Shown one piece after another: positions 1 through 64,000 of a stretch of 64,000 nucleotides of DNA. The notes beneath the pieces are model-generated. The model did no database searches and was not told the DNA's origin. It saw only the letters and a list, made by a program, of their open reading frames with translations. The translations under genes were made by a program, and so were the position numbers. Every line of letters begins with the position of its first letter. Position 1 is the first letter of the stretch. This DNA is from Cafeteria roenbergensis (taxonomy: Eukaryota; Sar; Bigyra; Bicosoecida; Cafeteriaceae), in assembly GCA_008330645.1 (NCBI GenBank), contig VLTN01000070.1:1-64000 (forward strand). Reading direction: 5' to 3'.

Positions 1-782
1 TAGTTGCCGGAGACGACGCCCCTAGTGCCGACTCTTAAGGAGATCGCGTCCGGCAAGGCTGGCGGTCAGGGCTGCCGCGACCCGAGATCGGTGGGCTTCC
101 CTTCGCCAGCCGTGCAGGCCGGGTGGGGCGACGACAAGGTCAGCCCCGCCGCGGCGATCCTCGCCGCCCGCGCGCCGCAGCCTCCCAGGCCATGCCCAAC
201 CAGGTCCTCACCCAAGCAGCAAGCGCAGTGGGAGGGACAGGCCAGGCTGGCCCCACGAATCTCGGCGAGGCACTGGTGCGCCCATCCTTGCCGGGCCCCG
301 CCAACTTCCAGCGCGGCGGCGTTGCTGCAGGCGCGCAGCGGGCGAGAACGCGGCCTTCTCCATCAGGCCTTCACGCGCCAGACCTTGCGCAGCCTGCCGG
401 CTGGGCGCTGCAGTCCGCATCGACGAGCTCAGGCACCGGAGGCGGGGCTGGTCCCGCCGTCCTCCTCATCGGCATCGCCACTCTCCGCCTCCTCAGCCTC
501 GCCGTCCTCGCCTGCGGCGTCGTGTGAGGATGTGTCCCACCCTTCGAGTGATGCAGCGGCAACGGTTCGTCTCGGCAGCTCGCGCCACCGACGACGCCGG
601 TCAGGAAACTGGCCTTGCATCTCGCAGCCAGCTGCTCGGGGCTCCCCTCCTCGGAGCAGTCGACGGAAGACCCAGGGGGGCAGCCGCGAGCCCAACAGGC
701 CCCCAATCGCCTGTTATGGGCGGTCGTCGCGGTGGGGACGGCAGCGGTTTCACACCCACTCCGTCAAGCGAGCAATTCCTGA
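1..782. other. Unassigned left-edge sequence
   Basis: No recognisable domain. Several frames stay open by chance because the DNA is GC-rich. A short plus-strand frame from base 3 reads a plausible C-terminal tail (VAGDDAPSADS) to a TAA at 36-38, which could be the end of a gene starting before the window. Around 720-810 the plus strand reads a Ser/Gly-rich stretch (TPSSEQFLRRNSSSGGGG) that may be an exon of the next feature. Confidence 0.3.
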
Positions 783-3049
783 GACGGAATTCGTCGAGCG
801 GGGGAGGCGGCCGGTGCAGAAGCTGGTCGATCGGGTTGCTTCGACACTGACCATGGGGGCGACGGCGCCGCGAGCGATTCGGACGTTGCCCAGCTGTTGT
901 CCGAACGAAATCCAGACGGCGACGGCGACGGCGACGGAGACGGGGATACGGAGGAGTCGTCGCGGGCAGGGCGCGCGTCGGTCACGTGCGTTCAGGGGTG
1001 GCCGGTGGCTTTTCCCCCCCCCGCCGGCGTGGCCACGGCGTCGCCCATCCAAATCGTGGCTCGCGGGTCCAGCTCTGGCAGCAGGAGCGGGAGTGTGGGA
1101 AGCTCAGAGGCAAGCGGCACCCCTTCCGGCGGGGGCGTTGCAGCAGCACCGGCGAGCCGAGCTTGCGCCCCGTCAGGCAGGGCGTCAAGCTTGTCCGCGG
1201 ACCCCTCCCTCTGGGACCAGCGCCAGCATCTCCAGCAGCGTCCAGGGCCGGGCGGCCTTCAGGCTCTGCCGAGCACGGGACGCCTCGGCCGGGCAGCGCG
1301 GGGGCAGGGCGCGCCGCGCGCAGGCGTGAACACTGGCGATCGCCAGAGGCGCAAGGTCGCCGCCTTTCCCGTTCGCCCGGTGGCAACAAGGGCACGGGTG
1401 GCGTCGGTGTCTGCTCTGGCCGCTGCTGCGTCCGCTGGGCTGCCCTCGTCGTCTGCCACAAGCGCTGAGCGCAGCAGCGTTGCCGGAAGCGACCCACTCC
1501 AGACCCGTCCCTCACCTGCGCGCGGGGGGAGCGGCAGGTCTGCGAGCACGTTTGACGGCCCGGGCGCATCCCCAGGAGGCCCGAGCGGCGACCAGCCCGC
1601 CGCAAGCGCCTCCTGCCAGCCCCGGCTGCCACCCAAGGGTAGCCCTGGGAGGAGGCTCCGGGCGCTCTCTGAGTCTGTGTTCGCGTCCATGGGCTCCTCC
1701 CGCTGTGCTGGCGATTCCGGAGTGCCAGCTTTCCCCTCGGGGCCAGTGGGCGGCCAAGGCTTTGCAGCCTGCGACTTGGGCCATAGGTCCGTCCGCCTGT
1801 TGACGGGCCATCGCGCCAGCGGGGAGCAGCAGCCGGGCGCGGCGCCAGCATCCAGCGGCCCGCACGCTGCCCACGGGCTGCAAGTGGCGCCCTCACCAGG
1901 ATTGGCGACGCTCGGCGCAGCGCTTGACAATGCCCCGCATGAGTCGAGCGGCGCAGCTGGGGGTCGGGCGCCCAAGCGGCCCCGGGCCGATTTTGCTAGC
2001 AGCGAGCCCAAGCCTGCCAGCGAAACCCATGGGGGTGAACACAAGGCATGGTCAGGCTCTCCTGCTGGCGCCGGAGGCGGCTCCGCTGCTGAGGCGTTTG
2101 TCCACGCCGGCAAAAAACGCACACGACGGGCAGTGGGAAGCGAGCCCGGTCAGGGACCAGCTGACCGGGTGCTGGCAGTCGCACGATGGCGAGTTCGCAT
2201 CTCCCGGTGGACTTCAGCGGGGCCTTGGATCGCCGCACTGCGGCAAGTTTGCCGGCTGGAGCAGCGGTGCCGCCGCTGCAAGCTGACCAGTCGCAAACAG
2301 CCGGCCCAGCCCTCGGCATTCGCACAGCAGGCGGCCGTGCCCGGATGCAGCGCAGGCGCGCGCTATCTGCTGGCGCACTCCTCAACGCCCCAGTGAGGCT
2401 CAGGTTCGACGCTGCAGAAGCCTCCACCAGCGATTCCAGCTCGAGCGTCGAGGGCGGCCAGAGCGGTCGCCCAGCAGTGACCGGCCAGCGCGAGACTTTG
2501 CGACGCGTCCGACAGAGCGTCTCCTACCGGCAACGACCCTACTGTGGTGGCCCTCAAGGGCAGAGTTGGAGGCACAGCGTCGCACCAGCGAGGCGCTGCT
2601 GCAGCAGCTGCACGCGCAAGTCGGTGTGAACTTGCAGCTGCAGATGTCCATGCAGCTCCAAGCACAGGTCGCCATGGCGGTGCAGGCACAGGCGCAGGCG
2701 CAGGCGCAGGCCATTGCAGAGGCTCAGGCGCGCGCAGAGGCCCAAGCGCTGGCCCAGGCAGCCGCATGCCTGCCCGAAGCCGCGTCGTCTTCCTCCTCCT
2801 GGTCCTCGTCCTCCTCGGCAGCGGCAGCGGTGGCGTCGACAGCAGCGGCCACAGTCGCGACATCGTCGTCACCTTCGTCGCTTGCGGTGCCCTGTGACGG
2901 GCGTTGCTGCGGCCGGCTCTGCCCCTCAGCACAGCTCGCCAGGCGGCGAGGCACACTCCGCCCGCCCATTCCTGTCGCCGCTGGACAGTCTGGTGATGGC
3001 GGTGGAGGCGATCTCGAGCCAGCAAGGTGCAAGGGCGAGTGTGTAACGT
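783..3049 (+). CDS. Probable multi-exon Ser/Ala/Gln-rich protein, function unknown
   Basis: I do not recognise this protein. Coding character is suggested by an acidic stretch with a GDGDGDGDGD run near 905-935, a long Ser/Gly/Ala/Pro-rich frame that stays open from 783 to 2396, and a different frame from about 2530 to the stop at 3047-3049. The latter reads a helical, Gln/Ala-rich segment (EAQRRTSEALLQQLHAQV, then repeated QAQAQAQ) followed by a poly-Ser run. The change of frame implies at least one intron between about 2100 and 2530, but I could not fix the splice sites or a start codon. The gene would run convergently into the FKBP gene at 3219. It could be a regulatory protein with a short coiled coil. 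The outer limits are approximate and the call is weak. Confidence 0.3.
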
Positions 3050-3092
3050 AGGCGCCTGTGTGTGATGTGTAACGTAGGCGCCTGTGTGTGAT
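3041..3092. repeat. Two perfect 26-bp tandem copies
   Basis: The 26-base unit at 3041-3066 is repeated exactly at 3067-3092. It lies at the presumed 3' end of the left-hand gene, in the gap before the FKBP stop codon. Confidence 0.95.
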
Positions 3093-3218
3093 GCCGAGTG
3101 GTGCCAGGCGCATTGGGTTCTGTCAGAGGTCAGCCGCGCGGACCCGGTTGAGCGGCGAGCTTCCCGCAGCCCACTCACTCGCGCAAACCAAGCCCCAGCT
3201 TCACTGCGCGTGCGCCCC

Positions 3219-3742
3219 TCACGACTTGATGTCCAGGAGCTCGACGTCGAACTTGAGCGTGGCGCCGCCGGGGATCTTGGCGCCAGCGCCTGAGGCTCCG
3301 TAGCCCTTGCCCGACGGGATGGTGAGGATGCGGCGCTCGCCCACGCACATGTTCTGCAGACCTTGGTCCCAGCCCTGGATGACCTCACCGCGGCCAAGGT
3401 GAACTCGAAGGGGAGGCCCGGTCGCGGGAGGGAATCAAACTTGGAGCCGTCCGCATAGAGCGTGCCAGTGTAGTGCATGCTCAGCCTGTCGCCGTCCTTG
3501 GCGCGGCGGTCGCACTTCTCGGGGCGGACTTTGACGCCAATGCGAAAGGGGGCATCCTGCAAGCGCATGCGAGGCCGGGGGCGACGGACGGCGGGCGGGG
3601 CGCACACTCTTGAGACCATGGCAGGCCTCGCTGGCCGCGCGGCAAAGCGACAACCGACTGGGCAGCAGGTCTCACCGCAGGAGAGATCCTCCCTTGCGGC
3701 AGCAAGGGACGCCCACAGCGCGGCGCACAGCGCAAGGAGCAC
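3219..3742 (-). CDS. Secretory-pathway FKBP-type prolyl isomerase, with an apparent 1-base frame break
   Basis: Peptidyl-prolyl cis-trans isomerase of the FKBP13 type, expected to help fold proteins in the ER lumen. The start at 3742 opens a clear signal peptide (MLLALCAALWASLAAA). The FKBP core follows: FRIGVKVRPEKC, the HYTGTL motif, FDS, then PFEFTL. From there the conserved sequence continues in the next frame as VIQGWDQGLQNMCVGER, then IPGGATLKFDVELLDIKS and a stop. The break is near 3390, where the expected Gly-Arg-Gly-Glu reads correctly if one G is missing from the sequence. That is either an assembly error or a real frameshift. The C-terminus has no HDEL-type signal. About 45 residues between the signal peptide and the core include a possible GTGAGA donor, but no phase-correct intron could be found. 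VPS18 lies upstream on the same strand. Confidence 0.85.
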
Positions 3743-4020
3743 GGAGAAGCGTGCCCATGATTGGAGTGCCGCTGCTCGCCGCCCAACGTGGCACTCGCCC
3801 TTTGGTCAATCGTTGCCAGAGCAATGCTTGCCCTCGCAAAGATGTGCCGTGCTCCCCGCGCGCGATTGGACTCGCGACAAGAGACGCTCGGCCCTGGCGT
3901 GCAAGCACGTGGGGAGCAGCGATGGGGCATGTGTGAGAATGTGGGCGCGCATGCGAGCGGGCGAGAGAGAGCGTCGAGAGTGGCGCGCGGAAACAGAGCT
4001 CACTCGGCGGCAGCGCCTGC

Positions 4021-7000
4021 TCACACGGCCCAGTCCAAGCCCTCAAAGTAGCCATCCAGGTCAAACTCGTCCCCGGTCGTCCGCTTGGACATTGCTGCCA
4101 TGCTGCTGGCATCGGCCCCGCGTGTAGCTCCCCGAAAGAGTCTTGAGGCGGCGGCTGCAGCAGCGCCGACGCCCCCTCCGGTGGTGGTTGCCGACTTGCC
4201 CGCGGCAGCATCCGCGTGCGTGCGGGCAAAGCGATGCCCACAGGGACGGCCCCCGATGCGGTACGCATCGAGTGGCTTGGCCACAGACGAGATCATCGCC
4301 TCGCCGGTGAGCGGGTCCTCGGCTGCAACGATGGCGTCGAGCCGCTCCACCAGCTGCGCGAGGTGCCGCGCGGCCGCACCGGCCCGCTGAATGCCCAGGG
4401 AGGCGTCCTGGCCAGCCCTGTCGCCGTCCATGGCGGCTTTGCGCCGCTCTTGCGCCGCCCGGGCGGCCTCTGCGTCAGCCTCCGCCCGAGCGGACACAAT
4501 GTCGCCCAGCAGCTTGTCAAAGCTGGCCCTGGCAACGGGGCCCATTCCGCGCCGCACCTCGGCCACCAGGCAGTCCCTGTGGAAGGCGTTGCCCGTGGCG
4601 AATACGTAGAACTCCCTCGCGGCCACGGCACTGCCGCACAGTAGGCATGCCTGCCCTGGGCGCACCTCGACGGTGCGAGAGCGAAGAGCCGTCGTCTGCG
4701 CTCGGATCTGCTCTGCCAGCCGTGTGAAGGCGTCCATGTCGGCCTTGAGCCGGTCCACATCCGCGGAGGAGCGCTTCAGCTCCGCAACGAGCTCCTTCTT
4801 GAACGCGCTGATGAGGGTGCCGTCCGGAAGGAGCGGGAGGATGTCGTCGATGGCCAGCACCTCCCCGGCAGCGGCTGATCCGCCCGCCGCCCCCGCGTCC
4901 TCGTCGTCCGAGTCGATGTCCAGCGTGTCCTGCGGCCTGAGAGAAGGGTCGTTTGCCTCTTGCAGGATGAGCATTGCGGCGTGAGCGGAGGACGCCTCTG
5001 CCGCCGCAGCCTCCGCGACTCGCAGCCACAGCGAGCGCACCAGCTCCCGATGCTCGCGGCGGGAGAGATTCCTCAGGGGGGCAGCCCCTGCAGTGCCGGA
5101 TGGACCGCCCAGCCCGGCGGGCACTCCCCCCTCCACCGATGCCGTGCGCCCAGCCCCCTCTCCGGGCATGGGCCGATCCCCCACCCGGAACACGGACGAG
5201 TGCTTCATGACTTGAACGCGGCGCACGATAGCCTTGGCAGACGCCACGTCGAAGCTGAGCGCTGCGTTGACCGCCTCGGGCCACATGCCCAGAGCCGCGA
5301 AGAGCTCTGCCGCTGCTCGGCGACAATGTGCCCTGGTGCACTGGCGGAGAGCGTGGCTGCGACCCACGGGGCGCGGCAACGGGGGACACCGGGAGGGGTT
5401 AGGTGGGGGATGGGCGCGAAGCGCAACAGCAAATGGTGTTGCGCCGGGTGACACCGGAGGTCGCTGCACCCGCAGAGCACTGCGATAGACCCCCCACCCC
5501 CCCCCACACACACACCCACCTTCCCTCCCTCAGCATTGGCAACTCTGCAGCAACTCACATGATGTCGACGGCAGACTCTCCTGCTGCCTGGTAGAGGGCA
5601 ACAGCGCGCTGCACCAGCATGGCGAGGTTGTCCGCGTCGGGGCCCGCTTCCGCGGCGGCCAGAGCGGCGCGGCGGCAGGCGACCGAGGCCGCTTGCAGGG
5701 CCCTGGTCGCCTCGTCCTTGACTGTAGTGGCGCGGCGGTGGGCGTCTGCGGCAGCCGCAGAAGCTGCCGACGCATCGGCCGCGGTGGCGGCGTCGGCGCC
5801 AGACTGCGTGGCCGATGCCGCCTCGGCGCTCGCCTTGCTGGCGGCCAGGGCAGTCTCGTCCGCGTCCCTTCTGGCCGCGTGCACCGCCGCAGCGGCACCG
5901 CCCAGCCTGCGGGCGGCGGCGAGGAGCTTGGCGTGGGCCGCCTCCGCGGCAGAGCCGTCGCCGTGGACGGCATCCCCCGCCGCAACAGCCGCCTCCACGG
6001 CGGCATCGGCCATCACCTTGAGCGTCGTCTCCGCCTTGACGGCAGCGCCCACGATGCGGCGGTGCTGCTTGCTGGAGACATCCTTGCCTAGAGGTCCGTA
6101 GATGCCGCTCACGGCTGAGTCGAGCGCGATGACGGCAGCCGCCGCCGCGGCCTCCCTCGCTTGAGAGGCGCACCTCCGCACCAGCCACTCGAGGGTCATG
6201 GTGACGACCGCCTTGCTCGGCCGGCCGGCCGCTGCCTCGTCGTCGTCCCCGCTGAGCAGTGCGGCCATGCCTCCCACGGTCGGCTCCGGAATCTCCTCCA
6301 AACAGAGCTGCGCGGCGCGGAGCTCGTGCGGAGTCAAGGGCGGGAACGAGGCGGCGCTTGCCGCGGTGAGCAGCAGCTCTGCCCGCGCGGGAGCAGTGAG
6401 CGAGACGGCGGCGGCGATGGCTGCACGAGCGGCAGCGGCTTCGGCTTGGCGCCGAGCCGCAGCGGCGGCGTCGGTCGTTGCCCTCGAGGCTGCGGCCGAC
6501 TCGCCGCTGGCATCGTCGTTCTCGTCCTCCTCCTCGCCCCCCGCCCCGCCCGGCGCCAGCGCCAGCGCGTCGTGCTCCAGGCCCGCCACGGCGCGCACGC
6601 CTCCCGCCGCCTCCTCCGCCTCCGCCGCGGCCCTCTGCGCGTCAAACGCCGCGCCCGCCACCTCCTGCAGGGCGGAGAGCATGTCGTCGGCACGCAGCCC
6701 CTCGCTGTCCTCCCACAGGTCCAGCAGCGGGCCCGGCACTCGCCGAGCGAGCGTGGGCGCCACCCGGGCGAGAGTAGCCCGCGCCGCCGCGGGGGGCATG
6801 TCCTCCGACTCGAGCACGTCGACAGCCTCCTTCCACGCGCCTCGCTGCAGGCAGTGCGATACCAGACGGTCCCACGACTGGGGCGTGTTGATCTCCCTGC
6901 AGAGTTGGTCGAAGAGCCGCTCCCGGCCGTGGGCCAGCACCAGCGAGAGCGCCGTGGGCGCGTGCATCCACTCCGCGTACCCGTCGATGTGGGCGGCGGC

Positions 7001-9890
7001 AGCCGCCTCCGCGGCGCCTTCCGTGAGCGGCTCCCCCCTCTCGTCCAGGGGGGGCTCCACTCCCTCGTCGGCCATGGCGGCTGCCTCGTCAGCTGCTGCC
7101 AGGTGCAGCTCCAGCAGCCACGTGCTGAGCACAGTCCGCTGAATCGCAACGCCGTCGTCAGCCCCGCCAGCGTCCCCGCCGCCTGCGCCCTCCGCCTCGG
7201 TGCGGTCCAGCACCTCCGTGGCGTAGCGGATCAGAGCCCTCGTCGCGCCCTCCGCCGCGAACCGGAGCACAACGCTCTCGAACGGCCTTGACGTCCGGGC
7301 CAGCGTCTGGGCCGCCTCCTCCGCGCAGCCCTTGTCGATCAGCCAGTCTGCCAGCTGGCCAGTGACCCACGCGCGCTGGTCGGCTGACCGGCTCTCAGCG
7401 GCGGCCTGCGCGAACAGCTCCCTCGCCGCCGCTGGGTCCGGCTCTGCCCTGGCCAGCCGGACCAGGCCCTTCCACTCGTCGCGGGCTTCGTCGAGCACCA
7501 ACACTCTCACGAGCTTCTCGGCGCTGTGCGCGAAAATGCCGACGCGGCGCGCCTCCAGCTGGGCCCTGTCTGGGGCCACGACCCGGGGCGGCGCGGGCAT
7601 CGCCGAGTCCTGCACGCATGCGACGAGGGCGGCGCTCGCCAGCGCGGCCTCGGGGCGGGGAGCGGAGCGAGCGCGGGAGCCGAACCCAAACCCCTCCGGA
7701 CGCCGAGTGGCGGCGGCTGCTGCCGCGAGGTCCGGCACCTCGAACACCCAGTCAACGGGGGCGCGGGTGCGCCGGTTGATGGCCACGATGGACGGCTTGA
7801 ACACCACGAAGACATGGAGCGGCGTAAGCGCCAGGCCGAGGGCGCGCGACGCGGCGGCACGGGCAGCGGTCCGAATGTCGTCAGCAGAGCTTGCGGCGGT
7901 GGCGGCTGCGGCGGCGCCAGACGCGCCGCTGGCAGAGCTAGCGGTCAAAGCGGAGCCGCGGCCCCGGAAGGAGCCGGGGGGGGCGGCGCCGATGGGCCGG
8001 GGCGCTGCCGCGGACGAAGCCGCTGACCCCTTTGCGTCTGCGGCGATATCCCCGCCAGGGATGCCGGCCAGCGGCGGCAGAGCGATGGCGGGTCCCAGGA
8101 CCAGGAAGGATTTGCGACTGGCCGCAACTGAAGACCCGCCTCCGGGGGCGGGCGACGTGTCGACATCGCCAATCATGACGCCGTCCGCGCAGAGCAGAGC
8201 AAAGGAAAGACCGGCAGAGCCGGACCGGCCCCCGGCGGAGGAGGAGGAGGAGGAGGCCGACGAATGCGCCACGCGCAGCGACGGCGGGGGCGGCTGGCCC
8301 GTGGGGCACGCGAGGCTGGTTGTGGAGCATGGGCCGGCGGCGATTGCCGCTCGTACCGATGTGCCGCGGTACTGCCACAAGAGTGTGGTCTGGCGGGCTC
8401 TGCCGGCGATGAGGAAGAGGACCTCCGCCGCTGCCCCCGCGGCCCCGGGGGCCGACCCCGCCGACGAGGCGGATGAGGCCCCTCTGCGGCCAGAGACGCC
8501 GCCCGACCTGGACACAGAAATGGCCACGGCGTCGCGGATGTCGACCGCGGCCTCGCTCGAGAGCCCGGCAGACTGCGCGCGGAGGAGCGACCCTGCGTCC
8601 GTCACAACGGGCCTGCCCGAGGAGCCGAGCTCCGAGATCTCGGTTGCCCTGCCGCTGCTCGTGAGCAGGACGGCGTGGGACACCTGGCGGGAGCGGGAGG
8701 GCTCGGCGGGGACCACCCAGGCCACGGCCGTGACCTCCTCCTGCGAGACGGGGTGTTGGGGCATCGGGCAACGGGCGGAGGGACGAAGGAGGGGGGGGGG
8801 GGGGCAGGGGCAAGAAGGGGGTCAGCGTCGGAGAGAGTGGCCACGCGGGGGGCCCGGTGGGGTGGGCGGCGGGCAAACGCCGGGCTGCGTGTTGCAGAGT
8901 GCTGCCTGGTTGCCGAGGCGCTGTGCGGCGGGGCTGCTGCGGCCTGCCCGAATGGAGCTGGGCGATGCTGGGGCAAGCGCGTGCGCGCGCGTGTCTCACA
9001 TGCTCGGATACGGCTGTGAGCCGCCTGGCTTGAATGGCGCCCCCGCCCGGCGCGGAGCGCAAGTCAGCGAGGAACAGGCCATAGGAAGAGCGCGCGCCCC
9101 GGCCGCCGATTGCAGCCGCAAAAAGGGCGTGATCTCCACTGGGACTGACCCAGAGTCCGCAGCAGGCCTCAGCCGGGACGAGGTCCCGCCCGGACACCAG
9201 CTCCACCTCTGCGCGGGACCAGGGCGTGGGGGGGAGAGGAGACGTGGCTGGGAGGGAGGGGGGTGGCGGGCGGACGAGCAGTGTGCACGGGTGTTGGCGA
9301 GACCCACAAGCCAAGCGGGGGGCAGGGGGCGAGGCTGAGCACAAGAACCGCGCGGGGACGGGGCAGCTAGGACGTAGACTATGATAACACAACGGCTGCG
9401 GGCGCCGCGCGCGTTCGGGGGCCAAGCTGGGGACGGCGGCGACTGCAATCGAGCCAAGTTGCATTCTGCTCGATCCGCCGCCGTGGCGGCCCCTCTCCCG
9501 CCCAGGGCTCACCAGTCACGCTTGTGGGGTCGTCCGCGCTCCATTGAACCAGCTGGCTCGACCGTGGGGTCGAGCGCTTGGCGATGGACACGCCCCCGCC
9601 CACGGCCACCTGCGGGCGGACAAGCGCTGACCAAGCCGGGCGACGGGGCGGCGCGTGGGGCTCAGCCGGCTCCAGAGGCCGCACGAGACGCCACGCGGGG
9701 AGAGCGACACTGCGCTTGCGCTCGAGAGCAGGCCGTGCCCGCCGCGTTTGCCGCTTGGGCTGCGCACCTTGTCCAGCGTGACCGCGGCCTCGGGGCCAAC
9801 ACGCCAGCCATCATCCTGCTCCTCCAGAAACATTGGCAGCGCATCGGAGCCACCGAGGCCGACGCTCGGCGGCAGGTCGTCCAGCGCCAT
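4021..9890 (-). CDS. VPS18: VPS18 (Pep3/deep orange), HOPS/CORVET subunit
   Basis: Core subunit of the class C Vps complex that tethers membranes to late endosomes and the vacuole or lysosome. Exons on the minus strand: 9890-9768, 9609-9513, 9208-9000, 8740-5559, 5332-4021; phases agree and give 1640 residues. Exons 1-3 start the beta-propeller (PMFLEEQ; WVSPSGDHALF). Exon 4 carries the rest of the propeller and the clathrin-like alpha-solenoid (ESVVLRFAAEG; INTPQSWDRLVSHCLQRG). Exon 5 continues the solenoid (ALGMWPEAVNAALSFDV) and ends in the RING region (ACLLCGSAV, then AFHRDCL, at about residues 1430-1460). The protein is much longer than the roughly 970-residue human one because of Ala-rich insertions. 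Half of the RING zinc ligands are replaced (see findings). The N-terminal exons are split by short introns, one with the only GTGCG donor seen here. It is divergent from the CX9C gene. Confidence 0.95.
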
Positions 9891-9991
9891 GGCCGGGATT
9901 CCCGCGCGCCCTTGCAGCCCGCAGAGCGCTGGGGGCTGTGGGCAAGGGCCTGTTGGCGTGCGCCCGAGCCCCACGGCCTCCATGCACGCCC

Positions 9992-10000
9992 GGCAGAGCC
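9992..10000 (+). promoter_or_regulatory. GGCAGAGCC promoter word between VPS18 and the CX9C gene
   Basis: Exact 9-mer in the 234-bp gap between two divergent start codons, 125 bases before the CX9C ATG and reading in its sense direction. The same word recurs in other 5' gaps of this window. Confidence 0.5.
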
Positions 10001-10124
10001 GCGCGAGTTCCTGCTGCAGGGCGTCGGCCCAGCGAGGCCGCCAGGAAGGCCACAGCCTCGAGCCTCGCTCAGGGGACCGAGGGCTAGCCGCCCCCACTCC
10101 ATCCGGTCGGGAGCGCCTTGAGCA

Positions 10125-10649
10125 ATGCCGAAGCGGGGCAGCCGCGGGTTCCGCTGGGCCGACCTGGCGCCCGAGCACCAGAAGGCAGTCTCGCATTTCA
10201 CTGCCAGCGGCGGCACCTTCCCCTACTACGAGCCGTGCTTCGAGCAGACCGAGGCCTTCTCCTCCTGCCTCAAGCACAATGACTTTGAGCCTGTCATGTG
10301 CCACAAGGAGAAGATGGCGCTCACGGCGTGCATCGACACCAAGCCGATGGTGAGTTCCGCGCTGCTCGGCCTCGCGCTGCGGGGCGCGGACGCGCTCGCT
10401 TCGGGGGGCTGCCCCGCGACGGCCTTGGCGCTTTGCGCGATACGCCTGTCAAAACCCCGTGATGCGGCAGCTGCTTCCCACGCCGCTGCTGTGCCCGCGC
10501 TCCCAACCTCGCGCTCCTGTGCGCAGTTCGACTACAAGCTGATGCGCAAGGCGCGCCGCAAGGCCAAGGTCTCCATGCGCGCGAGCCTGCTGTCCGTGCT
10601 CAAGGAGCACCCGCGCACGCTCAAGTCTGTGCTTCGTGGCGGCAAGTGA
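10125..10649 (+). CDS. Twin-CX9C mitochondrial protein, mS37/CHCHD1-like
   Basis: Small protein with a CHCH fold, imported and oxidised by the Mia40 pathway of the mitochondrial intermembrane space. Exons 10125-10349 and 10527-10649 (115 residues), intron GTGAGT...GCGCAG in phase 0. Two exact CX9C motifs are visible: CFEQTEAFSSC and CHKEKMALTAC, separated by LKHNDFEPVM. The spacing and the Asn-acidic/aromatic linker resemble the mitoribosomal protein mS37 (CHCHD1), but other CHCH proteins cannot be excluded. The second exon is strongly basic (YKLMRKARRKAKVSMR), which would suit RNA binding. The start is the only good ATG after the divergent promoter shared with VPS18. Confidence 0.85.
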   Translation: MPKRGSRGFRWADLAPEHQKAVSHFTASGGTFPYYEPCFEQTEAFSSCLKHNDFEPVMCHKEKMALTACIDTKPMVSSALLGLALRGADALASGGCPATALALCAIRLSKPRDAAAASHAAAVPALPTSRSCAQFDYKLMRKARRKAKVSMRASLLSVLKEHPRTLKSVLRGGK

Positions 10650-10895
10650 GGGCCTGGCCGCGCCCGGGGCCCGGGCGCGCGAGCAGGCGGGGCCGGCTGA
10701 GCGCTTTGCGGCGTTGTGTGAGGCTGCGCTTGGCTTGCCGCCGGTCGCGCGAGCGCCCCAGCACCCGACTTCAGCCCCGCGCCTGATGAATTTTGCCTCC
10801 CTGTTTCGGCTCCGCTCGTGGACTGCGCCTCCCGCTGTCGCTGGCACGCACCAATCACCCATTGCTCCGAGCGAACAGCAGCGCTCACGCCCCAG

Positions 10896-11004
10896 TCAGC
10901 CCTTGCGCCGTCTTCCCTTGCCCTTGGCGCGCCCTCCTCCTGCGCCCGCGTCGCGTCCGGCCGTTGCCGCGCCTGCAGCTGCCATGCAATCCGCCGTTGC
11001 CCCT

Positions 11005-11065
<61 letters not shown>

Positions 11066-11410
11066 GCTCTGCCTCCAACGCCGCAGCTGCCGCAGCGTCG
11101 GACGCCGCCCAGCCCAGCCGCGCCCGCACTGCCGCCTGCCGCTGCCTCAGGGTCGCCGACCGGCGCGCGTGCGCCGACATACCGTCGCTGAGCGCCCTCC
11201 TCACCGCCGCGGCGTCGGGCTCCTCGGCGGCCGGGCAGCCACTGCCGCTGCCCGCACCGGTCGCCGCCACGGCAGAGGCGGCCTCCTCCTCCCCCACCGC
11301 AGCACCACACACAGGACAGGGCGTCTCGGTGGGCCTCTCTGCCGCCTCACTGACCGCTGCGAGCCGCCCCTCCGTCTCCGCCCGCTGCTCTTCTACGCGC
11401 TTCCCCGCCT

Positions 11411-11441
<31 letters not shown>

Positions 11442-12338
11442 GCCCCGCAGCGACCGCAGCGACTGGTCCAGCCGCTTCAGCGCGCCGGCGGCGTCAGAGG
11501 CAAGCAGCTGGCTGGTCGACCCCGCCCCGGGCCGCGGCGGAACAGTCATCGCTCGCTCGAGGCCCTCCGAGGCCGCCGCCGCCTCTGCGGCCGACATGGC
11601 TGCCGCTTTGGACCGCCCCCCGCGCCTGCCCACCGCGCGGGCCACCGCGGCAGCAGTCGCCCGGAGCGCAGTCTCTGTGTCAGGCGCGGCCGCCACTGCC
11701 TTCAGGCGCCGCACCCAGTCCTCCGCCGCCGCCAGCCGCAAGGCCGCCTCTTCCGCTCGCTCCGCTGTGCGCGCCGCCTGCCGCTCGGCCTCGCGCAGCG
11801 CGCCCTCGGCTGCGCGATGCTCCGTGAGGCCGAGGTCGCGCTCGGCAAGCGCGCTGGCGGTCTTTGAGGCGCTCTCGGCGTGCGCCACCATCCACCGCGA
11901 AAAGCACCCGCTGTGAAACGAGTGACCGCACGAAGGCGCGAACCCCCGCGAGGCGTCCTTCTCGAAGTCGAGGCACACGAGGCATTGAAAGCCAGCCGCC
12001 TCGAGGCCCTGCAGCGCATCCTCAGCCTCGACCAGCACACTCGCGGCCGAAGGCACGCCGACAAATTCAAGTGCCGCCGTTGCCAACTGCGACTCCAGTT
12101 CCAGGCACTGCTCGTCGGACAGCCCCACGCTGCGGACCACGCGGATAGTCGGGGGCGCCTCTTCTGGGTATCCCTCGGTCCCGAGGGCGATGCCCAGTGT
12201 CGCGGACACCAGGGACGAGCTGCCTGCCAATTCGACCTGAGCCTCGCGCAGCTCGTCGTCGAACCGAAACGCCGGCCCATGGGCACCCTCCAGCAGCTCG
12301 AGCTCATCGCGCACGTCCTCGGGCAGCGACGCGGCCAT
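10896..12338 (-). CDS. RWD-RING E3 ubiquitin ligase, RNF25-like
   Basis: Predicted E3 ubiquitin ligase of 480 residues, no intron seen. The N-terminal RWD domain starts directly at the ATG (MAASLPEDVRDELELLEG) and includes the typical YPEEAPPTIRV segment. The RING starts at about residue 120 (CLVCLDFEK, then CGHSFHSGCFSRW), but its last cysteine pair (TPCPVCGAAV) comes only at about residue 340. RNF25/AO7 proteins also have a stretched RING; here the insert is about 200 residues, Ala/Arg/Glu-rich and probably helical. The C-terminus has a poly-Ala run encoded by a triplet repeat and a basic tail (KGKGRRRKG). An upstream in-frame GTG was not used because the ATG fits the domain start. RNF25 family members act in stress and ribosome-associated ubiquitylation; that role here is inference. 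Confidence 0.85.
11005..11063. repeat. (GCA)n microsatellite, about 20 units
   Basis: Nearly 60 bases of perfect GCA triplets inside the RWD-RING gene. On the coding strand they give a poly-alanine run of about 20 residues. Confidence 0.95.
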
Positions 12339-13795
12339 GGCAGGCCCGCTGCCGACCGCGCAACAAGTGCCCACCCCAGTGCCGTGAGGCGAGTCTGAGT
12401 TCGCGGTGTGCCCTAGTTAGGGCGCAGATTTGAAACGCCGACCGCTCACACCCTTCGCGCCGTCAGCGCTAGGAGCCGGTCTGGCCTTGTGGCGCGCTGC
12501 GCAGTCGTGCCTTGGCAATGTCTGCGTGCTCGCTCGCACCTCTCTGCCCGAATCGGCGGTGGGCGCAAGTCTGCCCCCGTGGCTCGCGCCGGCATGCCAC
12601 GCAGCTTCAAGTCTCGCCCTCTATTTGGAGCGAACTGCTCGACTATGCCAAAGCGGAGTCAGCCGCCAGCTGCTGAAGGGGCAGTCCCGGCGTCACCCCG
12701 GCGCGATCCGCCTCGGCGATTCGGTGCTTCCGTGTGCCAAGCTTTGCTTGGGCAGTGCGCATGTCGCCCCCGAGCGACGCATGAGCGTGGGCTCCGGATG
12801 CGAATCTCCCAACAAGCCGGTTGATTTCAAGCACCACAAACCTAATTTACAAGCGTGCCGCCAAAAAGCGCGACGGCTGGCACACGCTACCGATTGGGCA
12901 CTGCGTTGGTTGCATAAACAACTTGTAACTGCACAAAGTCGTACTGAAAGATGTTTATTGCTTTGCCGAGCCTCGCCAGAAAAATCTTCAACAATTAGCT
13001 CTCGGCATTCAATCTTTTGCAAGCTTTGGGCGAGGTTCACCGCCGCAACATTAGATGTCTCGCTGCACGGCACGCACACCGCGCGAACAAGAGCCCTCTC
13101 GCACTGTCCGCCCTCAGAGCTGGCGTTGACGTGCAGCTGAGGTGAGTCCAACACAGCGGGGGGCCCTCCTTCGTGTGAAGCGTTGCTCGCCCAATCACCA
13201 AGCCAAATCCCACCAAGGGAGGACTCCCGACCGTGAGGCCATTGTGTTCCTCTGGGGAGCAGCTGCTCAGGCGCTGCTACCAGAAGCGGTTGGGGAGCGC
13301 CATGTTGCCAGCCGCGAAGCAATCTGCAATGGGAGAGCATATTAGAGCCGGGCAAGTATAGTCTGCGTGGGCTGCGCACCTCCCGACCAGACTGCTCAGC
13401 GCTTGGCTGCTGGCACAGGCCAGCGCAAATGGCATGGGCCAACGCCCGGCTCACGGCCGAGCGGGTCGTGGGGCGTGCGGCCCGCCTGGCACTGAGCACT
13501 CGTGGCGCAATGTTCCTGTGAGGGCGACAGATGGCAGACATTTCACAGGGCCGCCTCCCCGACTGACTGCTGCCCAAGGTTGCGAAGCCGCGATGATTCT
13601 ACCACCTCCAGCCACGAGAGCGCCAAGGCTTCCGGCTGCGCGGCGTGGGGGTCGAGGGAGGCCGCGTGAAAGTCCGGGCTCGAGTGTGCTTTTTGTTTTC
13701 GTCTTCACCGACCCCGGCGCTCTCAAGCGCGTCTTGAGGCACCCGCCGCCCGAGCTGCGCGCCCAACAGCCGCAGGTGCTCTACCACTGGCGCTT
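12339..13795. other. 1.4-kb intergenic region with an AT-richer core
   Basis: Lies between two divergent genes. The part from about 12820 to 13030 is clearly AT-richer than its surroundings (for example TTTACAAGCG, GAAAGATGTTTATTG, AAAAATCTTCAACAATTAG). Open frames here have no recognisable domain. I see no tRNA or snRNA signature and no exact GGCAGAGCC word; a partial match (TTAGAGCCGGGC) lies near 13342. It probably holds the promoters of the RWD-RING and Stealth genes and perhaps a 5' exon of the latter. Confidence 0.5.
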
Positions 13796-16700
13796 GTGAT
13801 TGACAGCCTCAGCCGTGGGCGCATTGCGAGTCGCCCGCCCGGCCGAGCGCAGCTCTTTGCCCGCCCGCTTGCCTGGCTTCGCAGAATCGTATGCGCGACT
13901 CTCGCGGTGCTGGGAATCAGCCGGGGCGCAAGTGATGCAGTGGTTGCTGTGGTTCGCGGCGCTTCTGGTGGCGACTGCGCCACAAGCGGCGACAACATCG
14001 CTGGCGCGTCGTTCGGCGAGCGGTTCTGTCAGGACCCGGTCGACGTCGTCTACACGTGGGTCAACGGGTCGGACCCGGTCTGGCTCCGCCAAATGCGCCA
14101 CTTCCGGTCCCTAGAGTCTGCTGCCGCCGCTGGCGCCACTGACGCAGGCGCTGGCACAGACGCAGGCGGCGCCACTGCGGGCAACGCCACTTCGGGCGAG
14201 GACGGGGAGCCGCGCCCCCCAGCGGAACGCGACGGCGGCGACACTGCTGGCGCCAACCGGTACCGGGACAACGAGGAGCTTCGCTACTCCCTCCGCAGCC
14301 TGTTCAAGTACGCCCCCTGGGTTCGCAACGTCATCCTGGTCACGAATGGCCAGGTCCCTCTCTGGCTCAACACCGACCACCCCCGCATCCGCGTGGTCAC
14401 CCACGAGGAGATCTTCCCGGACCCCTCGCAGCTGCCCGTGTTCAGCTCACCCGCCATTGAGGTGCACCTCCACCGTATCCCAGGCCTCAGCCGCCGGTTC
14501 ATCTACTTCAACGACGACGTGCTGCTAGGCGCGGACGTGTGGCCCGACGACTTCTGGTCCCACGCCGCGGGCCACATGGTGTACTTTAGCTGGGAGGTTC
14601 CCAAATGCAACGCCGGCTGCATCGACAGCTGGATCGGCGACGGCTTCTGCGACCGCGCCTGCAATACGTCAAGGTGCATGTGGGACGACGGAGACTGTTC
14701 CGGGCCGAACATCAAGCCGGGGGCAGGCATGAGCGCGGCGGGGCTGGGAGCGGCTGGCGGAACCTCCTTCGCAACGCACAGCGGGTACGGCGGGTCCACC
14801 GTTCACTACTGCGCGGAGGGCTGCCCGGCGAACTGGCCAGGTGACAAGACATGCGACTCGCGGTGCAACGTGGCCTCCTGCGGCTTCGATGCCGCCGACT
14901 GCACGCTCGACGACGTGTACCGAGGGGTTCCCGGAGCCGAGCCGGTTGCCGCTCGAGGCGGGGCCAGGCTGGGCTCGACTGCCGAGGCGGCGGCCTCGTC
15001 GGCAGCACCTGCGGCAGCCGCGCATGCACCAGCCGCGGCGGCAGCTGAGGGGCCGGTCGCCGAAGGCGCCGCGGCACTGGGCGGGCAGGAGGGCGCGGTT
15101 GCAGCTGCCGAGGCGGCCACGCTGGCTGCGCTGGACGCGGCCGCCGCTGCAGCGGAGGCGGCGCTGGATGCCGAGCGGCGCTCCTGCAGACGGGCGGCCA
15201 ACAGCAGCGACGCCGAGGAGCAGTGCGAGGCCCTAGCGACCGGCCGCGTTCCCAGCCCCGCCGGCCCCATGTCCGACGCCCGTTTTGGCGTCGACGTCTC
15301 CCCGGCAGAGCTGGTCCTGCGCGGGAAGGACGCCGCCTGGTACGTGAACGTGTCCAGCCTGGCACTCGGGGCAGCACGCGCCGTGATGGCCCGGATGGGG
15401 TGCGTGGGCGAGACAGTGGGGTCCACGCGCGGGGCGATGCAGGGGAGCCCCGACGGCATGCCCGCCACCCTCAGCAACGCGACTCGCTGCAGGCCGCGGT
15501 CGGTGCAGGAGGCCGACATCGAGTGGACGCTTGCGGAGTACCCGCCGGAGGCGGGCGGGTGGCTCCCCACGGTGGTGCTTGCGCCGCACGCTGGCATGCT
15601 CGTGGCGCTAGCCGACCCCGTCGCAGACCAGTCAGCAGACGAGGCGCTGGCTCTGAGCGGGGCAGCTGTGGAGAGCGGTGCGGGCGCCGCGGCAGCGGGC
15701 GGTACGACCAGCCTCAGCAAGCTTCCCACCGCGCGCATGGCTTGGGCGGCCGGAAACGCGTGCGGCGGCAACCGCACGGCCGCAGCGCCCGCTGTGACTG
15801 CGCCTGCGGCTGCCACCGATGCCCCCGCTGCCGCCGCGGCTGGCGCGAAACCCAGCTCCCCGGCGCTGCCCCTCGCCGCCGCTCTGGGGGGCAATGGCAC
15901 GCTGAGCGACGCGGCGCAGCAGCAGCGCTGCTTGGCCCAGCCGGAGGTGGGGTCGCTGGTGCGCGTGGCCTCGGTCGAGTTCCTGCTGGAGGCCGCGGTC
16001 GCTGGCTGGACCGTGCGGTTTCGCATTCCTGCCCGTGTGTCGCGGGAAGTGGCGGAGCCAGCGCCCACGCCCACGCCCACCCCAGCCCCCACCGCCAGCC
16101 CAAGCCCCGCTGCGTCGGCCGCGTCAGAGGTGCCGGGCGCCACGGCCACCACCTTGCCCTCGCCGTCCCCGGGCGCCGCTCTCCCGGCAGAGCCGCTTTC
16201 AGCCGACGGCTCGCCGCGCAGCAGAGCGGCCGCCGAGGAAGCCTCCTCTCCCAAGGGAGGGGCCTCGACGGCGCCGCCAGCTGCCAGCGCGGGCCGTCCC
16301 TCTCGCGCCCGCAGCCTCTCCGCCGCGGCTGGCGTGGCGCCGCCCTCGCCGAGCCCCCGCGCTGCCCGCATCGCCGGCAGGACCGAGCCGGGCGGCGAGC
16401 GCCGGCGGGAGGGCCGCCGTCTGGCCGACCGAGCCGGGCGCGCCAGCGACCCTGCCCGCCTGCCGGGCGGGGCTGGCGCTGCTTGGCGGGAAGCCTTTGT
16501 GGCTGTGGCTCAGGCGATGAAGGAGGACGACGCGCCCATGGCGCCCCCGCGACCCAGCGGTGACCTGGACTGGGCTGCTGACCCTGTCGGCGCCGCTGCG
16601 GCTTGGATCGCCGGCGCCGGCGAGGAGCTGCTCTCTCAGCAGGCCGCTCGGCCTGCCGGGCCAGCGAGCCGCGGCGGGGACGGCGGCGGGAAGGCCCTTG

Positions 16701-17911
16701 AGCAGCTGCTGGCCAGCGCGTGGCGCAGCGCGGTGAGGGCAACGCCCGGTGCTGACAGCGGCGGAGGTGCTTCTGGCGGGGACGCCGGCGCTGCCACCGG
16801 GGCGAGCGCTGCCGGTGAGCCGCGTGGGGCCTCGCCCGCCGGCGGCACGCGACCTGGGCGATCCGCTGTGAGGGGTCGCCGGCTCGACACTTACGGGGAC
16901 AGCCTTGTCAAGACAAACACGATCATCAGCTCTGCCGTGGGCAGGCGAAACCGCAAGGTGCCTGCCCACATGCCGCACATGATTGACCGGGAGGAGATGG
17001 AGAAGCTTCAGAACTGGGAGCCGATGCGGGAGGCGTGGCAGCAGACGTCGTCGCGGCGGTTTCGTAGCCCGGAGGATGTGCAGTATGCGTTTGCGTTCTT
17101 CTACTGGGTGATGGAGGCCGCGGCCGCGAGCGGGGGCACGCAGCGGGCGGCGCTGGAGCGGTTCTGGGCCAGGGAGCTAGACTCCAACGGCGACGGCGTG
17201 ATCGATACGAACGAGTTCCGAACGCTGGCGGCAATCGTCAAGGGGGGGGCCGTGAGCGACTTTGACGTCATGGAGGTGCTGAGCTGCGTCGCTCCGTCGG
17301 GCAACGCCACTAGGCACACGGTGCAGCTTCCGAACGGAGCCGTGGTTGAGACGGTGTCCGTCGAGACGCCGGCCGTCACGCTCGACGGAGTGCTGAAGTG
17401 CTCTCGGACCGCCGAAGCGCTGAAGCGCAAGGTCAAGGAGCGCGCCCCGCCCACGCACACCATCGCCTCGGAGGCAGAGGTCGCCTTCGAGATGATCGGG
17501 GACGACTTCAACCGCACGCAGGAGCAGCTCGACTCGGTGCGGGCGCGCCGCGCAAAGTTCATCTGCATCAACGACGACATGGACGTTGCGCCCCCGGCTC
17601 TGCAGCAGGTTTTGCGAGACTTTTTCGACTCCTACTTCCCAGAGCAGTGCGCCATGGAGCTGGAGTACGGTTGGGAGAACCGGTACCAGTACATCGGGCC
17701 AATGCGGCGGCTCAAGGTTGTCCAGCTGGTGCTGCGGGTGGTGGGGTGGGGCGCGCTGCTCGTGGCAGTGGCGGGCGTGGTGGCGAGTTACTTGGCCAGC
17801 CGCGTGGGGGCGGCGAAGCGCGGCGATGATGACGAGGACGGTCGGGATGAGGGGGCTGCTCCCGCGGCGGGTCCGCCGGCGCTGCGCCAGCGGGTGCGGC
17901 ACGAAGAGTAG
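13796..17911 (+). CDS. Stealth-family GlcNAc-1-phosphotransferase alpha/beta-like (GNPTAB-like) membrane protein
   Basis: Family members transfer a sugar phosphate; animal GNPTAB tags lysosomal enzymes with GlcNAc-phosphate in the Golgi. The reading frame is about 1371 codons. Visible parts: DNIAGASFGERFC followed by the CR1 motif DVVYTWVNGSD (about residue 82); CR2 (ELRYSLRSLFKYAPWVRNV, YFNDDVLLG, about 160-245); two Notch/LNR modules (CIDSWIGDGFCDRAC; CPANWPGDKTCDSRC); a long Ala/Pro/Ser-rich insert; CR3 (HMPHMIDREEMEKL); an EF-hand (DSNGDGVIDTNEF, about 1126); CR4 (FICINDDMD); a C-terminal TM segment near 1310-1335 and a charged tail. The order equals that of human GNPTAB (1256 residues). 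The 5' end is unsettled: no in-frame ATG exists before CR1, while an ATG at 13935 opens a signal-like stretch (MQWLLWFAALLVATA) in another frame. A presence beside cathepsin X would suit lysosomal enzyme sorting, but that link is inference. Confidence 0.9.
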   Translation: MIDSLSRGRIASRPPGRAQLFARPLAWLRRIVCATLAVLGISRGASDAVVAVVRGASGGDCATSGDNIAGASFGERFCQDPVDVVYTWVNGSDPVWLRQMRHFRSLESAAAAGATDAGAGTDAGGATAGNATSGEDGEPRPPAERDGGDTAGANRYRDNEELRYSLRSLFKYAPWVRNVILVTNGQVPLWLNTDHPRIRVVTHEEIFPDPSQLPVFSSPAIEVHLHRIPGLSRRFIYFNDDVLLGADVWPDDFWSHAAGHMVYFSWEVPKCNAGCIDSWIGDGFCDRACNTSRCMWDDGDCSGPNIKPGAGMSAAGLGAAGGTSFATHSGYGGSTVHYCAEGCPANWPGDKTCDSRCNVASCGFDAADCTLDDVYRGVPGAEPVAARGGARLGSTAEAAASSAAPAAAAHAPAAAAAEGPVAEGAAALGGQEGAVAAAEAATLAALDAAAAAAEAALDAERRSCRRAANSSDAEEQCEALATGRVPSPAGPMSDARFGVDVSPAELVLRGKDAAWYVNVSSLALGAARAVMARMGCVGETVGSTRGAMQGSPDGMPATLSNATRCRPRSVQEADIEWTLAEYPPEAGGWLPTVVLAPHAGMLVALADPVADQSADEALALSGAAVESGAGAAAAGGTTSLSKLPTARMAWAAGNACGGNRTAAAPAVTAPAAATDAPAAAAAGAKPSSPALPLAAALGGNGTLSDAAQQQRCLAQPEVGSLVRVASVEFLLEAAVAGWTVRFRIPARVSREVAEPAPTPTPTPAPTASPSPAASAASEVPGATATTLPSPSPGAALPAEPLSADGSPRSRAAAEEASSPKGGASTAPPAASAGRPSRARSLSAAAGVAPPSPSPRAARIAGRTEPGGERRREGRRLADRAGRASDPARLPGGAGAAWREAFVAVAQAMKEDDAPMAPPRPSGDLDWAADPVGAAAAWIAGAGEELLSQQAARPAGPASRGGDGGGKALEQLLASAWRSAVRATPGADSGGGASGGDAGAATGASAAGEPRGASPAGGTRPGRSAVRGRRLDTYGDSLVKTNTIISSAVGRRNRKVPAHMPHMIDREEMEKLQNWEPMREAWQQTSSRRFRSPEDVQYAFAFFYWVMEAAAASGGTQRAALERFWARELDSNGDGVIDTNEFRTLAAIVKGGAVSDFDVMEVLSCVAPSGNATRHTVQLPNGAVVETVSVETPAVTLDGVLKCSRTAEALKRKVKERAPPTHTIASEAEVAFEMIGDDFNRTQEQLDSVRARRAKFICINDDMDVAPPALQQVLRDFFDSYFPEQCAMELEYGWENRYQYIGPMRRLKVVQLVLRVVGWGALLVAVAGVVASYLASRVGAAKRGDDDEDGRDEGAAPAAGPPALRQRVRHEE

Positions 17912-18318
17912 CGAGGGGCGTCGCAGGTGGCGTTGCTGAGCTGGGATGGCCCGGCGTCGCCGTTGGCGGCGGCTGGTTGCTTGCTGCGCGCCTCGCGGTG
18001 AGGTCGGGGGCGAGGTTGCAGCCGCCTTTTGTGTTTGTGCGTATGCTGGTGTTCGTGTGGCTTCGGACCCTTGGGGATCTGTGCTTGTGTGGCGGTGGCG
18101 CGGCCAGAGGCACGAAGCGGCGACGCCGTGGGTGCAGCAGCGACGGCGCGCGCCGAGCTGAAACGAAGGAACGGGTGTAAGCGCGCGGACGGTGGGGGGG
18201 GGGGGGCGGGCGAAGGCACGCTGCGGCGGCACGCGGCCGCATGCACAGTGCCGCTCACATCACGCAAGGCAGGGGACGCCGAGGACACGCCTGACGACGG
18301 GGGCCGCGCCAAGAGATC
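17912..18318. other. Convergent 3' gap, Stealth and proteasome alpha5
   Basis: Short non-coding gap between two stop codons. It contains G-rich sequence with a run of G at about 18191-18206. No gene or RNA was recognised. Confidence 0.5.
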
Positions 18319-19803
18319 TCACGGCGCCACAGCAGCGGCCGCAGCCTCGGCGTGCTCGAGCAGAGCCTTCAGCTCCTCCTCCGACACGGGAGCATAGCCT
18401 CCCGTGGGGGTGACGCGGATGATCTCGACGTTGTCGGCAGACACGCTCTCCTCCATGGTGCGACGCAGAATCACGGCCACCTCCTTCTCGGCCTCGGCGA
18501 GCGTGAGGGTCTCGCTCCACGACTCCTCGAGGGTGGAGCGGGCGGTGTCGGCGCCGTTTCCGATGGCGTGGGCCTTGTAGCCGACGTACGTCCCAGAGGG
18601 GTCGCAGCAGAAGAGGGCGGGGGCGCCCCGGCGGTGGTCCCAGCCGGCCAGGAGGACGGATACGCCGAACGGGCGGGACATCTTCGACTTGTTCTCCTCC
18701 CCGCCCTCGCCAAAGGACATCATGAGGTCGCAGATGGACTGGGCGAGGCTCTCGATGCGGAGGGGCTCGTCGAAGGTGAAACGGTGGTTCTGGCACTCCA
18801 CGCGGGCGTGCTCGATGAGCGTGCGGGCGTCGGCGGTCAGGCCGGACGAGGCGGCGGCCACGTGCGAGTCAATCTCGACGACCTTCTCCACGCTGCGGGG
18901 CGGGGGCGGACCGGCGGGGAGGCACGGGGCAAGAAACGCGCACGCGAACGTGTGGAGGGGGGCAGGGAGGGAGGGATGGAGGGAGGGAGGGTCACGGCGG
19001 CTGCACGGCGGCTTGTGCGGACAGCCGCGCCACTCGCGCTCGGCTGTCGGGCCAGGGCCCGCGTAACCGCACACCAGGGGGGAAGGAATGCTGGGGAAGA
19101 TGTACACGTTGTCGCTCGGCGCGGGCCTGCGGCAGGCGCGGCTCACCTGTCCTTCTCCATGAGGCTCGACGTGATGCGCTTCTCGACGCCAAGCACAATG
19201 CCCTCGCGCGTGGTCACGCCAACCACGCAAGATCCGAGCTGCGGGACATTGAGCATCGCGCGAGGCTCCAACAGCACAGTCAAAGGAGTCCGGCGCAGGC
19301 TCCCGCGCAGGGCACACTCCACCGGCAACGACGGCCGCCGCGGCCAGGCGGCCCATGCTGCATTTTGCGGGGCGAGCGCAGGCGCGGCGCCGCCGCCGAC
19401 TCCAAGACAGCGTGTTGCCCCGCCGCGGGCCGCCTGCGCAGGAGTGCCCCACCCCTTGCCCCGTTTTGCGGGCCCGAAGCGGGCGCGCGAGGCGGGCAGC
19501 CTCACCTCAATGGCCTTCATTGCGTATTCGACCTGGAAGATGCGGCCCTCGGGCGAAAACGTGGACACTCCACGGTCATAGCCGCTACTGCGGGGCACGC
19601 GAGAGTGGTTCTTGTTGCGGAGGGTGACTGGGCGGCGTGTTCCAGTCGCCGGGCGCTCCCCCGGGGCTCCACGGACCGCGGCGCCGCTGCGCTCGGCCGC
19701 GAGCGCGCCTCTGCAGGCGAGCCGGCGGCGGCGCTCGGGGACCCGAGCCCCACGACCAGCCGGACGCGGTGCGCCGCCGCGACACTCACTTGTTCTCGTA
19801 CAT
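18319..19803 (-). CDS. PSMA5: 20S proteasome subunit alpha5
   Basis: Outer-ring subunit of the 20S proteasome. Exons on the minus strand: 19803-19790, 19587-19506, 19238-19147, 18892-18319; phases agree and give 253 residues (human 241). The first exon is only 14 bases (Met-Tyr-Glu-Asn plus two bases). The proteasome alpha signature follows at once: SGYDRGVSTFSPEGRIFQVEYAMKAIE. Then come LGSCVVGVTTREGIVLGVEKR, ITSSLMEKDSVEKVVEIDSH and ARVECQNHRFTFDEPL. The YDRGV N-terminus, EKRITS and the ARVExQNH motif point to alpha5 rather than another alpha subunit. The C-terminus is slightly extended with an Ala-rich tail. The gene is head to head with P5C dehydrogenase. Confidence 0.96.
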
Positions 19804-19892
19804 ACTGCTCGGGCTCCTCCGCCGCGGCCAGCAGGCGCTTGTGCAGGGCGGCGGGCGCCACTGACGCCGGCAGATCTGCTCGAGGCTGGTGG

Positions 19893-19901
19893 GGCTCTGC
19901 C
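19893..19901 (-). promoter_or_regulatory. GGCAGAGCC promoter word between PSMA5 and P5CDH
   Basis: Exact match on the minus strand in the 188-bp gap between divergent start codons, 90 bases before the PSMA5 ATG and in its sense direction. Confidence 0.5.
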
Positions 19902-19991
19902 GGCGTGTTGGCGTGGCTGTTCCCTGTGGAGACGGACCTTTGGCGAGCGCGCACTCTGCGGCGCCGACAAGTCGCCCGCCCCAAACTCGCA

Positions 19992-22060
19992 ATGCTCACT
20001 CGTGTCGCTTCGGCCGCCCGTGGGGCCGCCCGCCGGGCGCCCCTCGGTGCGCGCGCCATGTCTATTCCGTCTTGGGCGACCGTGGATCCGGACACCCTCT
20101 CGGGCGACTCGCCCTACACGATGCAATGCCTCGGTGAGCCCGTGTGCCATCCGGTCGACCGAAGCGTGCTGCCAGGAATTGGCTCCCGGCGGGCGGCGTT
20201 CCGTCCCGGAGACGTGCCCCGAGCGGCAGCCGGCGGAATAGGCCGCCAACAGCCGGTGTGTTCGGTTGTTCGTGAACAGTCAGCAAATCAGGTGCTCCCC
20301 AGCCGCCCCCAGCCCCGTCCTCGCCAGCGCTGGTGGATCGCCAGCAGAGGCCCCGTCCCCCAATCTGCTGGGGTGGCACCGGGGCCGGCTGCGCGCTGCA
20401 CGTGTTCCGCGTTCTCCATTGTTCTCGCACGGCCGCGTGGCGCCACGGTGGGTCGCGCTGGTCTCGATGCCTGGTGACTGCTCCCGTGCTCTGCTCGGCC
20501 GCACCCCTCCGCCCCTTCCCCCCAAACCGTGCCCGCGCAGTGAACGGCAAGTGGGTGGAGCCCAAGGAGACCGAGGTGATCCCCGACCCCATGAACGGCG
20601 AGGGCTTCATCCTTGCCCCCAACCCGACGAGCGACGAGGACCTGCAGCCCTTCGTGGACAGCCTTCGCTCCGTGCCCAAGACGGGCCTGCACAACCCCTG
20701 GAAGAACACGGGCCGCTACCGCATGATGGGCGACGTCAGCGCCAAGGCCGCCCGCCTGCTCCGCGACAAGGATGTCCGGGACTACTTCATCCGGCTCATG
20801 ACGCGCGTCGTGCCCAAGGCGCACGGCCAGACCGCCGGCGAGGTCGACGTCACCGCCACGTTCCTCGAGAACTTCAGCGGGGACAACGTCCGCTTCATGG
20901 CGCAGTCCTTCGGCGTGAGCGGGGACCACGAGGGCCAGGAGTCGCGCGGGTACAGAGTCCCCTTCGGCCCCGTGGCGCTCATCACGCCCTTCAACTTCTC
21001 CATCGAGATCTCGGCCCTGCAGGGCATGGGCGCCCTCTACATGGGGAACAAGCCGCTGATCAAGGTGGACAGCCGCGTGTCCGTGGTGCACGAGCAGTTC
21101 ACCCGCATGCTCATCGAGGAGTGCGGCCTCCCCGCCACGGACTGCGACCTCATCCACTGCGGCGGCCCCGCCATGGAGCGCATCCTCCTCGCCGCCAAGC
21201 CGGCGACCACCCTCTTCACGGGCTCCTCCACCGTGGCTGAGCGCCTCGCCGAGAAGCTGCACGGCCGCGTCAAGCTCGAGGACGCGGGCTTCGACTGGAA
21301 GATCCTGGGGCCCGACCCGCCCTCCAACCCCCGCGACATCCAGTACGTCGCCTGGCAGTGCGACCAGGACGCATACGGCGCCACGGGACAGAAGTGCTCT
21401 GCCCAGTCCATCCTCTTCGTCCACAAGAACTGGAGCAGAAAGACCGACATCCTCGACCAGCTCAAGTCCCTCGCCGGCCGCCGCTCCCTCGCCGACCTCA
21501 CCGTCGGCCCCGTGCTCAGCTGGACCACAGAGCGCATGCTCGCCCACGCCGACAAGCTCGCGGCTCTGCCGGGCGCCAAGCTGCTCTGGGGCGGCAAGGA
21601 GCTCACCGGCCACACCATCCCGCCCGTGTACGGCGCCATCGAGCCCACGGCGGTTTCGGTGCCCATCAAGACGGCGGCCGACCCCAAGTTCTTCGACGAC
21701 GTCACTTCGGAGGTGTTCGGTCCATTCCAAGTGGTCTGCGAGTACGACGACGACGAGGTGGAGATGGTGGAGGACTGCCTGGAGCGTCTCTCCCACCACC
21801 TCACCGCAGCAGTCGTCACCTCTGACCCCACGTTCCGCAACCGCATCCTCGGAGCCACGGTGAACGGCACCACCTACGCTGGCCTCCGCGCCCGCACCAC
21901 CGGCGCCCCGGTCAACCACTGGTTCGGCCCCGCCGGCGACCCGCGCGGCGCAGGCATCGGCACCCCCGAGGCCATCAAGCTCGTCTGGTCCTGCCACCGC
22001 GAGGTGGTGGCCGACGAGGGCCCGGTCCCCGAGGGCTGGTCGCTGCCCCCGCCCTCGTGA
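19992..22060 (+). CDS. Delta-1-pyrroline-5-carboxylate dehydrogenase, ALDH12 type, mitochondrial
   Basis: Oxidises P5C/glutamate semialdehyde to glutamate with NAD in proline breakdown, in the mitochondrial matrix. Exons 19992-20133 and 20541-22060 join in phase and give 553 residues. The N-terminus is a typical mitochondrial presequence (MLTRVASAARGAARRAPLG). Conserved blocks of the plant-type ALDH12 family follow: FGPVALITPFNFSIEISALQ, FTGSSTVAERLAEKL, the LEDAGFDWKILGPDPPS block, and YVAWQCDQDAYGATGQKCSA with the catalytic cysteine at about residue 333, then SEVFGPFQVV. Fungi and animals use ALDH4 instead, so the ALDH12 type is informative about lineage. It shares a 188-bp divergent promoter region with PSMA5. 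Confidence 0.95.
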
Positions 22061-22493
22061 GTGTGAGACACCGCCGCCGCCGCGACCGCTAGCGGCGCCG
22101 CGACCGCTACCGCCGCCGCGACCGCTAGCGGCGCCGCAACCTTCGCCCTCGCTCCCCTGTTGCCTCTCCGGCAGCTCGCGGGGCCCTTTGCATGATGTCT
22201 TGCGTGTGCAAGTCGGCGCTTGAGCCTGGCCAGAGCCGCTGCCGCGTCTGGCCCGAATCTCGCCACCCGGCCCGCGCTCTGATCACTCGCGCATGCCAGC
22301 GCAGCCCTGCCCTGCCCCCAGTTCAAGGCCACCGCGCAGCCATACAGCGAGAGCTTAGGCCAAGTGCGCGTTCATGCGTGAGCACACAGCGCCTCGCCAA
22401 GAACCTGCCGCCCGTTTTGGCCGGCACGGCACGCACACGCACACACTCCACAGCCCCCTTTCCCCCCCCCGACCGGGCGGGCGGGCGGGCGGG
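22061..22493. other. Convergent 3' gap with a short GC-rich repeat
   Basis: Gap between the P5CDH and EF-hand stop codons. It contains a 27-bp segment at 22075-22101 repeated at 22111-22137. No gene or RNA was recognised. Confidence 0.5.
22075..22137. repeat. Short GC-rich tandem repeat, 36-bp period
   Basis: A 27-base block occurs twice with starts 36 bases apart, just after the P5CDH stop codon. Confidence 0.85.
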
Positions 22494-23715
22494 TCACTCT
22501 GCCTCCGCCTTGGCCTCCGCCGCCGCCGCCGCCGGCGCCTCTGCCGCTCCAACTGCGCCTTCCGCCCCTGCGCCGGCGCTGGGCCCGTCGCGGTGCCGCC
22601 CGCCGGCGCCGCGGCGGCCCCCCGGCGACGCCGCCGCCTTCTGCTGCTTGACCCGCTGCTCGAGGGCTCGGTACGCCTCAGGCTTGCGCGTGGCGAACGT
22701 GTCGGTCACGGGCTTGGTGTGCTGGAAGCGGCGCATCTTCCAAGTGCCCTCGCCGTTGAGGCGGATGCCGCCTTCGCCGCCAGTTCTGCCGGCGGCTGCG
22801 GCTGCGGCGGCGAGCGCCGTCGCGCCGAGCGTGCCCGCCGCCACCGAGGTGACGCTTGCGCCGGCAGTCTCGCCCTTGGCAGCCGCCGCCATTGCCCTGC
22901 CGCGGGAGGCGGCGAGTGTGTACGCGTGGGTGGGCCTGACCTCAGGGGTGGAGGCGGCCGCGCGGGGCTTGGAGCTGGCCGTGCCGGCGGGGTACTCTGG
23001 GTCCTGGCGGGGGGCAACGGCGCCGAAGCGGTTGCGGATCACGTCGGAGGACTTGTAGCCCTGCGCCTTGGAGGGCATGCCGAACACGGCGGTGGTGGCC
23101 GGGTCGACTCGGGCGGGCTCTGCAGCCCGGTCGCCGCGGCGGTCGGGGGCGTGCCATCCGGTGATGCAGGCCTTGGCGTTGTAGCGGTCGGGCACCGCCT
23201 TGACGCCGTAGGAAAAGGTGGAGGGCGGGAGCTTGTACGCGGTGTGGCGGGGCGCGCCGAGCGGCTCCTTGATGAGAAGCCGATTCAGCTTCTGGCCCTG
23301 GATGCCCCGGTGCTTGGCCACAAACCTGCGACGACCGAGACACGGCGAGGCAGGTGGAGCGACGCATCGCACGCAGCGCGCGATGGAGGGAGGGGGCAGA
23401 GGGCGGGGCGGGGCGATGCCTGCCGCGGCGAGCCGGGTGCAGTGCTGCGCGGCGGCTGTTCGGAGCGGGCTGGCGACCTCACCACTTGGTGAACTCGTCG
23501 CAACTGACGGTGCCGTCCTCCCTGGCTGTGCCGTTGCAAAGGCGCAGGAGCCCCACCACCTCGGACTCGGACGCCTTGCCCTCGAGCTCCCGCAGGATGG
23601 CGGTGATTTCCGCGCGGCCGAGGATGCGGTCGTGGCCCTTGTCGTGACGCTCGAACAGGCGGTTGATCTCCGCAACAAGCTCCTTGGTCGACTTGGACAT
23701 TGCGGGGGATGCCAT
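22494..23715 (-). CDS. EF-hand protein with a conserved-looking basic tail, possibly flagellar
   Basis: I do not recognise a named family. Exons 23715-23483 and 23325-22494 give 354 residues; the junction restores FTKWFVAKHRGIQGQKLNR in frame. The N-terminal third holds two EF-hand-like helices and loops (HDKGHDRILGRAEI; NGTAREDGTVSCDEF). The middle has a segment rich in short motifs (YKLPPSTFSYGVKAVP; GMPSKAQGYKSSDVIRNRFG) of the kind found in microtubule-associated and ciliary proteins, and the C-terminus is Ala-rich and low complexity. It is head to head with an RSPH14-like gene at 271 bp, which would fit co-expression of flagellar genes; that is inference. A second Met lies five codons in; the outer ATG was chosen. 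Confidence 0.75.
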
Positions 23716-23800
23716 CGTTGCGCCCCACGGCCGCGAGGAGCCCGGTGCGGGCCTCCCGAGCGCCGCGCGCCGAACTGCAAATGCTCGTTGCGCGCCCGCT

Positions 23801-23809
23801 GGCAGAGCC
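23801..23809 (+). promoter_or_regulatory. GGCAGAGCC promoter word between the EF-hand and RSPH14-like genes
   Basis: Exact match in the 271-bp divergent gap, 178 bases before the RSPH14-like ATG and in its sense direction. A run of nine A lies shortly after, at about 23821. Confidence 0.5.
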
Positions 23810-23986
23810 GGCACAAACGCAAAAAAAAACGGATGGCTGGCGCCGCCGAGCCCGCTCACCAGGCGCCCCGGCGCGACCAGACGCACCCGCACAGGACCGC
23901 CCCCGTGATATCGCCACCAGCACGCCTGGCTGCCGCCGCTCGATCAGCGCGGAGCGACCCCATTTCGGTATCGCATTCGTGGCCCA

Positions 23987-25264
23987 ATGGCCGCGAGCGC
24001 GAGTTCTGACGGCGGCCTGAGGCGCGTTCCGCTGGATGCGGGGCACGTGATCCCCGGCGCGGCGGCGCCGTGGAGCGGCGGCGACGCCATGGAGGGCGAC
24101 CGGTTCGGCTCGCACGCGGTGCGAGGCCCCGCGCCTGTGATGCCGGCCAACCAAGTGACGCTGGGCTACGACAAGCAGCAGTTCCCGCTGCTGCGCGCCC
24201 ACATCGCCGAGGCCGCGGCCGCGGGCAACACGGAGCGCCTGCTCAACGCGCTGGGCGTGCTTGACCGGTCTCTGAGCCCGGCCACCAAGGTCGCGGAGGC
24301 GGCACAGGCCGGCGTTCTCGACACGCTCCTCGAGCTCGGCAGCTACGACGCCTCGGACCGCGCCAGGGAAGTCGCCACCAAGTGCGTGCGCACCCTTCTC
24401 AGCCACGCGGCGGGGCGCGGCTGCCTCACCCGCTGCCGCGACTCCCCTGCGGTTTCGCGCCGCGTGGCTCTGCTCTGCAAGCTGACGGGCGACAAGTCGC
24501 AGCGCGTCCGGCTGAGCGCCATCGGCGCGCTGGACTCTGTCGCGAGCGCGCCCCCGGGCCCCGTGGTGCTGGCCTCCTCCGACGGGCTCGTCGCGGCGGT
24601 GGCCGAGAGCGTGGCCCGGGAGAGCGCTGGCCGGTCGACGGCCGCCGCGGAGGCCGAGGCCACCGCGCTCTCCTGCCTGGGGCGCTGCGCCCAGTCTCCG
24701 GACCGGGAGGGCATCGTGCAGTGCCTGGCCTGTGACGTGCCCGTGGTCGCGGTCACGGCGCTGGCGCGGGGGCGCGGCCGCTCCACCGCGGAGGCGGCGC
24801 GCCTGCTGACAGCGCTGGCAACCTCCGCTCACGGGAAGCGCGCAGTGCTGGCTGCCGGGGCCACCATGTCCGCTGTCGAGGCGGCGGCGTCGCTGGCCGC
24901 GCAGCAGAGCACGCGGGCACACAGGCCGGGAATGGACTCGGCCGACGTGCGGGCCGCCTCGCTCGCCGCCGTTCTGGCTCTGCTCGGCACGTTGTGCATC
25001 GACGCGGGGGCGAAGCGGGACGCGCTGCGGGGCGGGGCGGTTGCCACTGTGGTGAGCGTGCTCGCGTCAGCCCGCGACCACGCCGTGCTGCTGCAGTGTT
25101 GCCGGGCCGTGGAGGTGCTGACGGCCCTGCCGGACGCGCGAGCGGAGCTTCTGGCCGCGGGGGCGGACCGGGCGTTGCTGGACGTGAGGGACGCGCCACG
25201 AGTGAGAGACGCGGTCATGCGGGCGGCGAGCGACGCCCACCAAGCCGTCACTTGGACCCCGTGA
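23987..25264 (+). CDS. Armadillo-repeat protein, RSPH14-like radial spoke component
   Basis: Single-exon gene of 425 residues made of armadillo/HEAT-like helical repeats. The opening block (QVTLGYDKQQFPLLRAHIAE, then LLNALGVLDRSLSPATKVAE and GVLDTLLELGS) resembles the start of RSPH14 (RTDR1), where the protein lists segment-by-segment damage loops as stacked helices; RSPH14 is a radial spoke head/stalk protein of motile flagella. Later repeats are Ala-rich (VRLSAIGALDSVAS; VRAASLAAVLALLGTL). The assignment rests on the general repeat pattern and the N-terminal block, so another armadillo protein is possible. The ATG at 23987 is the first in frame after the divergent promoter shared with the EF-hand gene. 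Confidence 0.7.
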   Translation: MAASASSDGGLRRVPLDAGHVIPGAAAPWSGGDAMEGDRFGSHAVRGPAPVMPANQVTLGYDKQQFPLLRAHIAEAAAAGNTERLLNALGVLDRSLSPATKVAEAAQAGVLDTLLELGSYDASDRAREVATKCVRTLLSHAAGRGCLTRCRDSPAVSRRVALLCKLTGDKSQRVRLSAIGALDSVASAPPGPVVLASSDGLVAAVAESVARESAGRSTAAAEAEATALSCLGRCAQSPDREGIVQCLACDVPVVAVTALARGRGRSTAEAARLLTALATSAHGKRAVLAAGATMSAVEAAASLAAQQSTRAHRPGMDSADVRAASLAAVLALLGTLCIDAGAKRDALRGGAVATVVSVLASARDHAVLLQCCRAVEVLTALPDARAELLAAGADRALLDVRDAPRVRDAVMRAASDAHQAVTWTP

Positions 25265-25673
25265 CGGCCGCGCATCGGCGCAGGGGCGGGCCGGATGGCG
25301 AGATCGTGGCCCCGGCTGAGGCGAGCGGGAGGTGGTGTGTCTGCGCGCCGGCTCGTCTCTCTCTCTCTCTCTCACTCGTGGATGCGGGCGCGGGGGTGGT
25401 TGGTTGCGCGAGGGGCCAAGGCGAGGTGGCGAGCAGTGGCCGCGAGCGGCTGCCGCCGTGCTGCACCGCTGGAGCGCGCACGCGAACAGCCATCAACTCG
25501 ACAAGCCGCCGGACGCGCTCCGGCCAGCTCACTCGCCGGCTCGCTGTCACTGCCACTGCCGCACGCACACGCAAGCACAGGCACAAGCACACCCACCCAC
25601 ACGCAAGCCCACTCTATGAATCCCGCACAGTCTGCGCACAGTGTCGAGGGGGCATGCAACGGCGGCCTTGAGG
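25265..25673. other. Convergent 3' gap with simple-sequence runs
   Basis: Gap between the RSPH14-like and TCAIM-like stop codons. It contains a CT run at about 25351-25372 and an ACGCAC/AAGCAC-rich run at about 25560-25610. No gene or RNA was recognised. Confidence 0.5.
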
Positions 25674-26261
25674 TCACTCCTCGCCCTCACGCAGCTCCGG
25701 CTTCCAGACAGTGCGCTCCCAGTAGTCGCTGCCCCAGCGGAAGCGGGAGGGCAGGTCGCACTGCTCGAACAGCTGCGCCATTGCCATGCCCAGCACGTGC
25801 TTGCAGTCGCTGCCGGTGGTTCGCAGCTCAAAGGGGATCTTGCGGAAGTGGCCGGCCGTCGAGGTGCGCACGTAGAAGACGAGGGTTTTGCGAAGCACCG
25901 GCATCTCGGTCTCGTGCTGCCCGGACTTGGCCTGGCCGAGGACCTCCTGCAGCTGCTGCATCGACGCGTCGTTCTGTTCCCTGAGCTCCGGGTGACGGCT
26001 GAACAAATCTGGGTGCACCTTGGTCATGAACTTGCGGAAGACGTCCTTAAAGAGCGGGTCGTCGTCGGAGGGCCGCATCTTGGCGCGCTTCTGGGCCCCC
26101 GCGTTGAGCTTCACGCGCCGCACTGCCTTGAGCTTGCTGGCCGTGCCCATGCGGCGAACCGCGGCGGCCGCAGGGGCGGCTGCGCGGAAGGCTGCTGCGG
26201 CCGGCCGAGCCGTGGCCGCCGCACGAGCGGCTCCTGCCGCACGCATCACGGCGGCGCGCAT
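25674..26261 (-). CDS. Mitochondrial TCAIM-like (DUF4460) protein
   Basis: Short protein (195 residues) with a mitochondrial presequence: an Arg/Ala-rich start (MRAAVMRAAGAARAAATARP) without acidic residues. The body matches the J-domain-like N-terminal module of TCAIM/DUF4460 proteins: LFKDVFRKFMTKVHPDLFSR, then HPELREQNDASMQQLQEVL. The C-terminal half (LRKTLVFYVRTSTAGHFRKI; DYWERTVWKPELREGEE) is also typical. Animal TCAIM is longer and has a second domain that is missing here. Its biochemical role is unknown. The frame is open further upstream, but the ATG at 26261 begins the presequence and lies 196 bp from the divergent TTLL start. Confidence 0.75.
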   Translation of the reverse strand: MRAAVMRAAGAARAAATARPAAAAFRAAAPAAAAVRRMGTASKLKAVRRVKLNAGAQKRAKMRPSDDDPLFKDVFRKFMTKVHPDLFSRHPELREQNDASMQQLQEVLGQAKSGQHETEMPVLRKTLVFYVRTSTAGHFRKIPFELRTTGSDCKHVLGMAMAQLFEQCDLPSRFRWGSDYWERTVWKPELREGEE

Positions 26262-26377
26262 CTCGGAGGGGGCTCCAAAGTGCTGCGGCGGGTCAGCCCG
26301 CCTGGAAACCGGCCTGGCGAGCCTCCGCTGCCGGAACTTTGTGGCCCGGCCGCGTCCTCCTCGGGGGTCGCGCGGGC

Positions 26378-26386
26378 GGCTCTGCC
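26378..26386 (-). promoter_or_regulatory. GGCAGAGCC promoter word between the TCAIM-like and TTLL genes
   Basis: Exact match on the minus strand in the 196-bp divergent gap, 117 bases before the TCAIM-like ATG and in its sense direction. A near match (GACAGAGCC) follows at 26392-26400. Confidence 0.5.
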
Positions 26387-26457
26387 GGCCCGGCTCTGTC
26401 ATGCGCGCAAGTTGCTCGCGCCGGGCTTGGAGCACCGGCTCGAGGCGCCCGGCTGCG

Positions 26458-29400
26458 ATGAGCGCAGAAAGTGTGCGGCCCCGGTGGCCGTACCAGGCGC
26501 TGTTTGTCAAGGCGGACCACTCTCGCGAGCTCGTGGCCGAGCTGTTTGTCGGGGAGCGCCGATGGTGGAAGGTGAGCGAGGGCTGGCACGCCGATCTGGG
26601 CGGCCAATGCAACAGCCTGCCAGGGCGCCCGCGTCGACGCCGCCGGCCGCCGGCCCCCAGGCGCGCGGTCCGCGGCGATGGCGCCCGCGACTCGCGGGGC
26701 AGCCGCGCGGGGAGCCGCGGGTGGTCAGGCCGCCTCGGGTCGGCCCCATGCAGCTGCGCCGGGTCGGCACCCATGCGTGGCCCCGTGCGGGGCTGCAGGC
26801 GCGGGCCGGCTTGGCCAGCAGCGTTCCCAGTGGGAGGACGCTGCGCCAGCGTGGCGGGCGAATCGACGGTTGGGCGGCCGGGGCAGCCCGAGCCCGCTGG
26901 GCCGCGGGGCGGCGCACCAGGCCGCGAGTGGAGCGCGGATGACCGACGGATCCGATGCGCTGCCCCCGACGGCGCAAGCCGGGGGAGGGGGGGGGGGCTG
27001 GGCCACCTCGGCCTTGTACAACTCTGGGTCGGCCCTTGCCCCACCCCTGCGCACGCATGTGGTTCGGGGCGCTGGTCGCCCGCTGCCCGAGCTGGCAAGG
27101 GGCTTGGCCGGGGACAGCGACCGCGATTGCCTTGCGCCGCGGTCGTGCGGGGCGCACCTCGCCCGCCGCACGACAAGCCCGTCGCGCCCCAGCGCGCAGG
27201 CGGGCGCAGGGCGCGTTCGGGCGCTCTCCGCGCGTTCTTCGGCGGCTTTCGGCGGGGCCGGGGCACGGCCGGCCGGCGCGCGCGCCTGTCGCAAGCGCGC
27301 CGGCGCTGCGCGACGAGCTGCGGATTTGGTCCGCTGCAATCGGCCGTAACTCCCTCTCCCGCGTGCCCTCTCCCCCTGCCCCTTCCCGCGCGCGAATGCC
27401 CGCAGCTCGCGCCCCCTTGCCGCGACGACCAAGAGGACGGTGTGGAGGACGAGGCGGCTGCTTACGAGGCGGCCAAGGCCGGCCGGTTCTCGATGCTCTG
27501 GACTGACCACTGTGCGCTGGACGCGGGTTTCGGCCTCGAGCCCGTGTTCTCGCTGCTGCCGCCGGCGTCCAAGTGCCCGTCGCCGGGCATGCCGCCGTTC
27601 CAGGTCGTGAACCACATGCCCGGAAGCGATGCGCTGGTGACCAAGGACGGCCTGCTCCGCTCGCTGAACGCGGCCATGGTCTCCGCCGCCGCTCGGCCCT
27701 CGTCCGCGCGTGACGTCGCGTCGGGTGGCGCCCCAACCCACGTCTTCGACGTTTGCCCGACAACGTTCCTCGTCCGGGCCGGCCAGCGCGTGGACACAGA
27801 CTCTGCCTGGCAAGAGTTTGCGCGACGGTTTCGGGACGTCGGGGCCGGCCGCCCCGCGCTGCGGATGCCGCTCAAGCACTGCGCCGCAAACCTGTGGGCG
27901 CTCAAGCCCGTGCGCGGCGCTGGAGGGTCCGGCGTGCGCGTGTTCTCGGACATGCACGTCCTGATGGCCGCGCTGCGGCGCCGAGAGGGCTCCTACCTGG
28001 TGCAGAAGCTGGTCGAGCGCCCGCTGCTCGTGGACGGGCGCAAGGCAACCATCCACACGTTCCTCCTCGTCACCGACACGCTCGACGCCTACGTGTGGCG
28101 GGGCGCGTACGCGAGGCTGGCGTCCGTGCCCTACACCCCTGCAGCGGCGGACGCCGACCCTGCAGTGGCTGCCGCTGGGGCGGCGACGGCAGCAGCGAGG
28201 GGCAGCGCCGCCCCCCCCAGCGGTCCCACCGCCGCGTCGGCCATGCACGCGCGCTGGACGCACATCACCTCCTCCCCCGCCCAGGCCGACTGCGAGCACA
28301 ACGAGGAGTACGAGCCCGGAAACGTCCTTCCGCTTGCCAGCCTCATCGAGCGCATCGCGGCCCAGCGAGGGGGCGCGGACCACGGCGCGGTGCTCGGCGC
28401 GACCATGCCCCGCGTGCGCCGAATTCTGGCCGACGCCGTGCGGGGCGCCGCCCCCGCGCTCCGCGCCGGCTGCCGAGGCCGCCGCTGCTTCGAGATTTAC
28501 GGGGCAGATTTTGCCATTGACGAGGACCTGCGCCCCTGGCTGGTCGGCATCTCCGAGTGCCCCAGTCTTGACGGGCCCACGCACGAGCACGAGGGCAACA
28601 TTCGCTCCATGATGGCGCAAGCCCTCGCGCTCGCCATGGACCCCATCTTCCCCGCCGCAATGGCCCGGGCTCGAGGCGACGCCGCGGACGGTCGCGTGTG
28701 GATCGCCCCGCCGGGCCCGCCCACAGGCGCAGCGGCGGCGGCTGCAGCGGCGTCCGCCACCCAGCGCGCGGGCCCACCCTCTGCGGCCACGTCGCCGTCG
28801 CGCCACTCGGCAGCCAGATCCCCGCACGGCGGCCCCGGATCCGCTCCAGGAGGAGCGCCCCATCCGCCCCCAGGGAGGTCTCCCGGACAGTCCGGGTCGC
28901 CCGCCAATGCTGCCGCCGCGGCCGCGGCTGCGGCTGCGGCCTCGGCCGCCGCCGCCGTCGCCACTGGCGGCCCCGTTGCGGGCCTCGCGCCGGACGCCGG
29001 CCCGCTCGCTCGCGCCGCCGCGGCCAAGTCGCCCTTCTCCGGCTTTGACCTCGTGTTCCGCGTCACAGACGCCCCCGCCAGCCTGGACCCTGCAACCGAC
29101 GCCGCGTTCGAGCTTGCCTCCGAGACGGGCGAGGCAGCCCGCCGCCGCGTTCTCGCAGCGGAGGCCGTGTCCGACGCCGAGCTGCCCCCCCGCACGCTCA
29201 CCTTTGTCCCGGCTCGCGGGGTTGTTCCTGCCGAAGCCGCTGCGTCCGGCGTCAGCGCGTGGTGGCGCTCCGGGCTCGGCCTGGACGCGGGGCAGGTGCT
29301 TGAGGCGGACGGCGCCATGCTCGGCGGCCGCGTGGCCGGCCGATCGAGCGGACCCCCCGCGAACGACCACGAGGCCTCGGCAGGAGCAGCGACGGACGCG

Positions 29401-31524
29401 GCCGGCGGGGCGGTCGGATCCCAGTCGCCCGTCGTGACTGCCGCTGCCTCCGCTGCTGCCTCCTCGGCCGTTCAGCTGCGCCGCACCCGCTCCGCCCTCA
29501 ACAGAGACGCCTTCCCAGTCGACCCCAGCCCGCTGACCAGCCGCGATGGCGGCGTCGCCCTGCCCAGCAGCGCCAGCGGCTCCTTCACGCCCCGCCGCGC
29601 GGCGTCGACCCGGCTCGCTGGCCGGGGCGGTCCCGACGGCGCTGTGTCCTCCCCCGCCCCGGACGGGGCTTCTTCCGTTGCCGGCGCACCGCGGGCCCGA
29701 AGCCGAGGCGCGTCCGTCTCAGGCACGGGCTCCGGCTTGGGCCTGGGCGCCGGCTCGCCCCCGCGCTCGCCCTCGATGCGCAAGGCGCGCACCCGCGCCC
29801 TCGATCGCGTGCGGCACGAGCGTGCGCACGCCGAGGAGCTCCACGCCGCCGCCCGCCGCGCCGCGGCGCTCCTCGACGAGCTTCGCAACAAGGCGGCCGC
29901 GGCGCAGTCGGCCGGCGTCGCCGCCACCTCCACAGTGTCGGCTGCTACCATCGCCCAGCTCGAGGCCCTTGCGCAGCGCCTGGCAGTGGAGGCCAAGGCA
30001 GCCACTGCCGCGGCCGGCTCCCCTGCCCGCGTGCGCAACGCCGCGTCGCTCCACTCCTCCGCCGCTGCGGGCCGCCGGCCCCTCGGCCAGCGCCCCTCAA
30101 CGGCCGGCGCTGCCTCCCGCTCGCGCAGCGCCGGCCGGACCCTCACCTCTGGCAGAGCCGCAACGCCCTCCGGAAGCGCGGCCCTGGGCTTCATGTCCCC
30201 AGTCGGGCGCGGGGGCGGCCGGTCGCCCTCCGCCGGCAGCCGCCGCACGGGCGGCCCGGCCTCTGTGGCGTCCGCCGCCGACGGCCACGGCAGCCGCACC
30301 GCGAGGCGCCTCGAGTCGGCCAGGCGCGCGCAGAGCGCCCACCGGCGCCACCTTGCCTGCGTTCGGCCGCGGGTGGACACCGGCCAGACCGTGACCTCCG
30401 TAGGCCTCTCTCAGACGGCCAAGGCGGTCCGGCAGGCCGCCGCCGAGGCCGCCGAGGCTCGCAAGAACGCCTTCGTGCCCAAGCCCGCAGTCGGCCTGCA
30501 CCGCCTTTCGCCGGAGGAGCGGGCGGCGGAGCACAGGCGCCGGGCGGCGGCCTTGCGGCAGCGGGGCGAGCACAAGACTGACGCCTTCGCGGGCGAGGGA
30601 GACGCCTCCCCCGAGGCCGATCCGGCGGAGCGCCGCGACCCCGCCCTCAAGTCCGGGGACGGCGCCGAGGGGGCGTTCAGGATGATGACCGGCGCGGAGT
30701 TTGCGATGCACGCCAACCCGCGGCCGGCTCCCGCCCAGACGCGTTCCCCGGCGCCCCTGCGCCACGCAGCGCGGCACCGCGGTGCGTCCACTGACAGCGG
30801 CGCTGCCGCCGGGACGCATGCGGACGCCGACGCCGACGCCGACGAAGGCGCCGACGCCGATGCCGACGCAGGTGGCCGGGTTGTTGCCTCCGGGCAGGAG
30901 GAGGACGACTCCACCCCTCCCCAGAACAGCCCCGTGGCTTCCGACCGCTCGGCAGAGCTCGACCCGACCCGCCGTGCCCACGTCTCAGCCTCCGCCTCGC
31001 CCCAGAGCAGGCAGCCCGGCTCTCGCTCCGCAAGCCCGCACAGGTCCACCGACGCGCCGCACGGGGCAGTGCCCACGCGACCGGCGCCCCGCCCCCAGCC
31101 ACGCGCGCTGGACAGCGTGCGTCCCCGCGGCCCCCCGTCGCCCCTCGACCCGCAGCCCCAAGCCTCGAGCGAGACGCAAGGCAGGCCAGCGCCGTCGACA
31201 GGCAAGCCGGCCGCCGCCGGCAACGGCGCAGCCCCTGCAAGCTCGCCCTCGCGCAGCGACTCCGACGCCGACGGCAAGTCCCCTTCGGCTCCCCAGGCCA
31301 ACGGCAGCGCTGCCCACGTCGGCGACCCCCAGCCCAAGTCGTTCGACACCCCGGCCCTGGAAGTCTGGATCGAGACCCCTGCGCCTGCAGGCTCCGCCGG
31401 CGGAAGCGTCTACTTTTACAGGGCATCGGACCGTGTTGTGCAGTGGGAGCGCCCCACGGGGTCCAGCGTCCTCGTGATGACCCGCGCCGAGGCGGCTCAG
31501 CGTGCAGCCGCGACCGTGCGCTGA
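26458..31524 (+). CDS. Large tubulin-tyrosine-ligase-like (TTLL) protein with C-terminal WW domain
   Basis: Member of the TTL family, whose enzymes add amino acids to tubulin tails in axonemes and cytoplasmic microtubules. Exons 26458-26571 and 27406-31524 join in phase 0 (1410 residues); the 834-bp intron is the longest here and happens to stay open. The first exon ends in ERRWWK. The TTL domain spans about residues 60-430: DVCPTTFLV, ANLWALKPVRGAGGSGV (about 198-215), GSYLVQKLVERPLLVDGRK, FEIYGADFAIDEDLRPWL. Two motifs normally required for catalysis are altered (see findings). About 900 residues of low-complexity Ala/Pro/Ser-rich sequence follow, with a KxxxxLRQRG-type basic patch and an Asp/Ala repeat. 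A WW-type module closes the protein (EVWIETPAPAG, VYFYRASDRVVQWERPTG, about 1357-1390). It is head to head with the TCAIM-like gene. Confidence 0.88.
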   Translation: MSAESVRPRWPYQALFVKADHSRELVAELFVGERRWWKVSEGWHADLGGQCNSLPGRPRRRRRPPAPRRAVRGDGARDSRGSRAGSRGWSGRLGSAPCSCAGSAPMRGPVRGCRRGPAWPAAFPVGGRCASVAGESTVGRPGQPEPAGPRGGAPGREWSADDRRIRCAAPDGASRGRGGGLGHLGLVQLWVGPCPTPAHACGSGRWSPAARAGKGLGRGQRPRLPCAAVVRGAPRPPHDKPVAPQRAGGRRARSGALRAFFGGFRRGRGTAGRRARLSQARRRCATSCGFGPLQSAVTPSPACPLPLPLPARECPQLAPPCRDDQEDGVEDEAAAYEAAKAGRFSMLWTDHCALDAGFGLEPVFSLLPPASKCPSPGMPPFQVVNHMPGSDALVTKDGLLRSLNAAMVSAAARPSSARDVASGGAPTHVFDVCPTTFLVRAGQRVDTDSAWQEFARRFRDVGAGRPALRMPLKHCAANLWALKPVRGAGGSGVRVFSDMHVLMAALRRREGSYLVQKLVERPLLVDGRKATIHTFLLVTDTLDAYVWRGAYARLASVPYTPAAADADPAVAAAGAATAAARGSAAPPSGPTAASAMHARWTHITSSPAQADCEHNEEYEPGNVLPLASLIERIAAQRGGADHGAVLGATMPRVRRILADAVRGAAPALRAGCRGRRCFEIYGADFAIDEDLRPWLVGISECPSLDGPTHEHEGNIRSMMAQALALAMDPIFPAAMARARGDAADGRVWIAPPGPPTGAAAAAAAASATQRAGPPSAATSPSRHSAARSPHGGPGSAPGGAPHPPPGRSPGQSGSPANAAAAAAAAAAASAAAAVATGGPVAGLAPDAGPLARAAAAKSPFSGFDLVFRVTDAPASLDPATDAAFELASETGEAARRRVLAAEAVSDAELPPRTLTFVPARGVVPAEAAASGVSAWWRSGLGLDAGQVLEADGAMLGGRVAGRSSGPPANDHEASAGAATDAAGGAVGSQSPVVTAAASAAASSAVQLRRTRSALNRDAFPVDPSPLTSRDGGVALPSSASGSFTPRRAASTRLAGRGGPDGAVSSPAPDGASSVAGAPRARSRGASVSGTGSGLGLGAGSPPRSPSMRKARTRALDRVRHERAHAEELHAAARRAAALLDELRNKAAAAQSAGVAATSTVSAATIAQLEALAQRLAVEAKAATAAAGSPARVRNAASLHSSAAAGRRPLGQRPSTAGAASRSRSAGRTLTSGRAATPSGSAALGFMSPVGRGGGRSPSAGSRRTGGPASVASAADGHGSRTARRLESARRAQSAHRRHLACVRPRVDTGQTVTSVGLSQTAKAVRQAAAEAAEARKNAFVPKPAVGLHRLSPEERAAEHRRRAAALRQRGEHKTDAFAGEGDASPEADPAERRDPALKSGDGAEGAFRMMTGAEFAMHANPRPAPAQTRSPAPLRHAARHRGASTDSGAAAGTHADADADADEGADADADAGGRVVASGQEEDDSTPPQNSPVASDRSAELDPTRRAHVSASASPQSRQPGSRSASPHRSTDAPHGAVPTRPAPRPQPRALDSVRPRGPPSPLDPQPQASSETQGRPAPSTGKPAAAGNGAAPASSPSRSDSDADGKSPSAPQANGSAAHVGDPQPKSFDTPALEVWIETPAPAGSAGGSVYFYRASDRVVQWERPTGSSVLVMTRAEAAQRAAATVR

Positions 31525-31715
31525 GCTGCAGCCGACTGACGACGCGATGTCCCGGCGCCCTGCCGTGAGCGCCTTGGCCTCGTGCTGACCCTTGATCGTA
31601 CTGGTCGCCTGTGTGAGTTGTTTTTTTTGAGACCAGACTGTGTGTGTGTTTGTGCGCAGGGCTGCATGCAGCACAGCGGCTGCCATTCTCAACGTCGCAT
31701 TTGCTTGCGACGCTC

Positions 31716-34700
31716 TCATTCGAGGTCCAAACACAACTCCTCGAGGAGACGGTCCGCCCGCAGCGGCTTCACGAGCACCTCGCGGACCCCCAGCCCGCGA
31801 GCCTCGGCCTCCAGCGGCCTCGACGACTCTCCCGTAGCCAGCACCAGCAGCGGCCCGCTCGCGCTCCACCGCTCGTCGCCGCCCACACGCCGCCCCGTGG
31901 CGTCCACCGCCTGCCCCCAGGCCACGCCCTGCCCCATGGCCCGCAGCGCCCGCACCGTGGCCAGCCCGTCCAGCCGCGGCATCTGCGAGTCGATCACCAG
32001 CGTGTCCGGGAAGCGGCCGCCCGTGGTCTGAAGCTCTCGCAGGCGCGCGACCACGTCGGCGCCGTCGGCGAAGCCCTCCACTCTGGCGCCCCACCGCTCG
32101 AGCAGGCGGCGCTCGACGCGCAGGACGGTTGCGTCGTCGTCTGCGAGCCACACGGTGCGCCCCGCAAGCGGCTGCTGCTGCTGGCTCGCCCCGCTCGCCT
32201 CGGGAATCGAGGGAAAGATGCGTGACGCAGAAACTGGAGGCGAGACAGACTTGACTGCGAGTCCGAGCGGGGCGCCCGCGGCAGCGGGCGCGGGCACCAT
32301 CCACACCGGCGCGCGCAGCCACAAGTGCGCCCCCCTACGCCGACCCCCGCTCGCCACGCCCGCCTCGCCGTGCAGCGACGTCGCCACCCCGCGCAGCACC
32401 GCAAGCCGCAGACCGTCGCCGCTCAGCAGGTCCTCCGCAGTGGCCGTCGTCGACGAGGCCGCGCCAGAGCGGTCGAACGGCTCGAACGGGTCCCGCTCCA
32501 GCAGCTGGGCCGCGTCGAACCCGTCGCCGTCGTACCGCACCTCCACGACAAGCTCGCCTGCCACCACCGGTCCGGCCCCGGCCGGAGGCGGCACGGCCTC
32601 GAACGTCGGCGGACGGCCCAGGTCGCCGACGGCGGCGACGACGCTCACGGCCACCTGCACGCTGGGGCCGGCCGATGGCTCCGCGGACGCCGACGCGGAC
32701 ACCAGGCCGCTCGACGACACTGCCGCGGACCCCTTGGGGTCGTGCGGGAGGAGCTTCCGGGCCTCGCGCCTGGCGCCAGCGGCCGCGGCGAAGGAGCCGA
32801 GAGCCAGCATGGCCACAGCTGCGTGGAACACCCGGGCGTGGTCGGTGAGGACCAGCCAGCCAGCTGCGGGAGCGAGCCTCCTATCGCCCGGGGAGAGCCA
32901 TCCTGCTCTGGCGGAAGCGTGCTCAGCGGTCCTGCCTCGCGCGCCCTCCGCTGTTGCGCTAGCCGGGCGGAGGTCCGTCCTGCCGAGCCCCGGGCCGACG
33001 GCGCTTGCCGAAGTGGAAGTACTGTCCTGCCTGAGGCCGTGAACCAGCAGCTCAACGCCGGCCTCCGTCCGCTGCCCCTCGAAGTGCTGCTCTAGCCGGC
33101 TGCGCCACCTGCGAGTGAAGCCAGCCCACGACACGTGCGTGGCAGCCTTTCGCGTCCCCAGTCGCTGCCACAGCAGCAAGTCGTCGAGCTGCTGCTTCGC
33201 CGACTCGAGCGAGGTGCCCAGGTCTCGAAGCATCGATGCCGAGGTTGGCGTCGCATCGCTGAGCAGCGAGAGCCGCTGCGACCGCCCCGTCAGCAGGCTG
33301 TGCTGAGCCCAGTACACATCGCTTGCTCTTGGCGATGCGCTCAGCATGGCGGCTCTCGGGGACGCAACTCCGAGTCCCGCCTGCGAGCTCCATTGCTGGC
33401 ACGATTCTTCAAGCACCGTGAGACACATCACAGCCGCGTTGAGCGGGCCCCGAGTGTGGTGGCTGACGTAGGTGACGGCATGCAGAAGCTGCCGGTCGGC
33501 CTTGGCTCGCTGCGCCGTGCGGGCAGCAGTGAGGCCGAGCTGCAGCTGGAGCGTCATGGACACGGCGGGGCCAAGCATCAGTCCCAGCGCGCCGACAAGC
33601 AGCGCGGCATCTGTGGTGCTCAGTGCCCACAGCAGGTCCTGGCCGTCGCTTGCACCTGCATCCAGCCCGTCCGGGAACGGACCTGGCGGGCTTGCTTGCG
33701 AAGCAAGGCGCTCCCACCCAGAGCAAACTTGCCACATGCCGAACGTGACGAAGACGAAGCCGTTGAAGGACCCAGACAGCGCTCGAATGAGCAGCACAAA
33801 GAACCCCACCAGGTCAATCGAAGTCCTCAGCATGACGCGCCGGCGTAGCGACGTCAGAAGCCATGCCCGCATCGCTCCCAAGCCCGCAGGCGACTGCTCC
33901 CCGGCGGGGAAGGCGATATCGATCGTCCCTTGCAGCAGCGGGATGCTTAGCATGTGGAGGAACCCCCCAGATCCCACGACGACCAGCGCGGCAGCAATGT
34001 GGCCCAGCAGCCCCAGCGCGAATGCGCCCGTCAGCCAAACCTCGGCCGTCATCATCAGCAGGGACGCGGCCGCACCGCGGGTCAACTGGAACCAACCGCC
34101 CCGCCCGCAGCGCCTCACCACGCGGTCGTCCTCCTCCGGCCACTCGGTCCCGATGTGCGCCGTGGTCACCGACGAGGTCAGGAACATCACAATCGACGAC
34201 CTCAGCACGTGTAGGCAGCTCCCTGGCCAGAACGGAACTGGAACCCACGCGAATCGCGCCCCAGTCGCCGGCGGCCACAGTAGGCACTGCATGCACACCA
34301 CCACCAAGAAGGCAACAATTCTGCAAGGCACCACAGGCGCGGGGGCAGTCGCGGTCGTGGCGTCGACGGCTGCTTGCGACACATCGCGCCGTCGAGATGC
34401 CGTGCAATTGCCGTGCACTCACCTGGAACGGAGACTGGGGGCCGCCGCCATGGGCGTCGAGAGCGACAGTGCAACGACTAGACACACCAGCACCATAACC
34501 CCAACCATGGCGCCGCGGGCGACGAGGTGGCCGTGGTTGAAGGCTTCCAGGGCTGCAGCGCGCTGCGCAAACGCCACGGACCCGGCAGTGGAGTTCCTCC
34601 AGGCCACCCCCAGCGCAGCATGCGCAGCGGCCAGCGGGTCCTCGCGTGACACGAGCCACGGCCGGCCTGGGCTGTCCGTGTGACTGGCGATGAGGGCTAC

Positions 34701-34853
34701 TGTCACGGAGATGGCCACATGCAGGACCGCAACGTGCGAGCGGTTAAGCACAAGTTGTCCGCGAGACTGCCCAGCCGAGGGGGCTCGTCGCCCAATGCGC
34801 GTGCTGGTGGCCGTTGCTTCATGGGGGCGGGCCAGCTGCAGCAGCCGGCCCAT
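31716..34853 (-). CDS. Multi-TM hybrid histidine kinase, copy 1
   Basis: Membrane sensor with histidine-kinase and receiver modules. Exons 34853-34423 and 34320-31716 give 1011 residues; the intron is only 102 bp. The N-terminal half has several TM segments (VAVLHVAISVTVALIA; GVMVLVCLVVALSLS; IVAFLVVVCMQCLLW; VGFFVLLIRALSG) and no known extracellular domain. The dimerisation helix carries the H-box (YVSHHTRGPLNAA). The ATPase-like domain has a recognisable frame (LVVEVRYDGDGFDAA; EPFDRS; SGDGLRLAVLRG) but lacks standard ATP/Mg-binding residues. The receiver domain (about residues 865-1005) looks intact: acidic pocket LADDDATVL, phosphoacceptor in LVIDSQMPRLDG (D921), and LVKPLRADRL with the conserved lysine. 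It forms a tandem pair with copy 2 (35104-38272), with parts of the 3' half nearly identical in DNA. Confidence 0.9.
31740..33281. repeat. Duplicated segment of the histidine-kinase pair, copy 1
   Basis: Blocks 31740-32172, 32288-32867 and about 33055-33281 match copy 2 at about 99, 99 and over 90 percent by eye, with no indel in the first two. The stretches between the blocks do not align. Confidence 0.9.
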
Positions 34854-35103
34854 GCCCGCGGTCGGCGAGGCGAGGGTGACACAGCGGGAAGCCGACTCAG
34901 GGCGGTGGGTGTGTTGAATCTCTCGTGTTGATTCGGGCCTGCAGGGCCCATTGCTAGTTGGCCGCGCAGAATAATAGAACACTTGACGCAGCTAACGTCA
35001 CCCACACACGCAGCGATGCGGCGCAAGCCGAAACGAGCGCGCAGCAAAAGAAGTCACTGCCCAAGCAATAAAGGGCGGAAATGATGACAAAAGCACCGGC
35101 GGA

Positions 35104-38100
35104 TCAATGTGTCAAGCCCTCGAGGAGACGGTCCGCCCGCAGCGGTTTCACGAGCACCTCGCGGACCCCCAGCCCGCGAGCCTCGGCCTCCAGTGGCCTC
35201 GACGACTCTCCCGTGGCCAGCACCAGCAGCGGGCCGCTCGCGCTCCACCGCTCGTCGCCGCCCACACGCCGCCCCGTGGCGTCCACCGCCTGCCCCCAGG
35301 CCACGCCCCGCCCCATGGCCCGCAGCGCCCGCACCGTGGCCAGCCCGTCCAGCCGCGGCATCTGCGAGTCGATCACCAGCGTGTCCGGGAAGCGGCCGCC
35401 CGTGGTCTGAAGCTCTCGCAGGCGCGCGACCACGTCGGCGCCGTCGGCGAAGCCCTCCACTCTGGCGCCCCACCGCTCGAGCAGGCGGCGCTCGACGCGC
35501 AGGACGGTTGCGTCGTCGTCTGCGAGCCACACGGTGCGCCCCGCAAGCGGCCGCTTCTCGCCTCTCGAAGAGCGCCAGCTCATCAACAACATGCCCTGGG
35601 CCGGCTGCGTTCGAGTGCGCGTCGTGGGTCTCATCGAGGCCCTGGAGGGAGCCTGTGCAGCAGCCGCAGGGCCCAGGACTTTGGACGGTCGAGGAGGGGG
35701 CGCGGGCACCATCCACACCGGCGCGCGCAGCCACAAGTGCGCCCCCCTACGCCGACCCCCGCTCGCCACGCCCGCCTCGCCGTGCAGCGACGTCGCCACC
35801 CCGCGCAGCACCGCAAGCCGCAGACCGTCGCCGCTCAGCAGGTCCTCCGCAGTGGCCGTCGTCGACGAGGCCGCGCCAGAGCGGTCGAACGGCTCGAACG
35901 GGTCCCGCTCCAGCAGCTGGGCCGCGTCGAACCCGTCGCCGTCGTACCGCACCTCCACGACAAGCTCGCCTGCCACCACCGGTCCGGCCCCGGCCGGAGG
36001 CGGCACGGCCTCGAACGTCGGCGGACGGCCCAGGTCGCCGACGGCGGCGACGACGCTCACGGCCACCTGCACGCTGGGGCTGGCCGATGGCTCCGCGGAC
36101 GCCGACGCGGACACCAGGCCGCTCGACGACACTGCCGCGGACCCCTTGGGGTCGTGCGGGAGGAGCTTCCGGGCCTCACGCCTGGCGCCAGCGGCCGCGG
36201 CGAAGGAGCCGAGAGCCAGCATGGCCACAGCTGCGTGGAACACCCGGGCGTGGTCGGTGAGGACCAGCCAGCCAGCTGCATCTACGGCCGCTCGCCTAGC
36301 TCCGAGCATGTCTGAGATGCTGGTCCTCCGGGACACTGCCTGCGGGCCTTTCGGAAGAAGGGCACCTTCACTTGCGGGGAAGACTGCGCTCCGACGCTTC
36401 TGCTGCCACGATGCCCGAGGCGGCTGCCCCGGTGCCTGAATGACGAAAATTAGCTCCACGCCGGCCTCCGTCCGCTGCCCCTCAAAGTGCTGCTCCAGCC
36501 GGCTGCGCCACCTGCGAGTGAAGCCCGCCCACGACGCTTGCGTGACGCACTTCGTCGCTTCCAGCCGCTGCCACAGCAGCAAGTCGTCGAGCTGCTGCTT
36601 CGCCGACTCGAGCGAGGTGCCCAGGTCTCGAAGCATCGATGCCGAGGTTGGCGTTGCATCGCTGAGCAGTGAGGGCCGCTGCGACCGCTGTGCCAGCCGT
36701 ATGGTCGAGTGCCTGCCCACAGAAACCACCCGGGGCGTCATCGTGAGGGTGGCAGCGCTGGGGGCGCGGGCGATGCCACTGAGCTCGCCGCCGCCGCCGC
36801 CCTTGCGCTCGTGATAATCCTGCAGGACTGCCAGGCACAGCACTGCCGCGTTGAGCGGTCCCCGAGTGTGGTGGCTGACGTAGGTGACGGCATGCAGAAG
36901 CTGCCGGTCGGCCTTGGCTTGCTGCGCCGTGCGGGCAGCAGTGAGGCCGAGCTGCAGCTGGAGCGTCATGGACACGGCGGGTCCAAGCATGTTTCCGAAA
37001 GCAGCCACATTGAACCCAGCGTCCAGCACCGCCATGGCAAAGAAGAGCTCCTGGGTGTCCTTCGCACCGGCGTCGAGTCCGGCCGGAAACGGGGCTGGCG
37101 GATCGGCCTGCGATACCAGCCGGTTCCACGCGCTGCACACCGGCCAAGTGCCGAAGACGACCATCATAGTCACGATCATGACCATGGATGCGATCCGCAC
37201 CATCAGCACAACCTCGCTGACAACTTCTACTGTCGATCGGCACCTGCCCCTGCGGCTCCGCGACGTTGCCAGCCACCCGAAAAATGAGTCCCAGCCACCG
37301 GGCTGCTGGGCGCCAGGGACAATGGCATCGAGGACCGCCTGAGCCAGGGGAACCCAGGCGGAATGCACAAGTGCCCGAAACACGATTGTTGCCACCGCCA
37401 GTTCAAACGTGACGATTTGCCCCGTGAGCAGCAAGTATGTGATCCAGCCGTCAGCGATGACCAGCGACATCGCTGCCAAGAAGCCCCGCGACACGAGCAC
37501 CCAACCACTGTGGCCGAAACGAGCGATTACTCGCTCGTCCTCCGCTTGCCACTCCAGCGCAATGTGGGCCGACGTGACCGACGAGATGAGGAACATGCCC
37601 ACAGATGAAACTTGCAGTGTGGCACAACTCCCAGGTGCAAATGGCAAGGGCACGAGACCAAACCGAGCCCCTGTGGCAGTCGGCCACATGGCGGCATGGA
37701 GGCACATGATGAAACCAAAGGCAGAAATCCTGCGGGGCGCAGTGCAGCTCGCAGGGATGGGACGCGAGGCGGTGGCACGCGCCCCTGGGCAACGACTCGA
37801 GTCGAGCTCCAGTCCGCTGCGTGTTTCGGACTCACCGAGACCGAGGGCCGTGTGCGGCAGCCGATGGCATCGTCAGCGAGAGGGCTACCACGAGGCACGC
37901 CAGGACCACGACGCCAGCCATGGCCCCGCGCGCAACGAGGTGGCCCGTGTCAAACGCGTCAGCGGCAGCGCCGCGGCGGGTGAATTCAGCAGTGCCCGAA
38001 GAGGAGTTGCGCCAGGCCTCGCCAAGCGCTGCGCTGGCAGCATCCAGCGGATCGTGCGGGCCGACCAGCCACGGCCGGTGGATGCCCGCACTGTGGCCTG

Positions 38101-38272
38101 CCATAAGCGTGACCGCCGCGTTGATCGCGGCATGCAGAACTGCCGAGTGGGCCCGGTTGAGCATCAGCACACGCTTTCCCCTAGTCGCCCCGCCTGCCCG
38201 CCGCGGGCGGCTGCCTCTGCGGATAGTCGCCGTTGCCTCGCCCTCATGGGCCAGCTGTAACAGCCGGCCCAT
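35104..38272 (-). CDS. Multi-TM hybrid histidine kinase, copy 2
   Basis: Tandem paralogue of the preceding kinase. Exons 38272-37836 and 37729-35104 give 1020 residues, with the 106-bp intron at the same position and phase as in copy 1. The membrane half is clearly diverged (for example ARFGLVPLPFAPGSC against ARFAWVPVPFWPGSC) but keeps the same TM pattern. H-box YVSHHTRGPLNAA, the ATPase-like domain and the receiver (LADDDATVL, LVIDSQMPRLDG, LVKPL) are almost identical to copy 1, including the unusual ATPase motifs. Differences cluster in two linkers and at the last residues (LLEGLTH). No frame damage is seen, so both copies are probably functional. Only 250 bp separates it from the copy 1 start codon. 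Confidence 0.9.
35119..36684. repeat. Duplicated segment of the histidine-kinase pair, copy 2
   Basis: Blocks 35119-35551, 35700-36279 and about 36458-36684 correspond to the copy 1 blocks. Coordinates stay in constant register inside the first two blocks, so they contain no net indel. Confidence 0.9.
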
Positions 38273-38605
38273 GCCAGGCGCCGAGTGTGTGCCGGCGAGG
38301 TGACAGACGCGACGCGGGGCTGCCCCGCCTTCCTCGACGGGGGTCCGGAAACGGAGCCCTGCCAGCTGACGTTCTTGCCCGAACGACCGTTTATTGACGC
38401 CCGCCTTGCTCGGCACGGGCAACTCCCGTGGCGGCGCCGGGAGGGGCACACACGCTCACACGCACGCACGCCCACCCAAGATTGCAAGCAAGCAAGCAAG
38501 CAAGCGCATGTCAGGCTGCGACTGCCCAGGCAAGCGCTGGCTGCTTCCGCGATGCACTGACGACAGCGCTCCTGCTGGCAACATCCAGACAAAGCCTGCG
38601 AGTTG
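38273..38605. other. Gap between COG4 stop and kinase copy 2 start
   Basis: Holds the 3' flank of COG4 and the promoter of kinase copy 2. A minus-strand AATAAA-type signal lies near 38388, about 215 bases past the COG4 stop, and a GCAA run lies at 38484-38505. No gene was recognised. Confidence 0.5.
38484..38505. repeat. (GCAA)n short tandem repeat
   Basis: Five and a half perfect GCAA units in the gap after COG4. Confidence 0.95.
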
Positions 38606-41600
38606 CTACGCTCGCGCGAGCCTAACCATAGCCTCTGCTGTTGCGAGAGCGGCTCCCACGGCGTCGCTGTCCGCACTGCCCTCCATGTCAGTGCGCAGGC
38701 GCAGCAGCGCGGCCGCCTCCTCGAGAGTCAGGCGCGAGCAAGACACGGCCCACTCCTCGGCCGCGTCCTCCAAGTTGTCACTGCTCAGCAGGCGGGCCGC
38801 TTGCAGCAGGCGCACAGCCTTCGCCCTTGCCTTGAGCCCGCCAAACGATTCAAGCAGGGCGGCCAGGTCTCCGGCGTCCTGCTCGATTCTGAGGGCGCCT
38901 GAAGCCGAGACCTTCCGACGGCTGACCGCGTCGAGCAGTCGCTTGCAAATGAACCCTCCGATCACGACCGAGCAGTCCCGCGCAACATCGTCCGAGAGCA
39001 GCACAGCCCAGGGGCTCATGATGCGACGGAGGCCGCCAATCACCTCTTGCGCGAACGGCCTGCCCTCGTCCGAGTCCCCGAAGCCCACGCTATCAACGTC
39101 GTACCTCACAAGCGGCGCCGACCCTGCAAGAGGCATGGTCGTTGCGCGCAAGGCTGGCGAGAGGGTCGCGCACAAGCGCTGGAGCGCCACCTTTCCCGCT
39201 TCTGCCAGCGAGGAGGCCGCCTTCTCCATCGCCAGCGCCGCGGCCTCGACCTGGGGCACAGAACCAGCAGCCAGCGGTCCGCCCGTAGCCTCCGCCGCCG
39301 CGTCTGCCGACGCCTCCCACAGCAGCCGCATCGGCTCTGAGGAGCCTTGCTCTCGAACCCACGCTGCCATGGCTCGCGCCTCCGCCGCCGCAGCAGCCAT
39401 CGCGTTGAGCGTAGCAGCAGCTGCGGCCTGCTCCGGCCCGACGCGGGCAAGCGGGTCGACGTCAGCCGGCGGGGCCGACGACGCGCCCTGGGGTCCCTCA
39501 GAGCCGCGGTGGGCGTCAAGCGCCGCCGCCGCCATCGCCCATGCAGCCTGCCGCACCGCTGAGACGACGTCCGCGTCGGACTCCGCGACCGGCACCAGGG
39601 AGTCGTCATCGTCGTCCGCCGGCGCCGAGGCCGCTGCCCTGCCCGACACAGCCGCCGCGGCCTTGGCAGTCGACGCGACGGCGCCCGTGGCCGTGGACAC
39701 AACTGCTGCCATGGCGGCTGCCGCTCCGACGGGCGAGCGCAAAGCCCCGTCCGCAGCCCCACCGGCGCGGGCTCCGCTGTGGCCCGACCCCCTGCTGCCC
39801 CGCACCCTCAGCGGCATGGCCTGGCCCCGCTCGCCCAGCAGCGCGCGGGCTCTCTGCCTCAGGCCGTTGCGCAACCCGTCCTGCCAGGCGTCCGCCACCG
39901 CCCTCGCCACCCGCGCCAGCACGACCGGGTCCCCGGACGACGCGGCTCTGCCGAGGCTCTGCCGAGCGACCCAGGCCGCGTCCTCCACAAGGGAGGTGGA
40001 CGACGGGCTGACCCCCGCAGCTGTTTCGAGGGCTGCCACCCTCGCCAGCCCCACCTCCAGCTGGAGCTTCTCCAGGGGCACGATGACGGCCACGCACTCG
40101 TCGCAAGCCGCGACCAGCGCTCGGCACCGCTCCTCCACAAACCGCAGCGCCCACACTCGGGACCCTCGCGCGCCCCGGGGGCTGGCCCCCGCCGAGCCGC
40201 CCTGGGCGCCGAGCGACGCCCCCGCCCCGTCGCAGGCCCGCGCGGCGCGTTCCAGAAGCAGGGTTCGGAACCGCGTGCCGCGCTGCAGGGCCATCACCGC
40301 GGCGTCGAGCGCAGCGCCGAGGGCGGCAATGCCGCTGCCTTCAGCGGCGGCAGCGCCAGCGGACTGCGCGCCGCTCCGGGCAGAGCCGGCCACCAGTCCG
40401 TCAAGGCGCCGTCCGAGCGCGACCCACATGCAGCCGGCCCTGCCGCCCTCCATGGGGCCGGCGTCGGGCGCCTCTGCCGCCTCTGCGAATGCCAGGCAGG
40501 GGTTGAGGCCCGCCCCGGACACAGAGGCAGCGTCCTTCAGCACGCTCTGCAGTCCGGCTCTGCCGATGACGAGGCCAGTCACGGCCTCGCTGGTGGCGAG
40601 GAGGCGGGTGGCCAGCGCCGCCGGAGCGGCGGCCTCTGCGGCCGCTGCCGCGGCCAGCAGTCTCGATCCCTCGCCACGCCGGCCGGGTAGAGGCCTCCAC
40701 AGGTCTCCAGCGGCACGGCCGGCACCGCGCGGGTCAGCGCGCGCCGGGGTAGTGGCCTCGGCATCAGCACTGTCCGGCGACGCAGTCTGCGATGACGGCT
40801 CGTCGAACGTGGCTGCAACGAAAGACCCCGCCGCTTGAACGGCGCGCATGGCGGTGGCAAACACAGCCGACGCCACGTTGATCGCCACGGCAGGTGCCTC
40901 GGCCACTGCGGGGCCGAGGGCCGCGGAGTCGCTCCACTCCTTCCAAGCCCGGATGAGATCCTTCTCCTCCGACAGCACGGATGTCCCCCGTCCAAGGGCC
41001 GCGGCCGCCTCCGCATCGCCACGACCGCCGCTGTCGCCGTCGCCGTCGCCGCCACCGATGCGGCCGGCGCTGCCGATGCCACCGGCGGAGCCGCCTTGCA
41101 GGGCGGACAGTGCAGCCGCTGGTAGCCCCGCCCGCAGCCGCGCCCTGAAGTGAGAGATGAAGATCTCCAGTCCCTCCGCGCCGCGCCCCAGCACTGCCAG
41201 CACGCGGCACTGTCGCGAAACCGCTGCCTCATCGCCGTTTTCCACTGCAAGCTGGAGTGCGTCCCGAGTGTCCTTGACAACGCGCCGTTCAGCGTCGCTG
41301 ACGCGCTGGCGGTCATCGGGGGCAACGGGGAGGGTCTGTGCAACGCCCCGGAAGCGCTGGATTGCAAGGGCAGCTGCCTCGGCGTCGCCCACGCGAAGCG
41401 CAGAGGCGATGTCCGAGGTGCAGGCGCGCAGCTCCACAACGTCGTCCACGCGCTCCAAGGCGCGTTCCGACCGGCACAGGGCGGCGTGAAGGACCGACAC
41501 ATCCTCAATGGCGAGCGCGGCAGCGGCGAGGGAGGAGCGCAGGCCGGCCTGGAGGCCAGCGGCGCTTTGCCTCGCCGAGTCCAGCAGCCGAGCCGCTTGC

Positions 41601-41839
41601 GCCACCGCGACTGCACGCTGCCCCAGGGGCACGCTCTCCCCGCCAGCAAACGGAGCCACGTTGGTGCTCTCGGCGTCGGAAGCGCTCGGCAGCAGCTTCG
41701 CGCGCGTCTCAGCACTCAGGCCTGACCACGAAGGCAGCCGCGCGTCGGCAGCAATCTCTGCTCGCACGTGAGCTTCAAACTGGCGTGCCGCATCGAGCTC
41801 CGCGCTTGCCTGCTGGATGGCAGCGTCGACGGCGTCCAT
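38606..41839 (-). CDS. COG4: Conserved oligomeric Golgi complex subunit 4
   Basis: Subunit of the COG tether, which retrieves glycosylation enzymes within the Golgi. Single exon of 1077 residues, longer than human COG4 (785) because of Ala/Gly-rich inserts. The N-terminal half has the helical-bundle pattern of COG4: VVELRACTSDIASALRVGDA followed by AAALAIQRF, and FISHFRARLRAGL. The C-terminal block is the best evidence: GGFICKRLLDAVSRRKVSA, then DLAALLESFGGLKARAKAVR and WAVSCSRLTLEEAAALLRLR, matching the conserved COG4 C-terminus (LEKA...FNQLGG...LVSYF...WRLTPxEVRxVLxLR). The upstream in-frame TTG was not used; the ATG at 41839 starts MDAVDAAIQQASAEL. It is divergent from the seven-TM kinase. 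Confidence 0.85.
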   Translation of the reverse strand: MDAVDAAIQQASAELDAARQFEAHVRAEIAADARLPSWSGLSAETRAKLLPSASDAESTNVAPFAGGESVPLGQRAVAVAQAARLLDSARQSAAGLQAGLRSSLAAAALAIEDVSVLHAALCRSERALERVDDVVELRACTSDIASALRVGDAEAAALAIQRFRGVAQTLPVAPDDRQRVSDAERRVVKDTRDALQLAVENGDEAAVSRQCRVLAVLGRGAEGLEIFISHFRARLRAGLPAAALSALQGGSAGGIGSAGRIGGGDGDGDSGGRGDAEAAAALGRGTSVLSEEKDLIRAWKEWSDSAALGPAVAEAPAVAINVASAVFATAMRAVQAAGSFVAATFDEPSSQTASPDSADAEATTPARADPRGAGRAAGDLWRPLPGRRGEGSRLLAAAAAAEAAAPAALATRLLATSEAVTGLVIGRAGLQSVLKDAASVSGAGLNPCLAFAEAAEAPDAGPMEGGRAGCMWVALGRRLDGLVAGSARSGAQSAGAAAAEGSGIAALGAALDAAVMALQRGTRFRTLLLERAARACDGAGASLGAQGGSAGASPRGARGSRVWALRFVEERCRALVAACDECVAVIVPLEKLQLEVGLARVAALETAAGVSPSSTSLVEDAAWVARQSLGRAASSGDPVVLARVARAVADAWQDGLRNGLRQRARALLGERGQAMPLRVRGSRGSGHSGARAGGAADGALRSPVGAAAAMAAVVSTATGAVASTAKAAAAVSGRAAASAPADDDDDSLVPVAESDADVVSAVRQAAWAMAAAALDAHRGSEGPQGASSAPPADVDPLARVGPEQAAAAATLNAMAAAAAEARAMAAWVREQGSSEPMRLLWEASADAAAEATGGPLAAGSVPQVEAAALAMEKAASSLAEAGKVALQRLCATLSPALRATTMPLAGSAPLVRYDVDSVGFGDSDEGRPFAQEVIGGLRRIMSPWAVLLSDDVARDCSVVIGGFICKRLLDAVSRRKVSASGALRIEQDAGDLAALLESFGGLKARAKAVRLLQAARLLSSDNLEDAAEEWAVSCSRLTLEEAAALLRLRTDMEGSADSDAVGAALATAEAMVRLARA

Positions 41840-42139
41840 GCTCAATGCGGGCCGCGCTGGCTGGAGCACGCTGCGGGCCTGAGCGCGACGCAACGAGGAT
41901 CCGCAAATGCCAGGCGCAGCTCAAGAGCTCTCGCGAGGCCTGAGGCGGTGCGGGACACGCTCAGGACGGACAGCAGCACGCACGGGCCGAGCCAGGGGTG
42001 TGGATGCTGCCAGCAGCGGGACTCGCACACCTGGGATGTGTTTGGAGCCTGCGCGCGAGCAGGGCAGTCCGCCGCCCAGTTCCTAGTTGCGACTCCCAAT
42101 TCAGCGCGGCTTGTTTTGGTGTGCGCGAGGGGCTCCAAT

Positions 42140-42257
42140 GGCTCGCAGACGCACACTCCCTCGGTCAGCGCCCGACCCCTGCTGCACCGCGATTCGGCAG
42201 CTGCAAGCAGTGTACTTGGGTCCACTGCGCGCTGCTTCCGCTTCACGAGCAGGCCAC
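42140..42257. repeat. Direct repeat, copy A
   Basis: The first 46 bases are identical to 42358-42403; the rest matches with small gaps up to the sequence AGCAGGCCAC. It lies about 385-500 bp before the seven-TM kinase start. Confidence 0.9.
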
Positions 42258-42357
42258 TCCTGGCCCTCGGGAAAGGCACTGCAACGAGCGCACCTTGGGC
42301 GCGATGGCCACAGAGCAGGGCCCGCCGCCCAGCTAGCTCAGCGCGCCGCGCAGCTCC

Positions 42358-42460
42358 GGCTCGCAGACGCACACTCCCTCGGTCAGCGCCCGACCCCTGC
42401 TGCTTGGGCAGCTGCAAGCATACTCGGGTCCACTGCGCGCTAGCTTCACGAGCAGGCCAC
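42358..42460. repeat. Direct repeat, copy B
   Basis: Second copy of the repeat at 42140-42257, starting 218 bases later and slightly shorter. Confidence 0.9.
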
Positions 42461-42640
42461 GTCACTGCACAGCGTGGCGTCGGCCCGCCGAGCAGCTCCG
42501 CCGCGCAGCGGCTCGGGAGCGGGTGCTTCGCGTGATAAGCGCTAGCCGGACACGTCACGCACAGGTGGCGTCGGCAGCCGACCTGCGCGCGGGCAAGCGA
42601 GCGCGGTGCTGCCGGCGAGCTGGCTTCCGGGTCGGACGCC

Positions 42641-45600
42641 ATGGCGAACGTGGTCGGCAACAGCGCCCTCGCCCACAGCGCCGTGCTGGACTGGTCGGCC
42701 GGGCTGGGCGGCGACAACCGCGACATCCCCCTCCCGGACAGCATCTGGGCGGCGCTGATCCTTGGCTCCATGGGCTTGATGCTGCTGCGGGACTGGTGCA
42801 AGTCGACGGACAAGCAGGCATCGCGCTGCGTGCCTCTCGCCCTCAAGGGCGTCTACCGTGTGGTGGCCGTGGCGTTTTGCTTGCTGCTGGCCGCTTCTGT
42901 GTCTCTGTACCTCTTTGAGGAGTGGTACAAGTCCGCCTTTCCCTCGCTTCAGCTGGCTGGGCTGGGAGTTGAAACTGTGGTGTTGTTGAGCTTGGCGGGC
43001 CTGCGCATGGCCGCGCTCGAGGGCGTGTTCGCCCTGTTGGGATTTTACTTCTCCCAAGCCTCTGTGATTAGCGTGCGCGTCTCAGCCGCGGTCATCCCAG
43101 CAGGCATCTGGGCTGCAGTTTGCGGCTTGGCGTCGTTCGTGACTTCCGCGCTCGTGGCCTTCAGCGGCGCGCCGGCAGACACCGCCCAGCTCATCCTGGC
43201 CCTCACCATCGCCTGCGCCACCATCGTCGCGTGCGCCGTGGCCCCGTTTTGCTTCGGCGTGGGGAGGCCCTCGCTGCGCGTGTGGGGTCTGGGCGTGGTG
43301 ATCATCCGCTCGCTGCAAGTGCTCGCGCTGCTGCTCGAGGCCCTCGGGCCAGTCAACGACGCACTCCCCTGGATCACCCCGGGGTCTTCGGTGGCGTCCA
43401 CCTGGGGCTTTGTCGTGGACACCGCCTTCCTCGTCTGCATGTCAGGCGGTTTCGCGCTGACGGCGCTGCTGGCGCTCCGCACCGACGTCGTCTTCCTCGG
43501 GCTCTTCCACCGGTCGCTCGAGTACCAGGCCGCCATGATCGACGGCGTCGGCGAGAACCCCTTCGGCCTGACGTCCCCCCGGCTGGGCTGCACGCAGTGG
43601 TGCGGCGCTCTGTGCTGCGCCTGCGGAAGCATTGATGCAGCATCGGTCCCGTACGCCTTCGCGTACGGGCCCGCCCTCTCCCCGTTTGAGGGCCGTGGAC
43701 TGCGCCCGCCGTACGTGTGCGAGCTCTGCTTCCGGCCGGAGGCATCGAGCCGGGAGGTTTTGCGATTCTACGCGGCTGCCTGCCGCGAGCGGGAGCGAGA
43801 GCGGGCGGCGATATTGCGCGCCGGGATCGGCACGGAGGCGGCCTTGATGCCCTCCAGCACGCGCGACGCGGGGCCGTTTGGCAGGGGTTTGCTTGCGCAG
43901 TCCGCGTCAGACGACGGCGCGGGGTTCCCAGTCGTCGGCGACGACGGCGACGACGACGACGACGACGATGACGACAGCTACGGACACAGCGGCCGTCAGC
44001 ACGCTGACACGCGGGTCAAGGCGCCAGCGGCGGTCAGAGGGCCGCGCCGCGGTGGCGGGCGGCCGGAACGCCGCCTTCCTCGCGCACTTGCGGGAGGCAC
44101 GGCCGCGAGCGGCTCCGCGCGGCGCCGGAATGGCGCTAGCCAGCGCGCGTCCGGCCGGTTTGCCAGGTGGATCGCGGAGCCTGAGGACAGAGCCGCGCTG
44201 AGCGACGACGACAGCGTGCTTGGTGGCCGCGGGTCCAGGGAGCGCCGGGCGGGCAGGGATGCCCGAGCGGGCGGCGGGAGGCGAGGGGCGGGGGCCGGCC
44301 CGGGTCAGGGCAACTTCGGCCCCGCAGGCGGCGGCTTTCGTCGGGGTCAGGGGCGCGGAGGCGGATTCAGGGCGGGAGGGCTCGGCGGCGAGGAGGAGGC
44401 GGAGGGGGCTGAGGAGGACGGCGACGGCTACGGGTACGGGTACGGGTACGGCGCTGACGAGGATGACGACGAGGACGACGAGGACGACGTGCGCGAGGAC
44501 AGGGTGCTGTGGGGGCTGGAGACGCTTCTTTCGCACAGGGGAGGGGGCGGCTGCCGACGGGTCGTTGTCCGCCGCTGCTGCGGCGGCTTCTGCTGCTGGT
44601 GCTGGTGCTGCGGCGGCGGCGGCGGCCAGGGGGGCAGGCCCGGCCACCCCGCCTCCGCTCACGCCGCGTGGGAAGCACAGGCAGGGGCGGCGCTGCTGGG
44701 CGCCGGCGGAGGCGGCCGGCCGGCCACAGCGGCGACCGATCTCTACCAGGGCGCCGCCTTCGCCACCGGAGCCGGATTTGGCCGGCGCGTCGCTCTGTCG
44801 GACTTTAGGCCAGTGTCCGTGTGGGGCCGGCGGGCACTCACTCCGCGCTGCATCGGCTGCGTGTGCCCGTGCGTGCCCCCCCTTCGGGCCCCCGGTCTCG
44901 AGTCGATCATCGGCCGGTCAGCTGTGCATCGTCAGGCGGCAGAGGCGTCGACGTCCTTCGCCGCCGTGCGAATCGCGCGCTCCAGGCGGCTCCTTGCAAA
45001 GGCCTTCACGCGGTCGCGCCACCTGTCCGTGGCTGTGGCAACGCCCGGCGGCGGGCTCGTCGAGCTGGCGCTGGGCACCGTGCCCGAGGCCGACCCCGCC
45101 AGCGAAGTGAAGGCTCTCGACTCGCAGCGGCTGCCGTGGAGCCGGAAGGAGTCACTGCGTCTCTCATTCTGCGAGTTCAGGGGCGGGCTGGCGATGGAGT
45201 CGATTCTCCGCATCATCGGCGCCAGCGGCCACCGCGTGCTCGACCTCGCGCGCCTCCGACACACGCTGCCCATCCACGCTGGTGACTGCAGCGTCGTGTT
45301 CGCGGGCTGGTACGCCTCCACCCCCGTGGTCTCCAAGGCGCACTTCGACGGCTTCGGCAAGTTGGCCAGGGAGTGTGCCGTCGCGACGGCCCTGCCGCGG
45401 AGCCCGCGGCTCTGCCGCTTCGTCGGGCAGGTGCTGGTGCCGCCGACGTTCCTCCTGGTGTATGAGCGCGAGCATTTCGGCAGCGCCAGCCAGCTGCTGG
45501 AGCGGGTGGCCAGGGCGCGACGGGCTCTCATGGCCGCGCGTGGGGCAGTGAGGCTGCGGATGGGAAGGATCTCGGACCGGGATAGCAGAGCTGGGCAGGC

Positions 45601-46021
45601 GCAGGGGGCAGAGCCGCTTGCGGTCGCTGCCACAGCGGCCGCTGCTGCGGCTGCTGGGGGCGGTGGGGGGGAGCGGCAGGAGCGGCAGGAGCGGCGGCCC
45701 GGCCTCGGAGCCCGTGCGTCGGCAGAGCTGGCTGCGGCAGAGCCGGTTCTGTTCCCGTGGCGGGACAACATCAGGGGCAACCCGATCGACTGCTCGTTCG
45801 GCGGCAACGCTGCCACGGTGCCCGACTGGTTGCTCGGCGTTGCGGCCTGGCTCGAGGAGCAGGGCGTGCCGGCGACGGCCGAGGAGGAGGAGGAGGCTGA
45901 GGAGGACGGCGGGGCAGCTGGGGGCGCGGGCAGCGGCGACGGCTACGGCTTAGGAACCGGCGCCCTGACCAGCAGCAGCGCCTCGGAAGCGTCGGAGGAG
46001 GAGGATGGGGACGAGGGCCAA

Positions 46022-46053
<32 letters not shown>

Positions 46054-47746
46054 AGAGGACGATGAGGAGGAGGCGGAGGAGGAGGAGGAGGAGGAGGACG
46101 GCGCCTCGGATGCGCGGCAGGGAAGTCTCCACGCGGGCCAGGAGAGCGCGCCTGCGGCCTGCGGGAAGGGTCGCCGAAAGCGCGGCGGCAGCGTGAAACC
46201 GCAGGCCCGGCCGTCCTCCGCAGCGGCGGCGGCAGCAGCGGCGGGGGGCGGTGCTCCTTTCACAGCGGAGGCGGACGAGGCCGAGGCCGCGGCAGCTGCC
46301 GCTGCTGTCGCTGAAGCCGACGCGGCCGCTCACAGGAGGGCGCAGCGGTCCGGGCTTTGGTCAGGGGGACTCGGCGCGCTCCAGGCGGCGGCTCTCACCG
46401 CCGAGGTGGTTGCAGCGTTGGCCAGGCGGGGCGGGCGGGCGCGCGCCGACCCGAGGCAAAGGCGGTCGGTGTGGCGCCGACGGGCGGTTTCGGGCCCAGC
46501 GGTTTCGTCGTGGAGGTCCGCTTCGGAGCTCAGCGCCACGGTGCGCGGGCCACCGCCCGGCACAGGCGCAGCGGCAGCAGCGGCGGGTGCAGGTGGCTAC
46601 GGCGCTCTGGCAGATGGCGCTGCCAGCTCCTCCACCGGCGGCGCAGCCAGGCCGCTCTGCAGGCAGCTGCTGAGCGAGACGGAGTCGCTCATTCTGGAGG
46701 ACCTGCGCCTCGCCATCGCGCTGTCGTGGCCGGTGCGAGCTCGCCTGGCCGCGGACCTGGCGGAGGGGCTCGCCGTGATGCACGCGGCCACGGCCCCCGC
46801 GGCGTGGGGGCCTTCCATGGGGGGGCAGCCCTTCGTCCACCGGGACGTCAAGCCCTGCAATCTCTTCGTCAGCTCTGCTCTGCGCGGGTGCCTCGGGGAC
46901 TTTGGCGAGGCGCGTGCGCTGGCCCGGTCAGAGGCGCTCACCGCCACCAACGCTGAACTGAGCGAGGCGTTGAACCACCAAACGGTGGGCGTGGGCTCCC
47001 GCCAATTCATGCCCCCCGAGCTCGAGGACCCCGCCCGGACGGTGCTCCCTGCAGGCATATACCGGCCCAAGAAGCCGACGTCCGTGTGGCTCGAGCTGGA
47101 CTGGTACGTCCCGTGGACGCAGCCGGAGTTCGCTGCCTCCATCGCGGCTTCCACAACCGACAGCGCCACGCCCAGGGACGGCACGACGGCGGTTTCACCG
47201 GGGCCTGCAGGGTCCGGCATCTTGTCACCAGCCGCGGCGGCGGCTGCGTCAGCGGCGGCCGGCGGGGGTGCCGCCTTGCCGAGCGCCCCAGGCTCCGCCC
47301 GCCCCGCTGCGGCCGCCTCAACCAGCCTCATCGGCTCTGCCCCGAACGCCACGACGTACGGCACAGCTGGTGAGCCCGCCGCCGCACCTGCTGGAGCCGC
47401 CAGTGCCGCTTCTGCCGCCAGTGCTGCTTCTGCCGCTTCTGCTGCCAGTACCGCTTCTGCCGCGAGTGACGGGTCCCAGAGCAAGTACTCTGCGCTCGAC
47501 ATCGGGACGGCGGTGGACATTTGGCCGATGGGAATCACCATTGGGCAGCTGGTGGGCAACGGCCCGGAACCAAGCCTGTCGCCTCCGCGAGGCTGCCACC
47601 CATCGGTGGCTCGGCTGATGCGAAGCTGCTTGCAGGCCAAGCCGCAGCTCCGGCCCAGCGCCAAGGAGGTGGCCGATGAGATGGCAGCCCTCGCCGAGGC
47701 AGGGTCGGCTTGCTTGGGCGTGCGGCACTGCGGCGCGCGCGACTGA
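42641..47746 (+). CDS. Seven-TM protein fused to a TKL-like protein kinase
   Basis: Receptor-like protein of 1701 codons. About seven hydrophobic spans lie in the first 280 residues (WAALILGSMGLMLL; VVAVAFCLLLAASVSLYLF; AVCGLASFVTSALVAF; LILALTIACATIVACAV; VIIRSLQVLALLLEALG; FLVCMSGGFALTALLAL). A Cys-bearing segment (GALCCACGS; YVCELCFRPEA) and a long Asp- and Gly-rich linker follow. The kinase N-lobe reads CSVVFAGWYASTPVVSKAHF with the likely ATP-binding lysine at about 899, and FLLVYEREHFGSA. An insert of over 400 residues with poly-Asp/Glu runs separates it from the C-lobe: VHRDVKPCNLF (about 1398), GDFGEARAL (about 1419), MPPELED, then a second insert before VDIWPMGITIGQL. HRD, DFG and the metal-binding Asn are present, so activity is plausible. 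A Cys-rich stretch near 44540-44640 may hide a frame problem or intron. Oomycetes have seven-TM/TKL fusions; orthology is untested. Confidence 0.85.
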
Positions 47747-48205
47747 TGCCTAGCCTCAGTGATTCGGCTCCTTGTCGCCACGGCACCGCGCCCACTGTGA
47801 TTGGTAGCCGCTCGCTTGGTTAGTGTGACTATTGGCATCGGTGAAGCCAGGCCTAGTTTCAGACCACTTGCGCGAACGCCCTTGCACTCCAAGGCGCGCC
47901 TCGCGCAGCTGGGCGGGGGGGGCCGTCGCGGGCGGGGTGGGGCTGAGGCGCAGCCGCCAGCTCACGCCGCAGGCACAGGCCGCCAGCTCACGCCGCAAGC
48001 ACAGGCCGCCAGCTCACGCCGCAAGCACAGGCCGCCAGCTCACGCCGCAAGCACAGGCAGGCACATGGCAGATCGTTCTAGGGCCCGTTGGAATTCACTC
48101 CCCCTTCTCCCCCCCCCCCCCCCTCGCCGCACACTCTCCCACTGCCTCCCTGCGCGTTCCCGCAGCAGCCTTCCCAGCCACGCCCTGCCGAATAGACATG
48201 CCGGA
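47747..48205. other. Convergent 3' gap with tandem repeat and poly-C
   Basis: Gap between the seven-TM kinase and Mpo1-like stop codons. It holds four 26-bp tandem units (47953-48056) and a run of C at about 48108-48122. No gene was recognised. Confidence 0.5.
47953..48056. repeat. Four 26-bp tandem copies
   Basis: Units start at 47953, 47979, 48005 and 48031; copies 2-4 are identical and copy 1 differs at one base. There are no spacers, so it is not a CRISPR array. Confidence 0.95.
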
Positions 48206-49224
48206 TCAGAGGCTGAGGGCCGAGGAGCCGAACTGGTAGAGCATGACGAAGTCCGAGGCCAGGCTGTAGGAGGGGTAGATGAAGGTGGCGGGGCGGTTTC
48301 CCTCGATGAAGAAGTGGCCCACCCAGGCGAACCCGTAGCCGCAGAGCATGATGAGGAAGGGCACGTACAGCTTGCCGGTGGTGCGCCAGGAGAGGAGGAC
48401 GAAGGCGGAGACGACGGCGGCGGCCTCGGCGGCCCCGTTGGGCAGGAACCTGGTGTACGGGAAAACTCCGAAGCCGAGAGCGAGGGCGCTGGCCATGGCG
48501 AGCGCGGCGCCGGGGTACATGGCGAGGAGCAGAATGACGAGGCCGGTGCCTGCGAAGTGCATCTGCTTGTTCTGGGGGTTGGCGTGGTCCGTCAGGTAGT
48601 TCTGCTCGTAGAACTCCCAAAAGCTGCCGTGCGGCTTGGCGTCGGAGGCGCCCGGGAGGCCAAGCGCCGGCTGCGGGCACGAGGAGGGGGGTGGAATAGC
48701 GGGCGAAGCAGGCGGGAGTCGCTGGGGGTCGGGGAGAGTGAGAGCCACGGGGCCTTGGCCTGCGAGACTTGGATTGCAACCGTGGTCGCGCCCCGCCCGA
48801 TTCCGTGCCGTCGCACCCCGCGTAGCCATCGCAGCCAGTGCGCGGCACGCCCCCGGCAGCAGCGCTCAGGCGCCTAGGGTGACGGGCGATGGACGGGCGG
48901 CAGACGCGCGGCAGACCCGAGGGCGCGGATCCGCTGTTGCAGCGGGCGCGCGGCGCCCCTCGTCCGCCAGCGCAGCCCAGCCGACGGCCAGGACGCCAGC
49001 GCCCGCCCTCCCAGCAGCGGCGTCCGACGCGCCACGTGCCACCCTTGCCGGGGCAGGCCGCCTGGGCTCACCACTGCCTGGTCCGCTGCCGCGTACAGCA
49101 CGGCGCCAAGCGCCGCCACGAGCGCAGCCGCGAAGACGCTGTCCATCACGGAGCCACCATCGCTGCTCTTCTTGTCCTTGTCCGTGCCGGGGAAGCCGCG
49201 CGGGGACACCGGCGAGTGGCTCAT
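48206..49224 (-). CDS. Mpo1-like (DUF962) membrane dioxygenase
   Basis: ER membrane protein of the yeast Mpo1 family, which removes one carbon from 2-hydroxy fatty acids in phytosphingosine breakdown. Proposed exons 49224-49072 and 48670-48206 (205 residues) join in phase 0 with a GTGAGC donor and a pyrimidine-rich acceptor. The second exon has the family hallmarks: SFWEFYEQNYLTDHANPQN, KQMHFAGTGLVIL, and GYGFAWVGHFFIEGNRPATF followed by IYPSYSL. The conserved His residues expected to bind iron (NxxxHF, VGHFF) are present. The first exon gives a short Ser/Lys-rich head and one hydrophobic span (VFAAALVAALGAVLY), unusual for the family. An ATG at 48829 in the open second-exon frame was rejected because that stretch looks like intron. 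Exon 1 membership is likely, not certain. Confidence 0.8.
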
Positions 49225-49317
49225 GGCGGGGCTGCTGCGGCGGGGCGGGCGGGTGGCCGTGACCGGCGGGCAAGCGCGCGTCACAGGGGCGGCGCTGCCG
49301 GCTGCTGGCCGGGACCG

Positions 49318-49326
49318 GGCAGAGCT
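49318..49326 (+). promoter_or_regulatory. Near match (GGCAGAGCT) to the promoter word
   Basis: Eight of nine bases of GGCAGAGCC, in the 262-bp divergent gap between the Mpo1-like and PG-rich genes, 161 bases before the latter's ATG and in its sense direction. Confidence 0.35.
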
Positions 49327-49486
49327 GCGGGCCGATGCCGCGTCGCTCACTGCGGCATCGCAGCAAGTCGGGTGCGCTTGGGCTGCAACGCATTTGAGTC
49401 GCGACGGGCGCCCCCGGCCGCACACGCGCACGGGCTCCGGGCAGCCCCCTTCGCCGGACCTGCGCCCGCGTCCGAGTCTGCAGGAA

Positions 49487-52345
49487 ATGTCCGCCGCTGC
49501 GGGCCACGATCCAGCGGCCAGGCCAGGCCTGGCCAGCGGTGTTGCTGCGCCGGCGGAGCAAGCTCACCCGGCCCCGTCGGCTGAGCCTGGGCCGGCGCCC
49601 AGCCCGATTTCGCGCCCCCGGCCCGCCGCGGTGTCCGCCGCGTCCGAGACGGGCTTCGCGCACATGGCGCCGCTGTCGCCCGACGCCGACGGCGGCCTGC
49701 GCGGGGAGTCCACGCTCACGCTTGAGGAGCCATCGCTCCCGGACTGGCGGGCACCCGGCGCCGGGAGCACGGCCGGCGTGTCGCCGATGCAGGTCCCCGA
49801 CCGCGCGTCCCTGTTCTCCGCCGCAAACGGCGCGGTCGGTCGCCCCGGCGCGCGCGACGGCGCCGTCGCCGCCGACGACTACGGCGACGACTTTCGCGAC
49901 GACGATGACGCCCTGGCCGCCACGGGCGCCAGCGCGGAGGCGGGGGGCGGCCGCAGCGCGTCCCCCTCGAAGCGCAAGAAGAAGCGCAAGCGCAAGGTCA
50001 AGCGCCGGAAGAAGAAGGCCAAGGCGGCGGGCAGCACGGGCGGCCGGTCCGCGTCGCGCAGCCGCGGCCCCTCGAGGGGTTTCGACGCGCCGTCCGCGCA
50101 GAGCGCAACGCTGCCCCCGGTGGCGTACGGCCGACGGGTGCCGTCGTCCCTTGCCGGGGGGGGCCACGCCACGGCGTCCGTGCCGACGCTGCCTCTGGGC
50201 GGCACCGCCCCGGCCGGGCTGGGCTCTCGTCCCAGCACCTCGGCCTCCTCGTCCGTCCTGCCCCGCGGCCGGGCAATGGCCCGCGGGTCGCGCGCGTCGC
50301 GCCCCGGCTCCGTGTCCAGCTCCCGCCACAGCACGGGCAGCCGCGCCATCGCCGGCTACGTGCCGCCAATGTCCGCGTCGGACGTGAGCGGCCCCACGAT
50401 GGAGCGAGCAAAGGAGATGGTGGCGCGCACGGCTTTGCTCAGAGAGGCCGCGAAGGACCCCCTCTTCGTCGAGGCGGCCAAGTGCGTGGGCGTGGCCATC
50501 GACGAGCTGTGGCCCCGCAAGGCGGAGACCTTTCGGCAGACCATGGGGACGCCTCGGTCGAGCCTGAAGGAGCGGAAGCGGTTTCACGACGAGAACCGGA
50601 CGCTGAACATCGCCATCGTGCTGTCCCACCAGGACGCCGCCAAGGCGGAGGCGGACAAGCTGGCCGAGCGACAGCGGCGCATGCGCGAGGGCACGGCAAA
50701 GGACCTGCTAGACCGCGTGGCGCGCGAGCGGGCGCGGATGGAGAAGGCGGTGATGGCACGGGAGCGGCAGCGGCAGGTGGTGGAGCGCGAGAACGAGCGC
50801 CTGCGGCGGGTGCGCCGTGACTACGAAGAGGTGCTGCGGCGTGAGGCCGAGATTCAGGAGCGGCGCGCGGCCCAGTTCAAGGCCCGGCAGGAGGCCGTGG
50901 CGGAGCGCGGTCGCGAGATTGCCAAGAACATGGCCGTGGTTCGGGCCAGGCGCGAGGAGCGCGAGGCGGAGCGGCTGGACGGTATCCGGCGCACGGAGGA
51001 GGCCAAGATGGCACGGAACGCTGAGCTCGCTAGGCGGCACGCGGAGGAGCGGCAGAAGCGCGCGCTTCGAGCCAAGGCCAAGGACCAGCTGCTGGAGGAG
51101 CGGCGGGACGCGGCAATGTCGTCGCAGCTGAAGCGGCGGGAGGAGATGACGAAGCACCTGCAGGCCAAGGAGGCGCTGCTGGCGGCCAAGGAGGCTGAAC
51201 GTCAGGCCGAGGTGCAGCGCATCCGGGACGAGCGATGGGTTGCCGAGGCGCGGGCCAAGGCCAACTCCGAGCGGCTCCGGCGCCAGCAGGCAGCCCGGCG
51301 CGAGGCCAAGGCGTCCCTGACCATGCTGGGCATGGAGAAGCAGGAGATGTTCGGCGAGGTGGACCTGGCAATCGAGAAGGAGCGGCGCGATATCCAGAAG
51401 CGGCGGCTTATGGACGAGGACAAGTGGCGAGAGGTCACGCCGCTGGAGCGGACCGTGATGCCCGGGCCGGGCGAGTACGAGTTCCGGCGGTCGGCCGACC
51501 AGAACATCAGCACCGGCCAGTGGAGGGACCTTCCCCCGCCGGAGGTGCAGCGCCTCATGTCGACCAAGAGCTGGGTGGACCAAACGCCCGGCCCAGGCCA
51601 CTACGGGGCCCCGGACGACAGCCTGACCCGCTCCCGGGCGGGGGGGGCGGCCAAGTTCCACGACGCCAACCCCAAATCCTTCCTCGACTGGGCGGCCCAC
51701 CGGGGCAAGCAGCTGCCCGCCCCCTCAGACTACGGCCGCCCTTCGCTGGTGTCCCCCGAGAGGTCCTTCGCGTTCAGCAAGCACTCCCCCCAGGGCTTCA
51801 TCGAGCACGCTGCCTACCTGGCGCGCGACAGCCCGGGGCCCGGCGGCACGCTCATGTCGGTTAGCACGCCCATCTCCCCGCAGGCGGTGATGGAGCAGCA
51901 GCGGCCGGCCACCACGGGCGGGGCCGGCATGCGAAGGGCGGTGTCCTTCACGGCCGTGCCGGCACCCTCGTCGCCCATCCCGCGCGGCTCTGCCCGCGCC
52001 TCCACCAGCAGGAAGCGGCCCGCCACCACGGGCGGCGCCCTCGTGAGGGCCGTGTCCAGCGCGGAGCTTCGCTCAAGCCAGGGCACGCAGCTCGTCCGGC
52101 GCCGCTCGGAGCGCGAGATGCAGTCGGAGCTGGGCACGGCGTCTCGCATGAAGGGCCTGGGGGCGTCGGCCAAGTTCGGGCCATCTCTCGGCACGGTCAG
52201 CAAGCAGCTCGAGGTGCTTGTGTCGGAGGTGGCCGAGGAGGAGGACGACGAGGACGAGGAGCTGGATGAAGTGGACGCCGAGCTCATCGCCGCGGCGACG
52301 CGTGATGCCTCTGGGGACGCCCTGACAGCCGTGGCGGACGTGTGA
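49487..52345 (+). CDS. Coiled-coil protein with PG-rich (SHIPPO/STPGR) motifs
   Basis: Probably a flagellar or microtubule-associated protein; 952 residues, no intron seen. The first 300 residues are low complexity with a strongly basic patch (KRKKKRKRKVKRRKKK, about 165-180). A long Arg/Glu-rich coiled coil follows, about residues 365-650 (RARMEKAVMARERQRQ; AERGREIAKNMAVVRARREE). Three PG-rich repeats lie after it: VMPGPGEYEF (about 658), TPGPGHYG (about 700) and SPGPGG (about 781), the signature of sperm-tail/ciliary STPGR proteins. A duplicated KRPATTGG/QRPATTGG motif and an acidic C-terminus complete it. The ATG at 49487 was preferred to an earlier one at 49223, which overlaps the divergent Mpo1-like start. 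Confidence 0.78.
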   Translation: MSAAAGHDPAARPGLASGVAAPAEQAHPAPSAEPGPAPSPISRPRPAAVSAASETGFAHMAPLSPDADGGLRGESTLTLEEPSLPDWRAPGAGSTAGVSPMQVPDRASLFSAANGAVGRPGARDGAVAADDYGDDFRDDDDALAATGASAEAGGGRSASPSKRKKKRKRKVKRRKKKAKAAGSTGGRSASRSRGPSRGFDAPSAQSATLPPVAYGRRVPSSLAGGGHATASVPTLPLGGTAPAGLGSRPSTSASSSVLPRGRAMARGSRASRPGSVSSSRHSTGSRAIAGYVPPMSASDVSGPTMERAKEMVARTALLREAAKDPLFVEAAKCVGVAIDELWPRKAETFRQTMGTPRSSLKERKRFHDENRTLNIAIVLSHQDAAKAEADKLAERQRRMREGTAKDLLDRVARERARMEKAVMARERQRQVVERENERLRRVRRDYEEVLRREAEIQERRAAQFKARQEAVAERGREIAKNMAVVRARREEREAERLDGIRRTEEAKMARNAELARRHAEERQKRALRAKAKDQLLEERRDAAMSSQLKRREEMTKHLQAKEALLAAKEAERQAEVQRIRDERWVAEARAKANSERLRRQQAARREAKASLTMLGMEKQEMFGEVDLAIEKERRDIQKRRLMDEDKWREVTPLERTVMPGPGEYEFRRSADQNISTGQWRDLPPPEVQRLMSTKSWVDQTPGPGHYGAPDDSLTRSRAGGAAKFHDANPKSFLDWAAHRGKQLPAPSDYGRPSLVSPERSFAFSKHSPQGFIEHAAYLARDSPGPGGTLMSVSTPISPQAVMEQQRPATTGGAGMRRAVSFTAVPAPSSPIPRGSARASTSRKRPATTGGALVRAVSSAELRSSQGTQLVRRRSEREMQSELGTASRMKGLGASAKFGPSLGTVSKQLEVLVSEVAEEEDDEDEELDEVDAELIAAATRDASGDALTAVADV

Positions 52346-52970
52346 GTGGCCGCCCCCGCCACCCCCCGCCCCCACCCGCGGCGCGCAGGCCGGCGTGGCC
52401 GCAACCCCACTCCTCCGCGCTCCTGGTTCGCCCCCTGTCCCACCTCCCGCGTGCGCGCGTTGTCTGTGTGCTTGGCTTTGTGTGCTTGTCTGCGTGTGCT
52501 GTGGGCTGCATGCTGGTTTGCGCAATCGGGTTTCGCTCTCGGCTCAAACGCTGCATTGGCCGGGCGAGCCCGCCCCCATCGCCACATGCGCGGTGGCATG
52601 CCCCACCCCGTCGGATGCTCGCCACCGATGCTGCAGGGAACACTGCTGCTTTGCCGTTTGGCAGCGCTCTGACGTGCTCCGCACGCGCGCCGAGCCGGTT
52701 CTGCTGAGGCCGACGGCTCCCGCATCGCCGATGCACCCCGCCGCTCGCTCAGCAGGGGCGCAACGACCAACTCGGCCGAGCGGCCTGCCGCAGGCCGCGC
52801 GGCGCCCAGTCCCACGCTGCGCCAAGGCGGGTGCAGCCGCCGAGCGCATCCGTCCCCTTGCGGACGCTGGCAGAGCCGGGCAGCGCCTCCCGGACGATCG
52901 CCTCGCGAGCCGGACAAGCCGCTCCGCTGCGCGGCCGGCGCGGCCCCTGCGCACCGCCAGGCCAAGCGAA
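52346..52970. other. Tandem intergenic gap, PG-rich to b5-reductase-like
   Basis: Contains the 3' flank of the PG-rich gene, a stretch rich in TGTGTG/TGTGCT near 52460-52505, and the promoter of the reductase-like gene with an exact GGCAGAGCC. No gene was recognised. Confidence 0.5.
52869..52877 (+). promoter_or_regulatory. GGCAGAGCC promoter word before the b5-reductase-like gene
   Basis: Exact match 94 bases before the ATG at 52971, sense direction, in a one-way promoter. Confidence 0.5.
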
Positions 52971-54301
52971 ATGTTCGCCCGCCGTGCGCTGCGTGCTGCC
53001 GCCCCCGCGTTTGCGGCCGGTGCGGCTGCCTGCGGGGCCACGACCGCCTGGCTCGCCGACGAGGCCGACGCCGGCATGTTCGTGGTGCGGCCCGGCCTGA
53101 GCGCTTCCGAGTACAAGCCGCTGGTCGTGGGGGGCGTGCGCCAGCACACCGACGGGACCACTCGTGTCAGGTTCGTCATGGAGGAGCCCGACCTCGAGCT
53201 CGGCGCCGTCGCGGCGGCACACCTGATGGCAAAGGCGTCGATCGATGGTGAGCTCCGACCCTGAAGCGCGCGCCCGCTGGGCAGGCGCGAGCCTCGAGGG
53301 GCCGCGTGGCGGCCCCGCACCCGAGCACCCGTGCGCGTCCACGAAGACGCCTGGACTGGTGCCGTGCGGACGGGGCCGAGCTGTGCCGCCCAAGCCCGTT
53401 CCGCTCTCGCCATTCGCGTGCAAGCTGCGCTGCGACGCCCCCAGCGCCCCCCGTCGGCGACTTGTCGCGCTGCCCCGCCCATCAATCGCGATGGTGACTG
53501 GACCGCTGCGACTGCGACCGTGCTGGCGCTCCCGTTTCGCCGCAGGCGCCGAGGTTGCCGGCCGTGTGGCCCCCGTGAGCCCGCTCACGGCCAAGGGCTA
53601 TTTTGAGCTCGCGGCCGCCGCGGCTGGCGACTCCGCCATGTCCAAGGCCATCTCCAGCCTCAAGACCGGCGACGTTGTGCAGTTCAAGGGGCCGGTGCAG
53701 GGCTTCCAGGTGGGCCGCAACCAGTTCAAGAGCGTGGGCATCCTTGCTCGCGGGGACGGCATCGCCGACGCGCTCCAGGTCGCCACCAAGCTCCTGTCCG
53801 ACCCGCGCGACGACACCGAGATCCGCCTCGTCTACTCCGTCCGGTGAGCACCGCGCCGTGCCACGGCTGCGCCCCGCCTCGGCAGCGCCGCCTCGGCAGC
53901 GGCACCACGCCGGCCGCCCCCCCGCCCCCCCGGCCCACACTCACACCGCTCACGGCTCTCAACACCGCACTCTCCCCCTCCCCCCCCCCCTCCCTCGCTC
54001 CCCGCGCAGGTCCGCCGACCAGATCGTGCTGCGCAACCACATCGACGCGCTCGCGCTGCTCCACCCCCGCTTCAAGGCGCTCATCGTCGCCGACGAGGCG
54101 GCGCCCCAGTGGACCGGCCCCACCGGGCCCCTCTCCAAGCCCTTGCTCGCTTCCATCCTCCCGCCCCCCACCGAGGGCGACAGCACCGTCATCCTCGTCG
54201 CTGGCGACGTCGACGCCGCCTCTGGCAAGGCCACCAAGGCCCGCGCGGCCGGCGTTCTCGGCGCGATGCAGTACAGCCCCGCGCAGGTGCGCTCTCTCTG
54301 A
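52971..54301 (+). CDS. NADH-cytochrome b5 reductase-like protein, probably mitochondrial
   Basis: Flavin-reductase-like protein of 288 residues. Exons 52971-53247, 53546-53843 and 54010-54301 join with matching phases. The N-terminus (MFARRALRAAAPAFAAG) looks like a mitochondrial targeting or anchor sequence. The body aligns with b5 reductase: HLMAKASIDGAEVAG, APVSPLTAKGYFELAAAA, then MSKAISSLKTGDVVQFKGPV and GVLGAMQYSPAQV at the end. Family FAD (RxYT/S) and NADH (CGPP) motifs are not present in standard form (see findings), so electron transfer activity is doubtful. Introns have GTGAGC donors. Alternatives are another ferredoxin-reductase-fold protein. Confidence 0.7.
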
Positions 54302-54633
54302 TCCCATCATGACTGCCACCTGCCTCTGCCGCGATGGCGCGACGGGCGCGCAGTGACAGCGCGCTGACCGCGCCATCTCACCCTCTGGCTGGCAAGCGGT
54401 CATTCTTGGGCATGCTTCTCGTGGGTTGCGTGGGATGCAGTCACCGACCAATCAACCTGCAGTCGTGCGCGCATCAGCAAGGCTCTTCGCGCTCACACAG
54501 CCCCAAACCCGCTCCCACCAAGCTCTGGCGGTCTTGCCGAACCGTGGCGCGTTCGCCCCCCTCCCGGAACTGACCTGTTGACGTCGCACACGCAACGCGA
54601 GCACGTCGCGTCGTCCAGGCACGAGTCGCCGCG
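54302..54633. other. Convergent 3' gap, b5-reductase-like and MYST
   Basis: Short gap between two stop codons. No gene, RNA or strong repeat was recognised. Confidence 0.5.
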
Positions 54634-57600
54634 CTACGACATGGCCGAGATCCGGCCAGTGGCAGCCAGGGCTGCCCTGCGCGGCGGCGGCACGGTGGTC
54701 AGCATCTGAAGCAGCGTCCGCTGGCCGCGGTCCGCCGACAGCCTCCGCCGCCGCCCCCAGCTGCCCCGGGCGCCACCGCTGCGGCCGTCTCTGCTGCTCC
54801 TGCCGCGGCCGTTGCGACCCCGCTCTTTGGCCAGCAGCCCGTCCTTGGGTCCCTCCGCTGCGTGCGGCTCTGCGTCCGCATCGTCAGTGAGCTCTGCCGA
54901 ATCAGAGCGAAGCGGGGGCGTCGCCGGTTGGGCGTCCATGGGTCCGCCGCCCATCGGCTCTGCCTGCAGAGCCGCAGTGATGCGGAGGCGAGTCCTGGCC
55001 TTGACGCCCTCGCGACCGACGCGGCCGGGCAGACCCTTCTGGCTGGCAGGGCCAGAGGGCGACTCGGGACGCGGCGCCGGGCGAGACTCGATAGTGGGGG
55101 AGGCCACAGCATCGCTCAGATCCCCGCTCACCTCACCGCCGTCGCGGACAGGGTCTTCCTCCCCGGAGTCGCTCAGAGCGCTGTCGCTGGCAGGGGCCGC
55201 GCCCGAGGCGCGAGATACCCGGGGGGCGCGGTCGCGGCTGGCGCGCCGTCCTGCTTGGGGGCGGCCGTTGAAGCCAGCCCCTCGGCCAGACACGGGGCCC
55301 GCGCCGCGCTCCGGGCCGCCGCGGCCAGCGGCTCCGCCCCTGGCGCCCCCACCGTCGCTCTGGGCTGAAAGCCGCGAGGCTGCTCGGGGCGCTGGCCGCG
55401 ACGCCGACGGTGGCGCCGGCGCGGACGGTGGAGCCTGCGTTGCGCCGCCCGCCTGAGGACGCAGCCATTGGCCCTCCACCTCTCTGGAGCGGTACCTCGG
55501 CCACTTGGTCGCCAGCGCCGCCAGGATCCGCTCGGGCGTGATGGTGGTTGTGTAGATGCCGGCGCGGTACCGAATTGCGCCGAGAGACTCCAGCGTGCTG
55601 ATGGTGTCAGCAAGCGCAACGCCAGTGACCGCTGAGACGTACTGGGCGATCGCGCTCCCATCAGCGTCGAGTCCAGACCGCGCGACAGCGGACGCCACCT
55701 CGGGCGATGCCACGAGAGACGCGGCAGCGGCAGCCGCCGCTTGCGACTGCAGCACGGTGGGGCTCTGGGTCCGCTCACGCAACGCTGGTGCGATTGCTCT
55801 GCCGAAGAGGGGGGCGGGGATCACGCCGCCAGCGGCGGCGGGGTCTGCGTTGGGGGCTGCGGCAGCGGCGGCCGCCATGGCTTGCGGCGTCAACGACGAC
55901 GCTGCAAGGCTGGCCGCCAACGACAGCGGCGACTCCGGCTGCAGGGCGGCGGAGGCAGCGCCGGCTGCGCCGCTGCGGCGCCGCGCGGCCTGCTGCGCGG
56001 GCGCGAAGCCGCCCGACGACGACGATGACGTCGCGCAAGAGTGAGGGTCCTCTGGGGGCGAGCCGGCAGCACCCGAACCGCGACGGGTGATGCGGCGAAA
56101 CCGGGATACCTCCGCCTCGGCGTTCTTGTTGCCGCCGCGGCTGCGGCTGCTGCTGCTGCTGCTGCCGCCACTGATGCGGGCTGCGGCGACTGCGGCAGCT
56201 GTACGGCGGGGCCGTGGCGCGACGCCCGCATCGCTCCGATGAGACACAGCCCCGCGACGCTCGCCCCCCGCCCTCAGGCGGGCCAATCGAGGCCGCTTCG
56301 CAGCACGGCCGGCGGACGCACCCGCCTCGCCGCGGCCGGCGAATCCGCCTGCCTCGTCGTCACCGTCGTCGTCACCATCGTCGAAGTCGTCATCGCCATC
56401 GTCGTCGTCGTCATCGTCGCCACAGTCCTCCTCCTCGCCCTCAACATAGCTCGCCGCACCATCGGCAGTTGCCGTCAGCACGCTGTCCGCATCTGCGTCG
56501 CTCCCGCTGCCGCTCTCCAAGTCGTCGCCATCCGTGTCGCCAGCGCTGCCCGCAGTCCCGGCGCCGGCGGCATCCGAGCGGGCGCGGCCCCACAGCAGGG
56601 CCCGGCCGCCGGAAGGGCCATCCCTGTCGACGCTGACGTTATCCGCGCTGGGGGGCAGCACCATGGCCTCGGCGGCCAGGCGGTTGAACGACGGCGTCAT
56701 GATGGCGGCGGCGGCCGCGGCGGCGGCGGCGTCGCTCGAGGCGGCTGTCGAAGCCGACGTCGTCAGCGCGGCTGCCTTGCGCGGAGTCGCGGCGGCGGCG
56801 GCGGCGGAGTGGTGGAGGCTAGCTCGCCTGTGTGTCTTGGCGCCATCCGCCAGCGGCGGCTGCTCCGAGTGCCGGGGCCCTGGCGCCGAGGCAGCAGCTG
56901 CTGCTGAGGCCGCTGGGGCCGCGGCCTCGACCTGCGCGTCCGATATGCCCGCGAGCCCGGCGAGGGCGCGCAGGGCGGCCCACGACCAGTAGCCCGTGTA
57001 GGAGAGCCGTCCCAGGTCGGACAAAGGTTTCTCCGGCGACCCTCGCGTCCTCTGCGCGCGGGACATTGCAAAGGAGAGCGCGATGAGGAGCTTGGCGTAG
57101 CCCCTTCCCTGGTAGGGCGGCAGGGTGAGGATGCAGGCTAGGTTGTTCCCCTCGGGGGAGTGCTTCTCCTTGGAAAAGTACCCGACGATGTGGTGCGAGC
57201 CCCGGTCATCCACCTCGCACAGGACGTAAAAGAGGAAGGGGTCGACGTCGAAGTAGAGCGTCTTGTGGTCGAGGAAGAGCTTGGCGAGGAGGCAGAGGCA
57301 GCGACACCAGAGGCGGTGGCGGGCTCCGTCCACTTCGAACACGCTGAGGCGGGCGAGGCGACGGCCCGTGGCGGCGCAGGGGGAGGGGGGGGGAAGCCGG
57401 TGCGGCCAGCGGGAGGGCGAGGCGGCTCCGCCGCGGGGGCGCTTCCGGCCTCGCGGGGCGCGCTTGCCGCCGCTGCCCCGCCCAGCGGCGGCAGGCGATG
57501 CCGCGTCGGCGTCCGCGCGGGCCCACGCCTGGGCAGGGCGCGAGTCGCGGTACACCTCCCTCCCCGGTGGACACCTCCAAAGTGCGCCCTCCTTGGAGTG

Positions 57601-58636
57601 GTGGCGGCGCAGGGCGGTCTCGGACTCGAAGTACCGCAGCGACATGGGGTGCATGTGCAGCAGCCGCAGCCTCGAAAAGCCCTCGGGGAAGGGCGAAAAG
57701 TACCAGCAGCGCATCCGCCAGGCGCCCAGCGTGATGGCGGACACGTTTTTGACGCGGGTCACTGCGGCGTGTTCCTCCTCTGCGGCCAGCGCGACGGAGG
57801 GATCCACGCCCGGCAGCGACAGCAGCGTCTGTCCCTCCACGGCCTCCCGCGAGCGCGAGCTTCTCCGGGTCTGCCGCTGCAGTGCTGCGCGGCGCTCAGC
57901 AGCCAGGTCCGCCAGCTGCTCGGGCGCCGCGTGGCGCAAAACCTGGCGGCGCTCGACCCAGTCGTCCATGCGCCGGTTCACTGCGGGCGATCGAGTGCGC
58001 GGGGCGAACAAGGGCGGGCTGGCGGGAGGCGGGCCGGGGGGAAGCCGCGCCAACGCCCCCCCACCTTGGGGCGCGCGGGGGGCATGGCGGAGGAGCGAGG
58101 AGGGCGGGCGCGGCCGGCGGCATTCGGGCGTTGGGCAATCGCGGAAACTCACGAGCCGGATAGTGCAGGTACACGAGCCCATCCGCGGCCCCAGCGCCCG
58201 CTGCAGTCTCCAGAACCTCGCCAGTGTCTGCGGGCAGCGGCGGAGCGACCCAGCAGCAGAGAGGAAGGGCTCGAGCGCGGGGCTGCGGCCCCGGAATGCG
58301 CGGCGCGGCTGGATGACTGGTCCCGGCGCGCGTGCCACGGGAAAGGACCTCAAAAGGGGCGCGATTTGACGTGGTTTGACCTGGCGCAGCGACGGGCGAG
58401 CGCGGCGCGCGATTCCGCGGGGCCGCGACCGATTCAGGCCGCCAGCACAGCGCCCGAGCCCGAATCCGTGCGCGCGGCGGCCGTTGGCCGCGATTGGCGC
58501 CAGCTGGGCGCGAATGCGGCGGGGAGCGGGAGGCAAACGGACTCTCACGCTCGGCGTCATCGTCCCAGCGGCACACCACAACATCGCCCTTGCGGATCGG
58601 CCGGCCCTCCAGCGTTGTCAGCGGCACACCACTCAT
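54634..58636 (-). CDS. MYST-family histone acetyltransferase-like protein with chromo-barrel
   Basis: Nuclear lysine acetyltransferase of the Esa1/Tip60/MOF type. Exons 58636-58549, 58227-58153 and 57980-54634 join in phase (1169 residues). The chromo-barrel runs from the start: RPIRKGDVVVCRWDDDAE, VYLHYPALNRRMDDWVERR. The MYST core is plain: WYFSPFPEGF (about 148), FEVDGARHRLWCRCLCLLAK with the autoacetylated-type lysine, LFLDHKTLYFDVDPFLFYVL, NNLACILTLPPYQGRGYAK (about 338), GSPEKPLSDLGRLSY and YWSW. The C-terminal winged-helix part (IAQYVSAVTGVALADTISTL; YTTTITPERILAALATKWPR) is separated from the core by about 400 low-complexity, partly acidic residues. The zinc finger and the catalytic glutamate are changed (see findings). 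Borealin lies upstream on the same strand. Confidence 0.9.
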
Positions 58637-59203
58637 GCCGCCCTCGGGGTGGGGCGAAGCCGCAGGCCCTGGGCGGCCCCTCCGGAACGCCTGTCCGAGT
58701 TCGAAACAAGAGCTGGACACGCGGCGCGCTGCGAGGCGGACTCGCGAGACGAGTGGCTGCGGCCGCCGCACTCGCCGCCGAGCGCCGCCCCAGCTCGTTG
58801 GCCGGGATGGGGTGTGTGTGCCGCCCGCCGTCTCGGCTCGCGGCCGCCCCTGCCGCGGAACCTCGGGCGCACCGCAATGGAATGGCTCCACCGGCGCAGG
58901 GCCGGCTCTGCCAGCCGTTCCGAGGCGATTGGCAGCGGCCAAAACTGCGCACTGTTTGCAGGGGAGACCCTGTGCGCGGCAGCGCGAGATGCCGTGCAAT
59001 CGCTCCGGAAGCGCGCCGGCCCGGGCGGCCGCGCACAGGGGGCGCGCCCTGGCGCGGTTCCCAAGGCCGGGGGCCGCTGCGGGGCGCGGGGGGCGCGGCG
59101 GCGCCGAGGAGGATGACGCACATTTGTTGTCCTTCACGCACACTCCGCTCACGCACTCGGGGGCCACACGCAAGCACGCAGGCACGCCCTGCCCGGGCCC
59201 GGC
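58637..59203. other. Gap between Borealin stop and MYST start
   Basis: Holds the MYST promoter and the 3' flank of Borealin. It contains one exact promoter word. Open frames here show no domain. Confidence 0.5.
58904..58912 (-). promoter_or_regulatory. GGCAGAGCC promoter word before the MYST gene
   Basis: Exact match on the minus strand, 268 bases before the MYST ATG at 58636 and in its sense direction. Confidence 0.45.
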
Positions 59204-60559
59204 TCACGCGTTGAGCTTGCTCAGCACCGATGCCACTTGGCTTTGCAACGCGAGGAGCCTCGCCAGCGCCGCCTCCTTGTCCGCGCCGCTCAGAGTCGCG
59301 GCCACGTCTGGCTTGGACAGGTCCAGCGCGCGCCCGTCCGCGGTTGCCAGGTCGATGATCACCCCGCCTTCTTCCGTCTCGGGCTGCACGGCGCTCGTCG
59401 CCGGGGGCGGGGCGTCTGCTCCGCCCTTGGCCACGTGCGGCCTGATGCGCGGCACCGCCGTGCGCGACTTGCCAATGGTCGCCCGGATGACAGTGCCCGG
59501 CCCAGCAGCCGGCGCCAGCATCACAGGGGAGCCGTTCGCGCTGACAAACACCTCGTCGGGGCGCGCGAGCCGCGCCCCCCCCGGGGTCTGGGCCGGAGCA
59601 CGCGCCGCAGACTTGCCGGGCGTTGCGGTGCCTCGGCCCGCGTTGGCGCCCGTCGAGCCGCCCAGCGGGGGCCGGCCCGCAGGCCTGGGCAGGCCGCCTC
59701 CAGCGCGGCCGGCCGCAGCCTGCGGCCGCACGGCTGTGGCAGCAGGCAGCCGCGTCCTGGCCACGCCAGCGGCCGGGCGGGCAACGGTTGCTGCCGGCGC
59801 GATTCGCGCGGCCCGGCCTCCGGTCTCGCCCGCCCGGCCGCGCGGGAGCCTGGACACGGCCTGCATGACGTTGCCACCGCACTGCTCAATGAACTCGCGC
59901 ATGGTCATGGCGCGAATGCGCTTCGGAAGCTTGGCCATCTGCATACTGAACGCCGAGCGAAGCTCCGACGCAGCCGCCTCCGAGTCGGCCACCACCTTGT
60001 CGCAGCGCCGGTCCACTGCGCGCGCAAGACGCAGGACACACGGAAAGCGGCACGCTCAAGCTTTTTGCTGGGACGGGCGGGGAGAGCGGGGGGGAGGAAG
60101 GCGAGCGCAGCCGGCCGCGACGCTTCGCCGCCGGAGAGCGCGAGGCAGGGCCAAGGCCTGGCTCCGGTTCGCGCGCCTTTGGAGCGCCACGGGGACGCCC
60201 AAGCCCATGCCTTGCTGCCCCACGGGTCGAAATGCATCCACACCCGCGCATTGAGCCAGCGCAGCCGCGACACAAGCTCCCAGGGGCGCGAGTGCGGGGC
60301 GCGACGCCGCGCAGGTGGCTTGCAGCCAGCGGTGCACTGCTCGGCAACCTGCGCGGTCCCCGGCCCCGACGGAGAGCCCCACCGGGGGAGCCGATGCCAC
60401 GAGCCCGGCCAGATCAATTGCACAAACCACCGTGCCGGGGCGCTCACCCTCCACGTTGAGCTCGGACAGCTTGCAGACGAGCTCGCTGCGCGCCGGGTCC
60501 TCGCTAACGGGCCGGACGCCGTCGCCCTGCGCCGGCCGGCGCTTGCTGCGCGAAGCCAT
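59204..60559 (-). CDS. Borealin/Nbl1-like chromosomal passenger complex subunit
   Basis: Borealin binds INCENP and survivin and localises Aurora B to centromeres and the spindle midzone. Exons 60559-60448 and 60015-59204 join in phase (307 residues). The N-terminal helix continues across the junction: ELVCKLSELNVEVDRRCDKV, then SELRSAFSMQMAKLPKRIRA followed by MTMREFIEQ, matching the Borealin/Nbl1 pattern (FDxEVxxR ... LPxxIRxMxxxEF). The middle is Ala/Gly/Pro/Arg-rich and disordered-looking. The end (EVFVSANGSPVML, TVIRATIG, and a final helix ALARLLALQSQVASVL) resembles the Borealin C-terminal domain, whose GSP motif is typical. The chromatin gene MYST follows on the same strand. Confidence 0.82.
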
Positions 60560-61203
60560 TGCCGACAACCAGAGAGCACGTTCCTCCGATGCACGCTACC
60601 GATGCACCTCCGGGACTTGCTTTTGCGGGGTGGGTTGCAGCTTCCTCCGTGCCGGGCCGGCGGGGCGCAGGCCTCGCGGCCACGCGCGAGCCAGGCGTCG
60701 CCACCCCTCCGGCTCTGCCGGCAGCTCGAGACCCAGAGCTGGACTCTCGGGCCATGGCGGCTGCGAGCCAGCTCAGATAGGCCGCGGAAGCACGCCGGGG
60801 CCAGGTGCACACACGCAGCTCGGGAGCCGGGGCGAGGAATTGTGTGATTGAAAGCCGCCTCCGGGGCTCCGGAACCCGATTCGCGCCCCAGGATGCCGTT
60901 CGCGGCGCAGAGTTGCAGGGGACTGACGGACTCTCGGGACGCCCGCACACGATTGCGGTCCCGGCCCGCGCGCGCCCCGATCTCGCAAGTCTGCTGCGAG
61001 GGCTCATCCGGCTTCTCGGGCCGCCGCTCCGAGGCACTGGGGCCCCAGCGCCGCCGCCGGGGGCGGGGGGCGGGGCGGGGCGTTCCGTGCACACAAAACC
61101 GCGGGCAACTCGGCGGCGCCACCGCTGCCGCGTGACCCGTGGTATCCTTGGTCCCGGAATCTGCACCTGGCGCTCGTCCAGGACAGGCTGAGGGGTGACT
61201 GCG
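60560..61203. other. 644-bp divergent gap, Borealin and coiled-coil gene
   Basis: Probably carries the promoters of both genes. It holds one exact promoter word and GC-rich sequence (GGGGGCGGGGGGCGGGGCGGGG at about 61059-61080 in outline). No gene was recognised. Confidence 0.5.
60711..60719 (-). promoter_or_regulatory. GGCAGAGCC promoter word before Borealin
   Basis: Exact match on the minus strand, 152 bases before the Borealin ATG and in its sense direction. Confidence 0.5.
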
Positions 61204-62475
61204 ATGCGCGCGGCGGAGCGGCCGGCTGCTGGCTCCTTGAAGAGTCGGACGGTCGCCGCCTATTCGGCAAGTCGGCCGCCCGCAGATTCGAAGCGCGGCC
61301 GAACCCGAAGCTCCGGCTCCAGGATCTCCCCCAGCACAGGACCGGGGGCTCCACTGAGCGGGCTGTCAGACACCGAGATCACCCTTCAGTGCAGGCTTTC
61401 CCAGGAGCGCGAGCGCGGGGCCAGATTGGAGGTGAGCTCGCAAGGCGGGCGAGTTGCGCGAGTGCGTGGAGCAGACGTGTGTGACGTGCCTCGCTGGGCC
61501 ACCACCGGCCTGGCTTCGGCCCCAGCATGCGTTTGCCCCGCAGCCACAGCGTGCTGCGCGCACTGTCGACGTTGCATGAACGGCCTAGCTTGCCTGGCAG
61601 CACCTCGGGGAGCCCACGGTGGTGACCCTTCCCGCCCCCACCCTCCTTTCGGCGTGCGTGTGTACAGGAAGAGTCAAGAGTCGCAAGGGCGGAGCTTGCC
61701 GAGGCGCGGCAAGAGAACTCGCGCTTGGCCAGCGAGCTCAGCACTTTGGAGGCCAAGTGCAGGGGTGAGGCTGTGTCGCACCGCAACATGACCACCACCA
61801 GTTGCCGCTCAGTGCCGGGGAGGAGGGGTTGCGTTTCCCGCTCGGCCCACAGCAGGGCGTCGCCAAGCCAACCGGTTCATCGCTGTCTTGGTTTGCCAGC
61901 TGCGGTGCCTGCCCGCGCTCTGTGCAGGCCAGCGGGAGCGGGACGCGCGCGCGATTCACAAGATGCGGGCCAAGCTGGTGGAGTTCGGAATCGATCCAGA
62001 CACGCTGCGGCCAGTGGCGACGTCGTTCGGGCCAAGTGCCCGCCGGGGTCGCTTGACCACAGCCGCGTCGGAGAGCGAGGCCGGAGCAGTTGGCGGCGCA
62101 TCCGAGCTGGCAGGCGGTGGCTCAGCGCCGGTGCTGCCTTCCCTCCACGGAATGCCGTCGTCTCCCGTCCCTGGGGGAGGCCCTCTGGCGCCCAAGGCCG
62201 CGGGGCAGCCGGGCGGGGCCGCTGGGCAGCCGGGCGGGCGTCACCGCCTCGCCAGCTCGGCGGCCAGCAGCGGCTCCCGGGGCTGCGACTTTTTCGCCCA
62301 GCACACCATGGGGGTGCTGCGTGCGCAGCGAGAGGCACTGGCGCGCTCGATGCTCGCCATGTCCGGGGGCACACCGCCCTCGCCAGCGCGACGGGCGCTG
62401 CACGCGGCAGGGAGCGCAGTCGTGTCAACGAGCTCCTCTTCGAGGGGCAGCGCCTCGGTCGGGCTCGTCGGCTAG
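61204..62475 (+). CDS. Coiled-coil protein of unknown function
   Basis: Not recognised. Exons 61204-61431, 61668-61764 and 61928-62475 join with matching phases (290 residues). After a Ser/Arg-rich head the protein forms one long charged helix across both junctions: TEITLQCRLSQERERGARLE, then EESRVARAELAEARQENSRL and QRERDARAIHKMRAKLVEFG, ending with IDPDTLRP. The C-terminal half is Gly/Ala/Ser-rich with a short helical piece (CDFFAQHTMGVLRAQREAL) and a poly-Ser end. The helix suggests a structural or scaffold protein, perhaps cytoskeletal. It lies head to head with Borealin across 644 bp. Confidence 0.7.
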
Positions 62476-63029
62476 GCGTTTCGCACGCATTTGAGTGGGC
62501 GCTTCGCTTTGTGCGGCTTTCTTGAGAGACAGCGGTCCAAGGAGCAGGCGGCGCGCCACAAGCTGCAAGCGATCCACCACGCCACGCGTTTGCAGCACGC
62601 AGCGTGCCGGGGCTTGAGGCCCCAGGCGCAGCCGTGCGAGAGCCACAGCCGACGCCTCTCTCACACAGTTGCCTTTGGCGCGCTCGGCAGAGCCGGGTGC
62701 AGCAGAGAGCCCCCACGGCGATCCTCGCGCGGCGAACCCCGGCCTGCCACTCGGGTTCTCGGTGTCCGCACCAGACCCCTGAAAGGTGAGCGCCCGCGAC
62801 TCAACGGGGGTGGCTGTCGTCGGAGCCCAGCCAGGCTGCCCCCCTGCCCCACACGACGCGCCCCCGCCAAGCGGCGGCGCTGCCCTTTCCTCTGGCGACG
62901 CTTGCGCCTCCGAAGCAGATGTCACCGCTGCTGCTGCTTTTGCCTCGCGCCTGAGCGCCCCCTTCCCCCCCCCCCCCCCCCTCACTGCGGCCCTCTGCTG
63001 GCTGTCCCATGTGCACTCTGGTCCGCAGC
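62476..63029. other. Gap before the cathepsin gene with poly-C and a possible 5' UTR intron end
   Basis: Contains an exact promoter word at 62686-62694, a long C run at about 62966-62981 and a pyrimidine-rich stretch ending in CCGCAG at 63028, two bases before the chosen cathepsin ATG. The latter looks like a splice acceptor, so a non-coding first exon may lie in this gap. Confidence 0.5.
62686..62694 (+). promoter_or_regulatory. GGCAGAGCC promoter word before the cathepsin gene
   Basis: Exact match, sense direction, 336 bases before the cathepsin ATG; a 5' UTR intron may lie between. Confidence 0.45.
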
Positions 63030-64000
63030 ATGCGCACCTTCTCCGTGGTTCTCGCCGCGGTCGTGGCCGCCACGGCCATGGCCGGCAAGTTCCATGACTC
63101 GAGCCGCCCTTGCTTCCGCAAGTCCGAGGCACGCGACGAGGTCATCACCGGCCCCCGGATGCACGAGGCTCTCGACATGAGCGCCGTGCCCACTTCCCTC
63201 GACTGGCGCGTCCAGCTCCAGAGCATGGGCGGTTCCATCTCCGCTGCCCGCCAGCAGGTGAGCCCGTTGTTGAAGTGCCCTTGCGTGTGTTCCGAGCTGG
63301 CGTCTCGTGGCTGCCCGCCCCATGCCAAGCTCTCCACGCCCGCTGCTCCCCCCCTCCCCCCCCTCCTTTTTTCGTTTTGCGCGCCCCGCCCCTTGAGGTC
63401 CCGCAGCACCAGCCCCAGTGAGTTCGCCGTCCGGCAGGATGTTCCCCCGGCGGCGCTTCGGCCCGCAGCCGCCAGGTCCCGCGCTCCCCGTGCAAGCTGC
63501 TTGCTGCCCCTTTGCCTTGGCTTCGCTCTCCTCGCAGCTACTGCGGCGCGTGCTGGGCCTTCGCCGCCACCTCGGCCATGTCTGACCGCCTGCGGATCTC
63601 CGCGCGCGGCGCCTACCCCGAGATCGACATCGCCCCTCAGGTCGTGCTCGACTGCGACAACTACGACGACGGGTGCTACGGCGGCGACCCGACCACCGCG
63701 TACAAGTTCATCCACGAGAACAACGTGACGAGCGAGACCTGCAACCTGTACATGGCCCAGGGCCACTACAAGACCGGCCGCACCTGCACCTCCTCCAGCT
63801 ACTGCTACACGTGCTCCCCGTCCACCGGCTGCGCCCCCGTCGCCAAGTACGACGCGCACCACATCGACCAGTACGGCTCCATCTCGGGCGAGACGCAGAT
63901 GATCGCCGAGCTCCAGCGCGGCCCCATCACCTGCGGCGTGGCGGTCACCGCCGGCTTCGAGGACTACCGCGGCGGCATCTTCACCGACCCGACCAACTCC
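63030..64000 (+). CDS. Cathepsin X/Z-type cysteine protease, 3' end beyond the window
   Basis: Papain-family (C1A) lysosomal carboxypeptidase-type protease. Exons 63030-63257, an 11-base microexon 63407-63417, and 63538 to beyond 64000. The signal peptide is clear (MRTFSVVLAAVVAATAMA). The propeptide is short and holds a Cys (SRPCFRKSEARDE), as in cathepsin X, where a propeptide cysteine blocks the active site. The mature part starts with LDWRVQLQSMGG. After the junctions it reads ARQQHQPHYCGACWAF with the catalytic cysteine at about residue 85, where cathepsin X has RNQHIPQYCGSCWA. Then come AMSDRLRISARGAYPEI, DCDNYDDGCYGGDP, ETCNLYMAQ, QYGSISGETQMIAEL and GPITCGVAV. The catalytic His and Asn lie outside the window. 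An ATG seven codons upstream (63009) is in frame but precedes a likely acceptor. Confidence 0.93.

Follow-up and report, generated by a model that had tools for sequence, protein, structure and literature searches.

The fugu Pcdh2 cluster is the closest known pattern to the one we describe here. Regional gene conversion has been reported in that cluster, with 3′ parts more than 99% identical in nucleotide sequence and 5′ recognition parts sharing 57-80% protein identity (PMC1852091). Pcdh2 shares with the Cafeteria roenbergensis genes a tandem arrangement of membrane receptors, a variable recognition half, a discrete boundary at a domain, a higher GC content at third codon positions (GC3) in the identical part, and converted sequence that differs by subcluster (PMC1852091). 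However, each Pcdh2 gene has one boundary and one homogenized block, whereas two of our clusters (C70 and C38) have separate DHp, CA, and REC blocks with the linkers skipped; Pcdh2 homogenizes C-terminal ectodomains and our family mostly cytoplasmic signaling domains; and the proteins are fish adhesion proteins in one case and a protist two-component-type receptor in the other. The division of the homogenized sequence into several separate blocks within one gene is new. For plant tandem cysteine-rich receptor-like kinases, conversion and unequal crossing-over have both been invoked, as they are here, and the available text of that work does not describe single-domain conversion with linkers skipped (PMC6368629). 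We found no report of gene conversion among protist histidine kinases in titles and abstract openings covering part of the literature.

The window analyzed here (64,000 nt, positions 1 to 64,000 of contig VLTN01000070.1) contains two tandem minus-strand genes, C70a and C70b, each with a phase-2 intron, in one strain's assembly. Their predicted starts are at 34853 and 38272, with the intron included in the model. Exon 1 of C70a (34423..34853, on the minus strand, as are all features below) encodes the N-terminus, in which a loop accompanies two predicted membrane helices, and runs from an ATG at 34853 to a GGTGAG donor. A predicted GT-AG intron of 102 nt follows (34321..34422), with its acceptor CCTTGCAG picked by position and context and two further in-frame AG sites listed. 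Exon 2 (31716..34320) then encodes the membrane part of the sensor, DHp, a linker, CA, a second linker, REC, and the stop. The C70b model comprises exon 1 (37836..38272), a predicted GT-AG intron of 106 nt (37730..37835; acceptor CCCCGCAG, chosen in the same way, again with two further in-frame AG sites listed), and exon 2 (35104..37729), giving a protein of 1020 aa. The phase-2 junction occupies the same position in 10/10 family genes examined.

The initial annotation had described this pair as near-identical signaling blocks set among membrane halves that are only about half identical and linkers that cannot be aligned, and base-level alignment bears out this description. The CA (HATPase-like) blocks (32286..32867 in C70a, 35698..36279 in C70b) differ at 2 of 582 nt without indels (99.7% identity), and the REC blocks (31740..32171 and 35119..35550) at 5 of 432 nt (98.8%); a BLASTN alignment of the REC block extends slightly further and contains 7 mismatches in 441 nt. 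The membrane halves, by contrast, share only 60% protein identity in exon 1 and 43% in the exon 2 sensor part (33588..34320, with several predicted membrane helices in C70a, and 37000..37729 in C70b), such that divergence along the genes remains uneven after proper alignment. In the aligned parts of the linkers, which are translated, residue agreement is 15.8% between DHp and CA (32868..33047 and 36280..36450) and 23.5% between CA and REC (32172..32285 and 35551..35697). The DHp helices are also homogenized, though less strongly than CA and REC: the first helix with its H box (SHHTRGPLN in C70a; 33408..33587 and 36820..36999) is 90.0% identical in nucleotide sequence and the second helix segment (33048..33236 and 36451..36639) 90.5%, with the best stretches reaching 95-99%.

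At positions where both copies encode the same residue, the same codon is used in 187/188 cases in CA (99.5%) and 133/137 in REC (97.1%). The corresponding counts are 34/81 for exon 1 and 36/97 for the exon 2 sensor (37-42%), 1/9 for the DHp-CA linker, and 1/8 for the CA-REC linker. The longest run of matching codons spans 157 of 652 same-residue codons and did not exceed 50 in any of 10,000 shuffles. The sensor halves of C70 have diverged to synonymous saturation, and CA and REC are nearly identical at synonymous sites. All seven mismatches in these two blocks lie at their outer ends, with none in the 624 nt flanking the unalignable linker. A single tract spanning this linker should have copied it, so conversion here requires either two events or a linker that was looped out.

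We considered that the linkers might be introns and rejected this, because their frame is free of stops and their lengths differ between the two C70 copies by multiples of three. Across 10 genes, 2584 linker and loop codons contain no stop, with ~48 expected from composition (0/2340 without C38c, ~42 expected), and the other two frames contain 74. The homogenized blocks themselves contain no intron.

Elsewhere in this genome, we identified an array of four genes (C44), another of three (C38, in which C38a has no REC domain), and a lone copy (C8) for which no partner was found. The initial annotation proposed to look for more copies, and mosaics of the same kind are present in both other arrays with a similar CA edge: the CA block starts 7, 7, 7, 11, 8, and 8 codons ahead of TDHAR in six pairs from the three clusters. 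Like C70, C38b and C38c have identical CA and REC blocks on either side of an unalignable linker, and in C44a and C44d the linker between identical CA and REC blocks is poorly alignable (39.7% of residues). Among same-residue codons in CA and REC, 94.6-100% match within arrays versus 49-73% between loci (for C70a and C44c, 42/74 in CA and 27/51 in REC). Because so few codons match between loci, the identity seen within arrays must have a source beyond protein constraint and codon bias. In a run-length shuffle used in place of GENECONV on seven of the 10 possible within-array pairs, the longest same-codon run exceeded all 10,000 shuffles in every pair; four between-locus pairs gave p values of 0.04, 0.10, 0.81, and 0.99. 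Three tandem clusters in one genome amount to replicates of a single experiment, in which the domains are the same and the edges similar but the copies differ, and they allow one to ask whether homology loss, domain borders, or selection limits conversion.

The C44 array departs from this scheme in two respects. First, C44a and C44c also share two sensor stretches, one of 24 codons (95.8%) and one of 43 (99.2%), as well as 72 codons of the DHp-CA linker (96.8%), and no edge marks the CA start, beyond which their identity continues upstream. Second, C44c changes its closest match near the end of CA, resembling C44b upstream of that point and C44d downstream of it, and the near-identity of C44c and C44d extends beyond the stop codon, with 3/600 nt differing in the 3′ flank. 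Unequal crossing-over accounts for part of the identity in C44. The degree of likeness changes across the proposed crossover (96.5% for the C44b/c sensor, 100% for the C44c/d REC), so a single crossover is not the whole history.

Phylogenetic analysis provides a further line of evidence. The C44d sensor groups with those of C38 (100/99), and a C44 sensor clade is rejected by an AU test on groups picked after inspection of the data and among related copies (p-AU 2.8e-5; 6.2e-6 without C38c). In CA and REC, by contrast, C44d has the same residues as C44c throughout the 305 columns kept. The C44d gene joins a sensor of the C38 type to a core of the C44 type, and its sensor and core histories are incompatible. 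The core tree is weak, with the C44 clade at 65/56 and C44c and C44d identical in the core. In C70, both sensor and core pair the two copies. As a caution, trees built from such receptor cores may date the last conversion rather than the duplication.

GC3 is raised in the homogenized segments of all three clusters. It reaches 87-98% in CA and REC of the array genes, whose sensors have 69-79%. For DHp, 12 homogenized segments average 88.5% and six others 72.8% with no overlap, in a comparison of related, and hence not independent, copies whose groups were chosen after inspection of the data and in which C44b is not a row but is counted as a partner of others. High GC3 is no proof of conversion, however, because the lone C8 is also rich (CA 87%, REC 85%, DHp 87-90%, DHp-CA linker 92%). 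Conversely, the CA-REC linker common to C44b, C44c, and C44d has a GC3 of only 71%, indicating that identity and GC3 can part. The clusters thereby allow one to ask whether GC3 records conversion in an organism that, according to its genome report, has no known sexual cycle (PMC6972860).

Together, these findings very probably reflect recurrent interlocus gene conversion of what remains homologous, plus crossing-over. Synonymous identity amid saturation, sharp edges accompanied by over-long runs (without the CA-start edge in C44a/c), and tree conflict in C44d all point to interlocus conversion. The domain-limited conversion put forward in the initial annotation is supported for the C70 pair by saturated sensors beside near-zero core divergence, mosaics in both other arrays, the incompatible histories of C44d, and raised GC3; a strict limit to domains does not hold in C44, where C44a and C44c share sensor and linker stretches. 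We suggest that C70a and C70b arose by an old tandem duplication of a receptor that spans the membrane several times and ends in a tail resembling a hybrid histidine kinase. Repeated conversion between neighbors would overwrite those parts, chiefly the folded domains, that remain alignable under protein constraint, and the sensors and disordered linkers, having mostly lost homology, would be skipped, fixing sharp edges near domain borders. This process is probably GC-biased. The near-identical cores may also act as sites of unequal crossing-over that multiply whole genes, as in C44, and the different sensors may report through one interchangeable output. This suggests a route by which a free-living flagellate could gain new sensors while retaining a common output.

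A more elaborate version, to which we give only limited credence, is that every folded signaling domain is converted as a unit of its own and stays identical because all receptors in an array have to work through one interchangeable output (for example, in mixed dimers), with GC3 recording how often each domain is converted and identical cores doubling as crossover cassettes that add sensors. If true, the family would represent a protist sensor repertoire with recombination fitted to domain structure. The homology already lost by sensors and linkers is nevertheless enough to limit conversion, without recourse to selection for a uniform core.

Several other explanations would dispense with conversion. 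It is very improbable that whole genes were recently duplicated and then acquired new sensors and linkers from elsewhere in the genome, leaving cores that were never converted. A swap at the CA border could produce the C38-type sensor on the C44-type core of C44d, but the closest relative of the C70a sensor is that of C70b, and vice versa (100/99), and a genome search with the C70a exon 2 sensor returned, beyond the two copies, only three weak C44 matches. Three C70 linkers (both CA-REC linkers and the C70b DHp-CA linker) each matched only themselves in a whole-genome search that skips simple repeats and common words. Shuffling would also require separate swaps for exon 1, the sensor, the DHp loop, and two linkers, all of them frame-preserving.

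Homogenization of the cores by unequal crossing-over alone is similarly improbable, although the duplication junction of C44b/c/d falls inside the core and the C44c/d flank is so nearly identical. A lone crossover does not produce islands with an edge at each end, such as the CA and REC blocks that flank divergent linkers in C70, C38b/c, and C44a/d. Furthermore, identity in C70 and C38b/c extends to no more than a few codons from the stop codon.

We regard it as highly improbable that the identity of the blocks reflects assembly collapse or an artifact of short-read polishing. PacBio reads are long relative to blocks of 432-582 nt. The copies retain their own linkers, sensors, and seven block differences, the mosaics lie on three contigs, and reads from truly diverged copies would not be expected to mismap. 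Polishing is able to blend near-identical repeats, and the assembly analyzed here looks like that of the BVI strain (CrBVI), which was assembled from PacBio data and then polished in two rounds, the first with PacBio and the second with Illumina reads (PMC6972860). Finally, strong purifying selection on the signaling domains with ordinary divergence elsewhere, although in keeping with the many invariant CA and REC positions and the narrow codon set of the array genes, is refuted as the sole cause by the gap between within-array and between-locus codon matching, as protein constraint and codon bias both fail to fix synonymous sites, and has next to no chance of being correct.

Hybrid histidine kinases are composed of a sensor, DHp, CA, and REC, and the hallmarks of HATPase_c in histidine kinases are the N-box Asn and the G1 Asp. 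The family described here shares this domain order, the H-box histidine, intact receiver residues, and a weak CA similarity from the F box to G2. The receiver is readily recognized (Pfam Response_reg, E 1.4e-11 in C70a and 2.2e-11 in C70b), with its acidic pair (D486-488), phospho-acceptor Asp (D536), Thr (T588), and Lys (K610) invariant in 7/7 rows, and all matches in a PDB search with the core, among the 60 of 85 listed, lie within it. HATPase_c scores fall below the curated cut-off in 6/6 kinase-part proteins (E 0.0004-0.03; 0.0095 in C70a, 0.0097 in C70b), and a CA profile of five rows, one of which (C38b) is a misplaced slice, gave weak PDB matches to AdeS, CheA, EnvZ, and another histidine kinase (12 chains, E 0.0023-1.2). 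HisKA is likewise matched below its cut-off in both C70 proteins (E 0.011 in C70a, 0.0056 in C70b) and in 0/4 other family proteins scanned. An AlphaFold2 model of the C70a core from a two-row alignment has a mean pLDDT of 32 and supports no claim here.

Unlike hybrid histidine kinases, the family lacks both ATP-binding residues in 10/10 rows by motif reading: the N-box Asn is absent from the helix after TDHAR, and the G1 Asp is replaced by Tyr or Phe. Local PDB alignments at these two boxes score below zero bits, so the register and the losses rest on reading the sequences. CA is therefore probably a pseudokinase accompanied, where REC is present, by an intact receiver, and the tail probably does not phosphorylate itself. 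More likely, REC would receive its phosphate from a partner kinase or be read through direct contact. The H-box motif (S/N/G)HHxRGPLN is present in 10/10 rows, and here too the family differs from hybrid histidine kinases, in that the H-box His is followed by another His rather than by an acidic residue and the DHp hairpin contains a disordered-looking insert.

The two neighbouring hybrid-histidine-kinase-like receptor genes on contig C70 (VLTN01000070.1) lie on the minus strand of a window with 71.8% GC. In the predicted gene models, copy 1 (C70a) has exon 1 at 34853-34423, an intron at 34422-34321 and exon 2 at 34320-31716 (1011 residues in all), and copy 2 (C70b) has exon 1 at 38272-37836, an intron at 37835-37730 and exon 2 at 37729-35104 (1020 residues). 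All 10 family genes examined have a phase-2 donor at the identical place, after (Leu/Pro)-Arg-x; nine read GGTGAG and one GGTAAG. The acceptors were picked by position and context, and most family genes have alternative in-frame AG sites. Crude hydropathy analysis of nine genes (C44b left out) gives 6-10 candidate membrane helices N-terminal to the H box. Pfam firmly recognizes the receiver in both copies (E 1.4e-11 and 2.2e-11); HisKA (E 0.0056-0.011) and HATPase_c (E 0.0095-0.0097) fall under their cut-offs. Nearby frames match COG4 (38606-41893, minus), tubulin-tyrosine ligase (26020-31524, plus), MYST histone acetyltransferase (54634-58584, minus) and protein kinase domains (42641-47746, plus), which mark the genome as eukaryotic.

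The initial annotation proposed domain-limited gene conversion for this pair, with near-identical cores beside diverged membrane halves and unalignable linkers. The HATPase-like (CA) and receiver (REC) blocks indeed differ at only 2/582 and 5/432 nt. Considering only codons for the same residue in both genes (Met and Trp excluded), the same codon is used at 187/188 positions in CA and 133/137 in REC, whereas exon 1 (34/81), the exon 2 sensor (36/97) and the DHp-CA and CA-REC linkers (1/9 and 1/8) are far more diverged, such that saturation sits beside identity and synonymous divergence along the genes is uneven. The DHp helices are intermediate (45/52 and 46/52), and the loop between them scores 16/26. 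The longest same-codon run is 157; 10,000 shuffles produced none above 50. The initial description is therefore right. Purifying selection at the protein level cannot account for the block identity; between loci, C70a and C44c (a family gene on another contig, C44) share only 42/74 codons in CA and 27/51 in REC. All seven mismatches lie at the outer ends of the blocks (31740-32171 and 32286-32867 in copy 1; CA positions 102 and 199 of 582, REC 242 onward of 432), leaving the 383 + 241 (= 624) nt that flank the unalignable CA-REC linker fully identical. Two recent tracts, or one with a heteroduplex looping the linker out, would explain this arrangement.

Across ten genes, the DHp loop and two linkers contain no stop codon in 2584 codons (~48 expected, and 74 in the other two frames; C38c counted without its insert), or in 2340 without C38c. 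These open frames indicate that loop and linkers are translated. The three C70 linkers used as queries (of four) had no match but themselves in the genome search.

Further copies, which the initial annotation suggested as a check, were found by searching the genome (36,303,456 bases, 167 contigs; counts are lower bounds): the family also occurs in tandem on C44 (four genes, a-d) and C38 (three, a-c) and singly on C8, with weak matches on C13 and C14. Both further arrays are mosaic, so that the pattern recurs in three clusters. C38b and C38c are identical at 97.5% (CA) and 99.1% (REC) of nucleotides but at only 14.7% of residues in the CA-REC linker; C44a and C44d are identical at 98.7% (CA) and 96.8% (REC), and at 21.8% of residues in the exon 2 sensor. 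Same-codon runs exceed all 10,000 shuffles in each of the seven within-array pairs tested (of 10 possible), and four between-locus pairs give p 0.04-0.99. The second DHp helix of C38a is 93.7% identical in nucleotides to that of C38c, with C38b at 74-76% to either; this is a separate tract with a different partner pair.

Block edges were counted against the ungapped motifs TDHAR (CA) and ADDD (REC). CA blocks start 7 codons before TDHAR in C70, C44a/d and C44c/d; the distance is 8 codons for C38a/c and C38b/c, and 11 for C38a/b. For REC, the start lies 9 codons ahead of ADDD in the C70 pair and in C38b/c, and 17 ahead in C44a/d. Thus, edges fall near folded-domain borders in three separate clusters. 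The distal REC end is less regular, and C44c/d has no REC edge, the CA-REC linker being common to both genes. C44a/c has no edge at the CA start; identity extends upstream, with 72 common codons in the DHp-CA linker (96.8%) and two common sensor stretches of 24 codons at 95.8% and 43 at 99.2%. The latter (GIDTRGCDEW...) lies in the exon 2 sensor, which has diverged elsewhere between the two genes, so that conversion has here reached beyond the signalling domains. This sharing of linker and sensor stretches counts against a strict domain-border rule.

Upstream of a point near the CA end, C44c resembles C44b (sensor 96.5% of nucleotides, versus ~42% to C44d); downstream it resembles C44d, with no REC differences and 3/600 nt differing in the 3′ flank, which reaches into the next gene. 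C44b shares 104 nt of post-stop flank with one mismatch, and C44a shares none of it. This pattern is the signature of unequal crossing-over between misaligned cores. The crossover point lies in the core, and the homogenized cores are thus also the place where the C44 array gains genes. A single crossover is not the whole history of C44, the two sides being unequally alike.

Trees of sensor (416 columns, 10 rows) and core (CA + REC, 305 columns) place one gene discordantly. On the sensor, C44d joins the three C38 genes (support 100/99). The AU test rejects a clade of C44a-d (p-AU 2.8e-5; 6.2e-6 without C38c; groups named after the sequences were seen). Its CA + REC residues are identical to those of C44c over all 305 columns, though the C44 clade in the core tree has support of only 65/56. 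Even so, C44d is a C38-type gene with a C44 core. C70a and C70b are sisters in both trees.

Array genes have a third-position GC (GC3) of 87-98% in CA + REC and 69-79% in the sensor; in their linkers and loops it is 55-80%. Within DHp, GC3 averages 88.5% in the 12 array segments that match a neighbour at 90% identity or more and 72.8% in the six others, without overlap (80.0 vs 78.3; Mann-Whitney p 0.0004, or 0.003 with two C8 segments added to the second group). Without C38c, the second helix of C38a is partnerless and the groups overlap (p 0.0017). With the C8 and C44b rows left out, 71 of 89 gene-by-segment values remain; in these, GC3 and identity have a within-segment correlation of 0.52, a value equalled in 0/10,000 permutations. 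These p-values are too small, because the rows are related and the cut-off was our own. C8, with no partner found in the genome, is GC-rich throughout (81-92%, one linker 74%), which speaks against taking high GC3 as proof of conversion. The linker common to C44b, c and d has a GC3 of only 71%, which we read as recent copying rather than repeated conversion.

We infer repeated conversion, probably GC-biased, of any sequence that remains alignable through constraint on the protein. Linkers and sensors can change freely and would lose homology and escape conversion, which would make the edges sharp and keep them stable; those that remain similar, as in C44a-c, would be converted as well. No special targeting of conversion is needed, although selection for an interchangeable output may also act. 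A known parallel to the C70, C44 and C38 mosaics is fugu Pcdh2, whose 3′ parts are >99% identical and 5′ parts identical at 57-80% of residues, with raised GC3, a discrete boundary and converted sequence that differs between subclusters (PMC1852091). Events of this kind are therefore already known. As far as the literature searched shows, the novelty lies in several separated homogenized blocks per gene that leave out the linkers, in their repetition across three clusters, and in the family and lineage concerned.

The receiver residues (D486-D488, D536, T588 and K610 in the numbering of the copy 1 core) are invariant in all seven aligned genes. Histidine kinases bind Mg-ATP through an Asn and the G1 Asp. 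In all 10 rows, Asn is absent from the CA helix after TDHAR and Tyr or Phe occupies the G1 Asp place; the H-box His is followed by His where an acidic residue is expected. These residues suggest a receptor whose receiver works and whose tail is probably a pseudokinase; the protein should be labelled hybrid-histidine-kinase-like rather than an active kinase.

Two C38 genes are irregular. C38a stops shortly after the CA block, without a receiver domain (L059:2479-4812; C38:96.5-98.8 kb), and the next open frame, on the other strand, begins at once. C38c is split between DHp and CA by a ~0.52 kb repeated element (L027:7437-7960; C38:105.4-105.96 kb). The search scored 40 of 193 candidates and listed 55 matches; 16 of these, counting the C38c copy itself, span all 516 query bases, and seven contigs carry a second listed match 5.4-5.8 kb away. 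The element agrees with the description of solo AB repeats of Ngaro retrotransposons in PMC8547959.
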